NCBI GenBank assembly: GCA_025993795.1
Contig: JAMQHL010000012.1
Location: forward strand, 179,382-243,381
Length of the DNA: 64,000 nt
Source of the DNA: Planctomycetota bacterium
Lineage (GTDB): Bacteria > Planctomycetota > UBA8742 > UBA2392
Direction: 5' to 3'
Shown: positions 1 through 64,000 of the stretch, one piece after another
Layout: the number at the start of each line of letters is the position of its first letter
How positions within the stretch are numbered: the stretch's first letter is position 1
Made by a program: the position numbers and the translations under genes
Notes under the pieces: generated by a model
Seen by the model: only the letters and a program-made list of their open reading frames with translations
Databases searched by the model: none
Told to the model about the DNA's origin: nothing

Positions 1-1
1 T

Positions 2-1555
2 AACAAGGATGGCAGCTATCGGCTTCGCGCGCGGGAAGGAAAGCTGCGTGTCACGGCCTCTGCCCCGGGCTGGGTCCTGGAAGAGGAAGAGCTGGTGACC
101 CTCAGCAGCAAAGGCGGCGAACTGAACCTGAAGCTGACACGCGCAGCCACCGTATTCGGGACCGTAACTGATACCGCCGGCGTGGCGCTGCCCGGCGCCA
201 CGGTCATGCTGGGCAATGGCGACCAGGAAGAGTGGGACGGAAGCAAGTCATGGGGCGACAGTCGTGAAGCGGACAAAGCAGAGCGGCTTGTTTATCTTGA
301 AGAAGCCAGCAGCGAAGCGAAGTTCAGTCGCAAACGGATTGACCCCGGCATGGGTTCCGGCGGTGCCAGCACGGTTACCGACGCAGAGGGCAAGTACCGG
401 CTTGAGAGCCAGCGGCCGGGCAAGAACGTCCTGAACGTGTGGTACGCAGGCAAGAATGTCACACGCGAAGTGAACCTGGTTTCCGGCGGCAATCAGCAGG
501 ACTTCAGCATAGACGCCGGATGCCGCGTCAGCGTCAGCGCCAAAGACCAGAGCGGCAACCCCGTCGCGCTCAATTATGCATGGTTTACGAACTCGGGCGG
601 CGAGTATGCCTCGCCACAGCAGCTAGCCGGCGCAACCGGCGTGCTCGAGTATGCTGGAATATCAGAAGGCACATGGACCTGCTATACGCAGGCCGAAGGA
701 TACGCGCAGGTCAGCCAGGAGGTCATCGTCGGGCGGGGCACCAACAAGGTCGAGTTTCTGCTTGAGGCGCCGGGCATTCTCAAAGGCAAGGTGAGTTCAG
801 GCGGTGGCAAAGTCCCCACGAACGCGTACGTGAGCCTGATCCCGAAGGCGGACAAGAAAAGCAGCCCCATGGCCAACGGTGACGCCAACGGCATGGTATA
901 CGCTATGCTTGCAGCGGATGGCGCGTACCAGACCCAGGCGCTCAAACCCGGCCAGTACGCCCTGGAAGTCCAGTTCAACCAGCAGGACAGCCTGCATTCC
1001 CAGGACATCTGGATCGTTGCCGGCGAGAACACGCTCGACATCAGCATCGCCGACCGTTGCAACCTGACGGTGAACGTGCGGATCGACATGGAAGTGAAAG
1101 ACCGCTCGCAGCTCTATGTCGCAGTCAGCAGCAAGGATGGCACGATCTCGCGCTATGACATGCTGGGCGAAAGGACGCAGGCGGAGTTCACCTTCCTGCC
1201 GGAAGGCGATTACTACATCAGCTCTTACATCGAAGGCGCTGCCCAGATGTACGTCGAGGTCACGGTTCGCCGCGGCAACAACTCGGCTGACTTTGTCATC
1301 GGCGCAGGCAACTGTGTCAAGCTGACATGGGTGGGCGAAGGCACACAGGCCGCAAAAGCGGGCATACAGGTCGGGGACATCCTGATTGAGTACAACGGCC
1401 GCGCGATCAACAGCTACCAGGAACTCGGGGCGGCAGTGCAGGCCACGACCGAGGGAGACACCGTGACGGTGATCGTGGTGCGAAACGGCTCGACGCTGTC
1501 GTTCGGGCTCAAGGGCGGCAAGATGGGCATCGCGGGCCAGGACCACCACCGGTAA
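2..1555 (+). CDS. Secreted/surface protein with carboxypeptidase-regulatory-like repeats and C-terminal PDZ domain (5' truncated)
   Basis: The reading frame is open to the left edge of the window, so the true start lies outside. Residues just after the edge (D-G-S-Y-R-L ... V-T-A-S-A-P-G-W) form the end of a carboxypeptidase-regulatory-like (CarbopepD_reg) beta-sandwich. At least four more such units follow, with recurrent A-D-G-A-Y / D-A-E-G-K-Y-R-L / P-G-Q-Y-A-L turns. The last ~80 residues form a PDZ domain (G-T-Q-A-A-K-A-G-I-Q-V-G-D-I-L then V-R-N-G). The family is usually exported. The PDZ domain suggests binding of a partner C-terminus, but no substrate can be named. A strong hairpin follows the stop. 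Confidence 0.8.
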   Translation, partial: NKDGSYRLRAREGKLRVTASAPGWVLEEEELVTLSSKGGELNLKLTRAATVFGTVTDTAGVALPGATVMLGNGDQEEWDGSKSWGDSREADKAERLVYLEEASSEAKFSRKRIDPGMGSGGASTVTDAEGKYRLESQRPGKNVLNVWYAGKNVTREVNLVSGGNQQDFSIDAGCRVSVSAKDQSGNPVALNYAWFTNSGGEYASPQQLAGATGVLEYAGISEGTWTCYTQAEGYAQVSQEVIVGRGTNKVEFLLEAPGILKGKVSSGGGKVPTNAYVSLIPKADKKSSPMANGDANGMVYAMLAADGAYQTQALKPGQYALEVQFNQQDSLHSQDIWIVAGENTLDISIADRCNLTVNVRIDMEVKDRSQLYVAVSSKDGTISRYDMLGERTQAEFTFLPEGDYYISSYIEGAAQMYVEVTVRRGNNSADFVIGAGNCVKLTWVGEGTQAAKAGIQVGDILIEYNGRAINSYQELGAAVQATTEGDTVTVIVVRNGSTLSFGLKGGKMGIAGQDHHR

Positions 1556-1570
1556 AGCGCAACATGGGCA

Positions 1571-1600
1571 ACGGGACGGCGTGCTGCGCCGTCCCGTTTG
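1571..1600 (+). terminator. Intrinsic terminator after the PDZ protein gene
   Basis: A perfect 11-bp stem (ACGGGACGGCG at 1571-1581 pairing with 1587-1597) has a 5-nt loop and a short T run. It begins 15 nt after the stop codon. Confidence 0.85.
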
Positions 1601-1702
1601 CGTTGCTCCAATGCTGACGGCCAATTATCAAAGACCTGGGCTGCTGCGTCGCGCATACTTGGTGTCGGACTCATGCATCGGACCCAGTGAAAGGAGACGG
1701 CC

Positions 1703-2113
1703 ATGAGGTACGTGATTTGCGCGGCACTGGCAGTGTTGCTGAGCACAGGAGTGCTGGCGCAGGACGGCAAGAAAGAGCCCGAAAAGGCAGCCGAGATCGC
1801 CAAGAAAGACACAGGCAAGGAAGCCGAGCCCGAAAAGAAACCCAAGCAGCTAACCGATGCCGAGGTCAAGAAGAAGCTCGAGAAGAAGCTCGATGCGAAT
1901 TTTGAGGACGAGACCGCCGCCGCGATATTGCATTCGATTGCAAAGGCGGCCGGTGTCGAACTTGTGCTCGCTGACGGCGTAAAGGCAGATGACGATGTGT
2001 CGCTGGAGTTGAAGGAAGTCAAGGCATCCGCAATGCTTACGATCGTGTGTGACTCTTGTAGCTTGGTGTGGGAAGTGAAGGACGGAAAAATCGTAGTCAA
2101 GGTCGACGAGTAG
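1703..2113 (+). CDS. Small exported protein with an STN/secretin-N0-like domain
   Basis: 136 residues. An AAAGGAG ribosome-binding site sits about 10 nt before the ATG. Residues 1-20 are a signal peptide ending L-A-Q. Residues 21-55 are a highly charged Lys/Glu linker. Residues 60-136 resemble the 'secretin and TonB N-terminus short domain': an A-A-A-I-L-H-S-I-A-K-A-A-G-V-E-L helix-turn, then strands ending W-E-V-K-D-G-K-I-V-V-K. STN domains normally form the periplasmic end of secretins or TonB receptors, and the next gene is a secretin. It may be a detached N0-like accessory of that pore. Function is inferred from fold and neighbourhood only. It is separated from the secretin by a terminator, so it is probably its own transcript. 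Confidence 0.75.
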   Translation: MRYVICAALAVLLSTGVLAQDGKKEPEKAAEIAKKDTGKEAEPEKKPKQLTDAEVKKKLEKKLDANFEDETAAAILHSIAKAAGVELVLADGVKADDDVSLELKEVKASAMLTIVCDSCSLVWEVKDGKIVVKVDE

Positions 2114-2141
2114 AGGCAGCTCAGTTGTCAGTAACGCAGCA

Positions 2142-2166
2142 GGGGATGGCGTTGCCATCCCCTTTT
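2142..2166 (+). terminator. Intrinsic terminator
   Basis: GGGGATGGC (2142-2150), a GTT loop, GCCATCCCC (2154-2162), then TTTT. It lies 28 nt after the small STN-like gene. Confidence 0.9.
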
Positions 2167-2293
2167 CCGACTTGACGTTACCCCCGTTCACGCTACCCTT
2201 CTGTTACCCCCCGATTTGCGGACCCCTGGTTCCCCTGGTGCAACGTCTCGCCAACCCTTGGCGAGTGCGTCACCTAGGTGAGGACTGCGCTAC

Positions 2294-5035
2294 ATGAGAG
2301 CTACAGTGCGTAACCTGCAAATAATGCCGGTGCTGATGCTGATTGCCTTCCTTGGCACAGCGTGCAGCGTGATGCCCTTCCAGGGCAACAACAATAACAG
2401 CGGCAAGTCCAGCTACGTCGCGGAAGATACAGCCGACGACAAGAAGGATGCTGCTCCTGACCCGTACGGCGGCGAAGGCCCCGGCGCGCCGGGCAATGCC
2501 CGCGATAACCCGGGCGGCGAACGTACCGGCACAGCCGGCGTCGCCGACAGCGGGCGAAAAGCGGAACCGGCGGCCAAAGGTGCCGACGTTGGCAAGGACG
2601 ACAAAGAGGGCCGCCAGGCTTTCGACAATGATCGTCGTCGCGACGTCGAGTTCCGGTGGTTGCGCGAGCGTGCGTTGGTTGCCAAGCAGGCCGGCGACCT
2701 TGAGCAGGCCGAAACCTACCTGCTGCGCGCGATTGATCTTAAGCCCGACGGCGGCACAGGTGACGTCAAGGCGCTGCTGGACGAAGTGCGCAGTCTGCTG
2801 AGCAAGGGCGAAGAGATTGTCCCGCGCTCGGCAAACCTGCCCGCAGCCGCACAGCAGGAGTATGAGATTGAAGCCGACCGCACCTATCGCGAAGCCAAGG
2901 GCCTTGAATCGGCTGGCCGGTGGTCAGAGGCGATTGAAGCGTGGGAGCGTCTGCTGCGCATCATCAAGTACGCGCCCTACGGCGCCGAGCTCAGCCGCGA
3001 CTACCAGGCGCTGGCTGAAACTGGCTTGAACAACTCGCGCACCGAGATTGCCCGCCAGCGCAAACACCTTGAAGAAGAGGCGCTGAAGCGCGAACTGCGC
3101 ATGAACGACCTGCGCGCGCAGGCCGAAGAAGAACGCCGCAAGGAAGAGATTGTCGAATTGTGGCGCCAGGCGGTTTACAACGTTGAGTTGCGCCGCTTCA
3201 AGACAGCAACTGAGATCGTTGACCGCATCCTGTTTCTGGACCCGCAGTTCCGGAAGGCTGAAGAACTGAAGCGTGAAATCGGCGACCGACGCCTGATCCA
3301 GATGAACCGCGATACGTTTGAGGCCCGCATCGCCAGCTACCAGCACTCGCTGCGTGTGCTGCGCGAGGCAATGGTGCCCGCAGTTGAAACCCTCATCTAT
3401 CCAACCGGCCTGCTGGCGGAACGCATCAAGGCCCGTCGCGCCACGACCGCAGACGCGATCCAGCTCGACCCGGAAATCCAGAAGACAGAGAACATCCTCA
3501 GCACTAAGGTGCTGCCCGTGATCCATGAGGGTGTGCCTCTGACGGACGTGATCTCGGACATTCGCCGCAAGGCGAACATCCCGCTGCGTCTCAGCAAAGA
3601 AGTTGAAGCAGCCAGCGGCAGCGAAGAAGTGACGATCAATCTGGAAGACATTCCGATCGGGTCTGCGCTGAAGATCATCCTGAACGACCTTGGCCTTACG
3701 ACGCAGTACAAGTTCGGCGTGCTGTTTGTTGTAGAGCAGGGCGCTGAAGTTGACGTCAGCGGCGTTGTGACCCGCGTGCACGACGTGCGCGACCTGACGT
3801 TCAACATTCAGGAGTTTGCAGGCCCGCGCCTGCGCCTGGTGCCTGCCGAAGACAGCGGAGGCGGCCCGGTGATCGTGTACCCCGACGAGTCTGAGCGTAC
3901 CCTCGACATTGACCGCATCGAAGAATTGGTCACCGAGTCAGTTGCGCCCGACTCATGGTCTGAGCCGAATGCCTTGAAGTTCTTCGGCGGCCAGCTTGTC
4001 GCGACGCACACCCCGCAGGTACAGGCCGAATTGCGCGACTTCCTTGATGAGTTGCGCAAGATCGCCGGCTTGATGGTCAGCATCGAGGTTCGCTTCATCA
4101 GTGTCGAAGACGATTTCCTGCAGGACTTCGGCATCGACTTCCGCGGTCTTGGCGGCCCGGCCAACGTGCCCAACCAGGCCAACATCACCCTTGAAGACGT
4201 GACCACCGGCGCAGAGGACCTGGCCGGCGGCCAGTTCGACAACGGCGCCGGCGGAATTGCGTCGGCCAACCCGTCGGGCGGTATCTTCTTCAACAACCAG
4301 GACCCCAACAACCCGCCCGTCAACTTCAACCAGGACATTCGCGGCCGTTTCGAGCACATCTATGACAACGCGCTCGGCAACATCCTGACCGGCAACGGCG
4401 GCTTTGCCATGCAGTTCGCTTACTTCGTTGACCTGACGCAGATCAACGCCGTCATCAACGCCGTACAGAAGCGCAAGAAGGCCCGCATTCTTACCGCGCC
4501 GCGCCTGACTGCCTTCAACACCCAGCGCGCCAACATCACCATCGTCAACCAGATTCCTTACATCCAGGACTTCGAGCTCAATGCCGCCACCAGCGCTGCC
4601 ATCGCCAACCCGGTGGTCGACACCATCCTCGACGGCATGGTACTGGACGTGAAGCCCACCATAAGCAACGACCGTCGTTTCATCACCGTGGAAGTACAGC
4701 CCACGGTGGCCGAACTGCTGCTGCCGATCCCGACGTTCACCACGACGCTCGGCCCGACCAGCACGGTCACGATCCAGATTCCTGAGATCAAATTGCAGAC
4801 GGCCCAGACCACTGTTCGCGTACCGGATGGCGGTGCGGTTGTGATCGCCGGACTCAAGACTGTCCGCGACAAGTGGATTGAGAGTGGCGTGCCCATCCTC
4901 AGCGACATCCCGCTGCTGGGTGTGCTTTTCAAGCGTCAGGGCCGCAGCAAAGAGCAGTTCAACCTCGTGATCGTCGTGTACGCCAAGGTAATCGACCTGA
5001 ACGATGAAGAGCTGCGCCGTCCCGGCTGGAACTAA
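2294..5035 (+). CDS. TPR-containing secretin (type II/III secretion or type IV pilus secretin family)
   Basis: 913 residues, exported: a hydrophobic segment at 9-24 ends near F-L-G-T-A-C, a loose lipobox. Residues 30-110 are a low-complexity Gly/Asp/Lys linker. Residues 115-330 are helical TPR-like repeats (A-G-D-L-E-Q-A-E-T-Y-L-L-R-A; A-G-R-W-S-E-A-I-E-A-W). Residues ~410-500 form an STN/N0-like unit. Residues ~600-905 are the secretin domain, with the diagnostic V-P-I-L-S-D-I-P-L-L-G-V-L-F motif near residue 870. Secretins oligomerise as a large outer-membrane gated ring. The TPR front end is common in planctomycete secretins and may dock other secretion parts. An AGGTGAGG element lies about 11 nt before the ATG. 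No other secretion genes are adjacent, so the exact machine is unknown. Confidence 0.92.
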   Translation: MRATVRNLQIMPVLMLIAFLGTACSVMPFQGNNNNSGKSSYVAEDTADDKKDAAPDPYGGEGPGAPGNARDNPGGERTGTAGVADSGRKAEPAAKGADVGKDDKEGRQAFDNDRRRDVEFRWLRERALVAKQAGDLEQAETYLLRAIDLKPDGGTGDVKALLDEVRSLLSKGEEIVPRSANLPAAAQQEYEIEADRTYREAKGLESAGRWSEAIEAWERLLRIIKYAPYGAELSRDYQALAETGLNNSRTEIARQRKHLEEEALKRELRMNDLRAQAEEERRKEEIVELWRQAVYNVELRRFKTATEIVDRILFLDPQFRKAEELKREIGDRRLIQMNRDTFEARIASYQHSLRVLREAMVPAVETLIYPTGLLAERIKARRATTADAIQLDPEIQKTENILSTKVLPVIHEGVPLTDVISDIRRKANIPLRLSKEVEAASGSEEVTINLEDIPIGSALKIILNDLGLTTQYKFGVLFVVEQGAEVDVSGVVTRVHDVRDLTFNIQEFAGPRLRLVPAEDSGGGPVIVYPDESERTLDIDRIEELVTESVAPDSWSEPNALKFFGGQLVATHTPQVQAELRDFLDELRKIAGLMVSIEVRFISVEDDFLQDFGIDFRGLGGPANVPNQANITLEDVTTGAEDLAGGQFDNGAGGIASANPSGGIFFNNQDPNNPPVNFNQDIRGRFEHIYDNALGNILTGNGGFAMQFAYFVDLTQINAVINAVQKRKKARILTAPRLTAFNTQRANITIVNQIPYIQDFELNAATSAAIANPVVDTILDGMVLDVKPTISNDRRFITVEVQPTVAELLLPIPTFTTTLGPTSTVTIQIPEIKLQTAQTTVRVPDGGAVVIAGLKTVRDKWIESGVPILSDIPLLGVLFKRQGRSKEQFNLVIVVYAKVIDLNDEELRRPGWN

Positions 5036-5060
5036 GTCAGGGCAACGCAAGACACCAAGA

Positions 5061-5084
5061 CCCCCGGCAAGTGCCGGGGGTTTT
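5061..5084 (+). terminator. Intrinsic terminator after the secretin gene
   Basis: CCCCCGGC, an AAGT loop and GCCGGGGG (5061-5080), followed by TTTT, 25 nt after the stop. Confidence 0.95.
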
Positions 5085-5179
5085 CATTTTCGATGGCAAA
5101 GCTGGGCGGCGCATTCTTCCGGGCTCCGAACCAAAGACCGCCATTGACCCGGGCTCCTCCGCGTTCGACGATTGTTGAC

Positions 5180-6724
5180 ATGTCCGTGCACCACTCCGGC
5201 ATTGAGTTTGCCATTGCGCCCGACCGGGTGATTCGTACCCACGCCAGTATCGTGCTTCTCGCGGGCGATCGCGCATACAAGCTCAAGAAGCCCGTTAAGT
5301 ACCCGTTTCTGGATTACTCAACGCTGGAGCTGCGGCGCAGGTTCATCCAGGCCGAGTACACGCTCAATCACCGTTTCTCGCCTGAAATCTACCTGGGTGT
5401 CTGCGCCGTGAGCCGACAAGACAACGAGCTGGTGTTCGGCGATGTTGTTACGGCACTGCCACAACTCGGCAATGCGATTGATTACGCCGTGGTAATGACG
5501 CGAATCCCTGATGATGCGTGGCTTCCCGAGTACATGAAGCGCGGCTTGTCGGATCACGACCTGCAGAACCTGATGCGTCTGCTCGCCAACACCTGGGCTT
5601 CTCATCCCGCCGACGACGCAACACGAGCAGCCGGCCGGCCGGCAAACCTGCGTCTCAATACGGTCGCCAACATCGCTGAATGCGAGCGCTTCGTGCCCAA
5701 CTGTCTGTCCCGCGAAATGTGGATGCGGCTGGATGCGCTGCTGCGCGTGTGGTTTGAACAGCATGCCGACGTGTTTGATGCGCGTGTCGCGCTGGACCAC
5801 ATCCGCGACGGCCACGGCGATCTTAAGCCCGGCAACATCGCGTTCATCGACGGCAGGCCGGTCGTGACCGACTGCATCGAGTTTAACCCGCAATTCCGGC
5901 GCCTCGACACGCTGGCAGAAGCGGGCTTTCTGGCAACCGGCATGGAGCAACTGGGCCGATTTGATCTGGGTGCCGGCGTGTTTGCCGCCTACGCCGACGT
6001 GACCGGCGACGCACACCCGGAGATGCTGAGGCGCTACTACCAGGCGCACCTGGCGTGCGTGATGGGCAAGGTGACAGCCCTGCAGCTTGAAGACCCCCAG
6101 ATCAGCGAGCAGCAACGAACCCACGCGATTGCGCGGGCGGCGCACAATTTCGCGCTGGCAGACTTTCACGCGCGCGAGCCCCACGTGCTGATCGTGGCGG
6201 GCATCATGGGCTGCGGCAAAAGTACGGTCGCGGGCGTTCTGGCGCGGCACTTCGGCTGGCCTGTCGTAAGCAGCGACGTCGAGCGAAAACGCCTGATGGG
6301 AGTCAGACCTGAAGAGAGACTGCCGGAGAGCGCCTACACGGACGAAGTCAGCCGTCGCGTATACGAAGCGTTGTTCGACGCGGTCCAAAGCGCGGGCCCG
6401 GGGGTGATCCTGGACGGGCAGTTCCCCGCCCGCGAATTCAGGGCCCGGGCCGCGCAGGCCGCCGAGGCACGCGGTGGCCGCGTGACCCTTATCCAGTGCG
6501 ATGCGCCGGACGAAGTGGTGCGCGAACGCATGTGCAGTCGAGTTCTTGACCCGTCAAGAGTCAGCGATGCAACTGCCGAGATGCTGGGGCACGCCCGAGC
6601 GCGGTTTCAAAGAGTGGCAAGCGATGAGGGCCTGAAGGTCATCACGTTTGACACCAGGCAGGATCCGGCGGCGATCATCCCGGCAGTCCGGAAAACGCTG
6701 CTGGGCGAAGCGTTCACGCCCTGA
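5180..6724 (+). CDS. Aminoglycoside-phosphotransferase-like / P-loop kinase fusion protein
   Basis: 514 residues from the ATG at 5180. The frame is open further upstream to an ATG at 5093, but that start abuts the terminator and adds a Pro/Arg-rich leader unlike the family. The N-terminal ~330 residues resemble the APH/choline-kinase fold: K-L-K-K-P-V near the start, and the catalytic H-G-D-L-K-P-G-N-I-A-F with a following V-T-D-C-I-E-F-N. The C-terminal ~170 residues are an adenylate-kinase-like P-loop domain (G-I-M-G-C-G-K-S-T). This two-domain arrangement (COG2187 plus COG0645) is widespread and annotated as a bifunctional aminoglycoside phosphotransferase/ATP-binding protein. The physiological substrate is not known. 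It is convergent with the next gene, with 14 nt between stops. Confidence 0.88.
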   Translation: MSVHHSGIEFAIAPDRVIRTHASIVLLAGDRAYKLKKPVKYPFLDYSTLELRRRFIQAEYTLNHRFSPEIYLGVCAVSRQDNELVFGDVVTALPQLGNAIDYAVVMTRIPDDAWLPEYMKRGLSDHDLQNLMRLLANTWASHPADDATRAAGRPANLRLNTVANIAECERFVPNCLSREMWMRLDALLRVWFEQHADVFDARVALDHIRDGHGDLKPGNIAFIDGRPVVTDCIEFNPQFRRLDTLAEAGFLATGMEQLGRFDLGAGVFAAYADVTGDAHPEMLRRYYQAHLACVMGKVTALQLEDPQISEQQRTHAIARAAHNFALADFHAREPHVLIVAGIMGCGKSTVAGVLARHFGWPVVSSDVERKRLMGVRPEERLPESAYTDEVSRRVYEALFDAVQSAGPGVILDGQFPAREFRARAAQAAEARGGRVTLIQCDAPDEVVRERMCSRVLDPSRVSDATAEMLGHARARFQRVASDEGLKVITFDTRQDPAAIIPAVRKTLLGEAFTP

Positions 6725-6738
6725 ATCCGCGACCGGCT

Positions 6739-7143
6739 CTAGATCGCGCTCACATCGTAGATGTTGTTGAAGTCGTCGATGCTGTCATCGTCATTCTTCT
6801 GAAGCAGCCCGGCGTCGATCAGGTTGTACACCACTTCGCCCCAGTGACGTGTGCTGCGGATTCCCCAATACTGCCACACATCGCGCGCCAGGGTGCCGAA
6901 CTGCTCACGCGCCAGCGCGCGCAGGCCTTCTACAATTTCGCGGCCGCTCATGTGGCGCCGTGTCTGCTCGGTCAGGCGCAGGTGTACCTGCATGATGTAC
7001 GCCAGACCCTCACCAAGAAGCCACTGGTAGGCACCGAAGCGAAAGCGCGTGTCGCGGCGGCAGATCTGCAGAATCGTGGCGGCGACATCCACTGCGGCGA
7101 CGGCATCTTGCAGCAACTCTTCTCTCGCGGCTTGGTCTTCCAT
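6739..7143 (-). CDS. Minf_1886 family protein (Planctomycetes/Verrucomicrobia-restricted conserved protein)
   Basis: 134 residues from the ATG at 7143. The frame extends upstream into metG, but that part looks non-coding. It has the hallmarks of the PVC-restricted Minf_1886 family (TIGR04138): an N-terminal helix, R-D-T-R-F-R-F-G-A-Y-Q-W-L-L-E-G-L-like 'RY..AY.Fv.egL' core, a central Q-Y-W-G-I-R-S-T-R-H-W-G-E segment, then V-Y-N-L-I-D-A-G-L-L and an acidic D-D-S-I-D-D-F-N-N-I-Y-D tail. Function is unknown. It starts 35 nt after the metG stop on the same strand, so probably the same transcript. The family is the strongest taxonomic marker in the window. Confidence 0.85.
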   Translation of the reverse strand: MEDQAAREELLQDAVAAVDVAATILQICRRDTRFRFGAYQWLLGEGLAYIMQVHLRLTEQTRRHMSGREIVEGLRALAREQFGTLARDVWQYWGIRSTRHWGEVVYNLIDAGLLQKNDDDSIDDFNNIYDVSAI

Positions 7144-7178
7144 GACTTGTTCTTGCGCCTTCTGTTGCTGCAAGGTCG

Positions 7179-8792
7179 CTACGCGGTCTCCAGGCGAACG
7201 AACAGCGGCGCAGGTGTGCCGATCCTGTGGCCCGCTTTCAGCTGCCCCCATTTCAAAGCTTCCGGCAATGGGATCGATGTGTCAATCCCAAGTTGCAGGG
7301 CGATTTTGCCCGCAGCGTCGGGCAGAAACGCCTTCACTGCATACGTCAGTGCGTGCACCACTTCAAGCAGCGCGTGCAGCGAAGAATCCAAATCTTGTCC
7401 ACGGGCCGGGTCTTTCGCCAGTTTGAATGGCGCGGTCTCGTTGACGAACTGGTTGGCTTCGCGCACCAGTTCAAACACAGCCTCAAGGGCGCCATCCAGG
7501 TCAAAGGCAGAAACGCGGGCGATCAGGCGCTCGCACAGCGCGTTCACCCGCGAGATCAAACCCTGGCGCAGGGTCTCGAAGCGCGGCTCGGCAAAGGGTG
7601 TTTCGGCCGGCACGGCACCGTTGCGGTACTTCGCCAGCATGCTCAGCGAGCGGTTGACCAGGTTGCCCAGACCGTTGGCCAGGTCGGCGTTGTAGCGGGT
7701 CACGAAGGCCGCGCCGCGCCAGTCGGAATCGCCGCGCTGGGGGCCTTCGCGCAGCACATGGTAGCGCAGGGCATCTCGCGAATATTGCGCGGCAACGTCG
7801 CCGGGGCGTATCACGTTGCCGAGCGTCTTGGACATCTTTTCTCCCTCGATGGTCCACCAGCCGTGGGCAAACACCTGCTTCGGCGGCGCGACGTTGGCGC
7901 CTATCAGCTCGCTCCACCAGATTACGCTGTGGTGCCAAAGGATGTCCTTGCCGACCAGGTGCACGGACTCAGGCCACCAGTATTCGAAGGGCGTGACGCC
8001 GTCGGGCGTGCCGTGCTGCCCGCGCGAGCGGTCGCCATAGGCGTCTGTGGGCAGCGACCTGCCATCGGGCCATCCCAGCGCGCTGATGTAGTTGACCAGC
8101 GCGTCGGTCCACACCCAGATCACGTGCTGCTTTTCCCAGGGCAACGGAACGCCCCAGTCAAACTGAACGCGCGTGACGCTGGTGTCGTTCAGGCCCTCGT
8201 TCAACTTGCCCAGGATCTCGTTGCGGCGAGCTTCCGGCAGAATGCAGTCCGGGTGGTCGGCGATGCGCTGCCTGAGCTTTTCCGTGAATGAACTGAGCTT
8301 CAGGAAGTAGTTCTCTTCTTCAATGACTGTCGGTGTGGTCTTGTGCACGGGGCATTTTTCATCGACCAGGTCCTTTTCTGTGTAGTTGGTTTCACAGTCC
8401 ACGCAGTACAGGGCGCGGTAGCTGGACTTGTACAGCAATCCGTTGTCACGCAACCGCTCAAACACCTTCTGCACCGCGGCTTCATGAAACGGGTCGGTGG
8501 TACGAATGAAGATGTCAAACTGGACGTCCAGCGCCTCCCACAGTTCAAAGAACTTGCTGACGATTTTGTCGGCAAAGCCGCGCGGGGTAGTGCCCGCGGC
8601 GGTCGCGGCTTTGTGGATTTTCTGTCCGTGCTCGTCGCTGCCGGTCAGGAACAGGGTGGGTCGTCCGCAGGCGCGCCAGAAACGTGCCAGTGTGTCGGCA
8701 TACAGGGTGGTCGTCGCGTGTCCTATGTGAAGCTCATCGTTCACGTAGTACAGCGGCGTGGTGATGTAGATGGGTCGTGACAGGTCGGTCAT
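7179..8792 (-). CDS. metG: Methionyl-tRNA synthetase
   Basis: 537 residues from M-T-D-L-S-R-P-I-Y-I-T-T-P-L-Y-Y-V-N-D; an upstream TTG/ATG option at 8828 adds a basic leader. It charges tRNA-Met with methionine in the cytoplasm. The class I signatures are present: H-I-G-H early in the Rossmann fold and K-M-S-K-T near residue 320. A Cys-rich insertion (C-V-D-C ... C-P-V-H) near residue 130 fits the zinc knuckle of the short, single-knuckle MetG type. The C-terminus stops after the anticodon-binding helical bundle, so the EMAP/Trbp111-like tRNA-binding extension seen in some bacteria is absent. It lies between ricT and the Minf_1886 gene. Confidence 0.97.
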   Translation of the reverse strand: MTDLSRPIYITTPLYYVNDELHIGHATTTLYADTLARFWRACGRPTLFLTGSDEHGQKIHKAATAAGTTPRGFADKIVSKFFELWEALDVQFDIFIRTTDPFHEAAVQKVFERLRDNGLLYKSSYRALYCVDCETNYTEKDLVDEKCPVHKTTPTVIEEENYFLKLSSFTEKLRQRIADHPDCILPEARRNEILGKLNEGLNDTSVTRVQFDWGVPLPWEKQHVIWVWTDALVNYISALGWPDGRSLPTDAYGDRSRGQHGTPDGVTPFEYWWPESVHLVGKDILWHHSVIWWSELIGANVAPPKQVFAHGWWTIEGEKMSKTLGNVIRPGDVAAQYSRDALRYHVLREGPQRGDSDWRGAAFVTRYNADLANGLGNLVNRSLSMLAKYRNGAVPAETPFAEPRFETLRQGLISRVNALCERLIARVSAFDLDGALEAVFELVREANQFVNETAPFKLAKDPARGQDLDSSLHALLEVVHALTYAVKAFLPDAAGKIALQLGIDTSIPLPEALKWGQLKAGHRIGTPAPLFVRLETA

Positions 8793-8892
8793 GGCGGCCC
8801 TTATTTCGCGTTTACGCCCGCGACGCAAGGAATTAAACGGGCCGCGGATTCAATCTGCGGTTGCCGTTGCAGGCAGCGGGCGTGCCGCCGGA

Positions 8893-9975
8893 TCACTGGT
8901 CTTCGGCGGGTTGGGCCGGTTCCGGCGGGATCGGTCGATCTGGTTCCGCTACCTGCTCTGGTGATGGTTCGTTGTCGGGCTCCGTTGACTTGGGTGGCTC
9001 CGGCTCTGTGCGCGCGGGGTGCGCCGACTGCTGGGCCTGGCGCCGGTCCACGGCGTTGGTGCGGGTAGAGCGTGCGGCCTTGGCGGCGTCGCGGGCTTCA
9101 CGCTCGGCCATGATTTTGGCGCGGCGCTCTTTGCGGTAGCGTCGGATGTCCTTCTCGTTCCATCCGGGTTCAAACTGGATTTCGCTGAGTTCGCGCTGTT
9201 CGCGGGTTCCGTCGCCGAAGTCCACCGTGACCTTCTGGCCCAGGATGTCCACGTTGCAGGCGTGGCACTCCTTGCCGTCGCAGGTGACGGGCTGGCCTTC
9301 CTGCGGGACGTTCTTGCGCAGTTCGTTGTAGAGGTCGTCTTCGTACTTGAGGCAGCATTTCAGGCGCCCGCATTGGCCGCTGATCTTGCCCGGGTCAAGG
9401 CTGATACGCTGAGTCTTGGCCATCTTCATGCCGACCGGCACAAAGTCGATGATGTAGCTTATGCAGCACAGTTCCTGGCCGCACACCCCGACGTCGCCGG
9501 TCAGGCGCGCAGCGTCACGGGCGCCCACCTGGCGCAATTCGACGCGCGCGTTCAGGGCCTCGTTGTATTCGCGCACGAAGTCGCGGAAGTCCACGCGGTC
9601 TTCGCTAGAAAAGTAGACCACAACCTTGTCGGCAGACAGAAGCCGCTCGGCATTCTCGAAGCGCATCGCCAGCTTGTGCTTCAGCGCCAGCTCTTTGAAC
9701 GCGCGGCGGTAGGGCTTGATGTCCATGGAGCGGTGGTCGCGAAACTGGTTGGAGTCGTCGATCGTTGGTTTGCGCAGCACCTCGCCGCCGATCTGGTCGC
9801 GCGGCCCAAGCTGCGGGTCGCCGGGCGCGGTCTTGACCTGCCCCAGCTCAACGCCGCGACGCGTCTTAAGCACCACGACATCATTGGCACGCAGCGCCAG
9901 GTCACGGGGGACCCGGAAGTACTCCATCGTGCGCAGGGTCGAATATCTGGCCAGAACCAGCATGAACACCGCCAT
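8893..9975 (-). CDS. ricT: PSP1/RicT (YaaT)-family Fe-S protein
   Basis: 360 residues; an ATG at 9963 is an equally good start. The PSP1 C-terminal domain contains V-V-L-K-T-R-R-G-V-E-L-G at the front. The family cysteines follow: G-V-C-G-Q-E-L-C-C around residue 175 and S-G-Q-C-G-R-L-K-C-C-L around residue 210. In Bacillus these bind [4Fe-4S] clusters in the RicT-RicA-RicF complex, which acts in RNA processing. Another C-D-G-K-E-C-H-A-C follows. The last ~80 residues are a disordered Pro/Glu/Arg tail not typical of the Bacillus protein. It is transcribed toward metG with a 100-nt gap holding a weak hairpin (8842-8860), and is divergent from the kinase gene. Confidence 0.9.
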   Translation of the reverse strand: MAVFMLVLARYSTLRTMEYFRVPRDLALRANDVVVLKTRRGVELGQVKTAPGDPQLGPRDQIGGEVLRKPTIDDSNQFRDHRSMDIKPYRRAFKELALKHKLAMRFENAERLLSADKVVVYFSSEDRVDFRDFVREYNEALNARVELRQVGARDAARLTGDVGVCGQELCCISYIIDFVPVGMKMAKTQRISLDPGKISGQCGRLKCCLKYEDDLYNELRKNVPQEGQPVTCDGKECHACNVDILGQKVTVDFGDGTREQRELSEIQFEPGWNEKDIRRYRKERRAKIMAEREARDAAKAARSTRTNAVDRRQAQQSAHPARTEPEPPKSTEPDNEPSPEQVAEPDRPIPPEPAQPAEDQ

Positions 9976-10073
9976 CAGCTGCCAAATCGAGAAACCTACG
10001 CTAGTTATGCAATTGTGGCAAGCACCGGTCAGGGGTGACGCTTCGCGGGCGCAACGATATACTTCCCCGGCCC

Positions 10074-12053
10074 ATGGCTGACCCTGTCACCGAACCAGAC
10101 TCAGGCACGTTGCAGAAGTGCCCCGCTTGCGGCGCGGACAACCCCGAGCCCGCAAAGTTCTGCATTAATTGCGGTGCGGGCCTGCGTGATTCAAAGCCCG
10201 ACGGCAAAGCTGTACCCGACGAGATTGGCCGCGTGATCCCCGGTGACGACCTGGTCTTTGAGGTCGAGGCCGTCAGCTATGACCCCGGCGTGGTCGTCGC
10301 CGACCGCTACACCGTAGAGCGCGAGCTTGGCCGCGGCGGCATGGGCACCGTGCTGCTGTGCCGCGACAAGTACCAGGAGAATGAGCTTTGCTGCCTGAAG
10401 GTGATCAACCCGCAGCTGATCGACAACGAGGACCTGGTTGAGCGCTTCAAGAGCGAAGGCCGCATTGCCCGCAAGATCCGGCACGCAGCGATCATTGCCA
10501 CTCACGACATCTTTGAGTGGAAAGGCCGCTGGCACATCAGCATGGAATTCTTTCCCGGCATCGTGCTGCGCAAGGTAATCAACGAGGCCGATTCCAGCGG
10601 GCAGGCTGTGCCCCTGAACGAAGCGGTTGCCATACTGGAAGCCATGCTGGAGGGCCTGACGGCTGCCCACCAGGTTACGGTTCACCGCGACCTCAAACCC
10701 GAAAACATCATGGTGCGCGGCAAGCCCGGCACTGCAGAGTTTCAGCTCAAGATTCTGGATTTCGGCATCGCCAAGAATTTTGAAGTCAGCAACGCCACCA
10801 TGGCCGAGGTTGCCATGGGCACCACCGGCTATATGGCCCCCGAACAGGCCCGCGACGCTGCAAACGTCGACGCCCGTGCTGACCTGTACGCCTGTACCGT
10901 GATGTTCTATGAGCTGCTGACCGGCCTGCTGCCCGTCGGCAACTATGAGCCTGTGACGGCGCTGCGGCCCGACCTGCCGCCATGGATTGACACGTTCGTT
11001 GACAAGGGCCTCAAGAGCCGGCCGGACGCGCGCTACCCCTCCGGCGTCGAAATGCGCAAGGTCATGCTTTCCGGCGGCGGCACTACCGACCAGCCGCCGA
11101 GCCATACCACCAAGATCCACACCAGCCCGCTCGTTGATCAGGACCGCGAGAAAGACCCGCTCAAGGCCGGTCGCTGGCTGCGCGTCAAACTGATGGATTC
11201 GCGGCAGGGCCTAGTGCATGCAGTGGCATACAGCCCCGACGGCGGCGTCTTTGCGACAGCAGGCGAAGACGGCACCGTGAAGGTGTGGGACAGCAAACGC
11301 CTGAAAATGATGGCCGAGCTCAAGGGCCACAGCGCATGGGTCAAGTCGCTGCACTTCAGCCCAAGCGGCAAAGTGCTTGCGTCCGGCAGCGGCGACAACA
11401 GCGTACGTATCTGGGATACGCGCACCTGGCGCGAAGCGGCAGTGATTGCCGGGCACGAGACGCCGGTGATTGCCGTACGCTTCAGCCCCGATGGGCACTT
11501 CCTGGCCAGCAGCGGCGCCGACCAGACGGCGGTGATGTGGGATACCACGAACTTCGAACCGGTCAGTGAAGTCCACGGTGGCGGCATCGCGGCGCTGAGT
11601 TTCAGCCCGGACGGGCTGCTGCTTGCCAGCGGAACACTGAACCAGAGTGTCGTGGTCTGGGACATGATGTCGGGCGACATGCTTGTGGAACTCAAGGGCC
11701 ACCGCGGCACGATCACCAGCCTGAGTTTCAGCCCGGACGGCCGTTACCTGCTTTCCGGCAGCGACGACAGCACGATCCGGGTGTACGAGATACCGGGGTT
11801 TGAGCGCACGCTGAAGATCCGCGACCATTCCAGCCTGGTCTGGAGCATCGCCTTTTCAGCGGACTCGCGCATCATGGCCAGCGCCGGCGAAGACCGCATC
11901 CTGGTGCTGCGCAGCGTGCAGGACTGGCAGGAGATCGCGACGTTCGCGGACCATCCCAAGGGCGTTTCCGGCGTTGCTTTCGGCCCCGACACCCGCAGCA
12001 TGGTCACGTGTGGACGCGAAGGCGGCATCGCGGCGTACTCGCTGCAGGTCTGA
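10074..12053 (+). CDS. Zinc-ribbon Ser/Thr protein kinase with C-terminal WD40 beta-propeller
   Basis: 659 residues. The start is the ATG before A-D-P-V-T-E-P. Residues ~12-35 are a C-P-A-C ... C-I-N-C zinc ribbon. Residues ~75-340 are a Hanks-type kinase: glycine loop L-G-R-G-G-M-G-T-V, K in C-L-K-V-I, catalytic H-R-D-L-K-P-E-N, D-F-G and the A-P-E motif (Y-M-A-P-E-Q). Residues ~375-659 hold seven WD40 repeats with F-S-P-D-G turns and V-W-D ends. No TM helix is evident, so it is probably cytoplasmic, with the propeller as a substrate-binding or scaffold platform. Such architectures are common in Planctomycetes. Targets are unknown. Confidence 0.95.
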   Translation: MADPVTEPDSGTLQKCPACGADNPEPAKFCINCGAGLRDSKPDGKAVPDEIGRVIPGDDLVFEVEAVSYDPGVVVADRYTVERELGRGGMGTVLLCRDKYQENELCCLKVINPQLIDNEDLVERFKSEGRIARKIRHAAIIATHDIFEWKGRWHISMEFFPGIVLRKVINEADSSGQAVPLNEAVAILEAMLEGLTAAHQVTVHRDLKPENIMVRGKPGTAEFQLKILDFGIAKNFEVSNATMAEVAMGTTGYMAPEQARDAANVDARADLYACTVMFYELLTGLLPVGNYEPVTALRPDLPPWIDTFVDKGLKSRPDARYPSGVEMRKVMLSGGGTTDQPPSHTTKIHTSPLVDQDREKDPLKAGRWLRVKLMDSRQGLVHAVAYSPDGGVFATAGEDGTVKVWDSKRLKMMAELKGHSAWVKSLHFSPSGKVLASGSGDNSVRIWDTRTWREAAVIAGHETPVIAVRFSPDGHFLASSGADQTAVMWDTTNFEPVSEVHGGGIAALSFSPDGLLLASGTLNQSVVVWDMMSGDMLVELKGHRGTITSLSFSPDGRYLLSGSDDSTIRVYEIPGFERTLKIRDHSSLVWSIAFSADSRIMASAGEDRILVLRSVQDWQEIATFADHPKGVSGVAFGPDTRSMVTCGREGGIAAYSLQV

Positions 12054-12619
12054 TACGCGCAAATAGAGTTCACAGCACACTGCACAGATCACCTGCCGCC
12101 AGTGCCCAGAGCCCGGTCTCTGCCCCTCGAGGGGGAAACTAGGACGGGCAATCTATGGCCGACGTCCGGCAGCTGGCCCAGGAAGAGTTCTCCGCATGTG
12201 GCTCCTGATTGCACAGCACTGGGTGGTCGCGCCTTCAGGACTGCTTGCAGTAGCCCGTATCTTCACATCAAACAGCGAGGAACCGCCATATGTGGGGCAA
12301 CCTGCGCCCGCAGTCATCACCGGCAGGCCTGTTGAGTATGGCGGCAGTCTCGGCCGCTCTTCAACGGACGCTGGAACGGGGGAAGCTGGAAGGGGATGGA
12401 ATTCGAGCTGTGGCAGAAGGCCCGATATGGCTTCTGCTTCGAACATCGTCTGACCCTGTCTGGTTCTGTTTCACGTGCCACACGTCAAATTCACCCGAAA
12501 CCGCTTGTGGGACGAGACTTGGCGGTTACAAAGGCATACCGGGATTGGAGTCGGCGGGCCCACGGGTGCGTGTTACTTTTCCACCGTCCCCATATAGGGA
12601 CGAGAAGGGAAGCAGAACC
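12054..12619. other. 566-bp gap without a supported gene
   Basis: Short frames exist on both strands (for example 12196-12453 plus), but none has a convincing ribosome-binding site or composition. A 12-bp palindrome CCCCTCGAGGGG lies at 12123-12134, about 70 nt after the kinase gene, and could act as a weak terminator. The promoter of the NfeD-flotillin operon should lie in the last 100-200 bp; no consensus elements stand out. Confidence 0.5.
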
Positions 12620-13171
12620 ATGGAAACCGTTCTTTACGTCTTGGCGGGGGTCTCAACGGCCTTCTTCGTGCTGCGCCTGATCCTGCTGTTTGTGGGCATC
12701 GAAGGCACAGACGGTGCCGATGCGGGCGGGCTTGCCGGCGACTTGAACGACGCCACGGCCGCAGCCGACTTCAAGATTTTCACGATGATGACGCTGATCG
12801 TGACCTTGATGGTCGGTTCATGGGGCTCGCTGTTGTTGCTGAGCATGGACCTGGCCCCCTGGATTTCCCTGGGCGGCGGATACCTCGCCGGCTTTGCCGC
12901 GGCCATGGCTGTGGGCTACGCGATTTTCTCCATGAAGAAGCTTGAAGCGGATGGCACGATCAAAGACTTCCACGCCGAGGGCCTCAAGGGCACCGTGTAC
13001 CTGAAGATCCCGGAAGCGGGCAAGGGCAAGGGCCAGGTGCAGGTCACGGTGCAGGGCCGGCTGCGCACGTACGATGCGGTGAGTGACGGGCCCGAAATTG
13101 AGAGCTTCAAACCGATCGTGGTGATGTCGAAGGTAGACGAGAGAACGCTGCGGGTGTGCCCGACGAACTGA
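12620..13171 (+). CDS. NfeD/YuaF-like membrane protein
   Basis: 183 residues from the ATG at 12620, preceded by AAGGGAAG. The frame is open ~110 codons upstream but without coding character. TM segments lie at residues ~4-25 and ~58-80, with a third at ~85-105. A soluble C-terminal domain of ~70 residues follows (G-L-K-G-T-V-Y-L-K-I-P-E-A-G-K-G-K-G-Q-V-Q-V), consistent with the OB-fold of NfeD-like proteins: a strand-rich domain with a P-x-x-G-x-G-x-V motif. NfeD proteins are encoded with flotillins and act on membrane organisation, as here. Its stop overlaps a possible GTG start of the next gene, which indicates translational coupling. Confidence 0.8.
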   Translation: METVLYVLAGVSTAFFVLRLILLFVGIEGTDGADAGGLAGDLNDATAAADFKIFTMMTLIVTLMVGSWGSLLLLSMDLAPWISLGGGYLAGFAAAMAVGYAIFSMKKLEADGTIKDFHAEGLKGTVYLKIPEAGKGKGQVQVTVQGRLRTYDAVSDGPEIESFKPIVVMSKVDERTLRVCPTN

Positions 13172-13755
13172 TCGGCGAAGGCGTGCTGATGCTGTTGCTG
13201 ACTGAGGCGGAACTTGCAGTTGTAGTCGTGGTGATGCTGTTGCTGGCTTTGGTATTGCCGGTGGTGCTGCTGGCAAAGAGCTACCGCCGCTGCCCGCCGA
13301 ACCGGATGCTGGTCGTGTACGGGCAAGGCATACCGAACGGAAGCAAATGCATACGTGGCGGAGGGGTGCTGGTCTGGCCGATCATCCAGGACTGTGCGGA
13401 GCTTTCGCTGGAACCGATCAGAGTGCCGATTGTGGTGGAGCGCATCTTTACCCATGGCAACGACGCAGTCGAAGTGAACGCAGTAGTTACCGTTGCGATT
13501 GGTCAGGGCGAGAGAATGTCCGCCAACGCCGCGGAAAGGCTGATCGGACTGGACGAGCGCGCGATTGAAACAATGGTGCGCGACATCCTGGTCGGCAACC
13601 TGCGCAGAACAGTGGCCATGCGGGAACTGGCAGAAGTGAAGGGCGACAGCGAAAAGCTAAGCGCCCAAGCGACAGAAGACGCGGCACCAGAAGTAGGCAA
13701 AGTGGGTCTGGAGATACTGAGCTACAAAATTGACAGGGTGATTGAGAAGGCTTGA
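13156..13755 (+). CDS. Truncated SPFH/flotillin paralogue
   Basis: 199 residues from a GTG overlapping the preceding stop; the ATG at 13189 is an alternative and gives a cleaner N-terminal TM segment. After one TM segment it carries the same signature as the full flotillin downstream: Y-R-R-C-P-P-N-R-M-L-V-V-Y-G, then G-G-x-V-L-V-W-P-I-I-Q-D, A-A-E-R-L-I-G-L-D and V-G-L-E-I-L-S-Y. It stops at the end of the SPFH domain and lacks the long Ala/Glu coiled coil. It is therefore a partial tandem duplicate rather than a random fragment: the frame is intact and it sits in the operon. It might co-assemble with or cap flotillin oligomers (inference). Confidence 0.8.
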   Translation: MPDELIGEGVLMLLLTEAELAVVVVVMLLLALVLPVVLLAKSYRRCPPNRMLVVYGQGIPNGSKCIRGGGVLVWPIIQDCAELSLEPIRVPIVVERIFTHGNDAVEVNAVVTVAIGQGERMSANAAERLIGLDERAIETMVRDILVGNLRRTVAMRELAEVKGDSEKLSAQATEDAAPEVGKVGLEILSYKIDRVIEKA

Positions 13756-13807
13756 TTGCCGCCATAGCGGCTGAACGCACATACAGCAGCAAACAAAGGA
13801 GCGGGCT

Positions 13808-15379
13808 ATGTTTCTTGGACTGGACACGGGACTACTGATTGTCATCTTCGTGATGGCGCTGGCGGCTGCGATCATCCTGCCCATCGTCATGGTCGTCAAG
13901 TACTACCGGCGTTGCCCCAGTAACAAAGTACTGGTGGTGTTCGGTAAGGGCGTCGGCGGCGGGGCTGCCAAGACGATCCATGGTGGCGCGGCGCTGGTGT
14001 GGCCGTTGATCCAGGACTATGCCTACCTGTCACTTGAGCCGATCACCGTCGAAATCGACCTGCGCGGCGCACTGAGCAAGAAGAACATTCGCGTGAACGT
14101 TCCCAGCAGCTTCACCATCGGCATCGGCACCCGGCCCCAGATGATGCAGAACGCAGCCGAGCGTCTGCTGGGCCTTGACGACCGCCAGGTGCACAACCAG
14201 GCCGCAGACATCATCATCGGCCAGTTGCGCCTGGTGATCGCGACCCTGGGCATCGAAGAAATCAACCAGGACCGCGAAACCTTCCTGAAGCTGATCAACG
14301 AAAACGTCGCCTCTGAGCTGAACAAGATCGGCTTGGAAGTGATCAACGTGAACATCCGCGACATCACCGACGAATCGGGATACATCGAAGCGATTGGTAA
14401 GCGCGCCGCCAGCGAAGCCATCAACCAAGCGCGCGTCGAAGTGGCCGAGCAGGAAAAGTTGGGCGCGACCGGCGAAGCGGTGCAGAACCGTGAACGCGTG
14501 ATCTCGGTGTCCGACGAACAGGCCAAGGCCACGGAAGGCAAGAAGAAGGCCGAGCGCGACCAGCGTATTGCGGTGGCGAGGCTTGAGGCCGAAGGTCGCG
14601 CGGCTGAAGCAGCGGCGCAAAGGCAGCAGGAAGTCGCCGTGGCGCGCGAAGCGGCACAGACCGAAACCGGCCGCAAAGAGGCCGATATGCAACGTCGCGT
14701 TCAAGTGGCGACGTACGAAAGCAAAGCCATCGACGGCGAAAACACGTCCAAGGCAGAAATCGCCGAGCGCAATGCAACGCTTGCCGAGGCGCAGGCCGAA
14801 GCGACCCGCCGCGGCGAAGTCGCCCGCGTCGAGGCCCAGCGCATGGTGTTCGAGAAAGAGCGCCAGCTTGAAACCGCGCGCCTGGAGAAAGAGATCATCG
14901 TTCAGGAAGAGATCGACAAGCGCCGCGTGGAGATTGAAGCCGAAGCCGTCGCCGAACGCCGCCGCCGCGAGGCCAAGGGTGATGCCGACGCCATCCTGAT
15001 GAAGTACGAAGCCGAAGCCGAAGGTATCCGCAAGGTGTTGGTCGCCAAGGCCGCCGGTTACAACGAGCTGGTCAAGGCCTGCGCCGAGCGCCCGGACATC
15101 GCGCCTACGCTGCTGCTGATCGAAAAGATGCCCGAGCTGGTCGCCCAGCAGGTCAAGGCGGTCCAGAACCTCAAGATCGACAAGGTTACCGTGTGGGACG
15201 GCGGCAACAGCAGTGGCAACGGAAAGGGCGGCACCGCCGGCTTTCTCAGCAGCCTGATTGGCGCGCTGCCACCGATTCACGAACTGGCCGAGCAGGCGGG
15301 TGTGGAGTTGCCGGGTTATCTTGGCCGCATGCACAAGTCCGAGGCCGAAGGCATCGAAAAGGGCAAAGCCAAGGCCTAG
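13808..15379 (+). CDS. floT: Flotillin-family protein
   Basis: 523 residues. AAAGGAG lies about 8 nt before the ATG. Residues 8-32 form an N-terminal membrane segment. Residues ~35-185 are the SPFH domain (Y-Y-R-R-C-P-S-N-K-V-L-V-V-F-G; G-A-A-L-V-W-P-L-I-Q-D; Q-N-A-A-E-R-L-L-G-L). Residues ~190-420 are a long Glu/Ala/Arg coiled coil with the E-A-E repeats of flotillins. The C-terminus has the hydrophobic K-M-P-E-L-V-A-Q-Q region and a glycine-rich stretch. Flotillins form large oligomers on the cytoplasmic face that organise membrane microdomains. The third gene of an NfeD-SPFH-flotillin operon, like Bacillus yuaF-floT. Confidence 0.93.
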   Translation: MFLGLDTGLLIVIFVMALAAAIILPIVMVVKYYRRCPSNKVLVVFGKGVGGGAAKTIHGGAALVWPLIQDYAYLSLEPITVEIDLRGALSKKNIRVNVPSSFTIGIGTRPQMMQNAAERLLGLDDRQVHNQAADIIIGQLRLVIATLGIEEINQDRETFLKLINENVASELNKIGLEVINVNIRDITDESGYIEAIGKRAASEAINQARVEVAEQEKLGATGEAVQNRERVISVSDEQAKATEGKKKAERDQRIAVARLEAEGRAAEAAAQRQQEVAVAREAAQTETGRKEADMQRRVQVATYESKAIDGENTSKAEIAERNATLAEAQAEATRRGEVARVEAQRMVFEKERQLETARLEKEIIVQEEIDKRRVEIEAEAVAERRRREAKGDADAILMKYEAEAEGIRKVLVAKAAGYNELVKACAERPDIAPTLLLIEKMPELVAQQVKAVQNLKIDKVTVWDGGNSSGNGKGGTAGFLSSLIGALPPIHELAEQAGVELPGYLGRMHKSEAEGIEKGKAKA

Positions 15380-15401
15380 TTCTCGGGCAACGATGGAACA
15401 C

Positions 15402-15427
15402 AAACCCCCGGAGCAATCCGGGGGTTT
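15402..15427. terminator. Bidirectional intrinsic terminator
   Basis: AAACCCCCGGA (15402-15412), a GCAA tetraloop and TCCGGGGGTTT (15417-15427): a perfect 11-bp stem with T runs readable on both strands. It sits between the convergent flotillin and PP2C-STAND genes. Confidence 0.95.
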
Positions 15428-15451
15428 GGCTTTGGCAGGTCAGCAGCGAAG

Positions 15452-18400
15452 TCATGGCAGGCGTGGTCTGCGCCTTGGAATTGCACCGCGCGGGCGTTTG
15501 CGAGCGTTGCTTAACGGCGGTGGTGTGTTCAGCGCTTTGCGCATGCGTGGGCGGCTGGGCCCGGTGCTTGGACAGTGGGTGGTCGTCCTGGCCTGCAACT
15601 CCCTGGCGAGGGTATCGGCTTCGGCGAGCATTTTGGGGGTCGCCGCGCTGGGGTGTGCCACGGTGCCCTCGCGCATGGCGGCAAGCACCTCTTGCGCCTC
15701 TGCGAGGTCGCCGATTTCGGAAAGGCACCGCGCCAGCGACAGCTCAGCGCCCAGCAAGGGCACCAGGTCCAGCGTCCGCACCTCCTGGGTTGCCTGGCGC
15801 AGCGTGTCGACGGCGCTGTGCAGTGCCGCCGGTTTCTTCTGCTCGCGCCAGATACGGCAGTACAGTTCGCCAATGTTGGAAAGTTGAACCAGCGCGCTAC
15901 GCACGTCTCCCTGGTCCATCAGGATTGCATGTGCACGTTCAAAGGCTGCAAGCGCGTGGTCCAGGTCGCCAAGGTCCATGCGCAGCGCGGCGATGTTGCC
16001 CTCGGCCAATGCTTCCCCGGTAACGGATTTGATCTCGCGGCTGATCTTCAGGGCGAGTTGCGCCTGCTCGAGGGCTTCGCGCTTTCGGCCTTGCTCAAAA
16101 TAGATGCGCGCCAGCGTGTTCAGGTGCGCGACTTCGGCGTGCGGGCGACCGATCTCGCGGCAGATGCGCAGGCAGCGCAGCATGCAGGCCTCGGCCTGCT
16201 GACGCTCACCCTTCTGGTGCATGACAAGCGCAAGCGCGCCTAGGCAGTTGGCCTCGATGGCGCGCTCCGCTTCGGCCTGGGCAATGCGTACTGACTCGCG
16301 CAGTACCCGTTGCGCCTCGTCAAGTTCGCCGCGTCGCTGATGCAGGCGCCCAAGGTTGTACAACGTGACCGCTTCCTGCACGTAGTCGCCGTGGTCGCGG
16401 GCCGCCTTCAGCGCGCGCTCAAAGCACGGCAGCGCCTCGGCCATACGGCCGACCTGCGTGTACAGAATTCCAAGCCTTTCCAACGCTGCAGCCTGCCGCA
16501 GCGGCCCAAGCCCCGGCAGCGCCATGGCCCTTTTCAGCGCGTCGCCTGCCTGCTCCAGTTCTCCCAGCGTGTACAGCGCGATCGCCCGGGTCATCAGCGA
16601 GGTATAGAGCGCCGCACCATCCACCCGCAGCGGTGCCAACGCTTCGTCTACCTGCAACGGAAGGTCCTGCACCTTTACCTGCGCCTCGGTCAACACCAGC
16701 CAGGTCCAGACCTCGCTTGCCGGCTTGACGGCTGATTTGTAGCGGCGCAGCAGGTGCTCCGCCCGTTGCTGTTCTCCGCCGCGGTGCAGGCGTTGGGCAA
16801 TGATGACGGTTGCCCATGCGCCTAGGTCGGGTTCGGTGGCGTGCTCCGCGACTTCGAGCAGCGCCTGTGTCTCGGCCTTGCAACGGCGCGAAGCCAGCGG
16901 CGTTGCGCCCTCAAGGTCCAGTCGCCACCACTTCACCGCATAGTCAACCAGTGCCCGTGCCGCGCGTTTGCGTGCGTTTTCTTCAATGCTTGAAGCCTGC
17001 AGCCGCCGCAGCGCGAACATGCGCACGGATTCATACAGACGAAAGCGCCGTTCGTTCTTGATTTCGGGCAGCTCTTCCGACAGCAGCAGATGGTGTCGGA
17101 TCAGGACTTGCAGCTGGTCCGCAGCGGCTGGCCCGTCCGGCGTCTGCAGCGCCGCCTCCGCCACATCAAGCTGAAAGCCGTCAGGAAGCACCGACAGGCG
17201 CAGCAACGCCTCCTGCGCCGCAGGCTCCAGCAGGTCCAGGCTCCAGGCCAGTGTGCCTTCCAGGGTGCTGCGCGCGTCGGCGCCGCTGCCCTTCAGCAGT
17301 TCAAACCGGCTGTCCAGCCTCTCCAGTATCTGCTTTGGCGACAACACACCGACGCGGGCGGCGGCAAGCTCGATTGCCATCGGGATGCCGTCAAGCCTGC
17401 GGCATATGCCGGCAACATCCAGCGCGTTTGCTTCGGTCAGACTGAAGCCCGGGTCACTCTGCTGCGCGCGACGCGTGAACAGCACCACAGCTGGCGCCTC
17501 GGTGATCGCGGGCAGAAGCTGCGACTCCTTGCCTCCGGTGTGCCGGCGCGGCAGAGCCAATGGCTTGACCGTGAGCGTTACCTCGCCCGGCGCGCCCAAA
17601 CCGACACGGCTCGTGCAGAGCACCTTCAACTCCGGGACGCGGGAGCGCCATTCCTTGATGCACAGCGCAACGGCGCTGCCGCTGCCCTCACAGTTGTCCA
17701 GGATCACCAGCACCGGGCCGCCGGTGCCGGTGCGGCTTTGCAGTGCGTTGGCAATGCGCATGCCGAGGTTCGCGTCATCGTCGCTCAGCTTCAGGGTTGC
17801 GCCGACCAGCCGGCAGACCTCGGCCAGGCCGGTTGCGGCTTGCAGGTCGATGAAGAAGACGCCGCCGGGGAAGTCCGGCGCACCGCTGCGGGCGGTCTCC
17901 GCGGCGACGCGGGTCTTGCCGACGCCGGCGGGGCCGGTCAGCGTGATGACGGGTACGTCCTTGAGGCGCAGCAGGCGTGAGGTTTCGGCCAGGTCCCGCG
18001 CCCGCCCGATGAGTTCAGTGGTGAACACGGGCAGGCCCTCGGGCCCGCCGCTGGAAATGCGCAGCGGCACCGGGTCGCGCGGCTTTTCCTGCACGCGCAG
18101 CGCAAGCATGGTTTCATCATCGGAGATGGTTGCCCCGGCGCGAAAAGCATCGACGTCGGCCTGGATCAGTTTCAGCAGTTGCGCTGCGGGCGTATCGACC
18201 TGTCCGTGCAGCCGCGCCAGCAGGCGTTCTTCACCGTACATCGCGCGCTGGGCGTTAAAGGCCTCAGTGATGCCGTCGGTATAGAGCAGCAACACGTCAT
18301 CGGGCAGCAGTTGCACCTGCACTTCCTTGATGTGCTTCTGCATTTCAGACGACGGCAGAACCCCGAGCACCGGCGCGTTGCCCTGCCCCCATTTGCTCTT

Positions 18401-18826
18401 GAGCTGGCCCGCGCGCAGCAGCAGCGGCGGGTTATGCCCGCAACTCACGAATGTCAGCGCCTGCGTGCGGATATCAAACACTCCATAAATTGCCGACAGG
18501 AACATGCCGCGCGGAATATCGCTGCGCAGGCTTTCATTCACGGCAAGCATGGCTGCGCGGGGCGAAGTGTCGCGCCCGTAAATCTGCAGCGCTTTCTTGG
18601 CCCCGGCCATGACCAGCGCGGCGGCAGTGCCGTGGCCCGAGACGTCGGCGATCACGATGCCGAGGCGCCAGGCATCGATGTGGATGAAGTCGTAGAAGTC
18701 TCCGCCCAGCAGGTCGCATGCGCGGTAACTGCACGCAAGCTCAACACCCGACACCTGCGGTGCATCGGGCAGCATCATCATCTGCACGCTTTGGGCGCGC
18801 TTGAGCTCGGAGCCGGTATCAGCCAT
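15452..18826 (-). CDS. SpoIIE/RsbU-type PP2C phosphatase fused to a STAND (NB-ARC/AfsR-like) ATPase and TPR array
   Basis: 1124 residues from the ATG at 18826 (a TTG precedes it). Residues ~5-250 are a SpoIIE-family phosphatase (L-L-G-G-D-F-Y-D-F, A-D-V-S-G-H-G, S-C-G-H-N-P-P, Y-T-D-G-I-T-E, D-D-E-T metal-binding acids), which normally dephosphorylates anti-sigma-antagonist proteins. Residues ~265-700 are a STAND-type NTPase of the kind found in AfsR/LuxR regulators: Walker A G-P-A-G-V-G-K-T-R near 300, Walker B V-L-V-I-L-D-N-C near 385, then a helical and winged-helix region. Residues ~720-1090 are TPRs. The protein probably senses a signal on the TPR/STAND part and controls phosphatase output. 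Heads on after the RCK channel gene (39-nt gap). Confidence 0.9.
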   Translation of the reverse strand: MADTGSELKRAQSVQMMMLPDAPQVSGVELACSYRACDLLGGDFYDFIHIDAWRLGIVIADVSGHGTAAALVMAGAKKALQIYGRDTSPRAAMLAVNESLRSDIPRGMFLSAIYGVFDIRTQALTFVSCGHNPPLLLRAGQLKSKWGQGNAPVLGVLPSSEMQKHIKEVQVQLLPDDVLLLYTDGITEAFNAQRAMYGEERLLARLHGQVDTPAAQLLKLIQADVDAFRAGATISDDETMLALRVQEKPRDPVPLRISSGGPEGLPVFTTELIGRARDLAETSRLLRLKDVPVITLTGPAGVGKTRVAAETARSGAPDFPGGVFFIDLQAATGLAEVCRLVGATLKLSDDDANLGMRIANALQSRTGTGGPVLVILDNCEGSGSAVALCIKEWRSRVPELKVLCTSRVGLGAPGEVTLTVKPLALPRRHTGGKESQLLPAITEAPAVVLFTRRAQQSDPGFSLTEANALDVAGICRRLDGIPMAIELAAARVGVLSPKQILERLDSRFELLKGSGADARSTLEGTLAWSLDLLEPAAQEALLRLSVLPDGFQLDVAEAALQTPDGPAAADQLQVLIRHHLLLSEELPEIKNERRFRLYESVRMFALRRLQASSIEENARKRAARALVDYAVKWWRLDLEGATPLASRRCKAETQALLEVAEHATEPDLGAWATVIIAQRLHRGGEQQRAEHLLRRYKSAVKPASEVWTWLVLTEAQVKVQDLPLQVDEALAPLRVDGAALYTSLMTRAIALYTLGELEQAGDALKRAMALPGLGPLRQAAALERLGILYTQVGRMAEALPCFERALKAARDHGDYVQEAVTLYNLGRLHQRRGELDEAQRVLRESVRIAQAEAERAIEANCLGALALVMHQKGERQQAEACMLRCLRICREIGRPHAEVAHLNTLARIYFEQGRKREALEQAQLALKISREIKSVTGEALAEGNIAALRMDLGDLDHALAAFERAHAILMDQGDVRSALVQLSNIGELYCRIWREQKKPAALHSAVDTLRQATQEVRTLDLVPLLGAELSLARCLSEIGDLAEAQEVLAAMREGTVAHPSAATPKMLAEADTLARELQARTTTHCPSTGPSRPRMRKALNTPPPLSNARKRPRGAIPRRRPRLP

Positions 18827-18865
18827 CAAACCACAGGATACGAATGTCCATCCGCAGGTCTTGGG

Positions 18866-19891
18866 TTATCGGTTCAGGGCGTGAATCTCGTTCAGCGTCC
18901 GGGGGTCGCATTCGATTGTCAGAATGTCCGCAGGCTCAATGACAACGTCCATCGGCGGGTGAAAGACCGTGCCTTCCCGGCGCCGATACGACACCACGAC
19001 CATTTGATACGATCTGACCAGGTCGCCTACCGCCTTGCCGCACAGTGCGCTGCCTGCCTTGGCGGTCAGGCGTGCAATCACCAGCAGCCGTTCATCGACG
19101 AAGAACGCGTTGATAATACTGGGGTCGGCGCTGGCGGTTGCAAACACCGGCGCGGCCAGTGCGGCTGTGCTGAATGCCAGGTCCATACCCATGGAGTCGC
19201 GAATTTTCTCGGCCAGTTCCTGGTCATACATGCGCAGCACGACACGAATCTCGGGGCACTTCTTGCGGGCGTCGATGGCGAGTTCCAGGTTGGCCAGGTC
19301 ATCGTCAGTGCAGCAGATAATGCTCTTGGCTTCCTTGACATTTGCATCACCCAGCACGCCTTCCTCGCGATGGGTGCCGACGCGCACCGGCACACCATGG
19401 TGCTTGGCGTATGCGAAGTTCGGACACAGCGGATCCTTTTCAATCACGACCACCTGCTGCTTCAGCTCAACAAGCTGCTGCAGCACGCGAAAGCCGACCT
19501 TGCCCAAGCCGAAGAGAATCACGTGGTTCTTGAACGTCAGCGTCATGGCGTGCACCCATTCTGGGGACATTTCGTCGCGCCGCAGCGCGTAGTATGAAAA
19601 CCGAACAAGGCCGTCCAGCAGCACCACCAGCCCCAGCAGCGGAAGCACATAGTGCAGCAGCTCAAGCAGCCAGTGGCTTGGCCACTGGTCCAGTGTGGGC
19701 TCACCGTTCAGCAGCGCGAAGGTGGTCCAGAGCGCCTGAGAAAACGGCATCGGCTTGTCGTGCAGCGTGTAGAAAGCCACGCCGCCCAGCAGCACGACCA
19801 GCATGGCAAAGCCGAACAACGGCAGAAACTGCCGCGTCGGCTTGCGCAGGTAGATCGTCCATGCAATCAGGCGCCGTCTTGGTGTCCGCAT
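18866..19891 (-). CDS. Two-TM ion channel-like protein with RCK (TrkA-N/TrkA-C) domains
   Basis: 341 residues. Two hydrophobic helices (about 23-43 and 79-101) flank a pore-helix-like stretch (S-Q-A-L-W-T-T-F-A-L-L-N-G). Residues ~120-245 form a TrkA-N Rossmann domain (H-V-I-L-F-G-L-G-K-V-G; V-V-V-I-E-K-D; I-I-C-C-T-D-D-D-L-A-N-L). Residues ~255-341 are a TrkA-C domain. The layout is that of MthK-type K+ channels gated by a cytosolic ligand. The canonical T-V-G-Y-G selectivity filter is absent: N-G-E-P-T-L-D-Q-W-P occupies that place. Ion selectivity, or channel activity at all, is therefore open. It lies in a three-gene minus-strand run with short gaps (23 and 39 nt). Confidence 0.85.
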   Translation of the reverse strand: MRTPRRRLIAWTIYLRKPTRQFLPLFGFAMLVVLLGGVAFYTLHDKPMPFSQALWTTFALLNGEPTLDQWPSHWLLELLHYVLPLLGLVVLLDGLVRFSYYALRRDEMSPEWVHAMTLTFKNHVILFGLGKVGFRVLQQLVELKQQVVVIEKDPLCPNFAYAKHHGVPVRVGTHREEGVLGDANVKEAKSIICCTDDDLANLELAIDARKKCPEIRVVLRMYDQELAEKIRDSMGMDLAFSTAALAAPVFATASADPSIINAFFVDERLLVIARLTAKAGSALCGKAVGDLVRSYQMVVVSYRRREGTVFHPPMDVVIEPADILTIECDPRTLNEIHALNR

Positions 19892-19914
19892 CGCGAATCC
19901 GTTTAGCAGGCAAC

Positions 19915-20646
19915 TCAGGGTCTCGCATCTGCCGGTATCGCCGCAAGCTCACGCACGTGTCGTGTCAGGTCGCTGTTCAGGGCAATCGCGGGCACACTCT
20001 TTTCAAACAACAGCACGCCGCGGATGTGCCGCAGTGTGGTCAAGGCCCTGGCGAGGCCATCGGGCGGAAACGCCTGCTCCAGGGCATCAAAGCTCACGCG
20101 CCGGTCTTCAACCGCCACATGCACCAGAATGCGGGCCATCAATTCCGTGTTTGCGGTGCGCATGCGCCACCACCAGTACGCGGACATGATCGCAACATCC
20201 ATGACCCATCCGGGAAACAGCAGGATCTTCAAGAATTCGTTGCGAAAGAAGACCGCGAACTGCGCGGCTTCAGGCGTTTCCGGCCCGGCCGCCAGCCGCT
20301 TGTCGCGCCACCGCACAACGCCGCCGCTGATCTTCACGCAGTACAGTTTGTCACGCCCAACCCCGAAGTAGACGATATCGCCGGCGATGACCGCCGCGAT
20401 GATGATCCACAGGTTGTCAATCAGCAGTTTCGTGTCGGCGCCCAGCAGCACCCATAGCGCGTAGTAGGCAACGACTACCGCCAGCGCCTGCACGACCGGC
20501 ACGAACAGCAGGCTGAAACCGAGTGCAATCAGTTGGTGTACTGCATCGGCGCGGCAGATGTCATCCAGCCAATCCTTGACCGCGTGGGCCGATGGCTTGT
20601 GGCGACGTCTGGCACTGTGAGAACGCTGAAACAAGCGCACGTCCAT
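19915..20646 (-). CDS. Membrane protein of unknown function
   Basis: 243 residues from the ATG at 20646; an ATG at 20673 adds nine residues. Two or three hydrophobic segments lie in the first half (residues ~40-62, ~66-90), plus a further one near 150-165 with an unusual Y-W-W-W-R motif. The C-terminal ~90 residues are soluble and mixed alpha/beta (F-D-A-L-E-Q-A-F-P-P-D-G-L-A-R-A-L-T-T-L-R), perhaps a winged-helix-like unit. I do not recognise the family. Being first in the run with the RCK channel and PP2C-STAND genes, it may belong to the same response. Confidence 0.75.
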   Translation of the reverse strand: MDVRLFQRSHSARRRHKPSAHAVKDWLDDICRADAVHQLIALGFSLLFVPVVQALAVVVAYYALWVLLGADTKLLIDNLWIIIAAVIAGDIVYFGVGRDKLYCVKISGGVVRWRDKRLAAGPETPEAAQFAVFFRNEFLKILLFPGWVMDVAIMSAYWWWRMRTANTELMARILVHVAVEDRRVSFDALEQAFPPDGLARALTTLRHIRGVLLFEKSVPAIALNSDLTRHVRELAAIPADARP

Positions 20647-20705
20647 AAAGAGATTGTGAGGGCAAGCCAGCATAGGCTCGCCTACAATTCGGCGCGAGGC
20701 TTCCC

Positions 20706-21485
20706 ATGGCTTTTGTCCTGCCGACAGAACTGGCTACACGGATGCGCGCCGCCCGCAGCTTTGGCGTGATCACCGGCGCCGGCATCTCGGCCGAAAGCGG
20801 CATTCCAACGTACCGAGGCAAAGGCGGCATCTACGACGACCCCGAGCAAGGCGATCGCACAATGGAGGCACTCAGCGCGCCGACCCTGCACACCGACCCC
20901 GACCGAGCCTGGCAGGCCATCGCCAGAATCGCGGGTGCCGCCATCGGCGCGCAACCCAATGCGGCGCACCACGCGCTGGTCGAGATCGAACGCAAAGTGG
21001 AGCGCTTCGTGCTGCTGACCCAGAACGTCGATGGCTTTCACGCGGCGGCGGGCACTCGCAACCTGATCGATATTCACGGCGACACGTTCAAGTTGCTGTG
21101 CATGCAATGCGGATGGCGCGGCGACCTGAGCCGCACGCCTGACACGGAGCCCTGTATCGAGACCATTGTCGCCACGGGCAAGGCGCCGCGCTGCCGCTGC
21201 GGCGGCACGATCCGGCCTGACGTGGTGTTCTTTGGCGAAATGCTTCCCGAGGCCAAGGTGCAGCGCCTGCACGACGAGTTCTATCACCGCGTGCCTGACG
21301 CCGTGATCAGCGTTGGCACCAGCAACATGTTTCCGTACATCGTGCAGCCGGTCCTGATCGCCGCCCAGCAGGGCCGCCTGACGGTCGAGATCAATCCCGA
21401 GGAAACCGAGATCTCAGGCTGCGTGGACTATCACCTCAAAGCCAAAGCCGGCGATGCACTGACTGCCATCGCCCTGGTCGTGTAG
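20706..21485 (+). CDS. cobB: Sir2-family NAD-dependent protein deacylase
   Basis: 259 residues. Sirtuin motifs are in order: G-V-I-T-G-A-G-I-S-A-E-S-G-I-P near residue 20, L-L-T-Q-N-V-D-G-F-H near 105, the catalytic H in I-H-G-D near 127, zinc cysteines C-M-Q-C ... C-R-C-G-G (about 135-165), R-P-D-V-V-F-F-G-E, and S-V-G-T-S-N. It removes acyl groups from lysines using NAD+ in the cytoplasm. The zinc module has the usual two pairs, although the second reads C-R-C-G. A GAGG element lies 5 nt before the ATG. It is divergent from the membrane protein gene. Confidence 0.95.
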   Translation: MAFVLPTELATRMRAARSFGVITGAGISAESGIPTYRGKGGIYDDPEQGDRTMEALSAPTLHTDPDRAWQAIARIAGAAIGAQPNAAHHALVEIERKVERFVLLTQNVDGFHAAAGTRNLIDIHGDTFKLLCMQCGWRGDLSRTPDTEPCIETIVATGKAPRCRCGGTIRPDVVFFGEMLPEAKVQRLHDEFYHRVPDAVISVGTSNMFPYIVQPVLIAAQQGRLTVEINPEETEISGCVDYHLKAKAGDALTAIALVV

Positions 21486-21999
21486 CAATCAGCGATGTCA
21501 TCGCTCGAACTGGGTGTGGCGGTCTCGCAACGTGATGCGATCAAGGCCGTGACGCCGGCGTCCTTGGCTCAACACCCGACTGCCGATTCCGGCCCGAAGG
21601 GCCGGCTCCGGAAGCCCAGGGCGGAGCCCCGAGAATGTTCTTGGCGAGAGTCACCCATTCCACCGCAAACTATAGAAAGACCATTCAAAAGGCAGGCGGG
21701 CGCTCAGGTTTTGGCCCTTGCGCCCGTGGGTGCCCGCTTGCTCAGCCGCCGGGGTTGCCGCCTTCACAGTGGGGGACCGTGGCGGGGGGCGGGTCGGTCC
21801 GGCGCGGCTTGCTGCGGGGTCGGGTTTGCCTTCTCCCGACAGCTTCATTGTCGCATGTTGCGGCGCGATCGTGATTACAACGCGTCGCGCCGATTGTATG
21901 GATCGAGAACTGCCACCTACCTCATGACCGCCGCCCGCATAGTTGTTGCCGCCAAGCGCAACGCCCTGGCTGTACTGGGCGGCAAACTTGCCGGACCGC
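21486..21999. other. 514-bp intergenic region with two nested hairpins
   Basis: No supported gene. CCGGCCC-GAA-GGGCCGG at 21589-21605 is followed by an overlapping GGCTCCG (21604-21610) that pairs with CGGAGCC (21622-21628). The compound GC-rich palindrome resembles REP-like intergenic elements. Sir2 and the thioredoxin-like gene converge on this region, so the hairpins may also stop transcription, but neither has a T tract. Confidence 0.5.
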
Positions 22000-23316
22000 T
22001 TAGCCCCCTGACTTGACCTTGCCGCGGGAACTGCGGGTTGCGCGCATGTCGGTCTTGGCGCGTGGTGTGGCGCGGCGGGCTTCCGGCTTGCCGGCACCGG
22101 ATGAGCCTATGCGGTTCTTGCTTTCGCCGTCGGTGCTGGGCTTTGCGCTGCCGGATTCGCGGGCCGGGCCTGCCTTTACCGTGTCGCCGCCGCCCCTGTT
22201 GCCGCGTGCGAGAGTGGGCTGGGCCTTACCGCTGACGGTGCCGATGCGGTTGCGGGCTCGGGCGCCGATGGCGTTGTTGCCGGTTTTCTCGGCGATGCCC
22301 TCAAGTTTCTTGAGGTATGCCGCCTTGGCTTCGTCTGCAATGTCGCCCTTCTTGGTGATTTCGGCAATCTCTGATTCGATCTTGTCCAGCTCTTCACGCG
22401 ACTTGACGAAGTCCTCAAGCGTGCCGGACTTTGCCCATTCTTCGATGCGGGCGCTGAACCTGCTTACGCCGGGCACGCCTTTGAACTTGTCGAGCACCGG
22501 CTTGGCGCGTTCAAGGCCGTCCACTGGGTCATAATAGAAGTTGTCCTCGATGCGCTGCATCTTCTTGCGCGCCAGGTTCTCGACGAACTCCTTCATGTAC
22601 CTGGCGTCTTTGCGGTCGTCGTCGCCCGACACCAGCGACTTGTCCACGGCGTCGGCTTCGTCCCACGCTTTGGCGTAGTCTCCCTCATGAAACGCGTCGT
22701 ATGATCCGCGGCAGGCGCGCGTTACTTCGCGGGGCTTGACGTGGCAATCGCAATTCAGGTTTGCCGAAAGGCGGTCAAACGTGGCCTCGAGGTGCTCCCA
22801 CTCCGGTTCATCCGAATACCAGTCGTGGTCGCGTACGGTGCCGTGCTGGTCAACGATCACGGCTTGCGGCGTGCCGACTTCTTCATCAAGTTCGAACAGT
22901 TCATACGAGAGTTCGTCAAAGTCGCGCGCAACGGGCATTTCCCAGCGCATGCGTTTCAGGTGCTCGCGGGTCTGTTCGACATCAGCGAGATAGGAATAGA
23001 TTTCCTTGTCAAAGGCAGTGTTGATCGCCAGCACGCGCACGCACTTGCTGTCCTTGTAGCGCTCCCACAGTTTCTGCAGCCGCGGCATGGCGATGTTCTC
23101 GCAACCCATGCAATCGCGGCGATAGAACAGGATGAACACAACCTTGCCCTCGAAGTCGTCCTGGGTGAGTTTGGGACCCTGCACCATTTCTTCTTCCAGT
23201 TGCAGCTCGGGGCAGGCCTCGCCCAGCACGTTTGACTTCGGCTGGCTCCAGCGTTGGGCGCTCAGGCCGGCAGTACACAGCAGCAGCAGTACGGGCAATG
23301 CAATACGTGGCGACAT
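22000..23316 (-). CDS. Exported thioredoxin-like (redoxin) protein with long helical C-terminus
   Basis: 438 residues from M-S-P-R-I-A-L-P, with GGAG 8 nt upstream; the frame continues upstream without coding character. A signal peptide (L-P-V-L-L-L-L-C-T-A-G-L-S-A-Q) precedes a thioredoxin-fold domain at ~25-175: V-F-I-L-F-Y-R-R-D-C-M-G-C-E-N-I gives the C-x-x-C redox centre, with the cis-proline region at V-G-T-P-Q-A-V-I-V-D. Residues ~180-330 are helical. The last ~90 are a basic, Ser/Gly-rich low-complexity tail that could bind nucleic acid or the cell surface. It probably acts as a disulfide/thiol oxidoreductase outside the cytoplasm. The substrate is unknown. Confidence 0.85.
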   Translation of the reverse strand: MSPRIALPVLLLLCTAGLSAQRWSQPKSNVLGEACPELQLEEEMVQGPKLTQDDFEGKVVFILFYRRDCMGCENIAMPRLQKLWERYKDSKCVRVLAINTAFDKEIYSYLADVEQTREHLKRMRWEMPVARDFDELSYELFELDEEVGTPQAVIVDQHGTVRDHDWYSDEPEWEHLEATFDRLSANLNCDCHVKPREVTRACRGSYDAFHEGDYAKAWDEADAVDKSLVSGDDDRKDARYMKEFVENLARKKMQRIEDNFYYDPVDGLERAKPVLDKFKGVPGVSRFSARIEEWAKSGTLEDFVKSREELDKIESEIAEITKKGDIADEAKAAYLKKLEGIAEKTGNNAIGARARNRIGTVSGKAQPTLARGNRGGGDTVKAGPARESGSAKPSTDGESKNRIGSSGAGKPEARRATPRAKTDMRATRSSRGKVKSGG

Positions 23317-23405
23317 GGGGAATCTCCGGGCGGGCGTTCTGGTTGAGAAACGACAACGGTGAAACGCGCGGGCGTGTGATTCGTTGTGGAATGTTGAAGA
23401 AGGGC

Positions 23406-23711
23406 TCAGGGCGTCGTGTTGAATGCGCGGCGATAGCAGTAAAGAAAACCGGAATCTTCTTCGTTGCCGGCGACGCAACCCTTGGCGGCAAAATAGCCGA
23501 CCACCGACCCTGCGCGCTTGTCGGTAAGCGCGTTCAGTGTGAACACCTTGTGCTTGGCGCGATCCACGCCGTGGGCCCTCAGTGCCTTGTCGGCGTCAGC
23601 AGTGACTCCGACCACCCATGCCGCATAGTCGCCCCCGTGGCGATGGATGAAGGCATTGATCTCCATCACCAACGTGCTGCTGAGCAGGGATGAAAAGTTG
23701 TCGTTGGCCAT
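23406..23711 (-). CDS. Small conserved-looking protein, possibly GIY-YIG-like
   Basis: 101 residues from the ATG at 23711, chosen because the frame upstream is antisense to the HMG-CoA lyase gene. The pattern A-A-W-V-V-G-V-T-A-D-A-D-K-A-L-R-A-H-G-V ... A-G-S-V-V-G-Y-F-A-A-K-G-C-V-A-G ... L-Y-C-Y-R-R resembles small bacterial proteins with a 'WyvGIt.dp..Rl..HgV' motif. That motif recalls a degraded GIY-YIG fold without the catalytic Glu. This is a resemblance from memory, not a tested match. It stands alone, 89 nt before the thioredoxin-like gene on the same strand. Confidence 0.65.
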   Translation of the reverse strand: MANDNFSSLLSSTLVMEINAFIHRHGGDYAAWVVGVTADADKALRAHGVDRAKHKVFTLNALTDKRAGSVVGYFAAKGCVAGNEEDSGFLYCYRRAFNTTP

Positions 23712-23786
23712 GTTTGTATTGTGCCCCAAGCGCTTGCCCAAGGGAACGGGTTGCCGTTGTGCCTGGATTTGCCGTATGCTCTGACG

Positions 23787-24701
23787 ATGGCCGAAATGAT
23801 TACCCTGACCGAGTGCCCGCGGGACGCCTTTCAAGGCTTGCCCAAATTCATTCCGACCGACCGCAAGATCGCGTACATGAACCGCCTGGTCCAGGCCGGC
23901 GTGCAGCGCATCGACTTCGGCAGTTTCGTCAGCCCCAAAGCCGTGCCGCAGATGGCTGACACAGCCGTCGTGTTTGAGAACCTGAAGACCGCGCCGGGCC
24001 TGTACCTGATCGCGATTGTGGCCAACCTGCGCGGCATTGAGGGCATCGTGGCTGCCAACCACAAGTTCGGCCATGTTGGCGGCCGGCGCATTCACGCAGC
24101 CGGTTTTCCGATGAGCGTGAATGAGACGTTCCAGCAGCGCAACACCAACAAGGGCCTGGATGAAGCGTGGGCCGAGCTGAAAAGCATGAACGACCTGTGC
24201 CGGGTACAGAAGATTGAGCTGGTCGTGTACCTGAGCATGGCGTTTGGCAACCCGTATGGCGAGCGCCACGAGCCGCAGCGGGTAATTGAGTTTGCCCGGC
24301 GTGCAGTTGACCTCGGTGCCGCTACGGTGCAACTGGCCGATACGGTGGGCGTGGCGACCGCGTCGCAGGTGGGTGAAACGTTCGCGGCGGTCAGGGCGGC
24401 GGTGCCCGGCGTGCAACTGGGCGCGCACCTGCACGCGACGCCCGCCACGATGCAGGCGAAAGTACAGAGCGCACTGGAGGCAGGTTGCCGGCTGTTCGAC
24501 AGCGCGATCGGCGGCATTGGTGGTTGTCCGTTTGCTGAAGACGAACTGGTCGGGAACATGGATACGTTGCAGTTGATCCCGCTATTGAGGCAACTGGGGC
24601 ACGACACACCGTACTCTGTCGATAGACTGCTGGACTGTGCTGCCGAGGCGCAGGAGCTGTCGCGCAAGTTCGGTGCGAATGGAAACGGAGTGCCGGCATG
24701 A
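23787..24701 (+). CDS. Hydroxymethylglutaryl-CoA lyase-like enzyme
   Basis: 304 residues from M-A-E-M-I-T-L-T-E-C-P-R-D. DRE-TIM metallolyase fold: P-R-D at the start of strand 1, the family stretch F-G-S-F-V-S-P-K-A-V-P-Q-M-A-D near residue 45, metal-binding H-L-H near 215, and the catalytic-loop G-G-C-P-F-A-E near 250. HMG-CoA lyase splits HMG-CoA into acetoacetate and acetyl-CoA at the end of leucine breakdown. The first motif deviates from the usual V-G-P-R-D-G-L-Q (here E-C-P-R-D-A-F-Q) and the H-C-H-D-T segment reads H-L-H-A-T, so it is a divergent member. It overlaps the next gene by 4 nt (ATGA), and that gene fits the same pathway. Confidence 0.85.
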   Translation: MAEMITLTECPRDAFQGLPKFIPTDRKIAYMNRLVQAGVQRIDFGSFVSPKAVPQMADTAVVFENLKTAPGLYLIAIVANLRGIEGIVAANHKFGHVGGRRIHAAGFPMSVNETFQQRNTNKGLDEAWAELKSMNDLCRVQKIELVVYLSMAFGNPYGERHEPQRVIEFARRAVDLGAATVQLADTVGVATASQVGETFAAVRAAVPGVQLGAHLHATPATMQAKVQSALEAGCRLFDSAIGGIGGCPFAEDELVGNMDTLQLIPLLRQLGHDTPYSVDRLLDCAAEAQELSRKFGANGNGVPA

Positions 24702-25489
24702 GCGGTTTTGACGCGATCAAGATGGAAGTCGATGAAGAACTGGGTGCCGCCACGATACGTCTGAACCGGCCCGACAAGCGTAACGCGCTCAGCGGCGAGC
24801 TGGTGGATGTGTTGAGACGCGAGCTGGATGGCCTGCGCCACAACGACACGATTCGCAGCGTCTTCATTCGCGGCAACGGGCCGGTGTTCTGCGCCGGCGC
24901 CGACCTGTCTGAGATCCAGGCCTTGCAGACCGCGACCGTGCACGACAACCAGAAGAGCTCGCACAAGCTGCGCGACTTCTTCGTCAAGCTGTACTCATTT
25001 CCCAAGCCGACCATCGCCGTCGTACATGGGGCGGCGTTGGCCGGCGGCTGTGGCCTCGCGACGTGCTGCGACTTCGTGATTGCCACGCGCGAGGCGACGT
25101 TCGGTTACCCCGAAGTGAAAATCGGGTTCATCCCGGCGATTGTCATGGTGCTGCTGACGCACCAGATTGGCGAACGCAACGCCCGCGACCTGTGCCTGTC
25201 AGCGCGCACCATCGACGCAGACGAGGCTCATCGCATCGGCCTGGTGACGAAGGTGGTTGTACAAGCCGACCTGGACGCCACGATTCACGCGATGGCCAAA
25301 ATGCTGCACGGCAACGCGCCGCAGGCCATGGCCACGGTCAAACGCATGTTCTGGCGGCTTCACGAAATGGGCACAGAGGATGCGCTGGTGTGGGCCAGCG
25401 ACATGAACGCGATGGCGCGCAGCACCGACGAATGCAAAGAGGGCATCGGCGCATTTCTGGAAAAGCGCAAGCCCAAGTGGGCCCAATAG
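24698..25489 (+). CDS. Enoyl-CoA hydratase/isomerase family protein (methylglutaconyl-CoA hydratase candidate)
   Basis: 263 residues. Crotonase fold: N-R-P-D-K-R-N-A-L-S-G-E near residue 25, oxyanion-hole segments F-C-A-G-A-D-L near 65 and G-A-A-L-A-G-G-C-G-L near 112, and the G-Y-P-E-V-K-I-G-F-I-P segment near 130. The catalytic glutamate of P-E-V is kept. Start overlaps the lyase stop (ATGA), so the two are translated together. Together they would carry out the last two steps of leucine degradation (methylglutaconyl-CoA to HMG-CoA to acetoacetate), although the other pathway genes are not in the window. Confidence 0.9.
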   Translation: MSGFDAIKMEVDEELGAATIRLNRPDKRNALSGELVDVLRRELDGLRHNDTIRSVFIRGNGPVFCAGADLSEIQALQTATVHDNQKSSHKLRDFFVKLYSFPKPTIAVVHGAALAGGCGLATCCDFVIATREATFGYPEVKIGFIPAIVMVLLTHQIGERNARDLCLSARTIDADEAHRIGLVTKVVVQADLDATIHAMAKMLHGNAPQAMATVKRMFWRLHEMGTEDALVWASDMNAMARSTDECKEGIGAFLEKRKPKWAQ

Positions 25490-25528
25490 CCTGCGCAGAT
25501 CTCAGGAATCAAGGCTTTGTGCCCGGCG

Positions 25529-26281
25529 TCAGAGGATCTGCTCAGGTATCCATCCGCCGCTCACATCCAGTTGTGTGCCACTTACATGGTCGCTTTCCGG
25601 GGCAACGAAGAAGGCCAGCGCGTTGCACAGGTCGGCGTATTCCGCAAAGCGACCGGCTGGCGGGTTGACCGGCTTGACCACGCTGTTCGACAAAATCCCG
25701 ACGCCGATACTGTTGACCGTCACGCCTGACCTGGCCAGTGCAGCAGCGGCGCTGCGCGTAAGCGTAGCCAGACCAGTCTTGGCAATGTGGTAGGGGACCG
25801 TCAGGCGGTTGTAGGTGCTGCGTTCGCCGGCCGCATAGCCGATGTTGATGATGCGGCCGAAGCCCTGACTCTTCATGGCCGGTGCCGCGGCGCGCATGCA
25901 CCACCAAGCGGTGTACAGGTTGCTTTCGAGCTGGTCGCGCCACTCTTGCGGCGTGAGTTCAAACAGGTCTTTGCGCAGATAGTTGCCGACGTTGTTCACG
26001 AGTAGCTGCAGTCCGCCCAGGCCGGTGGCGGCGGCACTGACGACCCGGGCTGCCTCGTCGGCGTCGCGCAGGTCGCCCTTTACCAGCACACCGCCCGGGG
26101 TGTGCGCGTTGCACTCAGATAGCGTGGCCTGTGCGTCTTCTTGCGAGAGATGAAAGTGCACCGCGACTTTCACGCCCTGACGCGCCAGCCACAGCGCCAG
26201 TTCGCGGCCGGCGCGCTTGGCACTGCCGGTGACCAGGGCCGCCTGGATACGTGGATCGATTTTGTGCACAGGGCTCTCCAC
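25529..26281 (-). CDS. SDR-family oxidoreductase, pteridine-reductase-like
   Basis: 250 residues from a GTG start. Short-chain dehydrogenase: the cofactor motif T-G-S-A-K-R-A-G-R replaces the usual TGxxxGIG and is the form seen in FolM/PTR1 pteridine reductases. N-N-V-G-N-Y near residue 95 is the NNAG equivalent, and the catalytic Y-H-I-A-K lies near residue 165 with upstream serine/glycine. The arginine in the first motif suggests NADPH. It could reduce dihydropterins; a FabG-like role cannot be excluded. It is divergent from the PduO gene with 42 nt between starts. Confidence 0.85.
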   Translation of the reverse strand: MESPVHKIDPRIQAALVTGSAKRAGRELALWLARQGVKVAVHFHLSQEDAQATLSECNAHTPGGVLVKGDLRDADEAARVVSAAATGLGGLQLLVNNVGNYLRKDLFELTPQEWRDQLESNLYTAWWCMRAAAPAMKSQGFGRIINIGYAAGERSTYNRLTVPYHIAKTGLATLTRSAAAALARSGVTVNSIGVGILSNSVVKPVNPPAGRFAEYADLCNALAFFVAPESDHVSGTQLDVSGGWIPEQIL

Positions 26282-26323
26282 AGGCTTATTCCGGGTTGCA
26301 TCAACTGCTACACTCTGCGCCCG

Positions 26324-26872
26324 ATGAAGATCTATACCAAGACCGGGGATGACGGCTCAACGGGCCTTTTTGGCGGCCAGCGCGTGCCCAAGCACGACCC
26401 GCGCGTGAGTGCGTATGGTACCGTTGACGAGCTGAACTCGGTGATCGGATTGGCAATTTCCGCAGGCGGCGATGATGAGCTGTGCCGGCTGCTGAGGGTT
26501 CGCCAGAACGAACTGTTTACCCTGGGCGCAATGCTGGCTTCGGGCGACGGCAAAGCGGGCGACAGCATCCATGAGTCGCATATCGCGTCGCTGGAAAGCG
26601 AGATCGACCGCCTGGATGCTGAGCTGAAACCGCTGGCTAACTTCATCCTGCCCGGCGGCTGTGAACTGGCGTCGCGCCTGCATCTTGCGCGCACGGTCTG
26701 CCGCCGCGCCGAGCGCGAGGTAAGCGGCCTGCGCGCGGCCCGTACCAAAGATGCGCCGCGACTGGCACCGGCAGTGAAGTACCTGAACCGCTTGTCGGAT
26801 TGGCTGTTCACGGTCGCCCGCGCGGCCAACAAGCGAGCGGGCGTTGACGACATTCCCTGGAAGAAGTCCTGA
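26324..26872 (+). CDS. PduO-type cob(I)alamin adenosyltransferase
   Basis: 182 residues beginning M-K-I-Y-T-K-T-G-D-D-G-S-T-G-L-F-G-G, the diagnostic N-terminus of the PduO/MMAB family. Further conserved parts are A-Y-G-T-V-D-E-L-N-S near residue 32, F-I-L-P-G-G near 107 and the R-T-V-C-R-R-A-E-R-E-V helix near 127. It transfers the adenosyl group of ATP to cob(I)alamin. The start is set by the family N-terminus; there is no clear ribosome-binding site. The lipoprotein gene follows after 24 nt and may be co-transcribed. Confidence 0.95.
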   Translation: MKIYTKTGDDGSTGLFGGQRVPKHDPRVSAYGTVDELNSVIGLAISAGGDDELCRLLRVRQNELFTLGAMLASGDGKAGDSIHESHIASLESEIDRLDAELKPLANFILPGGCELASRLHLARTVCRRAEREVSGLRAARTKDAPRLAPAVKYLNRLSDWLFTVARAANKRAGVDDIPWKKS

Positions 26873-26896
26873 GAAGGAAGTCCTGACGAGAGACCC

Positions 26897-27694
26897 ATGA
26901 AAAAGACGCTGCTGGTTCTGCCTTTGTTGTTGATTGGCCTGTCGAGTTGCCGTGACGCCGCCGAGTTCTTTCACTTCACCGGCACGCCCGAGGGCCACGA
27001 CGGCTGGCGCCACGACTACAACGATACGACCCGCGACACGTGGGAGGCCTTTCGCCTGGTGATGCGCGACAACGGCGAAATCACTTGGGAAGACAGCGAC
27101 AACATGGAGCTTGAAGGAATCTACAAGCCGCACGACGCCAACCAGCGCGACGGCATCAACGTCAAGGGCAAGGTGTACGACAAGAGCTCGCCCGAAGAGT
27201 TGCGCTCACGGCTGATCGTGCACTGCTGGTATGCGCGAAACGCCAATGACCGCGAGCGCCCCGACGACGCCCGCGAGTACTGCAACTCGGTGTTTCGTGT
27301 GCTCAAGGCATGGAAGGGCGAAGACGTCGATGAAAAGCCGACGGTGGACACCACGTCGGAAGACCCCGTAGCCGCCGACGAAGCGATCGCTTTCTTTCGC
27401 GTGAATCGCGCACAGGCGTTTGAGGTTGCGCAAGCGGTCGTGAAGCAATACGGCGAAGTGGACCAGAGTGAGCCCGAGAAGGGCTACCTGCGCGGAAAGA
27501 AGAAGAATGCACTTGAGAAGGAAACCCAGGAAGTGCGGGTAAGCGTGTTTGACCGCACCGAGGGAGAAAGCGTGCGAGTCAAGGTAAGCGTGCGCGTGAC
27601 CGGCACCGATGGCAAGCCGCTGCAGGATATCGCCAAGGCCTACGTTGCCGAGATTCGTGCGCAGCTTCAGAAAAAGTACGGCGCGCAGGAGTAG
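26897..27694 (+). CDS. Lipoprotein of unknown function
   Basis: 265 residues. An N-terminal signal with lipobox I-G-L-S-S-C at ~17-22 makes it a likely lipoprotein. The rest is a soluble domain rich in charged residues, with Trp-containing strands early (H-D-G-W-R-H-D-Y-N-D; T-W-E-A-F-R-L-V) and a C-terminal A-E-I-R-A-Q-L-Q-K-K helix. I recognise no family. GAAGG elements precede the start. The murJ gene begins 1 nt after the stop, so translation is probably coupled and it may be tied to envelope synthesis. Confidence 0.8.
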   Translation: MKKTLLVLPLLLIGLSSCRDAAEFFHFTGTPEGHDGWRHDYNDTTRDTWEAFRLVMRDNGEITWEDSDNMELEGIYKPHDANQRDGINVKGKVYDKSSPEELRSRLIVHCWYARNANDRERPDDAREYCNSVFRVLKAWKGEDVDEKPTVDTTSEDPVAADEAIAFFRVNRAQAFEVAQAVVKQYGEVDQSEPEKGYLRGKKKNALEKETQEVRVSVFDRTEGESVRVKVSVRVTGTDGKPLQDIAKAYVAEIRAQLQKKYGAQE

Positions 27695-27695
27695 C

Positions 27696-29486
27696 GTGAG
27701 CGGGGGCACGCCAGAGCCAAACACTGAAGGCAGCGCGGCGCCCGAACTGGCGCTGAGCGCGGACAATATCGCCGCCGAATCCGTGCGCATCGAGGAAGAT
27801 CGGCGCTCGGGCAGTTTCGAATCGCCGGGCCGGTCTGTGATCGGGTCGGCGATTGTCGTTTCCGGCGCCACGTTTGTCAGCCGCATCACAGGCCTGGCGC
27901 GTGACGTGATGCTGGCGGGCCTCTTCGGCTTCAGCCGCGAGATGGATGCCTTTTTCCTGGCCTTCACGGTGCCGAACCTGTTTCGCAAGCTCTTCGGCGA
28001 GGGTGCGCTCTCCAGCGCAACCATTCCGGTCCTTACGCGCTATCGCCTCAAGGGCGACCTGGCTGCCACACGGACGTTTCTGGGAACGCTGGGAACTGTG
28101 CTGATTCTCGGCCTGGGGGCGATCACGGTGATCGTGGTCGGCTTGACGTACGTGATGGACCCGGCATGGTTTGACGATCCCGACAAGTTTCAACTCTTTC
28201 GGAAGTACCTGGCGGTTCTGCTGCCATATGTGGTGTTCATCTGCCTTGCGGCGCTGCAAACCGGCACATTGAACTGCTGGAGCCGCTTCGGCGTGCCGGC
28301 GCTGGTGCCGGCCCTAGCCAACGTCGGCTGGATTGTTGTTCTCTTGCTGATCTGGCTGACGCCGTTGCGTGCAGACACAGAACGCGCGGTCATGATCATG
28401 GCGCTGGGCGTGCTTGCCACGGGTGTCATGCAGTGGGCCGTGCAGTTGCCGTCGCTGGGCAAACTCAAGCTGCTGTCGCGGCCGCGCCTGGCGCTGTCTG
28501 AGCCGGGCGTGCGCGACACCTTCAAAGCCATGGCGCCCATGCTGTTCGCGCTGGCGGTGTTTCAGGTGAATACGTTTCTGGACCAGGTGCTCGCCGAGTT
28601 CCTGATTGAAGGCAACGGCGCTGTCAGCAGCTACTCGTATGCCTCGCGCCTGTTCCAGTTTCCGCTCGGGCTGGTAGGTGTCGCGCTTGGCACGGCCATG
28701 TTTCCGCTGATGTCACGCTTTGCTGCTGACAACCAGCTCGAGAAGCTCACCGCCAGCCTGCTGAACAGCGCACGGCTGATTGCCTTCATTGCGTTCCCGG
28801 CTGCGGCCGGGCTGGCAGCGCTGGCCTACCCGATCACCCACCTGCTGTTTGGCGGGCCGAACAGCGACACCGAAATGCTGCGCCGCAGCGCGATGGTGGT
28901 GGCGGTGCTCTGCATCAGCCTGCCGGTTGTCAGCGTGATTAGCCTGCTCACCAAGGCATTTTACGCCCTGCGCGACCACAAGACCCCAACGCGCATTGCG
29001 CTGCTGTCTGTGGTCGTCAATGTCGTTGCCAACGTCATTCTGTTGCAGACACCGCTTCTTGAAGCCGGATTAGCGCTCGGCACCGCCATTTCAGGCGCGG
29101 TGAACCTGGTGCTGCTGGTCTGGATGCTCAGGCGCCGGCTCAGGGGCACGATTCTTGAAAGCATGCGTGCGGCGGCAATCCCGCCCGCAAGCGAGCGTCT
29201 TGCACAGCCGTTCACGCCCAGTGCGCTGCGGTCATTCCCGGTATCGCTGGTGCGCTCGCTGCTGTTGGCTGCGTTGATGGGCGTAGCTGCGTTTGCCGTT
29301 CAAGCAGCGCTGTACGGCGAGTTCGGATTGATTGGCCGCGCAAGCCGCGTGCTTTCGGTGTTTTCGGCAGTGACTGCGGGTGTCGTAGTCTACGCGGGCC
29401 TGAGCATGGTGATCAAGGCGCCGGAAGTGGCGCAGATCCTGAGTCTGCGCAAGCGCCGCACTACAACTCCACCGGCAGCTTCTTGA
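27696..29486 (+). CDS. murJ: Lipid II flippase MurJ (MviN family)
   Basis: 596 residues from a GTG with CAGGAG upstream. It starts 1 nt after the lipoprotein stop. Residues 1-45 are a hydrophilic extension. About 14 TM helices of the MATE-like MviN fold follow. Typical MurJ features are S-R-I-T-G-L-A-R-D in TM1, M-D-A-F-F-L-A-F-T-V-P-N-L-F-R-K-L-F-G-E-G-A-L after TM1, and S-Y-S-Y-A-S-R-L-F-Q-F-P-L-G in the middle. It moves lipid II across the membrane for peptidoglycan synthesis; its presence implies a peptidoglycan wall. Its last 26 nt overlap the 3' end of sfsA on the other strand. Confidence 0.95.
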   Translation: MSGGTPEPNTEGSAAPELALSADNIAAESVRIEEDRRSGSFESPGRSVIGSAIVVSGATFVSRITGLARDVMLAGLFGFSREMDAFFLAFTVPNLFRKLFGEGALSSATIPVLTRYRLKGDLAATRTFLGTLGTVLILGLGAITVIVVGLTYVMDPAWFDDPDKFQLFRKYLAVLLPYVVFICLAALQTGTLNCWSRFGVPALVPALANVGWIVVLLLIWLTPLRADTERAVMIMALGVLATGVMQWAVQLPSLGKLKLLSRPRLALSEPGVRDTFKAMAPMLFALAVFQVNTFLDQVLAEFLIEGNGAVSSYSYASRLFQFPLGLVGVALGTAMFPLMSRFAADNQLEKLTASLLNSARLIAFIAFPAAAGLAALAYPITHLLFGGPNSDTEMLRRSAMVVAVLCISLPVVSVISLLTKAFYALRDHKTPTRIALLSVVVNVVANVILLQTPLLEAGLALGTAISGAVNLVLLVWMLRRRLRGTILESMRAAAIPPASERLAQPFTPSALRSFPVSLVRSLLLAALMGVAAFAVQAALYGEFGLIGRASRVLSVFSAVTAGVVVYAGLSMVIKAPEVAQILSLRKRRTTTPPAAS

Positions 29487-30231
29487 GCAGCCGCGTGTGC
29501 TGTGGCGTACACTCGACCTGGTAGGGAAGTATCAGCACGCCCGCCTTGGCGGCTTTGCGCAGCAGCTTGCCGTACTCGGGGTCGACTTCGTCTGCGGGTC
29601 GAAACGCCCGCGTGTCGGTGCGGCCGCAGAAATAGAACATCGCCGCGCCGATTCCCTTTTTTGCCAGTGCTGTCAGCTCGCGCAGATGCTTCTGTCCGCG
29701 CTCGGTGATTGCATCTGGAAACGCAGAAAAATCGTCGATCCGCATTGAGGTGTTCTTGACCTCGACATAGCAGTCGGGCCGGCCGTCGGCTTTGCAGCGC
29801 GGTTCGGGGTCGGGGTCTTTCTTGCGTTTCTTGGGCGGCGCCTGTTCGGTTAGCAATAGGTCAATTCGGCTCTTGCCGTCTTTGCCATACTTCACCTCGT
29901 TGCGGATGAATGCATAGCCTGTCAGTTCGGGCACGGCATCAGCATCAATAAGATGCCTGACCGTGCCATTGGCAATGCCGGTATTGACGTTTACCCAGCA
30001 CCCGCCCATGTGAATCAGTTCCCACGTGTAGCGGTACTTGCGCTCGGGGTTCATACTGTCACTCAGCACTACAAGCCGCCCGGGTTCGTTGCAGCTTTTC
30101 ATTGTGCCGGTATTGGCGCACATGGCCGTGAGTTTCGTGCCGTCGTCAAGTCGCACGTCGGCCAGAAACCGTTTTCGACGCTCGATCAGCGTGGCTTCAA
30201 GCATTGGCTCGTGGCGATTGATCGTCGACAT
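29461..30231 (-). CDS. sfsA: DNA/RNA nuclease SfsA family
   Basis: 256 residues from the second of two adjacent ATGs (30231; the other is 30234). SfsA signatures: an OB-like N-terminus with R-R-K-R-F-L-A-D-V, N-T-G-T-M-K-S-C-N-E-P-G, R-K-Y-R-Y-T-W-E-L, and the nuclease core Y-V-E-V-K-N-T-S-M with an acidic D in S-R-I-D-L-L-L upstream, plus F-P-D-A-I-T-E-R-G-Q-K-H-L-R-E-L. A Lys/Pro/Glu-rich insertion (residues ~140-160) is unusual for the family. It is convergent with murJ, with a 26-nt overlap of the two 3' ends, and divergent from the methyltransferase. Confidence 0.93.
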   Translation of the reverse strand: MSTINRHEPMLEATLIERRKRFLADVRLDDGTKLTAMCANTGTMKSCNEPGRLVVLSDSMNPERKYRYTWELIHMGGCWVNVNTGIANGTVRHLIDADAVPELTGYAFIRNEVKYGKDGKSRIDLLLTEQAPPKKRKKDPDPEPRCKADGRPDCYVEVKNTSMRIDDFSAFPDAITERGQKHLRELTALAKKGIGAAMFYFCGRTDTRAFRPADEVDPEYGKLLRKAAKAGVLILPYQVECTPQHTRLLKKLPVEL

Positions 30232-30281
30232 CATTGGACCTGGGCGGGTATGACGCCGGCGAACATAGCACAAAGGGAGCC

Positions 30282-30881
30282 ATGGATGCAGATGCGCTGA
30301 ACGACGAAATTGCCGGCATGGATATCTACCTGCTCGACCAGGTGCTCAAAGGGCGCTTCAAGCCAGACTCAAGGATACTCGACGTGGGCTGCGGCGGCGG
30401 TCGAAACCTGGCATGGTTTGCGCGCAACGGTTTTGAAGTCTTCGGGATCGACAGCGACGAAGGCGCGGTAAACAAACTGGCCGCGGCAAACCTCGCACCC
30501 GCTGGCAACATCGTTCACGGCAGCGCCACCGCCTTGCCATGGCCCGACAGCCGCTTTCAAGGGGTGATCTGCAACGCACTGCTGCACCTGTTGCGCGACC
30601 GTGATGAGTTCGATGCCGTCCTGCGCGAGACGTGGCGTGTCTTGGCGCCCGGAGGCCTCTGGTTCGCCCGCCTGGCGACCACGCTCAGCATGGAGCAGCA
30701 CGCGCAGGACCTCGGCGACGGCCACTTTCGAATGCCGGGCACCCAGTGGGACATCCTGCCGACCAGCCTGGAAGACATGCTGCGCTGGACGGAGGACCTC
30801 GGTGCGACTCTGCTGGAGCCGGTCAAGACGGTGAACGTGCAGAACACACGGGCGATGGCGACGTGGGTGATGCAGAAGTAA
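30282..30881 (+). CDS. Class I SAM-dependent methyltransferase
   Basis: 199 residues from the ATG at 30282, with AAAGGGAG 3 nt upstream. Rossmann-fold methyltransferase: I-L-D-V-G-C-G-G-G-R-N near residue 30, acidic E/D in V-F-G-I-D-S-D, A-L-P-W-P-D-S-R-F-Q and L-R-E-T-W-R-V-L-A-P-G-G. It belongs to the UbiE/COQ5-like small-molecule group by pattern. The substrate is unknown. Confidence 0.85.
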   Translation: MDADALNDEIAGMDIYLLDQVLKGRFKPDSRILDVGCGGGRNLAWFARNGFEVFGIDSDEGAVNKLAAANLAPAGNIVHGSATALPWPDSRFQGVICNALLHLLRDRDEFDAVLRETWRVLAPGGLWFARLATTLSMEQHAQDLGDGHFRMPGTQWDILPTSLEDMLRWTEDLGATLLEPVKTVNVQNTRAMATWVMQK

Positions 30882-31074
30882 GCGATAGAAGCGCCGCAGA
30901 ATCGGCTGCCGTATGCCTACGGACACTATACAGGTTTGCGATGGGCACCGGCTTTGCGGCGTTGCCGTTGTATGAGGGCTATTGGGGCGGGCATTTAACG
31001 GGCGTGGGCACAGGGGGCCGGCTCAATCTCGGTGTCAGTTTGCCGAAACTGCGCCTGCCACCCGCTGTTTCGAA

Positions 31075-32979
31075 TCACCTGTCAACGGGCAGGCCGCTGG
31101 GCACACTCTGCGGAATCTCCTGTGTGCGGTTGATGGCCGCCGGGTCGGTCAGGGCCTCGAGAAACGCCTTCAGGTCAGCCAGCTCATTCGGCGTCAGGTT
31201 GCCCGGAACGTTCAGGAACGCCGGGCTCAGGTTCTGCGTCATCGGCGCGACCGGCAACAGCGTGGGCGCGAGGTCCGCCGCCTGGGTCATGTTCGCGCCC
31301 GTGTATGCGCTGCTGCTGGCGGCTTTGTCGCGGTAGTGGATCAGCACTTCGTCCAGCGTCTCGAACGCGCCGTTGTGCATGTACGGCGCCGTAAACGCCA
31401 CGTTACGCAGCGGCGGCACCCGGAACTGGTAGCGGTTTGCGGCGTTGCCGGTCGTGTTCTCAAACCCGAAGTCTTCGCGGCCGGAAGTGCCGTTGCCCTT
31501 GCCGGGCCCGAACTGCGGAATGCCAAGGTTGTGCGTGCTGAAATTGCTGAGCTGCGGGCCGTTGTGGCAGCCGTCGCAATTGCCACGGCCGAAGAAGACC
31601 TGTGCACCGCGCTTCTGCGGGTCGGTCATAGCCGCGCTGTCGCCGCGCAGGTACCGATCCCAGGCACTGTTGGTGAACGTCTGGCTGGCTTCCCAGGCTG
31701 CGATGGCGCTGGCCATGTTGTTGACGTTCATGTTGCCTGGCCCGAACGCGACGTCAAAGCGCTGCGTATACGCCGGGAACTGGGCCAGCCTGCTGACCAG
31801 TGCAAGCCGGTAGTCGGTGTTGTTCAATCCGTCGAGTGAGTGCCCGGTGCCGCGCATCTCGATCAGGTCAGTCAGCGGAAACAGCGACTGGGCCGCCAGC
31901 GGCGAAAGGCTCATCGGTCCCTCGGGCGTTTGCACAGGCGTGCCCGGGGGTGCAGGTGGCTGGCCCGGCGCTGGGGGCGGAATGCCGATACGCTTGTCCC
32001 AGAACATCTCGGTGATTTGCGCAACATTCAGTACGGGCTGGGCGTTGCGGGCAATGAAGACCTTGGCCGGGTGATCGCGCCCGGGGCCGATACCGCCAGT
32101 GCCGCCCACGCCGACGCTAAGATTGAGCTTGTCACCGGTGCCCAGTGTCGGGTGGTGGCAGGTGGCGCAGGCGACGTCGCGGTTGCCGCTGAGTTCCTTG
32201 TCAAAGAACAGCAAACGCCCCAACTCAACCTGCGCTGCGGGTGGCGCCGGCGGCTGATTCATCGGGGCAATGTTCTCGGCGGCGATCAGTTGCCGCAATT
32301 GCTGCTCAAGCTGCGCGTTGCCGGTCACACCTGCAACGTTCAGCGTGAATGCACGCGACGCTGTTGCCGCGCCATCATCTACAGTGATTGTGACCGGCCA
32401 GTTGCCGGTGACTGTCGCGCTGCCACTGACCAGCCCAGCCGCGTCCATCGCGACGCCGACCGGCAGCACGCCGCCGGTGATGCTCCATGTGAGCGGGCCG
32501 GCTGCGCCCGAGGCCTGCAATTGCGCTGAGTACGGCTGCAACACAACCGCGCCGGGCAGCGTGCCGGTAGTGATGGTCAAGCCGCCGGTAGTCGCGGACT
32601 GCACATTCATGTTGTAGCTGCGGGCTCCGGCCAGCAAGCCGTCCGTGACGATCACCGTGAAACTGAACGCGCCGGGCATTGTGGGTGTGCCGCTCAGGTT
32701 AGTGGTGTCGGCGACCGAAGCCAGGTCAAGCGTCAACCCCGGCGGCAAGTTGCCCGCCACCAGCGCCCAGTTGAAGGGACCCGCGCTGCCCGTTGCCGTC
32801 AGGGCTTCGGAGTACGCGGCGCCCTCAACGGCATCGGGAAGCGCAACGGGATCGATGATCAGGGTCGCCGAGGATCCGCCACCGGAACCGCCGCCATCGG
32901 ATTCCTCGGGGTCGCAGGCCACAGCCATCACGGCAAAAGAACTGCACAGCAGCAGGCAAAGCAGCGGGGTGCGGCGCAT
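31075..32979 (-). CDS. Di-haem cytochrome c peroxidase/MauG-family lipoprotein with Ig-like repeats
   Basis: 634 residues from M-R-R-T-P-L-L. The signal peptide ends M-A-V-A-C, a probable lipoprotein site. Residues ~40-220 are two putative Ig (He_PIG) repeats (G-A-A-Y-S-E-A-L-T-A; V-L-Q-P-Y-S-A-Q-L-Q-A; L-P-x-G-L/V). Residues ~225-634 are a CCP/MauG domain with two C-x-x-C-H haem sites (C-A-T-C-H-H near 275 and C-D-G-C-H near 475) and the G-R-x-L-F-F-D-K motif. It reduces peroxide or oxidises a partner outside the cytoplasm. No maturation genes are nearby. The Ig repeats may tether it. Confidence 0.92.
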   Translation of the reverse strand: MRRTPLLCLLLCSSFAVMAVACDPEESDGGGSGGGSSATLIIDPVALPDAVEGAAYSEALTATGSAGPFNWALVAGNLPPGLTLDLASVADTTNLSGTPTMPGAFSFTVIVTDGLLAGARSYNMNVQSATTGGLTITTGTLPGAVVLQPYSAQLQASGAAGPLTWSITGGVLPVGVAMDAAGLVSGSATVTGNWPVTITVDDGAATASRAFTLNVAGVTGNAQLEQQLRQLIAAENIAPMNQPPAPPAAQVELGRLLFFDKELSGNRDVACATCHHPTLGTGDKLNLSVGVGGTGGIGPGRDHPAKVFIARNAQPVLNVAQITEMFWDKRIGIPPPAPGQPPAPPGTPVQTPEGPMSLSPLAAQSLFPLTDLIEMRGTGHSLDGLNNTDYRLALVSRLAQFPAYTQRFDVAFGPGNMNVNNMASAIAAWEASQTFTNSAWDRYLRGDSAAMTDPQKRGAQVFFGRGNCDGCHNGPQLSNFSTHNLGIPQFGPGKGNGTSGREDFGFENTTGNAANRYQFRVPPLRNVAFTAPYMHNGAFETLDEVLIHYRDKAASSSAYTGANMTQAADLAPTLLPVAPMTQNLSPAFLNVPGNLTPNELADLKAFLEALTDPAAINRTQEIPQSVPSGLPVDR

Positions 32980-33114
32980 GGTTTTCGCTCGGCAGGGGAC
33001 AGGGGCTATGCTGTTCACGCACGGCGCCGGCAGGATTCACGCAAAAACCGGGGGCGGCCTGCAGGCCGCCCCGTTGGGGAGAGCACGGTGGCGCATGCGC
33101 GCCGCCGCGGTGGG

Positions 33115-33198
33115 TCAGTTCACCGCTGCTTCGGCGGCGATCTCCTGCCAGAACTCGGCGGGCATATCCTGGGCCAGGTGCAGTGCGCCGTTGGCCAT
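33115..33198 (-). pseudogene. 3' remnant of a mamK-like actin gene
   Basis: Reads on the minus strand N-G-A-L-H-L-A-Q-D-M-P-A-E-F-W-Q-E-I and onward to a stop at 33115. It has 23 consecutive residues identical to the C-terminus of the intact MamK-type protein at 38238-39326. The DNA copies (33125-33195 and 38248-38318) differ at about 6 of 71 positions, mostly silent third bases, so the copies were once under protein-level selection. No further homology upstream is visible. Confidence 0.8.
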
Positions 33199-33279
33199 GG
33201 CCCGCACTTGGCACGATCTCCCCGGAGCATGCACTGTGTGCAATCGTTGTTTTGCGACACATGTCGGAGATTCAGGTTG

Positions 33280-33297
33280 CTCTCTCTCTCTCTCTCT
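33280..33297 (+). repeat. (CT)9 microsatellite upstream of an exported-protein gene
   Basis: Nine tandem CT units end 40 nt before the ATG at 33338, inside the probable promoter/leader. Such tracts can change length by slippage. Confidence 0.9.
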
Positions 33298-33337
33298 AGG
33301 TACCCTGACGTCTGGAATCGAGAAAAGGGGCGAAGCT

Positions 33338-36136
33338 ATGCGTGCATTCTTGCAGGTAGCAGTACTCTTCGCGCTCATAGTCGGCGCGTCCAGGGCGTAC
33401 GGGGCAGAGTCCGAGCCCAATGATTCGCCATCGGAGGCCGACGCTCTCGGCTCGGTCGAGGGGTCGGTCGGCGGAGAACTAGCGACAGAGGATGTTGACT
33501 ACTTCTCACGGAGCGTTACCGGCCCGAAACTCTTCGCCATTCGCGCGCTCACTCAGTCCCCCATCGGCTTCAGCGTCAGCATTGGCGAAACTGTTGAGGG
33601 TCTCGGAACGCCCAAACACATGTCAAGGATGGAGACCAGTTCTCATTGTGAAGTTCTGGTGTTTGTCCCTGAGGGCAGCAAGGTGCTGGTTGTGCGGGTG
33701 GACCGTGGCTTGACGGACCAATCGTCCGAATATCCGGGTTTTGAGGAGGAAATCGAGTATACGCTGGTGTGGCGAGTCGGGGCAGGCGACGGCAGCGAAC
33801 CCGAGTTGTCGGCGGAAACCGAAATGGAAGGTCAGGAGAATGACGAGGTGTCGTTCACGCCCGATGCGACACCCAACTCGGGCGGCGAGCTGCGGTTCCG
33901 GATGATCTCGACCTTATGGGAGCTGTCCGGCGCGACCTTGGATGCTGAAACGGGTGAATTCCATTGGGTGCCGGGCTTCGCCGACGCGGGGGACAGGCAG
34001 TTTGTTCTCGTCGCTACGGAATACCCGACGGGTTTGCCTGAGAATCACGTGGGTTGGTCCTCGTTCCTGGTGATCGACATGCGGATTGACAACGTCAATC
34101 AGCCGCCCGTGATTTCGGAACGGCCGGACATCACGGTTGAATACGGCGCGTTCGTGACGGCCGCATTCGACATCTTCGACCCGGACCGCGACGATATCGA
34201 AGTGGTAGCTCTGCTCAATGAGGGCGCCCTGCCCGCGTCCGTTCGCTGGAAGAATGGCAGGTTCATCTGGACGCCCGGTGTAGAGCACTCAGGCGAGAAT
34301 ACGCTGGAGATCACCGCCACTGAAGTAGGAGACCCTGAATCGTACTGTCAGTTCTCCATGCTTATTACGGTCGTTGAGCCCTCAGCTCAGAACATCCTGC
34401 CATGGGTCTGGAAGCCATCGATCACGTCCAACAGTGATGAGACAAACCCGCGCTGGGATTTCAGGGCGATGTTTGAGGACGGTGACGTGGGCGCAAGTGC
34501 CCAGTGGTGGCAAGTGCAGATTTCTACAACGGATGAATTTGGCGAATACGACATTGTTTGGGATTCCGGACAGTTGACCGGCAGCGCCACTTCGTTCGGC
34601 GACGAACTGCGTTGCGCCTATGGCGCGGGTCTCGCGTGGGACACGACGCATTTCTGGCGTATTCGGGCGTGCGACAATGATGATGGTGTAAGCCCTTGGG
34701 CGGTCGGGGCCAGCTTCAAGACGCCGGTCGAGCCGCCTGCTGAGATTCGGACGCTCTCGGCACTGGCTCTGGATGCAAGCGAAGAACAGCCACAGGGCAT
34801 GCCATACGAGAACGTGGAAGTTCAGGTGTCGGGCGAAGTCGGGTTTGCCGTTCCTTTCAGCTTGAGTGAGGGCGACCAGGTTAGCGTGCGCATGATTCGC
34901 GACGGTGACGTGGAGCTTCGCATCCAGCTTTGGCAAGTAGTGGACGAGACTACCGGCATCCTTCGGGTAGATCAGGCGTGGACCGTTGAGGACCCATCGA
35001 ACCTGGAACGCCGCTTGGCCTTCATGGCCAAGGCGAGTGCAGTGCATGTCCTGAGCGTCTACTACTACGATCCGGAGGCGTCCGGGGAGACGAACCTCGA
35101 AGTCTACATAAATGTGGCTCCGCGGCCGCCGATATCGCCGAATGAGAAGCGGATCGGGGACCTGGGGAACGAAGCGCCCGAAGGGCTCGACCACACGGCC
35201 CCAAAGCTGGACCCGGAGTATGGCAGCGATCCGTTGTGGCGGGAGCCCATCACGGCCCCGCCGAACAGCAACCCACCCGCTTCGGATTGCCGCTGGCGAG
35301 TGAACATTCAGTTTCTGGACGAGGTCCGAGAGGAGTCGGAGGTCTTTGTAAAGTTGAAGAACGGTGCACAAGAAGTGCCGGACGTATATATTGACAACAA
35401 ACGTGTGTCGTATCAGGACACTCTGAGATACCAGCGTCGCGCGGTTGGCGGCTTTGCATCATCGCTTGCATCCGCCACGGCAAACTCGGTTTCTGACACA
35501 CAGAAGGTCAAGTACCCTGATGGTGCGGCGGCTCCGGACCAGGTTGAAGTCCGTGCCAGGCGCGTTGACGGCATGTGGGTGATGACCGCCACATGGCTGG
35601 GCTCATGCGGCCAACCCGTGGTGCACGTTCACGCGTTTTCATCGCTGACAGTCGGATTATCCATCCGTGCGAAGGGGCCCTCGCGCAAGTTCAAAGATGT
35701 TGAACAGTTCGACGTGAGCGGCGCTGTAAAGCGACGCATCTTTTGCCCGCAGGTTGCCGTTGACGTAGACACCAAGCTGGCGTTAGGGCTGAAGAAAGAC
35801 AAGAGCGATGGTCCTTTTCAGATACCTGACATACCTACAGACGCGGTAGACGCCGCGACCAGGGGTGCCAACTTCATATTGCAGGAAGCGCTCAATGAAG
35901 AAGGCGACATGCTCTATGCCCTTACATCTCCGGAGGATGAAGGCGCCTGGGATGAGGACTGCGGTGAAGCGGTCACAGCGAGCGCAATTGCGAAGGTCAA
36001 GGCGCACTCGGGGTCACAGGCAATGGTGGGCCGAACCACGTTCTGCAGGCTGGGGCACGATCTGGAACAACTACAACAATGCAACTGCGCGCCCACGTAC
36101 GTCCGAGATGGTCATAGCCATTTCCCTGATTTGTGA
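33338..36136 (+). CDS. Large exported protein with Ig/cadherin-like repeats (3' end probably frameshifted)
   Basis: 932 residues as read, from the ATG at 33338 with AAAAGGGG upstream. The frame runs ~690 nt further upstream but that part is antisense to the peroxidase gene. Residues 1-24 are a signal peptide (F-L-Q-V-A-V-L-F-A-L-I-V-G-A-S-R-A-Y-G-A). Then a pre-peptidase-like domain (E-P-N-D-S-P-S-E-A-D-A; D-V-D-Y-F), two dystroglycan/cadherin-type Ig repeats (G-E-L-R-F-R-M-I-S ... W-V-P-G; N-Q-P-P-V-I ... W-T-P-G), a fibronectin-III-like domain near 350-460 and further beta-rich segments. Probably surface or secreted; function unknown. A one-base shift at 36052-36055 would join it to the downstream frame ending at 36380, giving 1013 residues. 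Confidence 0.8.
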   Translation: MRAFLQVAVLFALIVGASRAYGAESEPNDSPSEADALGSVEGSVGGELATEDVDYFSRSVTGPKLFAIRALTQSPIGFSVSIGETVEGLGTPKHMSRMETSSHCEVLVFVPEGSKVLVVRVDRGLTDQSSEYPGFEEEIEYTLVWRVGAGDGSEPELSAETEMEGQENDEVSFTPDATPNSGGELRFRMISTLWELSGATLDAETGEFHWVPGFADAGDRQFVLVATEYPTGLPENHVGWSSFLVIDMRIDNVNQPPVISERPDITVEYGAFVTAAFDIFDPDRDDIEVVALLNEGALPASVRWKNGRFIWTPGVEHSGENTLEITATEVGDPESYCQFSMLITVVEPSAQNILPWVWKPSITSNSDETNPRWDFRAMFEDGDVGASAQWWQVQISTTDEFGEYDIVWDSGQLTGSATSFGDELRCAYGAGLAWDTTHFWRIRACDNDDGVSPWAVGASFKTPVEPPAEIRTLSALALDASEEQPQGMPYENVEVQVSGEVGFAVPFSLSEGDQVSVRMIRDGDVELRIQLWQVVDETTGILRVDQAWTVEDPSNLERRLAFMAKASAVHVLSVYYYDPEASGETNLEVYINVAPRPPISPNEKRIGDLGNEAPEGLDHTAPKLDPEYGSDPLWREPITAPPNSNPPASDCRWRVNIQFLDEVREESEVFVKLKNGAQEVPDVYIDNKRVSYQDTLRYQRRAVGGFASSLASATANSVSDTQKVKYPDGAAAPDQVEVRARRVDGMWVMTATWLGSCGQPVVHVHAFSSLTVGLSIRAKGPSRKFKDVEQFDVSGAVKRRIFCPQVAVDVDTKLALGLKKDKSDGPFQIPDIPTDAVDAATRGANFILQEALNEEGDMLYALTSPEDEGAWDEDCGEAVTASAIAKVKAHSGSQAMVGRTTFCRLGHDLEQLQQCNCAPTYVRDGHSHFPDL

Positions 36137-36380
36137 GTCGAGCGCCACGGAGGACTGCGTGGGTGACATCGTCCGTATCCTGTATGAGATCGGGCCTACC
36201 CCTGAAGGTGACGCGCACCCGGGAAGTCAGGATGTCCGAATAGAAAAGAACCCCTCTGACCCGAACAAGTCCGGCACGATCACGGCTGTACCTACTCCGC
36301 TTAAGCGGAAGGCCCCTTCAGGAGACGGGCCCAGCGTCAACGAAACGGAAGTGGAGGTCAAAGGCGAGGAGACTCCGTGA
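36056..36380 (+). pseudogene. Out-of-frame continuation of the preceding exported protein
   Basis: The +1 frame after 36055 reads G-T-I-W-N-N-Y-N-N-A-T-A ... E-M-V-I-A-I-S-L-I-C-E and on to a TGA at 36378-36380, with normal protein composition and no start of its own. That stop overlaps the GTG of the next gene (GTGA), the layout expected for coupled genes. Dropping one G from the GGGG at 36052-36055 fuses it cleanly to the upstream frame. Confidence 0.65.
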
Positions 36381-38224
36381 GCGAAGACCCAAAGCCGGAC
36401 ACCACAGTTGCCCGCGCTTTGTGGTTACGACTGCTCGTGCTATTGGTGCTTCTTGTCGTGGCGATCGTTGTCGGCGGAAAGCTCCTGCTGCCGAACGAGA
36501 AGACCGAACCTGGTGAAACGTTGGCAGTGGAACCCCGGAGATACTCCGGGCTCGGGGTGCGTGAGTACGCGGGCGGGTCGTGGTCTCCGACACGGCCATG
36601 GACGGGCGCCTGGACCGAAATCAGCGCCGAAACAAGTCGAGTCATGGTTTCCGCCGCCGGTTTCGTGCCGGAACTGTTCGAAGTGGCCCGTTTCCGCGAT
36701 CAGAGGCTTCCCGACTTGAAGCAGCTTGCGGTACTCTCCGTTGCCGTTCATGGTCCCGGCAGAAGTGTAGTCGCCGGTGAAGCCGTGACCGCCAGGCGAA
36801 CGGCCCTTGGCGAATACCCGCAAGAGCTGGCGGATCTGGCTGCCGAGTTTCGGGCGCACACAGCGGGTGAAACGGCGGACAGCGGCGTCGTCGAGTTCCA
36901 ACTGATCCCGGATGTTGTCTATGAGGTCTCGCTGCCTGATCATTCTGTCGAGCGGCTTGGCATCCTGACAAGATTTCGAGAGGTTACCCTGCACGCCGGT
37001 GAGCGGCGCAGCATGGCGTTCATGCCGCTAAGCGCCGCCGACGCTCTGGTCGGGTGGCTGCGTACGCGCGACGGTGAGCCTTGCGGTAACGCGCGGGTCG
37101 CCCTGCGTTCGTGGCAGCAGACCTCCGGCGTGTCGATCACCCAGGACCTGATGGTCACGCGCACGGGGCCGAACGGCGCATTCGTACTGGAAGGCAAGGT
37201 CCCCACGTCGGCGGTCCAGATTGAAGCTGACGCCGACGATCCGAAGCGGCACGCGTTGTGGGTGGAATGGAATCCTGAAGCCGGCGCGGTGCTGCGGGGC
37301 AGATATTCCGTGGAGCCATGGGCCGGCATTCAAGAAATCGGCGCGCTCACGCTGCCGGAAAACGTGACCATCGAGATACGCGCGATCCAAGACGGCAAGC
37401 CGCTTCCCGGCGCGAACGTAAAGCTGTGGGTGAATGAAGAGCTTGAGTTGGAGGTCCTGACTGACGACAAGGGCAAGGCGGCATTCGTTGGCTTGCCGCG
37501 GGGCTTTCCTGCGGAATGCCTGGTGGAGGCTCCCAGCCAGGATCGAAAGCGGGCGGAGGTCAGCCACCTGATGGCCGGCGGCGGTTCGATTGACATTGAG
37601 CTGGCGCACACGCCGGGTGTGCCAGCAGGCACCGTCACTTTTGCGTTTGACCGGAAAGCGCACGGTTTTGCTGACGATGAAGTCCTTACACTGCGCTATC
37701 AGATCTATGAGCCGGGGGTACCGGGCAAGAAGTGGGCCGGGGGCGGTGAAAAGCTGTCTCGCACGGCGAACAGCACGGCGGTTGTCGGGCCGCCGGGGGA
37801 GTATCTTTTCTGGATACGGACCACGCCGATGAGGGACCGTCCAAGGAAGTTGATCTCCATACCCCAGCGTGTTCGTCTGAACGCGGGCGACGTGCACGTG
37901 CTCAAGTGCAAGTTCTTCGAATGGGCGGAATTGATCGTGGAGACGGACATTTCTGACGAAGAGGCGGCGGTCTTTGCCGGCGTCAGGACACCTGATCGGC
38001 TGACAATCATGGGCGACGCCGAACTAACAGGCACGATTTCACCCAGACGGGCGACGATCAAATACTACGTTCCTCCACACGGCGACTACATGTTAGAGGC
38101 GTATGCCGAGCCAAGGGGCGTCGAACGAAGCTCACGGACGCGCAAATGGCACAGAATAGAGCTTGAGCCTTTCAAGCCCGGAGAGGTTCGCACCCTCAAG
38201 GTAGAACGCTTCTGGTCGGACTGA
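36377..38224 (+). CDS. Membrane-anchored protein with carboxypeptidase-regulatory-like repeats
   Basis: 615 residues from a GTG overlapping the previous stop. One TM helix at ~14-34 (L-W-L-R-L-L-V-L-L-V-L-L-V-V-A-I-V-V-G-G) anchors a long extracytoplasmic part. Residues ~205-290 and ~325-400 look like carboxypeptidase-regulatory/transthyretin-like beta-sandwiches (D-G-E-P-C-G-N-A-R-V-A-L-R; D-G-K-P-L-P-G-A-N-V-K-L-W-V-N). Further beta domains follow to the end. No catalytic motif is seen. It forms a two-gene unit with the upstream exported protein. By eye, both use more GGG/CGG and A/T-ending codons than the flanking genes. Confidence 0.85.
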   Translation: MSEDPKPDTTVARALWLRLLVLLVLLVVAIVVGGKLLLPNEKTEPGETLAVEPRRYSGLGVREYAGGSWSPTRPWTGAWTEISAETSRVMVSAAGFVPELFEVARFRDQRLPDLKQLAVLSVAVHGPGRSVVAGEAVTARRTALGEYPQELADLAAEFRAHTAGETADSGVVEFQLIPDVVYEVSLPDHSVERLGILTRFREVTLHAGERRSMAFMPLSAADALVGWLRTRDGEPCGNARVALRSWQQTSGVSITQDLMVTRTGPNGAFVLEGKVPTSAVQIEADADDPKRHALWVEWNPEAGAVLRGRYSVEPWAGIQEIGALTLPENVTIEIRAIQDGKPLPGANVKLWVNEELELEVLTDDKGKAAFVGLPRGFPAECLVEAPSQDRKRAEVSHLMAGGGSIDIELAHTPGVPAGTVTFAFDRKAHGFADDEVLTLRYQIYEPGVPGKKWAGGGEKLSRTANSTAVVGPPGEYLFWIRTTPMRDRPRKLISIPQRVRLNAGDVHVLKCKFFEWAELIVETDISDEEAAVFAGVRTPDRLTIMGDAELTGTISPRRATIKYYVPPHGDYMLEAYAEPRGVERSSRTRKWHRIELEPFKPGEVRTLKVERFWSD

Positions 38225-38237
38225 TGCCCCCGCTGGG

Positions 38238-39326
38238 CTAGCTTGCGGCTGCTTCGGCGGCGATTTCCTGCCAGAACTCGGCGGGCATGTCCTGCGCCAG
38301 ATGCAATGCCCCGTTGGCGCCGGCGTATACGGGCTCGTTGACCCTTGTAACCTTGCCGCCACCCATCTCGTTCAGCTTGGCTTCAATCGCACGGTCAAGG
38401 CCGATGATCTGGCTGCCGCCGCCTGCGAGCAACACGTGGTTGCGCATGCTGGCCTGGAACTCGGGGTCGTAACCCGCGATCAGGTTGTGCAGTTCGCTGG
38501 CGATCTCGGGCACGATGCTTTCGACGGCGGCGTGCAACTGCTCGGTGATATCAAACTCGTGCGGCACGCCCTTGACCGGCAGTGTCACGCGCACCGGCTC
38601 GTCTACACGGCTTAGGGCTGCGTGGCGCTCCTTGATCTGCTTGATCATGTTCACGGTAAACGCGGCTTCGGGGTATGTCGCCTTAAGCAGCTCGAACAGC
38701 TTGCGGTCTACGGCGTCGCCGGCGGCGCTTATGGTAATCTGGTCGTCCGGCGCGGGCAGGCTGCCGTGCATGCGGCAAAGGTCAGTCGTACCGGCGCCGA
38801 TGTCGATGACCAGCGTGTCGGCCAGAAACTGCAAGCCGTACGCCACGGCAAATGGTTCGCTGCAGATCATCACGCAATCCAGGATGCCGCGGGATGCTTC
38901 AATCAGTGTCTTCTGGCTGTGGATGCTGGCCTGGGCCGGGGCACCGATCACGCCGTAGACGAGGTCGTCTTTGCGCGGCTTGGCCATGGTTACGACGTGC
39001 TCGAGCAGGTCGCGGATGGCGGCTTGTGTGCGGCCGGCGTCGCGGTTGAGGCTGGTGTCGAGGTCGCGGTATTTGACCGCGCCCTTTTCCATGGGGCGGT
39101 AGACGTCGCAGGAGTGCTTGTTGCGCCAGGCGTCGGCGCCGAAGAGCTTGTCTTTGCCCAGGGCCTTGCGGCTGATCAGGTCGCGCGGGTAGGCGACGAT
39201 AGAATCGACGGAGGCGCGCACGCCGTTGCTGGAGGCGACGGCGGCGTGGCTCGTGCCAAGGTCGATACCGACGAAAAGCACGCCCTCATTGGGCTTGTGC
39301 TGTGGGGCATTGGTGTTGGGCCGCAT
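38238..39326 (-). CDS. MamK-family actin-like ATPase
   Basis: 362 residues from M-R-P-N-T-N with GGAGATTCGC directly upstream. Actin/Hsp70 superfamily: phosphate-1 loop F-V-G-I-D-L-G-T-S-H-A-A-V near residue 20, phosphate-2 loop V-I-D-I-G-A-G-T-T-D-L near 175, and adenosine motif L-L-A-G-G-G-S-Q-I near 315. The closest group by pattern is the MamK-type filament proteins. MamK aligns magnetosomes in magnetotactic bacteria, but homologues are common elsewhere and no other mam genes are present, so a general cytoskeletal or positioning role is more likely. A C-terminal remnant of a second copy lies 5 kb away. Confidence 0.88.
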   Translation of the reverse strand: MRPNTNAPQHKPNEGVLFVGIDLGTSHAAVASSNGVRASVDSIVAYPRDLISRKALGKDKLFGADAWRNKHSCDVYRPMEKGAVKYRDLDTSLNRDAGRTQAAIRDLLEHVVTMAKPRKDDLVYGVIGAPAQASIHSQKTLIEASRGILDCVMICSEPFAVAYGLQFLADTLVIDIGAGTTDLCRMHGSLPAPDDQITISAAGDAVDRKLFELLKATYPEAAFTVNMIKQIKERHAALSRVDEPVRVTLPVKGVPHEFDITEQLHAAVESIVPEIASELHNLIAGYDPEFQASMRNHVLLAGGGSQIIGLDRAIEAKLNEMGGGKVTRVNEPVYAGANGALHLAQDMPAEFWQEIAAEAAAS

Positions 39327-39718
39327 GCGAATCTCCGTGAAAGGCGTATTCAGAGATCGGAAGCGGCGGACACACAAGTTGAAGAAAATCCGGAAAATAG
39401 CGTTCGCGGGCGGGTGGCTATTCAGCCGTCACCGCCAGCCTTGCGCTCGGTCCCGCCAAGGCCGGAGTTGGCACGGCTGTCAGGCGGCTGTCCCCGCGAC
39501 AGCATGGGCAAGTCGAGTGACCTGAGAGGTGCCGGGTTGGCCGGCGTCGTGGATGCCGCGAAGAGGCCAGCAGGCTGAAGCTAAGCTTGAACGAGCCGGG
39601 CGCGGCTGGGACGACCGCGCGCTGATGCAGGCGGGATGCCTGCATCACGTTCGCGCCCACATGCCGCCCGAAGCCTGCAATCAGCTTACCGGCGAGCGAC
39701 TTGCCTTTCTCGGAGTTC
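39327..39718. other. 392-bp intergenic region with hairpins
   Basis: No supported gene. A perfect stem TGATGCAGGC (39623-39632), GGGAT loop, GCCTGCATCA (39638-39647) lies ~70 nt beyond the dps stop and could terminate dps transcription, though no T tract follows. A smaller stem GCTGTC/GACAGC lies at 39487-39503. The mamK promoter should lie in the first ~100 bp. Confidence 0.55.
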
Positions 39719-40180
39719 CTACGCCAGCAGGCTGCGGAGCATCCAAGCGGTCTTTTCGTGGATGCGAAGACGGTCGCCTATCAGGGCCGCACTGCTTTCG
39801 TCACCCGCTTGCTGGGCGATCGGCACCAGCTTTCTAGCGGTGCGAATCAACGCTTCGTGGCCGTCCACCAGGTTCTTGACCATATCTTTCCACACCGGCA
39901 CGCCTTCGTCGACCTTGATGCTGGTCAGCGCGGCGAACTGCTTGTAGTCGCCGGGCGCGAACTCGCCCAACGCGCGTATGCGCTCCGCCACTTCATCTAC
40001 GGCTGTCCACATCTCGGTGTACTGGTCCATGAACATCAGGTGCAGTTGCTGAAACTGCGGGCCGGTCACGTTCCAGTGGTAGTTGTGGGTCTTGAGGTAA
40101 AGCGTATAGGTGTCGGCCAGTAGGTGTGACAGCCCCTTGGCGGCAGCTTTACGTTTTGCTTCGTCGATTCCGATTTCCAT
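39719..40180 (-). CDS. dps: Dps/ferritin-like protein
   Basis: 153 residues, with a strong AAAGGAG 5 nt before the ATG. The four-helix ferritin-like fold carries the Dps ferroxidase motif: T-H-N-Y-H-W-N-V-T-G near residue 31, with M-D-Q-Y-T-E-M-W-T-A-V-D-E-V-A-E-R-I-R about 27 residues on. Dps dodecamers oxidise and store iron using peroxide and protect DNA. The short Lys/Arg-containing N-terminus (D-E-A-K-R-K) could contact DNA. Confidence 0.95.
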   Translation of the reverse strand: MEIGIDEAKRKAAAKGLSHLLADTYTLYLKTHNYHWNVTGPQFQQLHLMFMDQYTEMWTAVDEVAERIRALGEFAPGDYKQFAALTSIKVDEGVPVWKDMVKNLVDGHEALIRTARKLVPIAQQAGDESSAALIGDRLRIHEKTAWMLRSLLA

Positions 40181-40221
40181 GGGTCTCCTTTCGTGTCAGC
40201 AAAACGCCTTTCGGCGCGTGG

Positions 40222-41115
40222 TTATTTCACGCTTTTGGCATAGACGCGCACATCCCAGCTCACGGGCGTTTCGACACGCCAGGGATGAGTCTGCAGGCGC
40301 ACTGTGGTGGTACCGCGGGGCGGCAGTTGCCTGTCATCCACTTCTGCATGGTTCGACCAGGAGACAGCCTGCCCTGCAGCATCACGGCCGATAACGAGGG
40401 CGACGATTCCGTCAACCGGCGTCGGCAGTGGGTTGCGCACGCGCACTTCAAGCGCGGGGTCGCCGGTGAGGTACTTGCCCTTGATTTCCTTGATGTCAAG
40501 CACGGTCAGTTCGTGCGGCGCCGCAAGGCTGGAGTAACCGCCGCCCGATACCGACGTCTGAAACGTGGGCTCGCCCGCCGGATTTCCGCGGAACATCACC
40601 AGCATCACCGTCGTCTTGCCCGGTGCGATGTTGTAGCCCACGGCATAGCCTTCGGCGCGGGGTGGCACTGTCCCGGTCGGTGCGGTAAGCGTGATCGTCA
40701 CCTTCGGGAAATAGACGGTCTCGTGGCCGGGGTTGCGACACTCAACGAGAAAGAAGCGACTGCTGCCGTACACACCTTCGCGCGAATTGGGCAGAATCTC
40801 AAGCGCAGGCGTGACAGGGGCGGAAGTGCCGACGCGCAGCTCGGGCCGTGTGGGTGACGGGTCATCGTGGGCGTATGGTGCCTCGGTGCCCGAATAGACT
40901 GCCATGGCCACGCCCGCAATCACGATAAACGCGACGGTCACGGCAACAATGATGGCCGCAGATTTGCGCGCCGCCGGCGCGGCGGGCGCGGTGGCGCGAT
41001 GCGGCGCCTGGGGAAAGGAAAGCGTCTCGTGGTAGACGTATCCGCACGACGCGCAATGTCGCGTAGCATTGGGCAAAATCTCGCCGCCGGCGCTTCGGCA
41101 CTTGGGGCAGGCCAT
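40222..41115 (-). CDS. Zinc-ribbon, single-TM protein with beta-sandwich domain
   Basis: 297 residues. N-terminal zinc ribbon C-P-K-C ... C-A-S-C (about 3-25), a Pro/Ala linker, a TM helix at ~52-74 (A-A-I-I-V-A-V-T-V-A-F-I-V-I-A-G-V-A-M-A), then ~200 residues of beta-rich domains outside. Two units are visible, each with a 'V-x-N-P' motif: V-E-C-R-N-P-G-H-E-T-V-Y and V-R-V-R-N-P-L-P-T-P-V. These resemble the FxLYD-like domains of membrane proteins. Function is unknown. The short membrane protein gene lies 39 nt upstream on the same strand. Confidence 0.75.
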   Translation of the reverse strand: MACPKCRSAGGEILPNATRHCASCGYVYHETLSFPQAPHRATAPAAPAARKSAAIIVAVTVAFIVIAGVAMAVYSGTEAPYAHDDPSPTRPELRVGTSAPVTPALEILPNSREGVYGSSRFFLVECRNPGHETVYFPKVTITLTAPTGTVPPRAEGYAVGYNIAPGKTTVMLVMFRGNPAGEPTFQTSVSGGGYSSLAAPHELTVLDIKEIKGKYLTGDPALEVRVRNPLPTPVDGIVALVIGRDAAGQAVSWSNHAEVDDRQLPPRGTTTVRLQTHPWRVETPVSWDVRVYAKSVK

Positions 41116-41154
41116 GCCGCGATGCTAACCGCTGCCTGCAAAGTCGTGAATGGG

Positions 41155-41274
41155 CTACGCCGGGGCCAGCGCCGTCATCAGGATCATCAGCGCCAGGACG
41201 CAAACGCCCAAGCCGATGGCGAGGAACAGCATCTCGCTGCCTTCGGGTAGCCGGGACTTTCTGGTGTCTGTCAT
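41155..41274 (-). CDS. Small single-TM protein
   Basis: 39 residues from the ATG at 41274, with GGAG 7 nt upstream. A short polar N-terminus is followed by one hydrophobic helix (M-L-F-L-A-I-G-L-G-V-C-V-L-A-L-M-I-L-M). It precedes the zinc-ribbon gene by 39 nt, so the two are likely co-transcribed. Function is unknown. Confidence 0.55.
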   Translation of the reverse strand: MTDTRKSRLPEGSEMLFLAIGLGVCVLALMILMTALAPA

Positions 41275-41344
41275 CACGGTACTCCGGTCTGCCTGCATTG
41301 GGCGCACTATGCCATCCCCGGGTTGGGGTTTACACTCTGCGGTC

Positions 41345-42481
41345 ATGCACGTCGCGATGTTTACCGAGCATTTTCACAAAGACCCCAGCGGGCCGAGGCT
41401 TTCGGCCATCCAGATCGCGCGTGCGCTGGTGCGGCTTGGCGTGCGGGTGACGATTCTGAACCTTGGGCCGCGAACACGGATTGAGCGGGTCGAGGGTGTC
41501 GGTGACGTGATTCACGCGCGCTACACGTGGAAGGTGATCCCCGTGCGCTACGGGCGGCACCGCTTCTGCGCCCGCCAGCTGCACGCGATACACAGGCGCG
41601 ACCCGATCGATTGCGTGCTTGCCATGGGCACGTGGGTGGGGGCCGGAGCGGCACTGTTTTCGGAGAGGTCGGGCGTTCCCTTTGTGCTGAACCCCCGCTC
41701 GCGGATCGCGCACAAGCCCGGAGATTGGAAGTACGATCACGACGTAGCGGTTGCGAATGCCTGCCACGCCTTTGTCGGTGTCAGCGAGACCGAGGTGGCC
41801 GGCTGGTGCGCGGCAACGGGCATTACGCGCGACGATCGCTTCTTTGCGGTCCTCAACGGTTTTGACGCCACGGTACTTGATGGCGATGTTGAGCCCCCGC
41901 CTGGCGTGCCGCACGACGCGCCGATCATCTTGAGCATGGCAATGCTGCGAAAGTCAAAGGGCCAGCACCGATTGATGAGCGCGCTCGACACGCTGGAGGA
42001 CCTCCGGTGGTTTGCGGTGCTGGCTGGCGGCGGGCGTGGAGGGGACGATGAGTGGGTAAGAGAGCACCATGCGAAGATGCGCCTGAAAGACCGCGTGCTG
42101 TTGACCGGAACGGTCACCGGCGCGCATTGGCGCTGGCTGTACCATCACGCGGATATCTTCTGTCTGGCACCTGTGTATCCTGAGGCCGGCGGCAACGCGT
42201 ATCTTGAAGCACAAGCGGCGGGCCTGCCGGTGATCACCAGCAGCGGCGGTGGAAACGTAGAGTTGGTGTGTGAAGACTCGGCGATTGTTGTGCCGCGCGG
42301 CGACACCATGACCGCAGACATTGCCGCAGCGCTGCGCAAACTGCTGGGCGACGCCGAGCTTCGCAAACGCATGGGAGACGCCGGCCGCGAGCGGGCAAAG
42401 CTCTTCACCTGGGACCGCGCCGGGCATGGCTACCTCGAGGCCATTGAGTTCGCGCGCAGTACCGCAGCCGCCCGCGGTTGA
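41345..42481 (+). CDS. Glycosyltransferase family 4 (GT-B)
   Basis: 378 residues from M-H-V-A-M-F-T-E-H-F. The frame extends upstream, but the N-terminal Rossmann motif fixes the start. GT-B signatures: N-terminal G-P-R-L-S-A-I-Q-I-A-R-A-L, V-L-N-G-F-D at the domain junction, and the donor-binding P-E-A-G-G-N-A-Y-L-E-A-Q-A-A-G-L-P-V-I (E-x7-E) near residue 280. It transfers a sugar from a nucleotide donor, probably for envelope or exported glycans. The substrate is not readable. Confidence 0.9.
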   Translation: MHVAMFTEHFHKDPSGPRLSAIQIARALVRLGVRVTILNLGPRTRIERVEGVGDVIHARYTWKVIPVRYGRHRFCARQLHAIHRRDPIDCVLAMGTWVGAGAALFSERSGVPFVLNPRSRIAHKPGDWKYDHDVAVANACHAFVGVSETEVAGWCAATGITRDDRFFAVLNGFDATVLDGDVEPPPGVPHDAPIILSMAMLRKSKGQHRLMSALDTLEDLRWFAVLAGGGRGGDDEWVREHHAKMRLKDRVLLTGTVTGAHWRWLYHHADIFCLAPVYPEAGGNAYLEAQAAGLPVITSSGGGNVELVCEDSAIVVPRGDTMTADIAAALRKLLGDAELRKRMGDAGRERAKLFTWDRAGHGYLEAIEFARSTAAARG

Positions 42482-42504
42482 TAGATTCCACGCAGGAGAT
42501 TTCC

Positions 42505-44298
42505 ATGGCCGAACGCGCAAGCCATTCCGAAGCCGGGTTCAAGGCAAAGCCACAAGGCCGCCGCAAGGCGAAAGCGCCGCCGGTTTCCGGCTTGAGCGTG
42601 CATTTCAAAGTCTCAATGCCTGATCCCGCCAGCCACACGTTCGTGGTGGAGGCGACGATTAAGGGCGCGGACGACCGGGCAGTGCTTGCGTTCCCGGCCT
42701 GGACGCCCGGCAGCTACAAGCTGCGTGAGTTTGCCAAGAATGTCAGCAGCTTCAGCGTACCCGGAGGCGCTTCCGAACTGCTGGACAAGCAGCGCTTTGA
42801 GGTCAGCGCCATCAAGGGCGGCAAGTTCAAGGCGCGCTACACGCTGTACGCCGACGAGCTTTCGGTGCGCACGCCGCACCTGGATGACACCCATGGGTTC
42901 TTTCTGGGTACCAATCTCTTTCCGTACATTGAAGGGCCCCGCGGCTTGCCTGCCGACTGCGCTTACACCGTGTCGGTCAAGCCGTTCCGTGGCTGGAAAG
43001 TCGCCACCAGCCTTCCCGCTGTGCCCGGCAAGCCAAACACCTGGGCCGCCGCAAGCTATGACCTGTTGGGTGACACGCCCTTCGAAATCGGCACCCACAC
43101 CGAGCACGGCTTCAAGGTTGATGGCGTGCTGCACGACGTGGCCGTGTATGGTTACGGCAACTTTGACATCAAGCGCATTCTCGCCGACACGCAGAAAATC
43201 GTGCAGGTGCAAGCCGACGCCATGGGTGGCCTGCCCTACGACTACTACCTGTTCATTCACCACATCACGCCCGACAGCGGCGGCGGCCTTGAGCACCTGA
43301 ACAGTTGCGTCTGTGGCTGGAAAAGCTGGAAGTTCAAGAAGGAAGCCGATTATCAGTCGTTCATCCGGCTGGTGAGCCACGAGTTCTTTCATGTCTGGAA
43401 CGTCAAGCGCATCCGGCCTGCGGTGCTGGGCCCCTTCGACTACAGCAAAGAACAGCACACCAAGGCGCTGTGGGTGATGGAAGGGCTGACGCAATACTAC
43501 GAGCGTCTGTGGTGCGCGCGCGCAGGCGTGACACCTGAGAGCGAGTTGCTCGCATCGTATGCCGAGTTGATTGAGCGCGAAGACGCGCGCCCCGGCCGCA
43601 AAGTCATGAGCCTTGAGGACGCAAGCTGGCTGGCCTGGACCAAGTTGTATCTGGCCGACGAGAATTACCTTAACACCGGTGTCAGCTATTACTCGCGCGG
43701 TGCGCAGGTCGGCCTGCTGCTTGACGCAAAGATGCGCGCTGCCAGCGCCGGCCGCAAGTCGCTGGATGACGTTATGCGCCTTGCCATGAAGCGCCACGGC
43801 TGGCCAAAACCGGGCTTTCCTGAGCGCGGCTTTGAGGCGATGTGCGAAGAAGTTGCGGGCGCGCGCTTCACGGCGTTCTGGCGCGACCACGTGCGCGGCA
43901 CGCGCGAGCTTGACTACAGTGAGTTTCTCGACGTCTACGGCCTTGAGTTCAAGCGCGACAAAGCCTGCGTGCAAGCCGACCTGGGCATCAAGCTGGACGG
44001 CGTCAAAGTCAGCGCCGTGCACGCGCACGGCGCGGGCCGCAAAGCCGGGTTGCAGCCGCGCGACGAAATCGTCGCGGTGAACGGGCACAGAGTGGACGGC
44101 AAGTCACTCGACGAGCGGCTCAAAGAGGTCAACCCCGGCGAAAAGATCAAGCTTGCATTGTTCCGGCGCGAGCGGCTAGTGACTGCGCTGGTGACTGCGG
44201 CAAGCCAACTCGAAGGCAAGTTGGTGTTAGGCCGCCGCAAAGCCCAAAGCGCGCAGCAGAAGAAGAACTGCCGCGCCTGGCTTGGGACGCGCCTGTAA
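42505..44298 (+). CDS. M61-family peptidase with C-terminal PDZ domain
   Basis: 597 residues from the ATG at 42505 with GGAG upstream. An N-terminal beta domain (W-T-P-G-S-Y-K-L-R-E-F) is followed by the metalloprotease core: H-E-F-F-H zinc motif near residue 300, then W-V-M-E-G-L-T-Q-Y-Y with the third ligand glutamate about 35 residues later, and the E-H-L-N-S segment before it. This is the M61 glycyl-aminopeptidase family. Residues ~490-570 are a PDZ domain (A-G-R-K-A-G-L-Q-P-R-D-E-I). No signal peptide is apparent, so it is probably cytoplasmic. It is followed 48 nt later by the MoxR operon on the same strand. Confidence 0.92.
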   Translation: MAERASHSEAGFKAKPQGRRKAKAPPVSGLSVHFKVSMPDPASHTFVVEATIKGADDRAVLAFPAWTPGSYKLREFAKNVSSFSVPGGASELLDKQRFEVSAIKGGKFKARYTLYADELSVRTPHLDDTHGFFLGTNLFPYIEGPRGLPADCAYTVSVKPFRGWKVATSLPAVPGKPNTWAAASYDLLGDTPFEIGTHTEHGFKVDGVLHDVAVYGYGNFDIKRILADTQKIVQVQADAMGGLPYDYYLFIHHITPDSGGGLEHLNSCVCGWKSWKFKKEADYQSFIRLVSHEFFHVWNVKRIRPAVLGPFDYSKEQHTKALWVMEGLTQYYERLWCARAGVTPESELLASYAELIEREDARPGRKVMSLEDASWLAWTKLYLADENYLNTGVSYYSRGAQVGLLLDAKMRAASAGRKSLDDVMRLAMKRHGWPKPGFPERGFEAMCEEVAGARFTAFWRDHVRGTRELDYSEFLDVYGLEFKRDKACVQADLGIKLDGVKVSAVHAHGAGRKAGLQPRDEIVAVNGHRVDGKSLDERLKEVNPGEKIKLALFRRERLVTALVTAASQLEGKLVLGRRKAQSAQQKKNCRAWLGTRL

Positions 44299-44346
44299 CC
44301 ACGGGCGGCATCTGGACAGCACGCCGCGTGTGCGGAGACTGTTGCC

Positions 44347-45471
44347 ATGGGACTGGAAGTTGCAAAGCGCCTGCGCGAGCAGGTCATCACCCCGCTCAAG
44401 CGTCGCTTCGTCGGCCGCGACGAAGTGATAGAGCTGATTGCGCTGGCTGTAGTCGGCGGCGAGCACCTGTTCTTGCTCGGTCCGCCGGGCACCGCTAAAT
44501 CCGCGCTGATCCGCCACTTTGCGGGTGCGCTGCATTCGCGCTATTTTGAGTACATGCTGACACGGTTTTCTGAGCCGAACGAAATCTTCGGACCGGTCGA
44601 TATTGCACGCTTGCGCGATGGCGTGGTCGCGACCATCACCGAGGGCATGTTGCCCAGGGCAGAATTCGCGTTCCTGGACGAAATCTTCAATGCCAACAGC
44701 GCGATCCTGAACAACCTGCTGACCGTGCTGAACGAACGCACGTACCGGCGCGGCGCCGAGCTGCACCGCCTGCCGCTGCTTTCACTGTTCAGCGCCAGCA
44801 ACTCGCTGCCGGAAGATGACGCGCTGGGCGCCTTGTTTGACCGCTTTCTACTGCGCTGCCACGTCGGCAACCTGCCGCGCGACAGCATGCCCGAGCTGCT
44901 GCGCGCCGGGTGGGATCTGGAACGACCGGCCGAGCAGTCGCCCGCCGTAAGCGCCGATGAGTTGCGCGCGCTTGCGGCCCTGTTGTGGCAGGTTGACCTG
45001 TCAAGGGCGCTGGAACCCTACGCAGACGCGGTGTTCAAGCTGCGCGACTTGGGGGTTGATTTCAGCGACCGCCGCGCCGTCAAGGTCCAGAAACTGCTGG
45101 CCGCATCTGCCCTGTTGTGCGGGCGCATGACAGCTGACGCAAGCGATCTGTGGGTGCTGCGTTACGTGTGGGACCGGCAGGAACAGATCGGGGCGCTGCG
45201 CGCGCTGGTGGACGGCATCCTGAAGCAGGCCCCGTCACAGGTGGCTCACCCGCTGGCCCGTGCCGGCGACCGCGTGGACGCCGAGGAAGTTGCCCGCGAG
45301 ATTGAGTCCCTCGACACCCAGATCAACCAGGGCGGCCTGAGCCTCAGCGGCATCGCCCGCGCCAAAGAGCGGTTGTACGGCCTCGCCGACCAGCTTTCGT
45401 GGGTACCCGAGCCCGCCGCGCGCGACCAGTTGCTGACGCGCACGCGCAGCCTGATCGAGAGGCTGGGCTGA
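44347..45471 (+). CDS. MoxR-family AAA+ ATPase of a MoxR-vWA-beta-propeller ternary system
   Basis: 374 residues; GGAG 9 nt before the ATG. Walker A G-P-P-G-T-A-K-S at 45-52, Walker B F-A-F-L-D-E at 107-112, sensor-1 S-A-S-N near 150, then the MoxR lid and a ~100-residue helical C-terminus. MoxR ATPases remodel a partner that carries a vWA domain; the vWA protein is two genes down. The order MoxR, small protein, vWA-propeller, propeller-TPR matches the ternary systems proposed from comparative genomics as NTP-dependent conflict (immunity) systems. It is the first gene of an operon whose later members overlap or abut. Confidence 0.92.
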   Translation: MGLEVAKRLREQVITPLKRRFVGRDEVIELIALAVVGGEHLFLLGPPGTAKSALIRHFAGALHSRYFEYMLTRFSEPNEIFGPVDIARLRDGVVATITEGMLPRAEFAFLDEIFNANSAILNNLLTVLNERTYRRGAELHRLPLLSLFSASNSLPEDDALGALFDRFLLRCHVGNLPRDSMPELLRAGWDLERPAEQSPAVSADELRALAALLWQVDLSRALEPYADAVFKLRDLGVDFSDRRAVKVQKLLAASALLCGRMTADASDLWVLRYVWDRQEQIGALRALVDGILKQAPSQVAHPLARAGDRVDAEEVAREIESLDTQINQGGLSLSGIARAKERLYGLADQLSWVPEPAARDQLLTRTRSLIERLG

Positions 45472-45472
45472 C

Positions 45473-46186
45473 ATGCGCGGCGTACTCGCAGACGCCGCAC
45501 TTGCCCGCATACCCGCGAAAGCGCTGTCGTTGTTGGCAAGCCTGCGTGGCGAGCGCAGGATTCTCATAAGGCTTGACGGGTCAATAGCATGGGCGCGCTG
45601 GGACGCGCCGGGGCCTGACGTCATTCGCGCATTGCTTCCCGCCGCCGGGGCGCAGTTCTTTGAGCCCGCGGGCGACGGCTGGCGCCCCTGCGGCCGACTG
45701 ATTCATGTTCTGAGCGTTCCCACTGATGGCTTCCTGCCTTTGGAGTCTGTGCTGCTGCCGGCTGCCTCTGCGCAAGCGATTCCGGCCCCCGCGTTACCCG
45801 CTGCTGTCGCCTTCTCGCTGGTGCCGCTCGCAACGCCGCAGCCGGGCAGCGCGCTGTTTTGCAGTGCCGCAGACCTGGCCGCCTGGGCTGACTTGGCGCC
45901 CCAGCGCGATTTTGAGACGCTGCGCGGGGCACGCAGCGGCGGCTCGGTGCTGGTGATGGGCGTGAGTGAATTGCCGACCGTCCAGGGGCGGCGCTTCTGG
46001 GGCGAGCGGCTGTTGGTGCCGCTGGGATTCGGTCCGCACCCCGACTTGCCCGAGAGCACGCTGCTCGAGGCGCTGGAAGTCCCCGGCGATTGCCTGGCGA
46101 TTGCGACGCAGTCTGCGCTTGAGATTGTGCCCTTGAACGCCTTTGCGCCGCTGACGCGCGCGTCAGTGCGGCTGGGGGCGGCATGA
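45473..46186 (+). CDS. Small second protein of the ternary system (bpX-type, unclassified)
   Basis: 237 residues. The ATG begins one base after the MoxR stop, and its own stop overlaps the next start (ATGA). Ala/Leu/Pro-rich alpha/beta protein with R-I-L-I-R-L-D-G-S-I-A-W near residue 28 and a C-terminal W-G-E-R-L-L-V-P-L-G-F. No catalytic motif is visible. Ternary operons commonly encode a short variable protein at this place (bpX family). I assign it by position only. Confidence 0.75.
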   Translation: MRGVLADAALARIPAKALSLLASLRGERRILIRLDGSIAWARWDAPGPDVIRALLPAAGAQFFEPAGDGWRPCGRLIHVLSVPTDGFLPLESVLLPAASAQAIPAPALPAAVAFSLVPLATPQPGSALFCSAADLAAWADLAPQRDFETLRGARSGGSVLVMGVSELPTVQGRRFWGERLLVPLGFGPHPDLPESTLLEALEVPGDCLAIATQSALEIVPLNAFAPLTRASVRLGAA

Positions 46187-48927
46187 GCTACTTCGACTAC
46201 CTGCTGATCCCGCACCAGTACATGCAACGCGTCGGCGAGTTGCACTGGACCGGCGAATGCGACGCCGTGAGTTCGCAGCATGAGACGCTTGCCCTGTCAG
46301 CGTCGCTTGCACAGTTCCTTGAGGGGGCGGCTGGTCGTGAAAAGCCGACTCACTTCGCCTTCGGCTTGCATTTTCTGTGGCTGCTGCTGCGCCAGGACGA
46401 CGCCCTGCAGGCTGCATGGCGTGAAGCCGGCGGAAACTTCCGGAACGCAGGCGCGCTGTTTGCCGAGCTGACGCGAGCATTGCCGCGCGCACCGGGTGAC
46501 GTGACGGTACGCGCGCTGGCGTCGGTGCTGCGCCACCCCGCCGAGCTGGCGGAGCTTCACTGGCTTTCGCGCGCGGCACAGACGCCGCCGCTGCAACCCG
46601 CCCAGTTCGAGGCCCACCTGCGGCAGATGCTTGAGGCGATGACGCCCGACGACGTCCGCCACTGGCTGCGCCACGGCCGCGGCAGGATGACGCTGCGTGC
46701 GCCGCTGCCCGAGCCGCCGCCGCCGCCAAGGCGCACGCTGGTCGGCAGTCTGGAAGAGGCGCTGCGCCGCAAACGCCTGGCGGGAGTTGCGCCATTCGTT
46801 GACCGCATGGTTAGCGCGCTGACGCTGCCGCCACGACGTGCTGCGCGCAGTGAGCTGCCCGTCGGCGGCTATGCCAGCGTGACCAACCGCGGCCACCCGG
46901 ACCAGATTCTGTTCAGTGAGTTCGCAGGCGATGAGCTGGAGTTCCTGCGCCGCTACGCTGAGAACGAGCTGCTTTACTGGCAGCGCGAAGAGCCGCAGTC
47001 TCCGGTGCGGCAAGACCTGCTGGTTGTGCTTGACCAGGGTGTGCGCACCTGGGGCGAGACGCGCCTGCTGCTTGTCGCGGCGGCAATCGCATTCGGCAAG
47101 GGCGCGGCCCGCCGCGGTGTGCCGACGCTGTTCGCGGGCACGAGCGGTCAGGGCAGACCCGTTGACCCGGGTCAGGATGACCTCGGGCCGCTTCTTGAAT
47201 CCAGCGACTTTTCGCCCAACCCCGGCGCAGCCCTGGAAACGGCGCTCAGTGAGCCGACATTTGGGGCACGCGACGTCGTTCTGCTCACGCATCGCCTGAG
47301 CCTGCTGGAAGATGACGTTCGCGTGGCAGCACGCCGGGCACAGCCGGGAGTGCGGCTGTTCGCGCTGGGGCTGGATGAACAGGGCAACGCCGAGTTGTGC
47401 GAATTGCGGCGCGGAGCACCGGTCACGCTTCGCCAGTTTCGCGTCACAATCGAAAAGCCGCCGGAGCCCGTGCCCGCTGGGCAGGAGATCGACTGGCAGG
47501 GCTCGTTTGAAGCTATCCCGATGCCGTTTCGCTTCGGTATCGTCGGCGCGGTGCAAGCGATGGCGCTGGATGCAGAGGGCCGCGTGCTGGTCACGGCAAG
47601 CACTAACGGCTTGCTTCAACTGTGGCCGACGGACGGCAGAACGCACACGAACCTGCCGCGGCCCATGCACAAAGGCGAGGCGCTGGGAACCCCGATAGCC
47701 ATTTGCGGCGTGCGCGGCGGTGTGGCGGTGGTGTATGCCGGCACCGAGTTCGTGCTGGCCCACATCGACATCGCGGCGCGGCGCCTGAAGCTGGCACCGC
47801 TGGGGCAGCATGGCAACCCGGAGCTGATCTCGCTTGGGTACGTGCCGCAGCAGCATTGCGTGGCTGTGCGCGGCTTTGGCCAGGTGGCTCCCTGGATGGT
47901 CGTGTATGACCTCGACACCGGCGCGTCTCCTTTGGGTGCTGCGCAGGGCCGCGTGTTCGAGGCGCAGGCCAGGGTGCGGCAAGCCGAAGAGTCGTTGCTG
48001 CCGCCGCATGTGAATCTCGCGATTGATCGCAGCCTCAGCGGCGACGCGCTGGCACACGCGACAACGCCGCCGGGCAGGGGCTGCCAGTTTGCAATCCTGA
48101 ACCCCGGCCGCGGCGAGCTTGCGTTTCGCGGCGCCGCATCGGTTGCCGGCCCGACTCGACCCATGGTGGATGGCAAGCCGCTGCTCGGAGGCGCGGCGCT
48201 GCTTGAAGGCGTCGCAGCCGCCGGAACTTTGGCCGTCCGCCGAGCGCGCGACGGCCACGAAAGCGTGCTGCTGTTCCAAGGCAGCGAATTGAAGCTGCGC
48301 GCCGAATTGCCGACCAGAGAGAACGCATCCGGTATGTCGATCAGCGACGACGGCAATGTGCTTGCGTACCGCTGGGGCAGCGCGCAGGTTAACGTGCTGA
48401 ACGTAGACGACGGCGTGAAGCCGCGCGCAAAGGCCATGCCCGCGCGCATCCACAGCGAACTGACGCTCGACGCGGGCGACTACTGGTTTACGGTGTACGG
48501 CGGCAAGTTCACTCACCTGGTGCGCTGGGACCGTGATCGGCTTGAGATCTGCTTTCTGCAGGGCAAGCAAGACGTGACGGCCTTCATCCAGCGGCGCCAC
48601 GATTGCGCCGCGCTGAACCCGCGCCGTGTACACGCGCGCCGGGGCGTGGCGGGTGCCTGCAGTTATGACAGCAAGCGCTTCCGGCAGTTCGCAATGGCGC
48701 CGGGCGGCCTCACGTTCCAGAGCGACATCTATGGCCAGTTAGCAGTGCTTGACCGCGCCAACGCACTGGTGGCCATGTGCTTCATTTACAGGGGCACAGT
48801 CGCCGCGTGGCTGCCCGACGGCACGCGCTATGGGCCGTCCGCGGTGACTGGCGGGCCCACAACTCCGGGTGCGCTGCAGCGCATCGGGGCTGCATTGCAA
48901 AGCGCTGTGAAAGGCGGGGCGCCATGA
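46183..48927 (+). CDS. Degenerate vWA plus beta-propeller protein of the ternary system
   Basis: 914 residues. Residues 1-270 are helical and include a Pro run (P-E-P-P-P-P-P-R) near 178. Residues ~277-440 form a vWA-like Rossmann domain: Q-D-L-L-V-V-L-D-Q-G-V-R, where a MIDAS D-x-S-x-S would be, keeps only the Asp (D284). The domain is probably an inactive partner-binding module. Residues ~480-900 are a beta-propeller with repeated A-L-D-A-E-G-R-V-L-V, L-L-Q-L-W and Y-R-G-T-V-A-A-W-L-P-D-G motifs. The stop overlaps the next start (ATGA). The vWA module is the expected substrate or adaptor of the MoxR ATPase. Confidence 0.85.
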   Translation: MSYFDYLLIPHQYMQRVGELHWTGECDAVSSQHETLALSASLAQFLEGAAGREKPTHFAFGLHFLWLLLRQDDALQAAWREAGGNFRNAGALFAELTRALPRAPGDVTVRALASVLRHPAELAELHWLSRAAQTPPLQPAQFEAHLRQMLEAMTPDDVRHWLRHGRGRMTLRAPLPEPPPPPRRTLVGSLEEALRRKRLAGVAPFVDRMVSALTLPPRRAARSELPVGGYASVTNRGHPDQILFSEFAGDELEFLRRYAENELLYWQREEPQSPVRQDLLVVLDQGVRTWGETRLLLVAAAIAFGKGAARRGVPTLFAGTSGQGRPVDPGQDDLGPLLESSDFSPNPGAALETALSEPTFGARDVVLLTHRLSLLEDDVRVAARRAQPGVRLFALGLDEQGNAELCELRRGAPVTLRQFRVTIEKPPEPVPAGQEIDWQGSFEAIPMPFRFGIVGAVQAMALDAEGRVLVTASTNGLLQLWPTDGRTHTNLPRPMHKGEALGTPIAICGVRGGVAVVYAGTEFVLAHIDIAARRLKLAPLGQHGNPELISLGYVPQQHCVAVRGFGQVAPWMVVYDLDTGASPLGAAQGRVFEAQARVRQAEESLLPPHVNLAIDRSLSGDALAHATTPPGRGCQFAILNPGRGELAFRGAASVAGPTRPMVDGKPLLGGAALLEGVAAAGTLAVRRARDGHESVLLFQGSELKLRAELPTRENASGMSISDDGNVLAYRWGSAQVNVLNVDDGVKPRAKAMPARIHSELTLDAGDYWFTVYGGKFTHLVRWDRDRLEICFLQGKQDVTAFIQRRHDCAALNPRRVHARRGVAGACSYDSKRFRQFAMAPGGLTFQSDIYGQLAVLDRANALVAMCFIYRGTVAAWLPDGTRYGPSAVTGGPTTPGALQRIGAALQSAVKGGAP

Positions 48928-51578
48928 CGCTCACACTGCCTGTCACACTGCGCCGCGCTGAAGCCGCCGAATGCGCGGCCTGGTATGTCCCCGGCGATGC
49001 AGCCGCCGTACTTGCCGCGCTGGCCGAGATCGCCGGCGAGCCCGCACCGCGCGTCTACCGCGTGCGCGGCGGCTGGCTGCTGCGCCCCGATGTGCCGACC
49101 AACCGACAGGTTGCCGGTGCATTGCGGCTGCGCCAGGCGGGCCCGGGCCTGTTCGTGCCGATCGACGCGGCGCTTGAGCCGAATCTGCTGGGCGATGAAG
49201 CTCGCGGCCTGCGCGGCGTAATGCTGCCGGGCGCGCTGCTGGCACTTGACCTGTCAAGCCCAATCAAGCTGTCGTTGCTGCTGGCACCGCCGGCGGTGCG
49301 CCGCCGGCAGTGGCAACCGCTGCCCCAGCCGCGGCAGCGTGCAAACGAAATCACTGAGCTGGTTCTGGACCGGCCCCAGGACGACGCGGAAGAGCTTCTC
49401 AAGCAGGGCAACGAGCAGATCACGGGGCAAGAGCCGCAACCCGATGAGACGGGTGCGGGCCGGCAGGCCAAAGGGCGGGCCGAGTTCACGGCGGGCCGGG
49501 CACTCAGCGGCCTGGGCAAGGCGCTGGGCTGGAAGGGCCTCGAGAACGCCGGCGGCAAGCTGATCGGCAAGGGCCTGAACCATTCACCAAAGCTCACGCA
49601 GGGGCTGCTTGGCAAACAGGAAGCAGCGTTGCGCGATCTGCTGCGGCGCTTTCGCGAAGGCCGCACCGATGAGGCGCTTCGGCGCGCGCTGCCGCTGAGC
49701 GGGGAAACAGGTCGCGGCTCACAGCCGGCGGGCAATGCCAACCTGCCGTTCAACAACATCGCCTACTCGCTGGGCAACGTGCTTGCAGGCTCGGGCTCCG
49801 CGGCGGCCAACTGGTTTACCGAGCGGGATGTCTACGCAGCGCTGGTCGACGAGTACCGCAAAGCCGCAGAATCCGCCCGCCACGAAGGCGACTTTCGCCG
49901 CGCCGCCTTCATCTATGGAAAGCTGCTGGGCGACTGGCGGCTGGCCGCCACGATGTTGACGCAGGGCGGGCTGCACCACGACGCCGCAGTGCTGCACCTG
50001 CAGAAGCTGAACGACAAGGTTGCCGCCGCGCGCTCGTATGAGCTGGCGGGCGAAATCGACGAAGCCGTAAGGCTGTATCGCGGCAGCGGCCGCCACGTGG
50101 ATGCCGGCGACCTGTTGCGCCGCGTCGGCGAAGAAGAAGCGGCACTGGGCGAGTATCGCAGTGCTGCAAACGACCTGGGCGAACGCGGCCGCTATCACGC
50201 CGCAGGCGAGCTGTTGCTGGGCAAGGGCCTGCGCGCGCTAGAGGCGCTGGCGCACTTCGAGCGCGGCTGGAAAGCGCGCCCCCACGCCGACGCGGTGCCC
50301 TGCGCCGTGCACATGGCCGTGGTTCACGCCGACCACGCACAGCCACAGGCGTTGATCGAGCTGACCGACGAGGCCGACCGCTACTTCGCGCCCGCGGGCC
50401 GTGAACGCGAGGCCGCAAGCTACTACAACATGCTGGCCGGGTTGTCGCGGCGCCAGGCACTTGGCGAGTTGCAGGGGCGGCTGCGCGACCGGGCATTGCA
50501 GGGGCTTGCACACAAGCTGCGCCAGCGCACGGGCAAAGAACACCTGTTCGAGAGCAAGGCCTGGAGCGACGCACTGATCAGCGACGCACAGTACGCGCTG
50601 AAGCACACGCCAAAGCCGGCGCTGGAGGGACCGCGCACTTCGGGGGTGGTCAGCACGGTTACGGTTTCGCTGGGCGAAGTCAGCGCGGCCTGCCTGGCAC
50701 CGGGCACTGGCGAATTGTTCGTGGGCTATCGCGACGGGCGCGTGCTTTCGTTCTCTGCACTGCGCGGCGTGCAGCCGGTCCGCGACGAGGGGGCGCCCGT
50801 GGTGGGCCTGGCCTGCGACGCGGGCGCCCGGCAGGTTGTGGTGCTGCAACAGGATGATTCGGGCCGCGCGCTCAGCACTTTTCAGCGAGGCGGCGACGGC
50901 CGCTATGGGCGTGGCAGCGCGCACCTGCTGCTGCCGGGCTATTCGGCACTGCTGGGCTCGGGCGTGCTGGAGCGCGGGTTGAGCATGGCGCTTGTCAGCG
51001 AAGGTAGCCTGAGCGTGGTGCAGGGCCAGGGCATGTTGACCTTGCGCGAACACCGGGGCGACGACACCTCGCCGCTGTACCATACGGCGGCCTTCATCTC
51101 GAAACCCGACGGCCGCACTGACCTGCTGCTGGTGGCCTACCGCACGCTGCACCTGTGGTCAGAGGGCGGCGCGATGCACGAAGAGCCAATGCACTGGGAA
51201 GCCGAGGGCCTGGTCGCCGGTGCAACATGCAGTGTGCTGCGCACAGCCGCGCGGGCGCTTGAAATCGCGGGCCGCACGCACCACGGCTCGTTGTACTGGA
51301 GCGGCATTGAGGTCGCACCCGGCGAGGTGCGTTGCGAAAGCCGGCTGGTGAGCGCACGCGGCGACTTCCTGTGCGCGTCATTGACAGGTCAAGGGCAGGT
51401 GGCGGGCGTGACGGCGGGGCACGTGGCGTGGTTCCGGAAAGAGGGCGAGAAGTTCTCGCTGCGCGCGGTGACCAACGCGCCATTGCAGAATGCGGTTGCG
51501 TGCTTCCATGCAGCCGAAGGCGGCGAGCTGCTGGTACTGACGGGCGACGGCCGGCTGCACATGGTGGCGCTGCCTTAG
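48924..51578 (+). CDS. TPR plus beta-propeller protein of the ternary system
   Basis: 884 residues from the ATG overlapping the upstream stop. The first ~150 residues are an alpha/beta domain with an E-C-A-A-W-Y-V-P-G-D motif near residue 15, of a kind I associate with bpX-type ternary components. A low-complexity linker follows (~150-240). Residues ~300-550 are TPR/SEL1-like helical repeats (A-R-H-E-G-D-F-R-R-A-A-F-I-Y-G-K-L; A-A-A-R-S-Y-E-L-A-G-E-I-D-E-A). Residues ~575-884 are a beta-propeller (V-S-A-A-C-L-A-P-G-T-G-E-L-F-V-G-Y). Two propellers in a row of the operon probably recognise the triggering ligand. The gene ends exactly where a foreign-looking remnant begins. Confidence 0.85.
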   Translation: MTLTLPVTLRRAEAAECAAWYVPGDAAAVLAALAEIAGEPAPRVYRVRGGWLLRPDVPTNRQVAGALRLRQAGPGLFVPIDAALEPNLLGDEARGLRGVMLPGALLALDLSSPIKLSLLLAPPAVRRRQWQPLPQPRQRANEITELVLDRPQDDAEELLKQGNEQITGQEPQPDETGAGRQAKGRAEFTAGRALSGLGKALGWKGLENAGGKLIGKGLNHSPKLTQGLLGKQEAALRDLLRRFREGRTDEALRRALPLSGETGRGSQPAGNANLPFNNIAYSLGNVLAGSGSAAANWFTERDVYAALVDEYRKAAESARHEGDFRRAAFIYGKLLGDWRLAATMLTQGGLHHDAAVLHLQKLNDKVAAARSYELAGEIDEAVRLYRGSGRHVDAGDLLRRVGEEEAALGEYRSAANDLGERGRYHAAGELLLGKGLRALEALAHFERGWKARPHADAVPCAVHMAVVHADHAQPQALIELTDEADRYFAPAGREREAASYYNMLAGLSRRQALGELQGRLRDRALQGLAHKLRQRTGKEHLFESKAWSDALISDAQYALKHTPKPALEGPRTSGVVSTVTVSLGEVSAACLAPGTGELFVGYRDGRVLSFSALRGVQPVRDEGAPVVGLACDAGARQVVVLQQDDSGRALSTFQRGGDGRYGRGSAHLLLPGYSALLGSGVLERGLSMALVSEGSLSVVQGQGMLTLREHRGDDTSPLYHTAAFISKPDGRTDLLLVAYRTLHLWSEGGAMHEEPMHWEAEGLVAGATCSVLRTAARALEIAGRTHHGSLYWSGIEVAPGEVRCESRLVSARGDFLCASLTGQGQVAGVTAGHVAWFRKEGEKFSLRAVTNAPLQNAVACFHAAEGGELLVLTGDGRLHMVALP

Positions 51579-51752
51579 CAGGTTGCTGCCGTCGGCGATA
51601 TTCGGCTGCAGCTTGCCGGCATAGCCGGTGCCGAAGGTGACGTGCTTGGCCACAAACAGGGTGACGTTGATGAAGTGGTCGTAGGTGACGCTGTCCCGAA
51701 CCTCGCCCCGGCAGCCGTTGGGGTTGTCATAAACCACGGGCCCGCACCGAAT
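51579..51752 (-). pseudogene. Gene fragment abutting the ternary operon
   Basis: One minus-strand frame reads C-G-P-V-V-Y-D-N-P-N-G-C, then S-V-T-Y-D-H-F-I-N-V-T-L-F-V, then H-V-T-F-G-T-G-Y-A-G-K-L-Q-P-N. It has the aromatic and beta-strand pattern of a real exported or outer-membrane protein and lacks the arginine/proline-rich look of antisense shadows. The sense ends right at the stop of the propeller gene; beyond it the frame turns into antisense noise. It is read as the truncated end of an older gene. The parent family is unknown. Confidence 0.4.
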
Positions 51753-51847
51753 CGCCTTAGGCGAGCACAACAAGACAGTCCCTCACCACGATTCATCTCC
51801 CAGAGAGGCACAAGAAAGGAGCCTCACCAAAGAACTCAGAACCGCCC

Positions 51848-52087
51848 TCACAACCCCATTTCCTTAAGGAGCGTTCTCCAGCGACTTCGCGAGAACTGCT
51901 CAACTGCCTTTCGCAGTAGGTCGTAGCCCTTGGCACGCTTCGCCACGAACGTGCTACACCGTCCACGGATTGCATCGCGGCGCTCATCTGCTAGTTCTTG
52001 CGGCTCCCCGCCAGCCATAGCATCGCGGATTTGACGCTCCAATTCCTCTCGATCATCGTCGTCTAGCGGGTAGGGTAGCTGCGTCAT
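51848..52087 (-). CDS. Small charged protein of unknown function
   Basis: 79 residues from the ATG at 52087, with GGAG 5 nt upstream. Rich in Asp/Glu then Arg/Lys (D-D-D-D-R-E-E-L-E-R; S-R-S-R-W-R-T-L-L-K-E-M-G-L). Probably helical and soluble. No family is recognised; size and charge fit accessory regulators or antitoxins, but there is no direct evidence. Confidence 0.6.
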   Translation of the reverse strand: MTQLPYPLDDDDREELERQIRDAMAGGEPQELADERRDAIRGRCSTFVAKRAKGYDLLRKAVEQFSRSRWRTLLKEMGL

Positions 52088-52415
52088 GCTATCTCCGGCC
52101 TGAGCAATCGCGGGGTATACAGGGTGGCCAAGGCCTGTCGCCGCCGCAACGCGAACCAAAGGGGGTTCCATGCTGTCTTAGCAAGGGTCATTTGTCGTAC
52201 CAGTCTGAACTTCATCCATGCCTCAGCCAATGTAAGAACGCTCGTGCTCAGAACTGAGTTCGCCGCCATTCTAGATCTTCAAGACCTGCTCCGGTTTGGG
52301 CTTTTTTCGCGCGTGAATCCTTCGTCTTGGTGACCGGAAAGCTCCGGCGCCGCCTAGCACAGCTCCAGCGGACCATGCCACTCCGGCAATTCAGGGGTGA
52401 CTCGGTAACCCGTAG
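52088..52415. other. 328-bp gap without a supported gene
   Basis: Only short frames with no ribosome-binding site. A T-rich stretch (TTTTTT at about 52302-52307) lies within it. No hairpin strong enough to call a terminator. Confidence 0.5.
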
Positions 52416-53153
52416 TCAGCAGCGGAGGCGGGCCGCATAGAGCGGTGCCCCTTCGATGCTGCCACAGCCACAGTCCAGATAGAGCCCGTGGCGGAACAGC
52501 ATCGGCTTCCGGTCGTGCTTTGCAGCGAGATCAGAACACAGGAGTTCGAGTACGGGTCCACTCGGGTCCGGTTCGAACGCCGACAGCCCTTGCCGCTCAC
52601 CATCGGGCAGTGTCGGAACGTGCCCACACACCACGAATCCGCAGCCCGGGTCGCCCAGCTCATCTGACCAGGCCTGCTCGGTGTTCGCGACCGGTTGGTT
52701 CCAGGTGGGATTCGAGGCTGCGCCAAACGGCGTGATCGGGCCATGGCTGAAGGTAACGCCACCGACGGTAACTTTGCGCGGCAGGTTCTCGAGCCAGTCC
52801 AGCATCCCGTCCTGCTTCAGGTAGCCATGCAGGTCTCCAGATTTGCCGAAGCCGCGGCCAGCCTCACAGGCGAAAGACTGTACGGTCATTTGGCCACCGA
52901 TGTGTGAAGTCAGCCAGTACTTGCCGCCGCCATGGACGTAGTCGAGTAGCATTTCCTCATGATTGCCCATCAGCGCCGTGTGACCGCGTTCCGTCAACGC
53001 GCGAACCCGGCGCAGTACCTCAGCCGATCTTTCGCCGCGATCGATGTAGTCGCCCAAGAACACAAGCTTGTTGTCGCCAGCCTGGGCCAGCACTGATTCA
53101 AGCGCATCCAGGTTCCCGTGGATGTCCGGAATAACGACTACCACTTCTTCCAT
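52416..53153 (-). CDS. Calcineurin-like metallophosphatase (PrpA/ApaH/lambda-type)
   Basis: 245 residues from M-E-E-V-V-V-V-I-P-D-I-H-G with GGAG upstream. The metal-binding set of the PPP family is complete: D-I-H-G-N near 11, G-D-Y-I-D-R-G near 37, G-N-H-E near 69, S-H-G-P-I near 145 and C-G-H-V near 185. Hydrolyses phosphoesters: protein Ser/Thr phosphates or diadenosine polyphosphates. The length fits the small bacterial/phage protein phosphatase type. It lies in the accessory stretch beside the HTH regulator, on the same strand, so a role in that cassette is possible but unproven. Confidence 0.88.
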   Translation of the reverse strand: MEEVVVVIPDIHGNLDALESVLAQAGDNKLVFLGDYIDRGERSAEVLRRVRALTERGHTALMGNHEEMLLDYVHGGGKYWLTSHIGGQMTVQSFACEAGRGFGKSGDLHGYLKQDGMLDWLENLPRKVTVGGVTFSHGPITPFGAASNPTWNQPVANTEQAWSDELGDPGCGFVVCGHVPTLPDGERQGLSAFEPDPSGPVLELLCSDLAAKHDRKPMLFRHGLYLDCGCGSIEGAPLYAARLRC

Positions 53154-53429
53154 GAATGTCTCCGCCTTCTGTGGGGATCTGTCGCGTACTCCCACCCGGG
53201 AGGACCCCTTGCCGTACTTCCGTGTCACGCTCTTCGGTATCGACTACGCCGATTCCTGGGCGGCCGGTCCGTCCCGCGACCGCATTGCCTGGCGCGATGC
53301 TGGCAGCTTCCCGAACTCGCCGCGCGTCGGCATGAATTGCCGCAGCACGCGGGATTCCGATATGCGTACCTATCCTGAGGTGCTGCGCTTTTCGACCGCC
53401 GTTTACAGTCGCCAACGGCGGCGGGTTGG
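53154..53429. other. 276-bp stretch between phosphatase and regulator, coding status undecided
   Basis: A minus-strand frame starts at 53433 with an ATGA overlap of the regulator stop and runs to 53098 (111 residues), overlapping the phosphatase start by 56 nt. A plus-strand frame here also has plausible composition (P-Y-F-R-V-T-L-F-G-I-D-Y-A-D-S-W). Neither has clear family signals, so no gene is called. Confidence 0.35.
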
Positions 53430-54344
53430 TCATTGGATGAGAGTCTGTAAGACCTTGGCCACGATCTCCGCATAGGCGGGCCAGGTCGTGCCTGCAGGCG
53501 CGAGCGGCGACACTGAGAACAGAATATCGGGCTGGTAGATGTCCGGCGGGGTCCACACGAGCTCAATGCCGTGCTTCTTGCGCAGGGTGGCCCTGCAGTC
53601 CTCGAACTCGCTCAGGCTTTCCTCCGGCAGGTATCTGGTGCCGCGTAGCTTGGCGACAACCGGCTTTGGGGCGAACTGCGTGAATACGCAGCGGTACCTG
53701 AAGCAGTGGTCTTCATTGCCGGGTTGCGGCAGGACCCACATGCAAAGCCAGTGGTCGCCCTTGCGGATTTCGCCTGACCTCTCGCTGTTCGACCAGCGCT
53801 TCTGAACGCAGTCGATGAGCGCGCATTTGACCCACATGTCATCGGGATTCTCGTTGCCGAAGCGGTTGGTGACCTTGAACTCGAGATTATTGCCGGCCGA
53901 CGCAAGCAGATACTTCACCGCGCCCATGATGTCTTCGGCGACGCTCTCCAGCGCGAGCGCCCTGTCGTCGTCGGGATCCTGAGGTTCCGCGTATGCAAGC
54001 GGGCCTTCGGCAACATCAACCTGCTTGACTTGCAGCAGATCAAGCATCTTCTTTTGATCGTGGCTCACCTCGATCTGCATCAGTTCAGTGCTGTCGCTCC
54101 AGGTACGCATCAGCGCTGTGGCCAACTGCAGCCGCGCGACGCTTGGCAGCATTTCCAGGTCGGCAGCTAAGCGCGAAAGGAACGCAAGTTGCAGGGCCTT
54201 TGGTCGGCTGCGGGAGTAGCCCGACTCCCAAGCTTGCGCCGCCGACGGCCGCACAAAGAGTACCCCGGCACCCATCTCACCATGGGTCAGCCCCAGCAAC
54301 CGCCGGACATGACCCACGGGGTTATCGTCGCCTTGACTTGGCAT
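53430..54344 (-). CDS. HTH (XRE-like) regulator with unknown C-terminal domain
   Basis: 304 residues from the ATG at 54344, preceded by GGAGG. The N-terminal ~60 residues form a helix-turn-helix (V-G-H-V-R-R-L-L-G-L-T-H-G-E-M ... P-S-A-A-Q-A-W-E-S-G), resembling plasmid-style XRE regulators. The remaining ~240 residues are unrecognised: helical to ~130, then mixed with W/C-rich strands (D-H-W-L-C-M-W-V-L-P-Q-P; Y-R-C-V-F-T-Q-F-A). It could be a ligand-sensing domain. It is divergent from the cassette at 54657 across a palindrome-containing control region, so it probably regulates that cassette and itself. Confidence 0.78.
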   Translation of the reverse strand: MPSQGDDNPVGHVRRLLGLTHGEMGAGVLFVRPSAAQAWESGYSRSRPKALQLAFLSRLAADLEMLPSVARLQLATALMRTWSDSTELMQIEVSHDQKKMLDLLQVKQVDVAEGPLAYAEPQDPDDDRALALESVAEDIMGAVKYLLASAGNNLEFKVTNRFGNENPDDMWVKCALIDCVQKRWSNSERSGEIRKGDHWLCMWVLPQPGNEDHCFRYRCVFTQFAPKPVVAKLRGTRYLPEESLSEFEDCRATLRKKHGIELVWTPPDIYQPDILFSVSPLAPAGTTWPAYAEIVAKVLQTLIQ

Positions 54345-54425
54345 TGAGACCTCCGCCCTGAACTTTGCGAAAGACAGCGTACCGTAAACCGCCACTCAAA
54401 CAATATCAATGTCTCAAGATAACGG

Positions 54426-54437
54426 TGGCTATAGCCA
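54426..54437. promoter_or_regulatory. 12-bp palindrome, candidate operator
   Basis: TGGCTATAGCCA is perfectly self-complementary. It lies 82 bp upstream of the HTH regulator start in the divergent control region, a fitting place for autoregulation. Confidence 0.5.
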
Positions 54438-54563
54438 TGAGGGATGGCCGTTGAGATTTCCTGTCGGTCAAGCAAGGTCGCAATTCAAGGCAGTTTGGCC
54501 GATTCGACTGTCCTTCGATCCCTCGTTTCCGTCGAACTCGCCCAGCGCAAACAGGCTTTTTCA

Positions 54564-54604
54564 GATAACACTGTATTGACATTTACTCATGGATATGTTA
54601 TCTA
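54564..54604 (+). promoter_or_regulatory. Sigma-70-like promoter flanked by an inverted repeat
   Basis: A perfect -35 TTGACA (54576-54581), a 17-nt spacer and a -10-like TATCTA (54599-54604) face the cassette start at 54657. A perfect inverted repeat GATAACA (54564-54570) / TGTTATC (54596-54602) spans the promoter, the right arm covering the -10. A third GATAAC lies at 54418-54423. This looks like an operator that blocks RNA polymerase when bound. Confidence 0.65.
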
Positions 54605-54656
54605 TAGTCGTGAGCAACGCTGTCGTTTGATAGTGGTTGTCGGGACCGGAGGGTGG

Positions 54657-55250
54657 ATGAGTCTGTTCATGGCCTACATCAGGGTGCGTGACTTCGCCTG
54701 GCAGAACCGACTATCCAAGCGGTTCATCCGCGCCTGGGCGCTGCGGCGGGTTCAGGCTCGAGGGCTGGTACCAAGAAAACTCAGCCGCGCCGAGGATCGG
54801 GTACTGCTCATCCTTCGCCAAGCAAGGGCCTACGAGCACGCCCTCGCACACGGCTTCTATGCAGCTGTGAAGACCTACAAATTGCCGGTCAGCCGGAAGT
54901 TCTTCGATTGGGAGAGCGTGAAGTGCACGATCACGGAGATGGACACGCTGAAAAGGAAGCTCATCGTCGCTGTTTCGGCCGAGGATCACCAGCGCTTGCG
55001 TGAGTGGCAGGAGTTCGCAGGTGTGCCCAGCCTGAGCGAGGAGATCTGGAAGAACGTGATGCGACCGCTCTTCCACATGGACAAACTTGAAGCGCTTCAT
55101 GACCGACTCAAAGAACTGCTCGGGGGACAGGACCATGAACCACGAACTCTGCCAGACGAACTTGAGCGGCCGCGCGATGCAGATGGCTGTGTTCCTTACC
55201 GCATTAGCGCCGGAGCAGTCGGATGGAGCCATGGTGGAACGCATCCTTGA
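54657..55250 (+). CDS. Basic helical protein of unknown function, first gene of the cassette
   Basis: 197 residues from the ATG at 54657, with GGAGGG 5 nt upstream. The frame is open upstream through the promoter, which argues against an earlier start. Very Arg/Lys-rich N-terminal half (W-Q-N-R-L-S-K-R-F-I-R-A-W-A-L-R-R), then a helical region with an acidic patch (S-E-E-I-W-K-N-V-M). The last ~40 codons overlap the next gene in another frame by 116 nt and look less protein-like, so the true end may be shorter through a frameshift. No family is recognised. Confidence 0.65.
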   Translation: MSLFMAYIRVRDFAWQNRLSKRFIRAWALRRVQARGLVPRKLSRAEDRVLLILRQARAYEHALAHGFYAAVKTYKLPVSRKFFDWESVKCTITEMDTLKRKLIVAVSAEDHQRLREWQEFAGVPSLSEEIWKNVMRPLFHMDKLEALHDRLKELLGGQDHEPRTLPDELERPRDADGCVPYRISAGAVGWSHGGTHP

Positions 55251-55419
55251 GATGGCCGATGGCCGCACGCCAGAACAGCTTGAATCGCTGCTGGCCAAAG
55301 CGCTCGAGCGCGTCTTTGCGGCACTTAATATGGGGGGACAGATTGATCGTGTACCGACAGAAGCCAGCGGCCTGATCGAGCTGCTGGATCCTTGCTGGTC
55401 AGGCCGGGCTATCCAATAG
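55135..55419 (+). CDS. Small helical protein of unknown function
   Basis: 94 residues from the ATG at 55135 (GGGGGACAGG upstream). Helical (A-M-Q-M-A-V-F-L-T-A-L-A-P; P-E-Q-L-E-S-L-L-A-K-A-L-E-R-V-F-A). It overlaps the previous frame by 116 nt and is followed 15 nt later by the next small gene. No family is recognised. Confidence 0.65.
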   Translation: MNHELCQTNLSGRAMQMAVFLTALAPEQSDGAMVERILEMADGRTPEQLESLLAKALERVFAALNMGGQIDRVPTEASGLIELLDPCWSGRAIQ

Positions 55420-55434
55420 GAAGGAGTGGCAACC

Positions 55435-55590
55435 ATGGCGTCGAAAAGAGGGCTCATCAAGCTTACGGGGTCACCGAGCAACAGGCAGTACGCACTCATC
55501 GACCGAGACACCGGGCACGTCATCTTCACATCGCCGAGCCGTACCGAAGTCCACCGCTACGCGACAAGTCTCGGCTATGTGTGCAGCTGA
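55435..55590 (+). CDS. 51-residue protein of unknown function
   Basis: From the ATG at 55435 with an excellent AAGGAG 8 nt upstream, to a TGA at 55588. Sequence contains R-Q-Y-A-L-I-D-R-D-T-G-H-V-I-F-T-S, a beta-hairpin-like pattern, and T-E-V-H-R-Y-A-T-S-L-G-Y. Position and ribosome-binding site argue for a real gene. No family is recognised. Confidence 0.65.
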   Translation: MASKRGLIKLTGSPSNRQYALIDRDTGHVIFTSPSRTEVHRYATSLGYVCS

Positions 55591-55637
55591 GCCGATCTGT
55601 ACTTACTGTGCTTGTCCCTTTTCGAAAGGATGTACCC

Positions 55638-56678
55638 ATGCCTTTAGTGATTCCAGACTGTCCAGCGCGTTTGCCACAGGAGTTCCGCATCCGCATGGTC
55701 CAGATGGTTGAGGACTGGCTTTCACAGCACTGGAGACCGAGCGATGGCAAGCGGACGGTGGAAAACGTGCAGAAGGCTCTCTCCGATCCCGGCCGACGGT
55801 TTCCCGGACCGACAGGCGATGACGCAGGGAGCGTCGCCATTTCCTTCGACGATCCGGAGCAGCTTCCTGGCAACGCAGACATGCAGAGGGTTTTCCTTGT
55901 GCTATCAAAGACACGGCGGGAGGCGATCATCAGAGATGCTCTGAAGCCAACGCCAGACCTGAGCCGTGTCCAATACGTTCCAGCCTGGAACGGCAACTCG
56001 AACTTGTCAGAAACTGCGGAGCTCAGTGGGGGCCGATCGCCGCTGACACCCGAATCGATTTTGGACGGCGCAGGCGCGCACGGCAGGAGCACGTTTGCGT
56101 TGCTATACCCGCCGAGTGAACGGGATGGCGCCATTCCTGAACAGATTGTAACCACGCTGATCACGAAGGTGTTCCATGACCATGGTCGTTTCGTCCTCCC
56201 GGAACTTCGCTTTCATAGTCATTTGGATCGGCTTGATCTATGCGCTATTGACGATCCGGTGTTGTGGTTGTTTGAAGCCAAGCTCATCGAGAAGACCCCC
56301 TTGGCTGACCTACGCGCATTTTGCGACGACGTGTGTACGCGCCGTTTAGGAGACCCGCTTTGGCGCCAAGCCATTTGGCAGCGACTGAACCCCAAGCTGG
56401 CCATGAAGACCGTGCGCTGTGCGGGAGTCGCTCTCGTTCGCGGGTCTGCCTCGTCTCACGTCCTTGATTTCGCCAACAAGCTCGCAAGCGCGCCGGGGCC
56501 AATCAAGGACTGCAAAGACTGGAAAGGTGAAAGGCGTCCCGAACTGGGCGGCTGGACAATGCATCAGCCCGCCTATGTGTGCACACATTGTTATAGCGAC
56601 GGGCCGGACTCGGAAGTCTGGCTGATGATGGTCACGCGGGACTTTCCACCGACTCAGGTCAGTCAGGCAGAACAGTAG
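55638..56678 (+). CDS. Putative PD-(D/E)XK-like nuclease protein
   Basis: 346 residues from the ATG at 55638 (AAAGGA upstream; an ATG at 55629 is a weaker option). Residues ~1-160 are an unrecognised N-terminal region. Near residues 190-215 the order L-P-E-L-R-F ... D-R-L-D-L-C-A-I-D ... W-L-F-E-A-K-L fits the PD-(D/E)XK core (helix Glu, Asp, then E-x-K). The C-terminal ~130 residues, ending G-G-W-T-M-H-Q-P-A-Y-V-C and W-L-M-M-V-T-R-D-F-P-P, are shared with the next gene. A nuclease role is inferred from the motif only; the fold is not confirmed. Confidence 0.6.
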   Translation: MPLVIPDCPARLPQEFRIRMVQMVEDWLSQHWRPSDGKRTVENVQKALSDPGRRFPGPTGDDAGSVAISFDDPEQLPGNADMQRVFLVLSKTRREAIIRDALKPTPDLSRVQYVPAWNGNSNLSETAELSGGRSPLTPESILDGAGAHGRSTFALLYPPSERDGAIPEQIVTTLITKVFHDHGRFVLPELRFHSHLDRLDLCAIDDPVLWLFEAKLIEKTPLADLRAFCDDVCTRRLGDPLWRQAIWQRLNPKLAMKTVRCAGVALVRGSASSHVLDFANKLASAPGPIKDCKDWKGERRPELGGWTMHQPAYVCTHCYSDGPDSEVWLMMVTRDFPPTQVSQAEQ

Positions 56679-56749
56679 GCCCCCTGCCAAACCCAAACTC
56701 TTGGGCGCCCGGTACGGATGCCGGCCGCCCTTAGCCGTCGAGGAGACAC

Positions 56750-57430
56750 ATGCCTGCCCCAGAAACAGTCCTCGAATCCATGGTCGAGCACACCCGCAAA
56801 GCGCTCGCACAGGCGTGCGTTCTGGCGCCATCGACACGGCCGGTCGACCCTTTGCATTGCCAGCTTCCGCGCAGCTTTTTGAGCGCGATGGTCGCGCCGG
56901 CTTTCTGGAGCCACGGCGGCTTCGCGCCCCGGCTGCATCGTCCCGGCGGTCCCTGGGGCGGGATCGACTGTGCATGGGACGAAACACATGTCTGGATGAT
57001 CGAACATGCCAAACTCAACTCCCTCTGGTACCTACGCGCCGAGAAGCACTCCGTAATCGCCCATGCGACGCGCCTCACTGACCTTGAACGCCTGGTGCGG
57101 ATTAAGGCCTACCTGTCGCCTGAACTTCGCGCGCGTCCGCTGCGTCTGGCTTTACTGATGCAAGTCTGGGTCGCGGACGAGTCAGGACTTGCGGCTCTCG
57201 AATGGGTCCGCACCCGCGCGGCCGGCGAGCCCGTCACCGTTGGCTGGGACAACGAGCCCGCGCCTGAACTCGAAGGCTGGAAGATGCATGCCCCGCGGCA
57301 AGTCTGTGCCTACACCGACGTGCAGTTGTGGATGGCCATGATGACGCTCGACAACCCGCCCGGCCGTGTTGGTGGAATCGACAAATTCGAGGCACCAACC
57401 CTTCCCGTCGATCCGGAAACCCACCCATGA
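56750..57430 (+). CDS. Paralogue of the preceding protein with a disrupted core
   Basis: 226 residues, with GAGGAG 8 nt before the ATG. It lacks the long N-terminal region of its neighbour. It aligns over the core and end: S-H-G-G-F with D-H-G-R-F, I-D-C-A-W-D with L-D-L-C-A-I-D, W-M-I-E-H-A-K-L with W-L-F-E-A-K-L, and G-W-K-M-H-A-P-R-Q-V-C with G-W-T-M-H-Q-P-A-Y-V-C, ending W-M-A-M-M-T-L-D-N-P-P. An extra His disrupts the E-x-K triad and the upstream Glu is missing, so it is probably non-catalytic, perhaps a regulatory subunit. Last gene of the cassette. Confidence 0.7.
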   Translation: MPAPETVLESMVEHTRKALAQACVLAPSTRPVDPLHCQLPRSFLSAMVAPAFWSHGGFAPRLHRPGGPWGGIDCAWDETHVWMIEHAKLNSLWYLRAEKHSVIAHATRLTDLERLVRIKAYLSPELRARPLRLALLMQVWVADESGLAALEWVRTRAAGEPVTVGWDNEPAPELEGWKMHAPRQVCAYTDVQLWMAMMTLDNPPGRVGGIDKFEAPTLPVDPETHP

Positions 57431-57783
57431 TGGCGATCTACGAACTTTCAGCCCGGGCCACATCACTGGCGCGGCACGCGCCGCAGAAGCAGTCCGCAGT
57501 TCTGACCGACACACGTTTCGGAGGACGAACTTAGCCACGACGTCACCCAAGGGACCCCAGCTCGCTTTTCCCAACTCTTCCGGGCCGACCGGGTGCCGGT
57601 TTACAGCTTGCTGATGCCGGAACCCTGGCCGCCGAACATGATCTTCCGCCGCGAAGTCTGGCCGTGATCAGCGTAGCCGTGTCCGTCAGTGCGGCCCCCG
57701 GAAAGTGTGTCTCGATGCGTTCCCGCAGATTGCCCGGCTCGTGCTATACAGGCACGGGTGTACAACGTCTGTTTGGAGAAGTG
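57431..57783. other. 353-bp gap, possible remnant at its end
   Basis: No supported gene. The end of a minus-strand frame (about 57601-57680) reads H-G-Y-A-D-H-G-Q-T-S-R-R-K-I-M-F-G-G-Q-G and then stops, and could be the tail of a lost gene, but this may be chance. The promoter of the downstream amine-catabolism operon should lie in the last ~100 bp. Confidence 0.4.
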
Positions 57784-59232
57784 ATGCAGACACGCAACCT
57801 GATCGGCGGCCAGTGGGTCGGTGCCCTGTCCGGGCGCGAGGAGCCAGTCAACGACCCCGCCACGGACGAACAGATCGCAATGGTGCCGCATGGTGGATCG
57901 CTCGATGCGCGTGCCGCGATTGAGGCCGCCTATGACGCTCTGGGCGGTTGGCAGCAGCGAACCGCCAACGAGCGCGCGAAACTGCTGCATCGCCTTGCCG
58001 CCCTGATGCTTGAGCGCCAGGAACGGCTGGCAGTGCTGATGACGCGCGAACAGGGCAAGCCGCTGGCGGAGTCGCGTGGCGAGATTGGCTATGCGGCTTC
58101 CTTCATTGAGTGGGCGGCCGAAGAGGGCAAGCGGTTGTACGGGGAAATCATTCCTGCATCCCACGCGGACAAACGCATTCTCGTGCTTCGCCAGCCGGTC
58201 GGTGTGACGGCATGTATCACGCCGTGGAATTTTCCCGCGGCCATGATCACCCGCAAGCTCGGACCGGCACTGGCGGCAGGTTGCACGATGGTAGTGAAGC
58301 CGGCACCCCAGACACCCTTGTCGGCGATTGCACTCGGCGAGCTAAGCATCGAAGCCGGCATCCCTGCCGGGGTCGTGAACATCATCACGGGCGATGCAGA
58401 AGCGATCGGGGATGAGCTGTTATCGAACCCGGTCGTGCGCAAGCTTTCGTTCACGGGCTCAACGGGCGTGGGCAAGCTGCTGATGGCAAAAGCCGCGCAG
58501 AATCTGACGCGACTGTCGCTGGAGCTTGGCGGGCACGCGCCATTCATCGTGTTTGACGACGCCGACCTGGATGCGGCCGTGCAAGGCGCCATGGCCACCA
58601 AGTTTCGAAACATGGGGCAGACCTGCATCTGCGCCAACCGGTTCCTGGTGCAGGACAGGATTTACGACGCCTTTGTCGGGAAGCTGCTGGAGGTCGTAAA
58701 GGGACTGAAAGTCGGCAGGGGCAGTGACGCCGGCGTCCATGTCGGGCCGCTGATCAATGATGCGGCCGTGCAGAAGGTCGAAGCCCAGGTCGAAGATGCC
58801 AAGGCCAAGGGCGCGCGGGTACTCGCGGGCGGCTGCCGCTGGGCTGGTCCGGCGGGGCTGAGCAACCGGTTTTTTCAGCCCACGGTCATTGACGGGTTCA
58901 CCGACGACATGCTCATCAATCGGCAGGAAACCTTCGGGCCCGTGGCACCCTTGCGGCGATTCACGACAGAAGGCGAAGCACTGCGGCTGGCCAACGATTC
59001 CATTTATGGGCTGTCCGCCTACTTCTATACCCGGGATGCGGGTCGGCTGATGCGTGTGGCGGAAGGGCTGGAGTACGGGATCATCGGCGCCAATGACGGC
59101 GGCCCCTCCACGGTGCAGGCGCCTTTCGGCGGCATGAAACAGTCTGGATTCGGGCGCGAGGGCGGGAAGTACGTCATGAGTGAGTATGTTGAGATCAAGT
59201 ACGTTTCATGGGGAGGAGTCGGCTCAGCATGA
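57784..59232 (+). CDS. gabD: NAD(P)-dependent succinate- or glutarate-semialdehyde dehydrogenase
   Basis: 482 residues from M-Q-T-R-N-L-I-G-G-Q-W, with GGAGAAGTG directly before the ATG. ALDH family: W-N-F-P near residue 150, K-P-A near 175, F-T-G-S-T near 227, catalytic E in L-E-L-G-G-H near 253 and catalytic C in Q-T-C-I-C-A-N near 287. It oxidises an omega-semialdehyde to the acid (succinate semialdehyde to succinate, or glutarate semialdehyde to glutarate). The stop overlaps the aminotransferase start (ATGA). Confidence 0.93.
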   Translation: MQTRNLIGGQWVGALSGREEPVNDPATDEQIAMVPHGGSLDARAAIEAAYDALGGWQQRTANERAKLLHRLAALMLERQERLAVLMTREQGKPLAESRGEIGYAASFIEWAAEEGKRLYGEIIPASHADKRILVLRQPVGVTACITPWNFPAAMITRKLGPALAAGCTMVVKPAPQTPLSAIALGELSIEAGIPAGVVNIITGDAEAIGDELLSNPVVRKLSFTGSTGVGKLLMAKAAQNLTRLSLELGGHAPFIVFDDADLDAAVQGAMATKFRNMGQTCICANRFLVQDRIYDAFVGKLLEVVKGLKVGRGSDAGVHVGPLINDAAVQKVEAQVEDAKAKGARVLAGGCRWAGPAGLSNRFFQPTVIDGFTDDMLINRQETFGPVAPLRRFTTEGEALRLANDSIYGLSAYFYTRDAGRLMRVAEGLEYGIIGANDGGPSTVQAPFGGMKQSGFGREGGKYVMSEYVEIKYVSWGGVGSA

Positions 59233-60548
59233 CAAAAACCACCGACCTGATCGCCCGCCGTCGCGCCGTAGTCGCGCGTGGTGTCGGCATGTTCACCGGC
59301 GACATTTCCGTGGACTCCGCCATCGGGGCCAGACTGACCGACTTGGACGGGCGCGAGATGATCGACTTTGCCGCCGGCATCGGCGTGCTGAACGCCGGCC
59401 ACTCCGATCCGTCCGTCGTCAGTGCGATCGCCCGGCAGGCAGGCAAGCTCGTTCATGCCTGCATCCACATCGCCACCTACGAGCCTTACGTAGCACTGTG
59501 CGAGAAGCTCACTTCGCTGATTCCCCACGGCGAGTCCACCAAGGCAATGCTGGTCAACAGCGGGGCCGAAGCCGTTGAGAACGCGGTCAAGATCGCACGG
59601 CAGGCAACGCGCCGGCCGGCTGTGCTCTGCTACGAGGGCGCGTTCCACGGGCGCACGCTGTTGGGCATGACGCTTACCGCCAAGAGCGCTTACAAGCTCA
59701 ACTGCGGGCCGTTCGCCCCCGAGATCTATCGGCTGGGCTCGCCCGACTACTTTCGAAACGGGGACGGGCTGCCTGTCGCCAAGTTCGTGGAGCGCGAACT
59801 TCAGCGGTTGCGAAATGTGTTCATTTCAGGCCCGATACCCGCCGACCACGTCGCGGCGGTGATCATCGAACTGTTACAGGGTGAAGGCGGGTTCATCCCT
59901 GTCCACCCGGATTATCTGCGCGGGCTGCGCAGAATCTGTGACGAGCACGGTATTGTGCTGATCTTCGACGAAGTGCAGACGGGTTTCTGCCGTACCGGCA
60001 AGTGGGCAGCCTTTGAGCACTCAGGCGTAGTGCCGGACCTTTCAACCTGGGCCAAGGCAATGGGTGGCGGCCTGCCGATCGGAGCCGTACTCGGCAAGGC
60101 CAGGGTCATGGACGCGGCGGAGCCCGGCACCATCGGCGGCACCTATGGTGGCAACCCGGTCGCGTGCGCGAGCGCCCTGGCAACCATTGAAGTGATGGAG
60201 CGGAAAAATCTCTGCGAGCGCGCGGTGGCTATCGGCGCCCGTGTGCGTGAGCGCTTCCAGATGTTTTATGACAAATACGATTGTGTCGGGGACGTGCGGG
60301 GGCTTGGCGCCATGATGGCAATCGAATTCTGCCACGGGCGCGACCCGTCACGCCCGGCCTCAGAACTGGTTGCCCGCGCTGCTGCCTACTGTCGTGACAA
60401 CGGCGTGCTCGTGCTGACGGCGGGCGCATTCAAGAACGTCATCCGCGTGCTTTCGCCGCTGGTGATCGAGGATGCGGACCTGCAGAAGGGTCTGGATGTC
60501 ATCGAGACCGGCGTTGGGTTGGCAATCAACGAAGGTGGTACCTCATGA
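59229..60548 (+). CDS. gabT: Class III aminotransferase (4-aminobutyrate/5-aminovalerate type)
   Basis: 439 residues from the ATG overlapping the dehydrogenase stop. PLP-binding pattern: N-S-G-A-E-A-V-E-N-A near residue 113, Y-E-G-A-F-H-G-R-T near 138, I-F-D-E-V-Q-T-G-F near 245 and the Schiff-base lysine in W-A-K-A-M-G-G-G-L-P-I-G-A near 273. It converts GABA or 5-aminovalerate plus 2-oxoglutarate to the semialdehyde, the substrate of the preceding enzyme. The stop overlaps the next start (ATGA). Confidence 0.93.
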   Translation: MTKTTDLIARRRAVVARGVGMFTGDISVDSAIGARLTDLDGREMIDFAAGIGVLNAGHSDPSVVSAIARQAGKLVHACIHIATYEPYVALCEKLTSLIPHGESTKAMLVNSGAEAVENAVKIARQATRRPAVLCYEGAFHGRTLLGMTLTAKSAYKLNCGPFAPEIYRLGSPDYFRNGDGLPVAKFVERELQRLRNVFISGPIPADHVAAVIIELLQGEGGFIPVHPDYLRGLRRICDEHGIVLIFDEVQTGFCRTGKWAAFEHSGVVPDLSTWAKAMGGGLPIGAVLGKARVMDAAEPGTIGGTYGGNPVACASALATIEVMERKNLCERAVAIGARVRERFQMFYDKYDCVGDVRGLGAMMAIEFCHGRDPSRPASELVARAAAYCRDNGVLVLTAGAFKNVIRVLSPLVIEDADLQKGLDVIETGVGLAINEGGTS

Positions 60549-61444
60549 GCAAGAACACGCTGTTCGCAATCGCGGGTGTGCAGCAGACACTTGGGGCGCT
60601 GACCGAGAACGTCAGCGCGATGACCACAAAGCTGGACGTGCTGATGGGGATTTACCCGTGGGTGCAGATGGTAGTGTTCAGCGAGCTTGCGCCGTTTGGT
60701 CCATTGACGGTCAATGCCCAGCCGTTTCCCAACAACACAGAGGCACACTTTTGCGCCCTGGCAAAGAAGCATGGGATCTGGCTGCTTCCGGGCTCAATGT
60801 TCGAACGCACCGAGAGTGCGGTTTTCAACACGGCAAGTGTGATCAGCCCGGCCGGCGAAGTGGTGACGCGCTACCGCAAGATGTTTCCGTTCTATCCCTA
60901 CGAGGAAGGCGTGACCGGCGGCGGTGAGTTCTGTGTGTTCGACATTCCTGAAGTTGGTCGCTTTGGCGTGTCGATTTGCTATGATATGTGGTTCCCGGAG
61001 ACATCGCGTACACTTGCAGCGATGGGGGCTGAAGTCATCCTTCACCCCACTCTCACATCCAGCATCGACCGAGACGTCGAGCTGGCTATGGCCCGCGCCA
61101 CGGCAGCACAGCAGCAGTGCTTCTTTTTCGACGTGAATGGGCTTGGGGTCGGCGGCATTGGAAGATCGATCGTCATCGGCCCGCACGGCGATGTCCTGCA
61201 CACGGCGGGTTCCGGCGAAGAGATCTTCCCCATCGAGATTGATCTGTTCCGTGTACGTCGTAGTCGCGAGGCCGGCCTGCGGGGCCTTGGCCAGCCGCTC
61301 AAGAGCTTCCGGGACCGCAAGGTGCTGTTCCCGGTGTACGGACCAGAGTGGCACACGCACGGCTACTTCGCACATCTCGGCCCGCTCGAGAAACCGAAGC
61401 GCGCTGGAAACACTGAACCACCTGGAGTGAATAGTCCCCAGTAG
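60545..61444 (+). CDS. Nitrilase-superfamily carbon-nitrogen hydrolase
   Basis: 299 residues. The Glu-Lys-Cys triad is visible: F-S-E-L-A near residue 40, Y-R-K-M-F-P near 110 and S-I-C-Y-D-M-W-F-P-E near 143. Family members hydrolyse amides or N-carbamoyl groups. In this operon two roles fit: removing the amide of 5-aminovaleramide or 4-guanidinobutyramide, or the carbamoyl group of N-carbamoylputrescine made from agmatine. The sequence alone does not decide. It overlaps the aminotransferase (ATGA) and is followed 9 nt later by the decarboxylase. Confidence 0.9.
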   Translation: MSKNTLFAIAGVQQTLGALTENVSAMTTKLDVLMGIYPWVQMVVFSELAPFGPLTVNAQPFPNNTEAHFCALAKKHGIWLLPGSMFERTESAVFNTASVISPAGEVVTRYRKMFPFYPYEEGVTGGGEFCVFDIPEVGRFGVSICYDMWFPETSRTLAAMGAEVILHPTLTSSIDRDVELAMARATAAQQQCFFFDVNGLGVGGIGRSIVIGPHGDVLHTAGSGEEIFPIEIDLFRVRRSREAGLRGLGQPLKSFRDRKVLFPVYGPEWHTHGYFAHLGPLEKPKRAGNTEPPGVNSPQ

Positions 61445-61453
61445 CGAGGATGC

Positions 61454-64000
61454 ATGACCCGGAAGCGTACCGACAAGCTTAGCGAGGAGAAGGGAAAAGA
61501 GTTTTCACCTTATTATGACGCCTCCGACTTCCGGATCGACCAGTGGAACGAGCTGAAGCAATTAACCACACGACGTGAACGCCGTGAAAGCGTCGGGCGC
61601 GATTCCCGGGACCTGCAGGAGTTGATCCTCCAGACGTTGGACTCGCTGGAGCAGATCGAGGCCTACTTCGCCTTTCCCGGGGTACGCGCGGTACGCCATC
61701 TTCGCAGCCTTCACCGGCGCGGCCTCTACATTGCGCAAGCGCGCCAAACGGAACGCGTCCAGCGCCTGCTGGTCGGCGACCTTTATCGCCGACGGGATGT
61801 CAGCGAGATCTTTCACGAGGATTTCGATGGCCCCGAGGTCGCAGGCACCGAAGTGATTGAGCACATCGGCGCCAGTGGTGCGCGGCCTTATTTCGAAGTG
61901 CTCGTTATCGACGAAGTCGGAAGTGACCAGGGCGTCCAGGAAGTACGCAAGCGCATGCTCAGCATGCGCCGCGACCAGGATGAGTTTGTGTACGATGTCG
62001 TGGTCGTCAGCAACGTCGAAGACGCCATCATCGCCGCCCACATCAATCACAACATCCAGAGTGTCGTCATTCGATACGGCTTTCCGTTCGAGTCACCGAC
62101 GACGTTGTCGATGCTGCGTGCCCACCTGTCGCAGCTGAACCTGGTGGTTGAGCTCTGCGGGCTGGACTCCGTTCCAGGTTGGGCATTGGGCGACATGCTG
62201 AAATCCGTGCGACCGGAACTTGACCTGTTCCTGGTTACGGACGACCCGGTCCGCAATGTTGCCGGGCATACCGGGCGCTCATTCCGCCGCGTGTTCTACG
62301 ACCAGGAAGACTACCTCGAGCTGCACCTCAGCATCCTTCGCGGAATCCATGAGCGCTACGACACGCCGTTCTTCAACGCGTTGCGCGATTACAGCCACCG
62401 TCCGACGGGTGTGTTTCACGCGATGCCGATTTCACGCGGCAAGTCGATCATGAAGTCGCGCTGGATTCGGGATATGGGCGAGTTCTACGGTGACAACATC
62501 TTCCTGGCAGAAACGTCGGCGACATCCGGGGGGCTTGATTCGCTGCTGCAACCGCACGGCTCACTCAAGCAGGCGCAGGAAAAGGCTGCGCGGGCGTTTG
62601 GTGCGCAAAAGAGCTACTTCGTTACGAACGGCACATCTACGGCCAACAAGATCGTCGTCCAGGCGCTGATGTCGCCTGGTGAGATCGCGCTGGTGTCTCG
62701 GGACTGCCACAAGTCGCATCACTACGCGCTCGTGCTTGCCGGTTCCGTGCCCGTGTACATGGATCCGTATCCGTTGCAGCGATTCTCGATCTACGGCGCA
62801 GTGCCATTGAAAGAGATCAAGCGCTATCTTCTGGAGCTGAAGCAGGCCGGTGAGCTCCACCGCGTACGCATGCTGTTGCTGACAAACTGCACGTTCGACG
62901 GAATCGTCTACCGTCCCGAGCAGGTCATGCAGGAAATCCTCGCCATCAAGCCTGACATGATCTTCGTGTGGGATGAGGCCTGGTTTGGGTTCGCGCGATT
63001 TTCGCCGACCTATCGGCCGCGAACGGCCATGGAAGCAGCGGGGCGCCTGCACAAGCTTTTCGACGACCCGAAGTACCACGAGCGGTACAGGCAATGGAAG
63101 GCAGACTTCGACACGAAGGACCAAGACGACGCGGCCACGTGGATCGATTCCACCCTGCTCCCGGATCCTGCCCGGGCTCGGGTCCGGGTGTATGCCACCC
63201 AGTCCACTCACAAGACCCTGACGTCGTTCCGGCAGGGCTCCATGATTCACACGCATGACCAGGACTTTGGCCGCCATGTGCAGGAAGCGTTTGACGAGGC
63301 GTACATGACCCACACCTCGACTTCGCCGAACTACCAGATCCTCGCGTCTCTGGATGTCGGGAGACGGCAGGTCGAACTCGAGGGCTGCGAGCTGGTCGAG
63401 CAGAGTGTCGCGCTTGCAATGACGCTGCGCGAACGCATCGCCGAGAGCCCGGACCTTGCACGCTACTTCCAGGTGCTGACGCCGGCGGCCCTGATTCCCG
63501 AAGAGTTCCGCCCCTCCGGGCTCAGCGAGTTCTACAGCCCCGAGACCGGCTATTCCCGGTTCGACGAGGCGTTTCGAGTGGATGAGTTTGTCGTCGACCC
63601 CACACGCTTGACCGTCCATGTGGGCCTAACCGGCATGGATGGTGATTCGCTGCGCAAGCACTTGATGGACAAATTTGACATCCAGATCAACAAGACCTCA
63701 CGAAACTCGCTACTGTTCATGCTCAACATTGGCACGACCCGCGGAGCCATCGCGTACCTCTTGGAGGTACTGACCCAGATCTCGCGTGACCTCGCCGAGA
63801 AGAGCGAGAACGACAGCGCGCTTGAGCAAAGGCTGAGCCGGAGCCGTGTTGAATCACTGACCCAGAACCTGCCTCCATTGCCGAACTTCAGCAAGTTCCA
63901 CCCGGCATTCGCCTTCGGTGCAACAAGGGGCGGCGACTTGCGATCCGCGTTTTTCAAGGGGCGGAGTGACGACGCCTGCGAATTCCTGCCCCTCGACGGC
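61454..64000 (+). CDS. Orn/Lys/Arg decarboxylase, N-terminal response-regulator-like domain (3' truncated)
   Basis: At least 849 residues, running off the window. The ATG at 61454 is preceded by GAGG; the earlier ATG at 61450 meets a stop within 11 codons. The N-terminal ~150 residues hold a wing domain of this family (E-V-L-V-I-D-E-V-G near 160). From ~350 the fold-I PLP core appears: T-S-A-T-S-G-G-L-D-S near 355, T-N-G-T-S-T-A-N-K, H-K-S-H-H-Y-A, W-D-E-A-W-F-G-F and S-T-H-K-T, whose lysine binds PLP. It would decarboxylate arginine, lysine or ornithine, feeding the amine to the preceding enzymes. Confidence 0.9.
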   Translation, partial: MTRKRTDKLSEEKGKEFSPYYDASDFRIDQWNELKQLTTRRERRESVGRDSRDLQELILQTLDSLEQIEAYFAFPGVRAVRHLRSLHRRGLYIAQARQTERVQRLLVGDLYRRRDVSEIFHEDFDGPEVAGTEVIEHIGASGARPYFEVLVIDEVGSDQGVQEVRKRMLSMRRDQDEFVYDVVVVSNVEDAIIAAHINHNIQSVVIRYGFPFESPTTLSMLRAHLSQLNLVVELCGLDSVPGWALGDMLKSVRPELDLFLVTDDPVRNVAGHTGRSFRRVFYDQEDYLELHLSILRGIHERYDTPFFNALRDYSHRPTGVFHAMPISRGKSIMKSRWIRDMGEFYGDNIFLAETSATSGGLDSLLQPHGSLKQAQEKAARAFGAQKSYFVTNGTSTANKIVVQALMSPGEIALVSRDCHKSHHYALVLAGSVPVYMDPYPLQRFSIYGAVPLKEIKRYLLELKQAGELHRVRMLLLTNCTFDGIVYRPEQVMQEILAIKPDMIFVWDEAWFGFARFSPTYRPRTAMEAAGRLHKLFDDPKYHERYRQWKADFDTKDQDDAATWIDSTLLPDPARARVRVYATQSTHKTLTSFRQGSMIHTHDQDFGRHVQEAFDEAYMTHTSTSPNYQILASLDVGRRQVELEGCELVEQSVALAMTLRERIAESPDLARYFQVLTPAALIPEEFRPSGLSEFYSPETGYSRFDEAFRVDEFVVDPTRLTVHVGLTGMDGDSLRKHLMDKFDIQINKTSRNSLLFMLNIGTTRGAIAYLLEVLTQISRDLAEKSENDSALEQRLSRSRVESLTQNLPPLPNFSKFHPAFAFGATRGGDLRSAFFKGRSDDACEFLPLDG

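What the first reader, a model, noticed from the sequence alone, without database searches (positions are those of the whole stretch)
53430..57430. Unrecognised regulated cassette: candidate novel system
An HTH regulator faces five co-directional genes (197, 94, 51, 346 and 226 residues) across a tightly built control region. Each downstream gene has a good ribosome-binding site and none is recognisable by sequence, apart from a PD-(D/E)XK-like signature in the 346-residue protein. The set lies in an accessory stretch flanked by gene remnants and next to a conflict-type operon. The shape (regulator, small proteins, nuclease-like pair) is that of defence or mobile-element-associated modules, but function is inference.
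Basis: partly seen in the sequence, partly recalled or inferred. Interest (0 to 1): 0.75.

Follow-up and report, generated by a model that had tools for sequence, protein, structure and literature searches.

The report
Swappable-nuclease gene cassette in Planctomycetota
A small block of unrecognised genes, a probable switch protein facing a run of related DNA-cutting-type proteins, has moved between two lineages of uncultured planctomycete bacteria with one nuclease-like gene exchanged for another, the mark of genes used in biological conflict, though what it actually does is untested.

Summary
A divergent gene (53430-54344, -) faces five co-directional ORFs (197, 94, 51, 346, 226 aa), all with ribosome-binding sites and none matched by Pfam, NCBIfam, PHROGs or PADLOC. 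The cassette recurs, same order and about 80% DNA identity, in one other MAG of the same Planctomycetota family (contig JAIOJA010000029.1). It is absent from the other genomes of a 392-genome phylum sample and from plasmids, phages and IMG/VR at the sensitivities used. New facts: (1) the 346- and 226-aa proteins are paralogues, and the relative carries three tandem members; (2) between ~80%-identical flanks, the window's 51-aa + 346-aa genes are replaced in the relative by a different, 34%-identical member (slot swap); (3) the 346-aa C-terminal domain models as an alpha-beta-beta-beta-alpha-beta core with LD...FEAK in PD-(D/E)XK position; (4) the window holds a truncated third paralogue; (5) the best dyad in each control region falls at the same aligned place, beside TTGAC(A/T); (6) cassette synonymous divergence is mostly below that of the neighbouring vertically inherited gene, so it moved horizontally. 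Best reading: a mobile, regulated conflict module with exchangeable nuclease effectors. Defence function is inferred. The 'HTH' label is not confirmed.

The parts
53430..54344 (-). Divergent presumed regulator, 304 aa; XRE-like N-terminus by eye (W-E-x-G...R-P), unknown C-terminal domain
   Evidence: ORF; 74% aa identity and dN/dS 0.32 to L006:2361-3275(-); no family match; structure model poor, pLDDT 46.6
54576..54615 (.). Putative promoter/operator: TTGACA (54576-54581) followed by dyad ACTCATGGATATGTTATCTATAGTCGTGAGC (54585-54615)
   Evidence: Best 12-pair dyad of the intergenic region in each copy falls at the same aligned position (window 8/12, L006 3516-3546 10/12). Alone, the window dyad is not significant (794/1000 shuffles reach it); the L006 one is (31/1000). 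No consensus sigma-70 site by strict scan
54657..55250 (+). Gene A, 197 aa; segment KLIVAVSAEDHQRLREWQEFAGVPSLSEEIWKNVMR looks ribbon-helix-helix-like by eye
   Evidence: 69% identity to L006:3583-4185, dN/dS 0.25 before the overlap; no Pfam match even for that segment
55135..55419 (+). Gene B, 94 aa, most conserved protein of the cassette
   Evidence: 89% identity to L006:4061-4336, dN/dS 0.16. In the A/B overlap substitutions fall mainly on B third positions
55435..55590 (+). Gene C, 51 aa, strong SD (AGGAAGGAG); present only in the window copy
   Evidence: no homologue in L006
55638..56678 (+). Gene D, 346 aa: unique N-terminal ~130 aa plus C-terminal PD-(D/E)XK-type domain (LD...FEAK), variable effector slot
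   Evidence: Paralogue of E. Model of residues ~132-341 pLDDT mostly 60-88 with alpha-alpha-beta-beta-beta-alpha-alpha-beta core. Foldseek lists rich in PD-(D/E)XK enzymes, none below E 1e-3. Replaced in L006 by the 34%-identical X
56750..57430 (+). Gene E, 226 aa: second member of the same family; motif ID...IEHAK, conserved in both copies but off the canonical ExK spacing
   Evidence: 73% identity to L006:5109-5789, dN/dS 0.38; ATGA overlap with F start in both copies
57427..57534 (+). Remnant of third paralogue F (first ~30 residues, then stop; weaker similarity continues to about 57732)
   Evidence: tblastn of L006 F (216 aa) onto the window
52416..53153 (-). Calcineurin-like metallophosphatase, linked accessory gene (downstream of the regulator here; downstream of F and a 176-aa ORF on the + strand in L006)
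   Evidence: PF00149 E=1.2e-15; 83% aa identity and inverted placement in L006; no close homologue in the other 14 family genomes

Best explanation
A mobile, self-regulated conflict module of an uncultured Planctomycetota family. The divergently transcribed protein (and possibly gene A) binds the dyad next to the A promoter and holds the cassette off until a trigger relieves it. The operon then makes small helper proteins (A, B, with or without C) and one to three tandem PD-(D/E)XK-fold proteins. At least one of these (D here, X in the relative) keeps the full catalytic signature and would cut nucleic acid of an invading element or of the host cell. E and F are diverged or inactive paralogues that probably partner or modulate it. 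The active slot is exchanged between lineages while the frame is kept. Shown: gene content, co-inheritance, homology of D, E, X and F, slot replacement, purifying selection, transfer between genera, shared dyad position. Supported by model: the PD-(D/E)XK fold of D. Inferred: catalysis, DNA binding by the regulator, induction, and the conflict/defence role.
For: Same cassette in a second genus at ~80% DNA identity, collinear. Sharp replacement of window 55407-56703 (C+D) by L006 4333-5062 (X) inside conserved flanks. [quoted passage not shown] operonic context', is listed as a hallmark of conflict systems in PMC7159879. Tandem paralogy D/E/X/F. Fold and catalytic-motif placement with Foldseek neighbours EcoRV, HincII, Hjc, AddAB, arenavirus endonuclease and a viral PD-(D/E)XK nuclease at rank 1 of BFVD. 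Cassette dS 0.33-0.51 (A 0.86) against 0.80-1.62 for the adjacent core bpX3 gene between the same genera. Absent from the same place in the closest relative, G010, where homology stops 11 bp after bpX3. GC 57-61% against 67-69% in the core flank. Conserved dyad position. Decayed F at one edge.
Against: Only two copies, so 'swap' is a single event. No Foldseek hit below E 1e-3 and no sequence-profile match to any nuclease. LD-x(8-16)-(D/E)xK occurs in about 7% of shuffled D sequences. E has EHAK, not ExK, and F lacks the residues. The 'HTH' and RHH calls are by eye and failed profile tests. No known defence gene lies in the cassette. bpX3 is one marker, and A's higher dS breaks a uniform picture. 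C and the N-terminal third of D are unexplained.
Confidence: 0.5

Rival explanations
1. Toxin-antitoxin-like addiction module: the D/E-family proteins are host-directed nuclease toxins, neutralised by A/B or by an inactive paralogue, with the upstream protein or A as the autoregulating antitoxin; its main effect is its own maintenance.
For: Small proteins with a possible RHH segment, long A/B overlap and E/F ATGA overlap, dyad over the promoter, mobility and decay.
Against: No antitoxin domain matched. F is lost in the window with E intact, so F is not an obligatory antitoxin of E. Cassettes of 5-8 genes with several tandem effectors are larger than ordinary TA pairs.
Confidence: 0.25
2. Cargo or relic of a mobile element (integrative element or prophage remnant) without a joint function: linked accessory genes that travel together by hitchhiking.
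For: Low GC, gene remnants, inverted position of the metallophosphatase, possible transposase-like fragment by eye in L006:8617-8976, absence from most relatives.
Against: Purifying selection on regulator, A, B, E (dN/dS 0.16-0.38), conserved order and overlaps, conserved dyad position; no integrase, tRNA site or viral-contig relatives.
Confidence: 0.15
3. Restriction-modification system, with D/E as restriction enzymes and the upstream protein as a C-protein-like controller.
For: PD-(D/E)XK-type fold, controller-like divergent gene with dyad, mobility.
Against: No methyltransferase among the cassette proteins or elsewhere in either copy (ORF lists). An unprotected sequence-specific nuclease would need another safeguard.
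Confidence: 0.05

Closest known systems
PD-(D/E)XK nuclease superfamily (restriction-endonuclease-like fold; e.g. EcoRV, Hjc, UPF0102)
   Same: Predicted core topology and D...E-x-K placement in D and X; Foldseek neighbours
   Different: No sequence-profile match to any described family; distinctive C-terminal L-x-G-[WY]-x-[MI]-[HY]-x-P-x-x-V-C ... W motif; E and F deviate in or lack catalytic residues
Conflict systems with displaceable effectors (VMAP and other MoxR-vWA ternary systems, polymorphic toxins; PMC7159879, PMC3482391)
   Same: Preserved operon frame with exchange of a nuclease-like effector; patchy, mobile distribution
   Different: No NTPase, vWA, VMAP or secretion/repeat component in the cassette; much smaller; exchange is of whole genes, not C-terminal domains
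Controller-regulated modules (C-protein R-M systems, type II TA)
   Same: Divergent small regulator, dyad beside the promoter, overlapping genes
   Different: No methyltransferase; no recognised antitoxin or toxin domain; multiple paralogous effectors
MoxR-vWA-beta-propeller ternary system (adjacent, window 44347-51578)
   Same: Neighbour on the chromosome; itself a described conflict system with Pfam domains bpMoxR, bpX1, bpX2, bpX3
   Different: Core to the family (bpX3 in 13 of 16 genomes), whereas the cassette is accessory (2 of 16); no shared proteins

Membership tests
PD-(D/E)XK nuclease | alpha-beta-beta-beta-alpha-beta core | tested here: met
   AlphaFold2 model of D, residues 138-341, pLDDT mostly 60-88
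PD-(D/E)XK nuclease | Acidic residue on strand 2 and (D/E)xK on strand 3 | tested here: met
   D: RLDLCAID...WLFEAK; X: ALDVCAVL...PLESK. E has ID...IEHAK and F has no such residues
PD-(D/E)XK nuclease | Significant structural or profile similarity to a known member | tested here: inconclusive
   Known members dominate the Foldseek lists but best E 0.022 (PDB) and 0.0079 (BFVD); no Pfam or PDB sequence match
PD-(D/E)XK nuclease | Metal-dependent phosphodiesterase activity | not testable with these tools
   needs biochemistry
XRE/HTH regulator | Profile match to an HTH family | tested here: not met
   No Pfam, NCBIfam or PHROG HTH match, including the N-terminal 95 aa alone at E up to 10
XRE/HTH regulator | Binds a dyad in its own divergent promoter | not testable with these tools
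   Dyad at a conserved position; binding needs experiment
Restriction-modification system | Cognate methyltransferase | tested here: not met
   None among the cassette proteins or neighbours of either copy
Type II toxin-antitoxin | Recognised antitoxin DNA-binding domain | tested here: not met
   RHH-like segment of A has no Pfam match
Known anti-phage defence system | PADLOC model match | tested here: not met
   Six cassette proteins, none matched at E up to 1
Conflict system with displaceable effectors | Effector replaced inside a conserved operon frame | tested here: met
   C+D against X between ~80%-identical flanks; a single pair of genomes
Conflict system with displaceable effectors | Patchy, horizontally moved distribution | tested here: met
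   2 of 16 family genomes; dS lower than a core neighbour

The most novel reading that the evidence does not exclude
A previously undescribed antiphage or anti-plasmid defence system, confined so far to one Planctomycetota family, in which an inducible operon delivers an exchangeable PD-(D/E)XK nuclease together with inactive paralogues that act as specificity or control subunits.
Probability: 0.3. Interest if true: 0.65.

Novelty: new variant of a known kind. Interest (0 to 1): 0.5.

Why it matters
Planctomycetota are poorly covered by defence databases built on cultured hosts. The cassette gives at least five protein families without a name, a nuclease family with tandem active and inactive members, and two natural alleles that differ by one exchanged slot. 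That makes a clean experiment: same frame, two nucleases. If it defends, it adds a system type that current models miss; if it is an addiction module, it is an unusually large one.

Tried and rejected
Plasmid and phage tblastn with D, the regulator, E (plasmids) and A (plasmids): nothing. IMG/VR scans with D, regulator, E, A, the D/E/X/F alignment and B: nothing. GTDB scan with the regulator: only the G003 contig. Phylum sample of 392 genomes with regulator, D/E family, A and B: only G000 and G003 at convincing E-values; marginal hits (E 6e-4 to 8e-3) were short segments inside long frames, some with stops, and one (G000:C29) lies antisense to an endonuclease/exonuclease-like gene, so treated as chance. 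PDB sequence profiles: no meaningful match; gene A to poly-A polymerase at E 0.011 is marginal and not followed. Regulator structure prediction too poor to search. Relation of D to a 505-aa nuclease-like protein near a metallophosphatase homologue in G009: none. Joining G003 contigs C62 (bpX3 at its edge) and C76 (cassette) by end overlap: none found, so whether bpX3 also neighbours the cassette there is open. Rfam and tRNA scans empty. R-M reading rejected for lack of a methyltransferase.

Full report
Observation. The regulator is best started at ATG 54344 (304 aa). A-E each follow a purine-rich ribosome-binding stretch. No cassette protein passes a cut-off in Pfam, NCBIfam, PHROGs or PADLOC. 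The window is G000:C15:179382-243381, a 3.29 Mb, 85% complete assembly. The relative that carries the second copy is titled Planctomycetota bacterium MAG_44, contig JAIOJA010000029.1, which places the window in the same family of that phylum.

The cassette is a unit. Of 16 family genomes, only G000 and G003 carry the D family. G003 contig C76 (L006) holds regulator 2361-3275(-), A 3583-4185, B 4061-4336, X 4361-5041, E 5109-5789, F 5786-6436, a 176-aa ORF, and the metallophosphatase 7143-7880. Blocks 53418-54344, 54658-55406 and 56704-57512 align at about 80% DNA identity in the same order and orientation; the metallophosphatase block 52354-53166 aligns at 86% but inverted and on the other side. 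Protein identities are 74% (regulator), 69% (A), 89% (B) and 73% (E). dN/dS is 0.32, 0.25, 0.16 and 0.38, so the genes are under purifying selection.

Slot exchange. Between the conserved blocks, window 55407-56703 (C and D) has no DNA match to L006 4333-5062 (X); sliding identity falls from 84% to about 20-27% and returns to 83%. D's C-terminal domain and X are still homologous (34%, z = 20 against shuffles). D and E are paralogues within the window, and X, E and F are three tandem members in the relative. The window has lost F: residues 1-30 remain at 57427-57534, then a stop, with weaker similarity to about 57732 just before the aldehyde dehydrogenase. The E stop and F start overlap (ATGA) in both copies. 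[quoted passage not shown] This is one instance of it, in one pair of genomes.

Nuclease fold. The model of D (five-row alignment) is poor in the first 130 residues but mostly 60-88 pLDDT in 132-341, with helix 138-156, helix 169-181, strands 185-187, 201-205 and 208-218, helices 223-249, strand 258-270, helix 274-283, strands 312-317 and 325-336. LD lies at the second strand and FEAK in the third, as in PD-(D/E)XK enzymes. Foldseek gives no match below 1e-3. However, more than half of the 50 PDB rows shown are PD-(D/E)XK entries (EcoRV many times, arenavirus endonucleases, Hjc, HincII, AddAB; 3fov first, by my knowledge a UPF0102 protein), and the best viral model is a PD-(D/E)XK nuclease. 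X keeps LD...LESK, E has ID...IEHAK (identical in both copies), and F has neither.

Control region. The 312-bp intergenic stretch is less conserved (53-60%) than the genes. The best dyad of each copy was found independently and falls at the same aligned place (window 54585-54615, 8/12 pairs; L006 3516-3546, 10/12), next to TTGACA/TTGACT. Alone, the window dyad is no better than chance (794 of 1000 shuffles); the L006 one is (31 of 1000). The strict sigma-70 scan finds nothing. 'Tightly built control region' is therefore partly supported.

History. The 884-aa bpX3 protein ending at 51578 is core: it is found in 13 of 16 family genomes, at 90% and 72% in the genus and 51-56% in genus g3. In the closest relative, G010, DNA homology stops at window 51589 and the cassette is absent. 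Between G000 and the g3 genomes bpX3 has dS 0.80-1.62, whereas the cassette has 0.33-0.51 (A 0.86). GC is 57-61% in the cassette and 67-69% in the core flank. This points to transfer between the genera after they split. bpX3 is one marker, and A's higher value may reflect a mosaic. Outside these two genomes the cassette was not found in a 392-genome phylum sample, plasmids, phages or IMG/VR at the sensitivities used. Metagenome contigs could not be searched.

Mechanism. I favour a regulated conflict module with an exchangeable nuclease effector (0.5), over an addiction module (0.25), hitchhiking cargo (0.15) and restriction-modification (0.05; no methyltransferase). Induction, DNA binding, cleavage and defence are all inferred. 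The regulator's HTH nature and A's RHH-like segment are by-eye leads that failed the profile tests, so neither protein is filed under those families. The adjacent bpMoxR-bpX2-bpX1-bpX3 operon is a described system and is not part of the cassette.

Noticed in passing
window 44347-51578: Complete MoxR-vWA-beta-propeller ternary conflict system (bpMoxR 5.6e-90, bpX2 7.2e-34, bpX1 just below cut-off, bpX3 3.3e-9), vertically conserved in the family.
   Followed up: yes
window 39725-40123: About 400 bp between genes, 82% identical to G009:C26, where it lies directly downstream of bpX3; no Rfam match. A mobile or structured non-coding element is possible.
   Followed up: partly
window 55135-55250: 116-nt out-of-frame overlap of genes A and B kept in both copies at 91-92% DNA identity against 74% just upstream; substitutions fall on B third positions.
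   Followed up: yes
window 57784-61444: Succinate-semialdehyde dehydrogenase, GABA transaminase and nitrilase-family genes; the dehydrogenase has no close homologue (E<=1e-150) in the other 15 family genomes, so this right flank also looks accessory.
   Followed up: partly
L048 (G009:C5:19000-31000) 3344-10417: A 37%-identical metallophosphatase homologue sits among PDDEXK_4, PDDEXK_1 and DUF932 proteins and an unclassified 505-aa nuclease-like protein; a possible recurrent phosphatase-nuclease neighbourhood.
   Followed up: partly
L006 8052-8976: A 195-aa ORF with a sub-threshold TIR_2 match and a fragment resembling a transposase N-terminus by eye, at the far side of the second copy.
   Followed up: no
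window 33125-33195 and 38248-38318: 71-bp direct repeat, 92% identical, about 5 kb apart.
   Followed up: no
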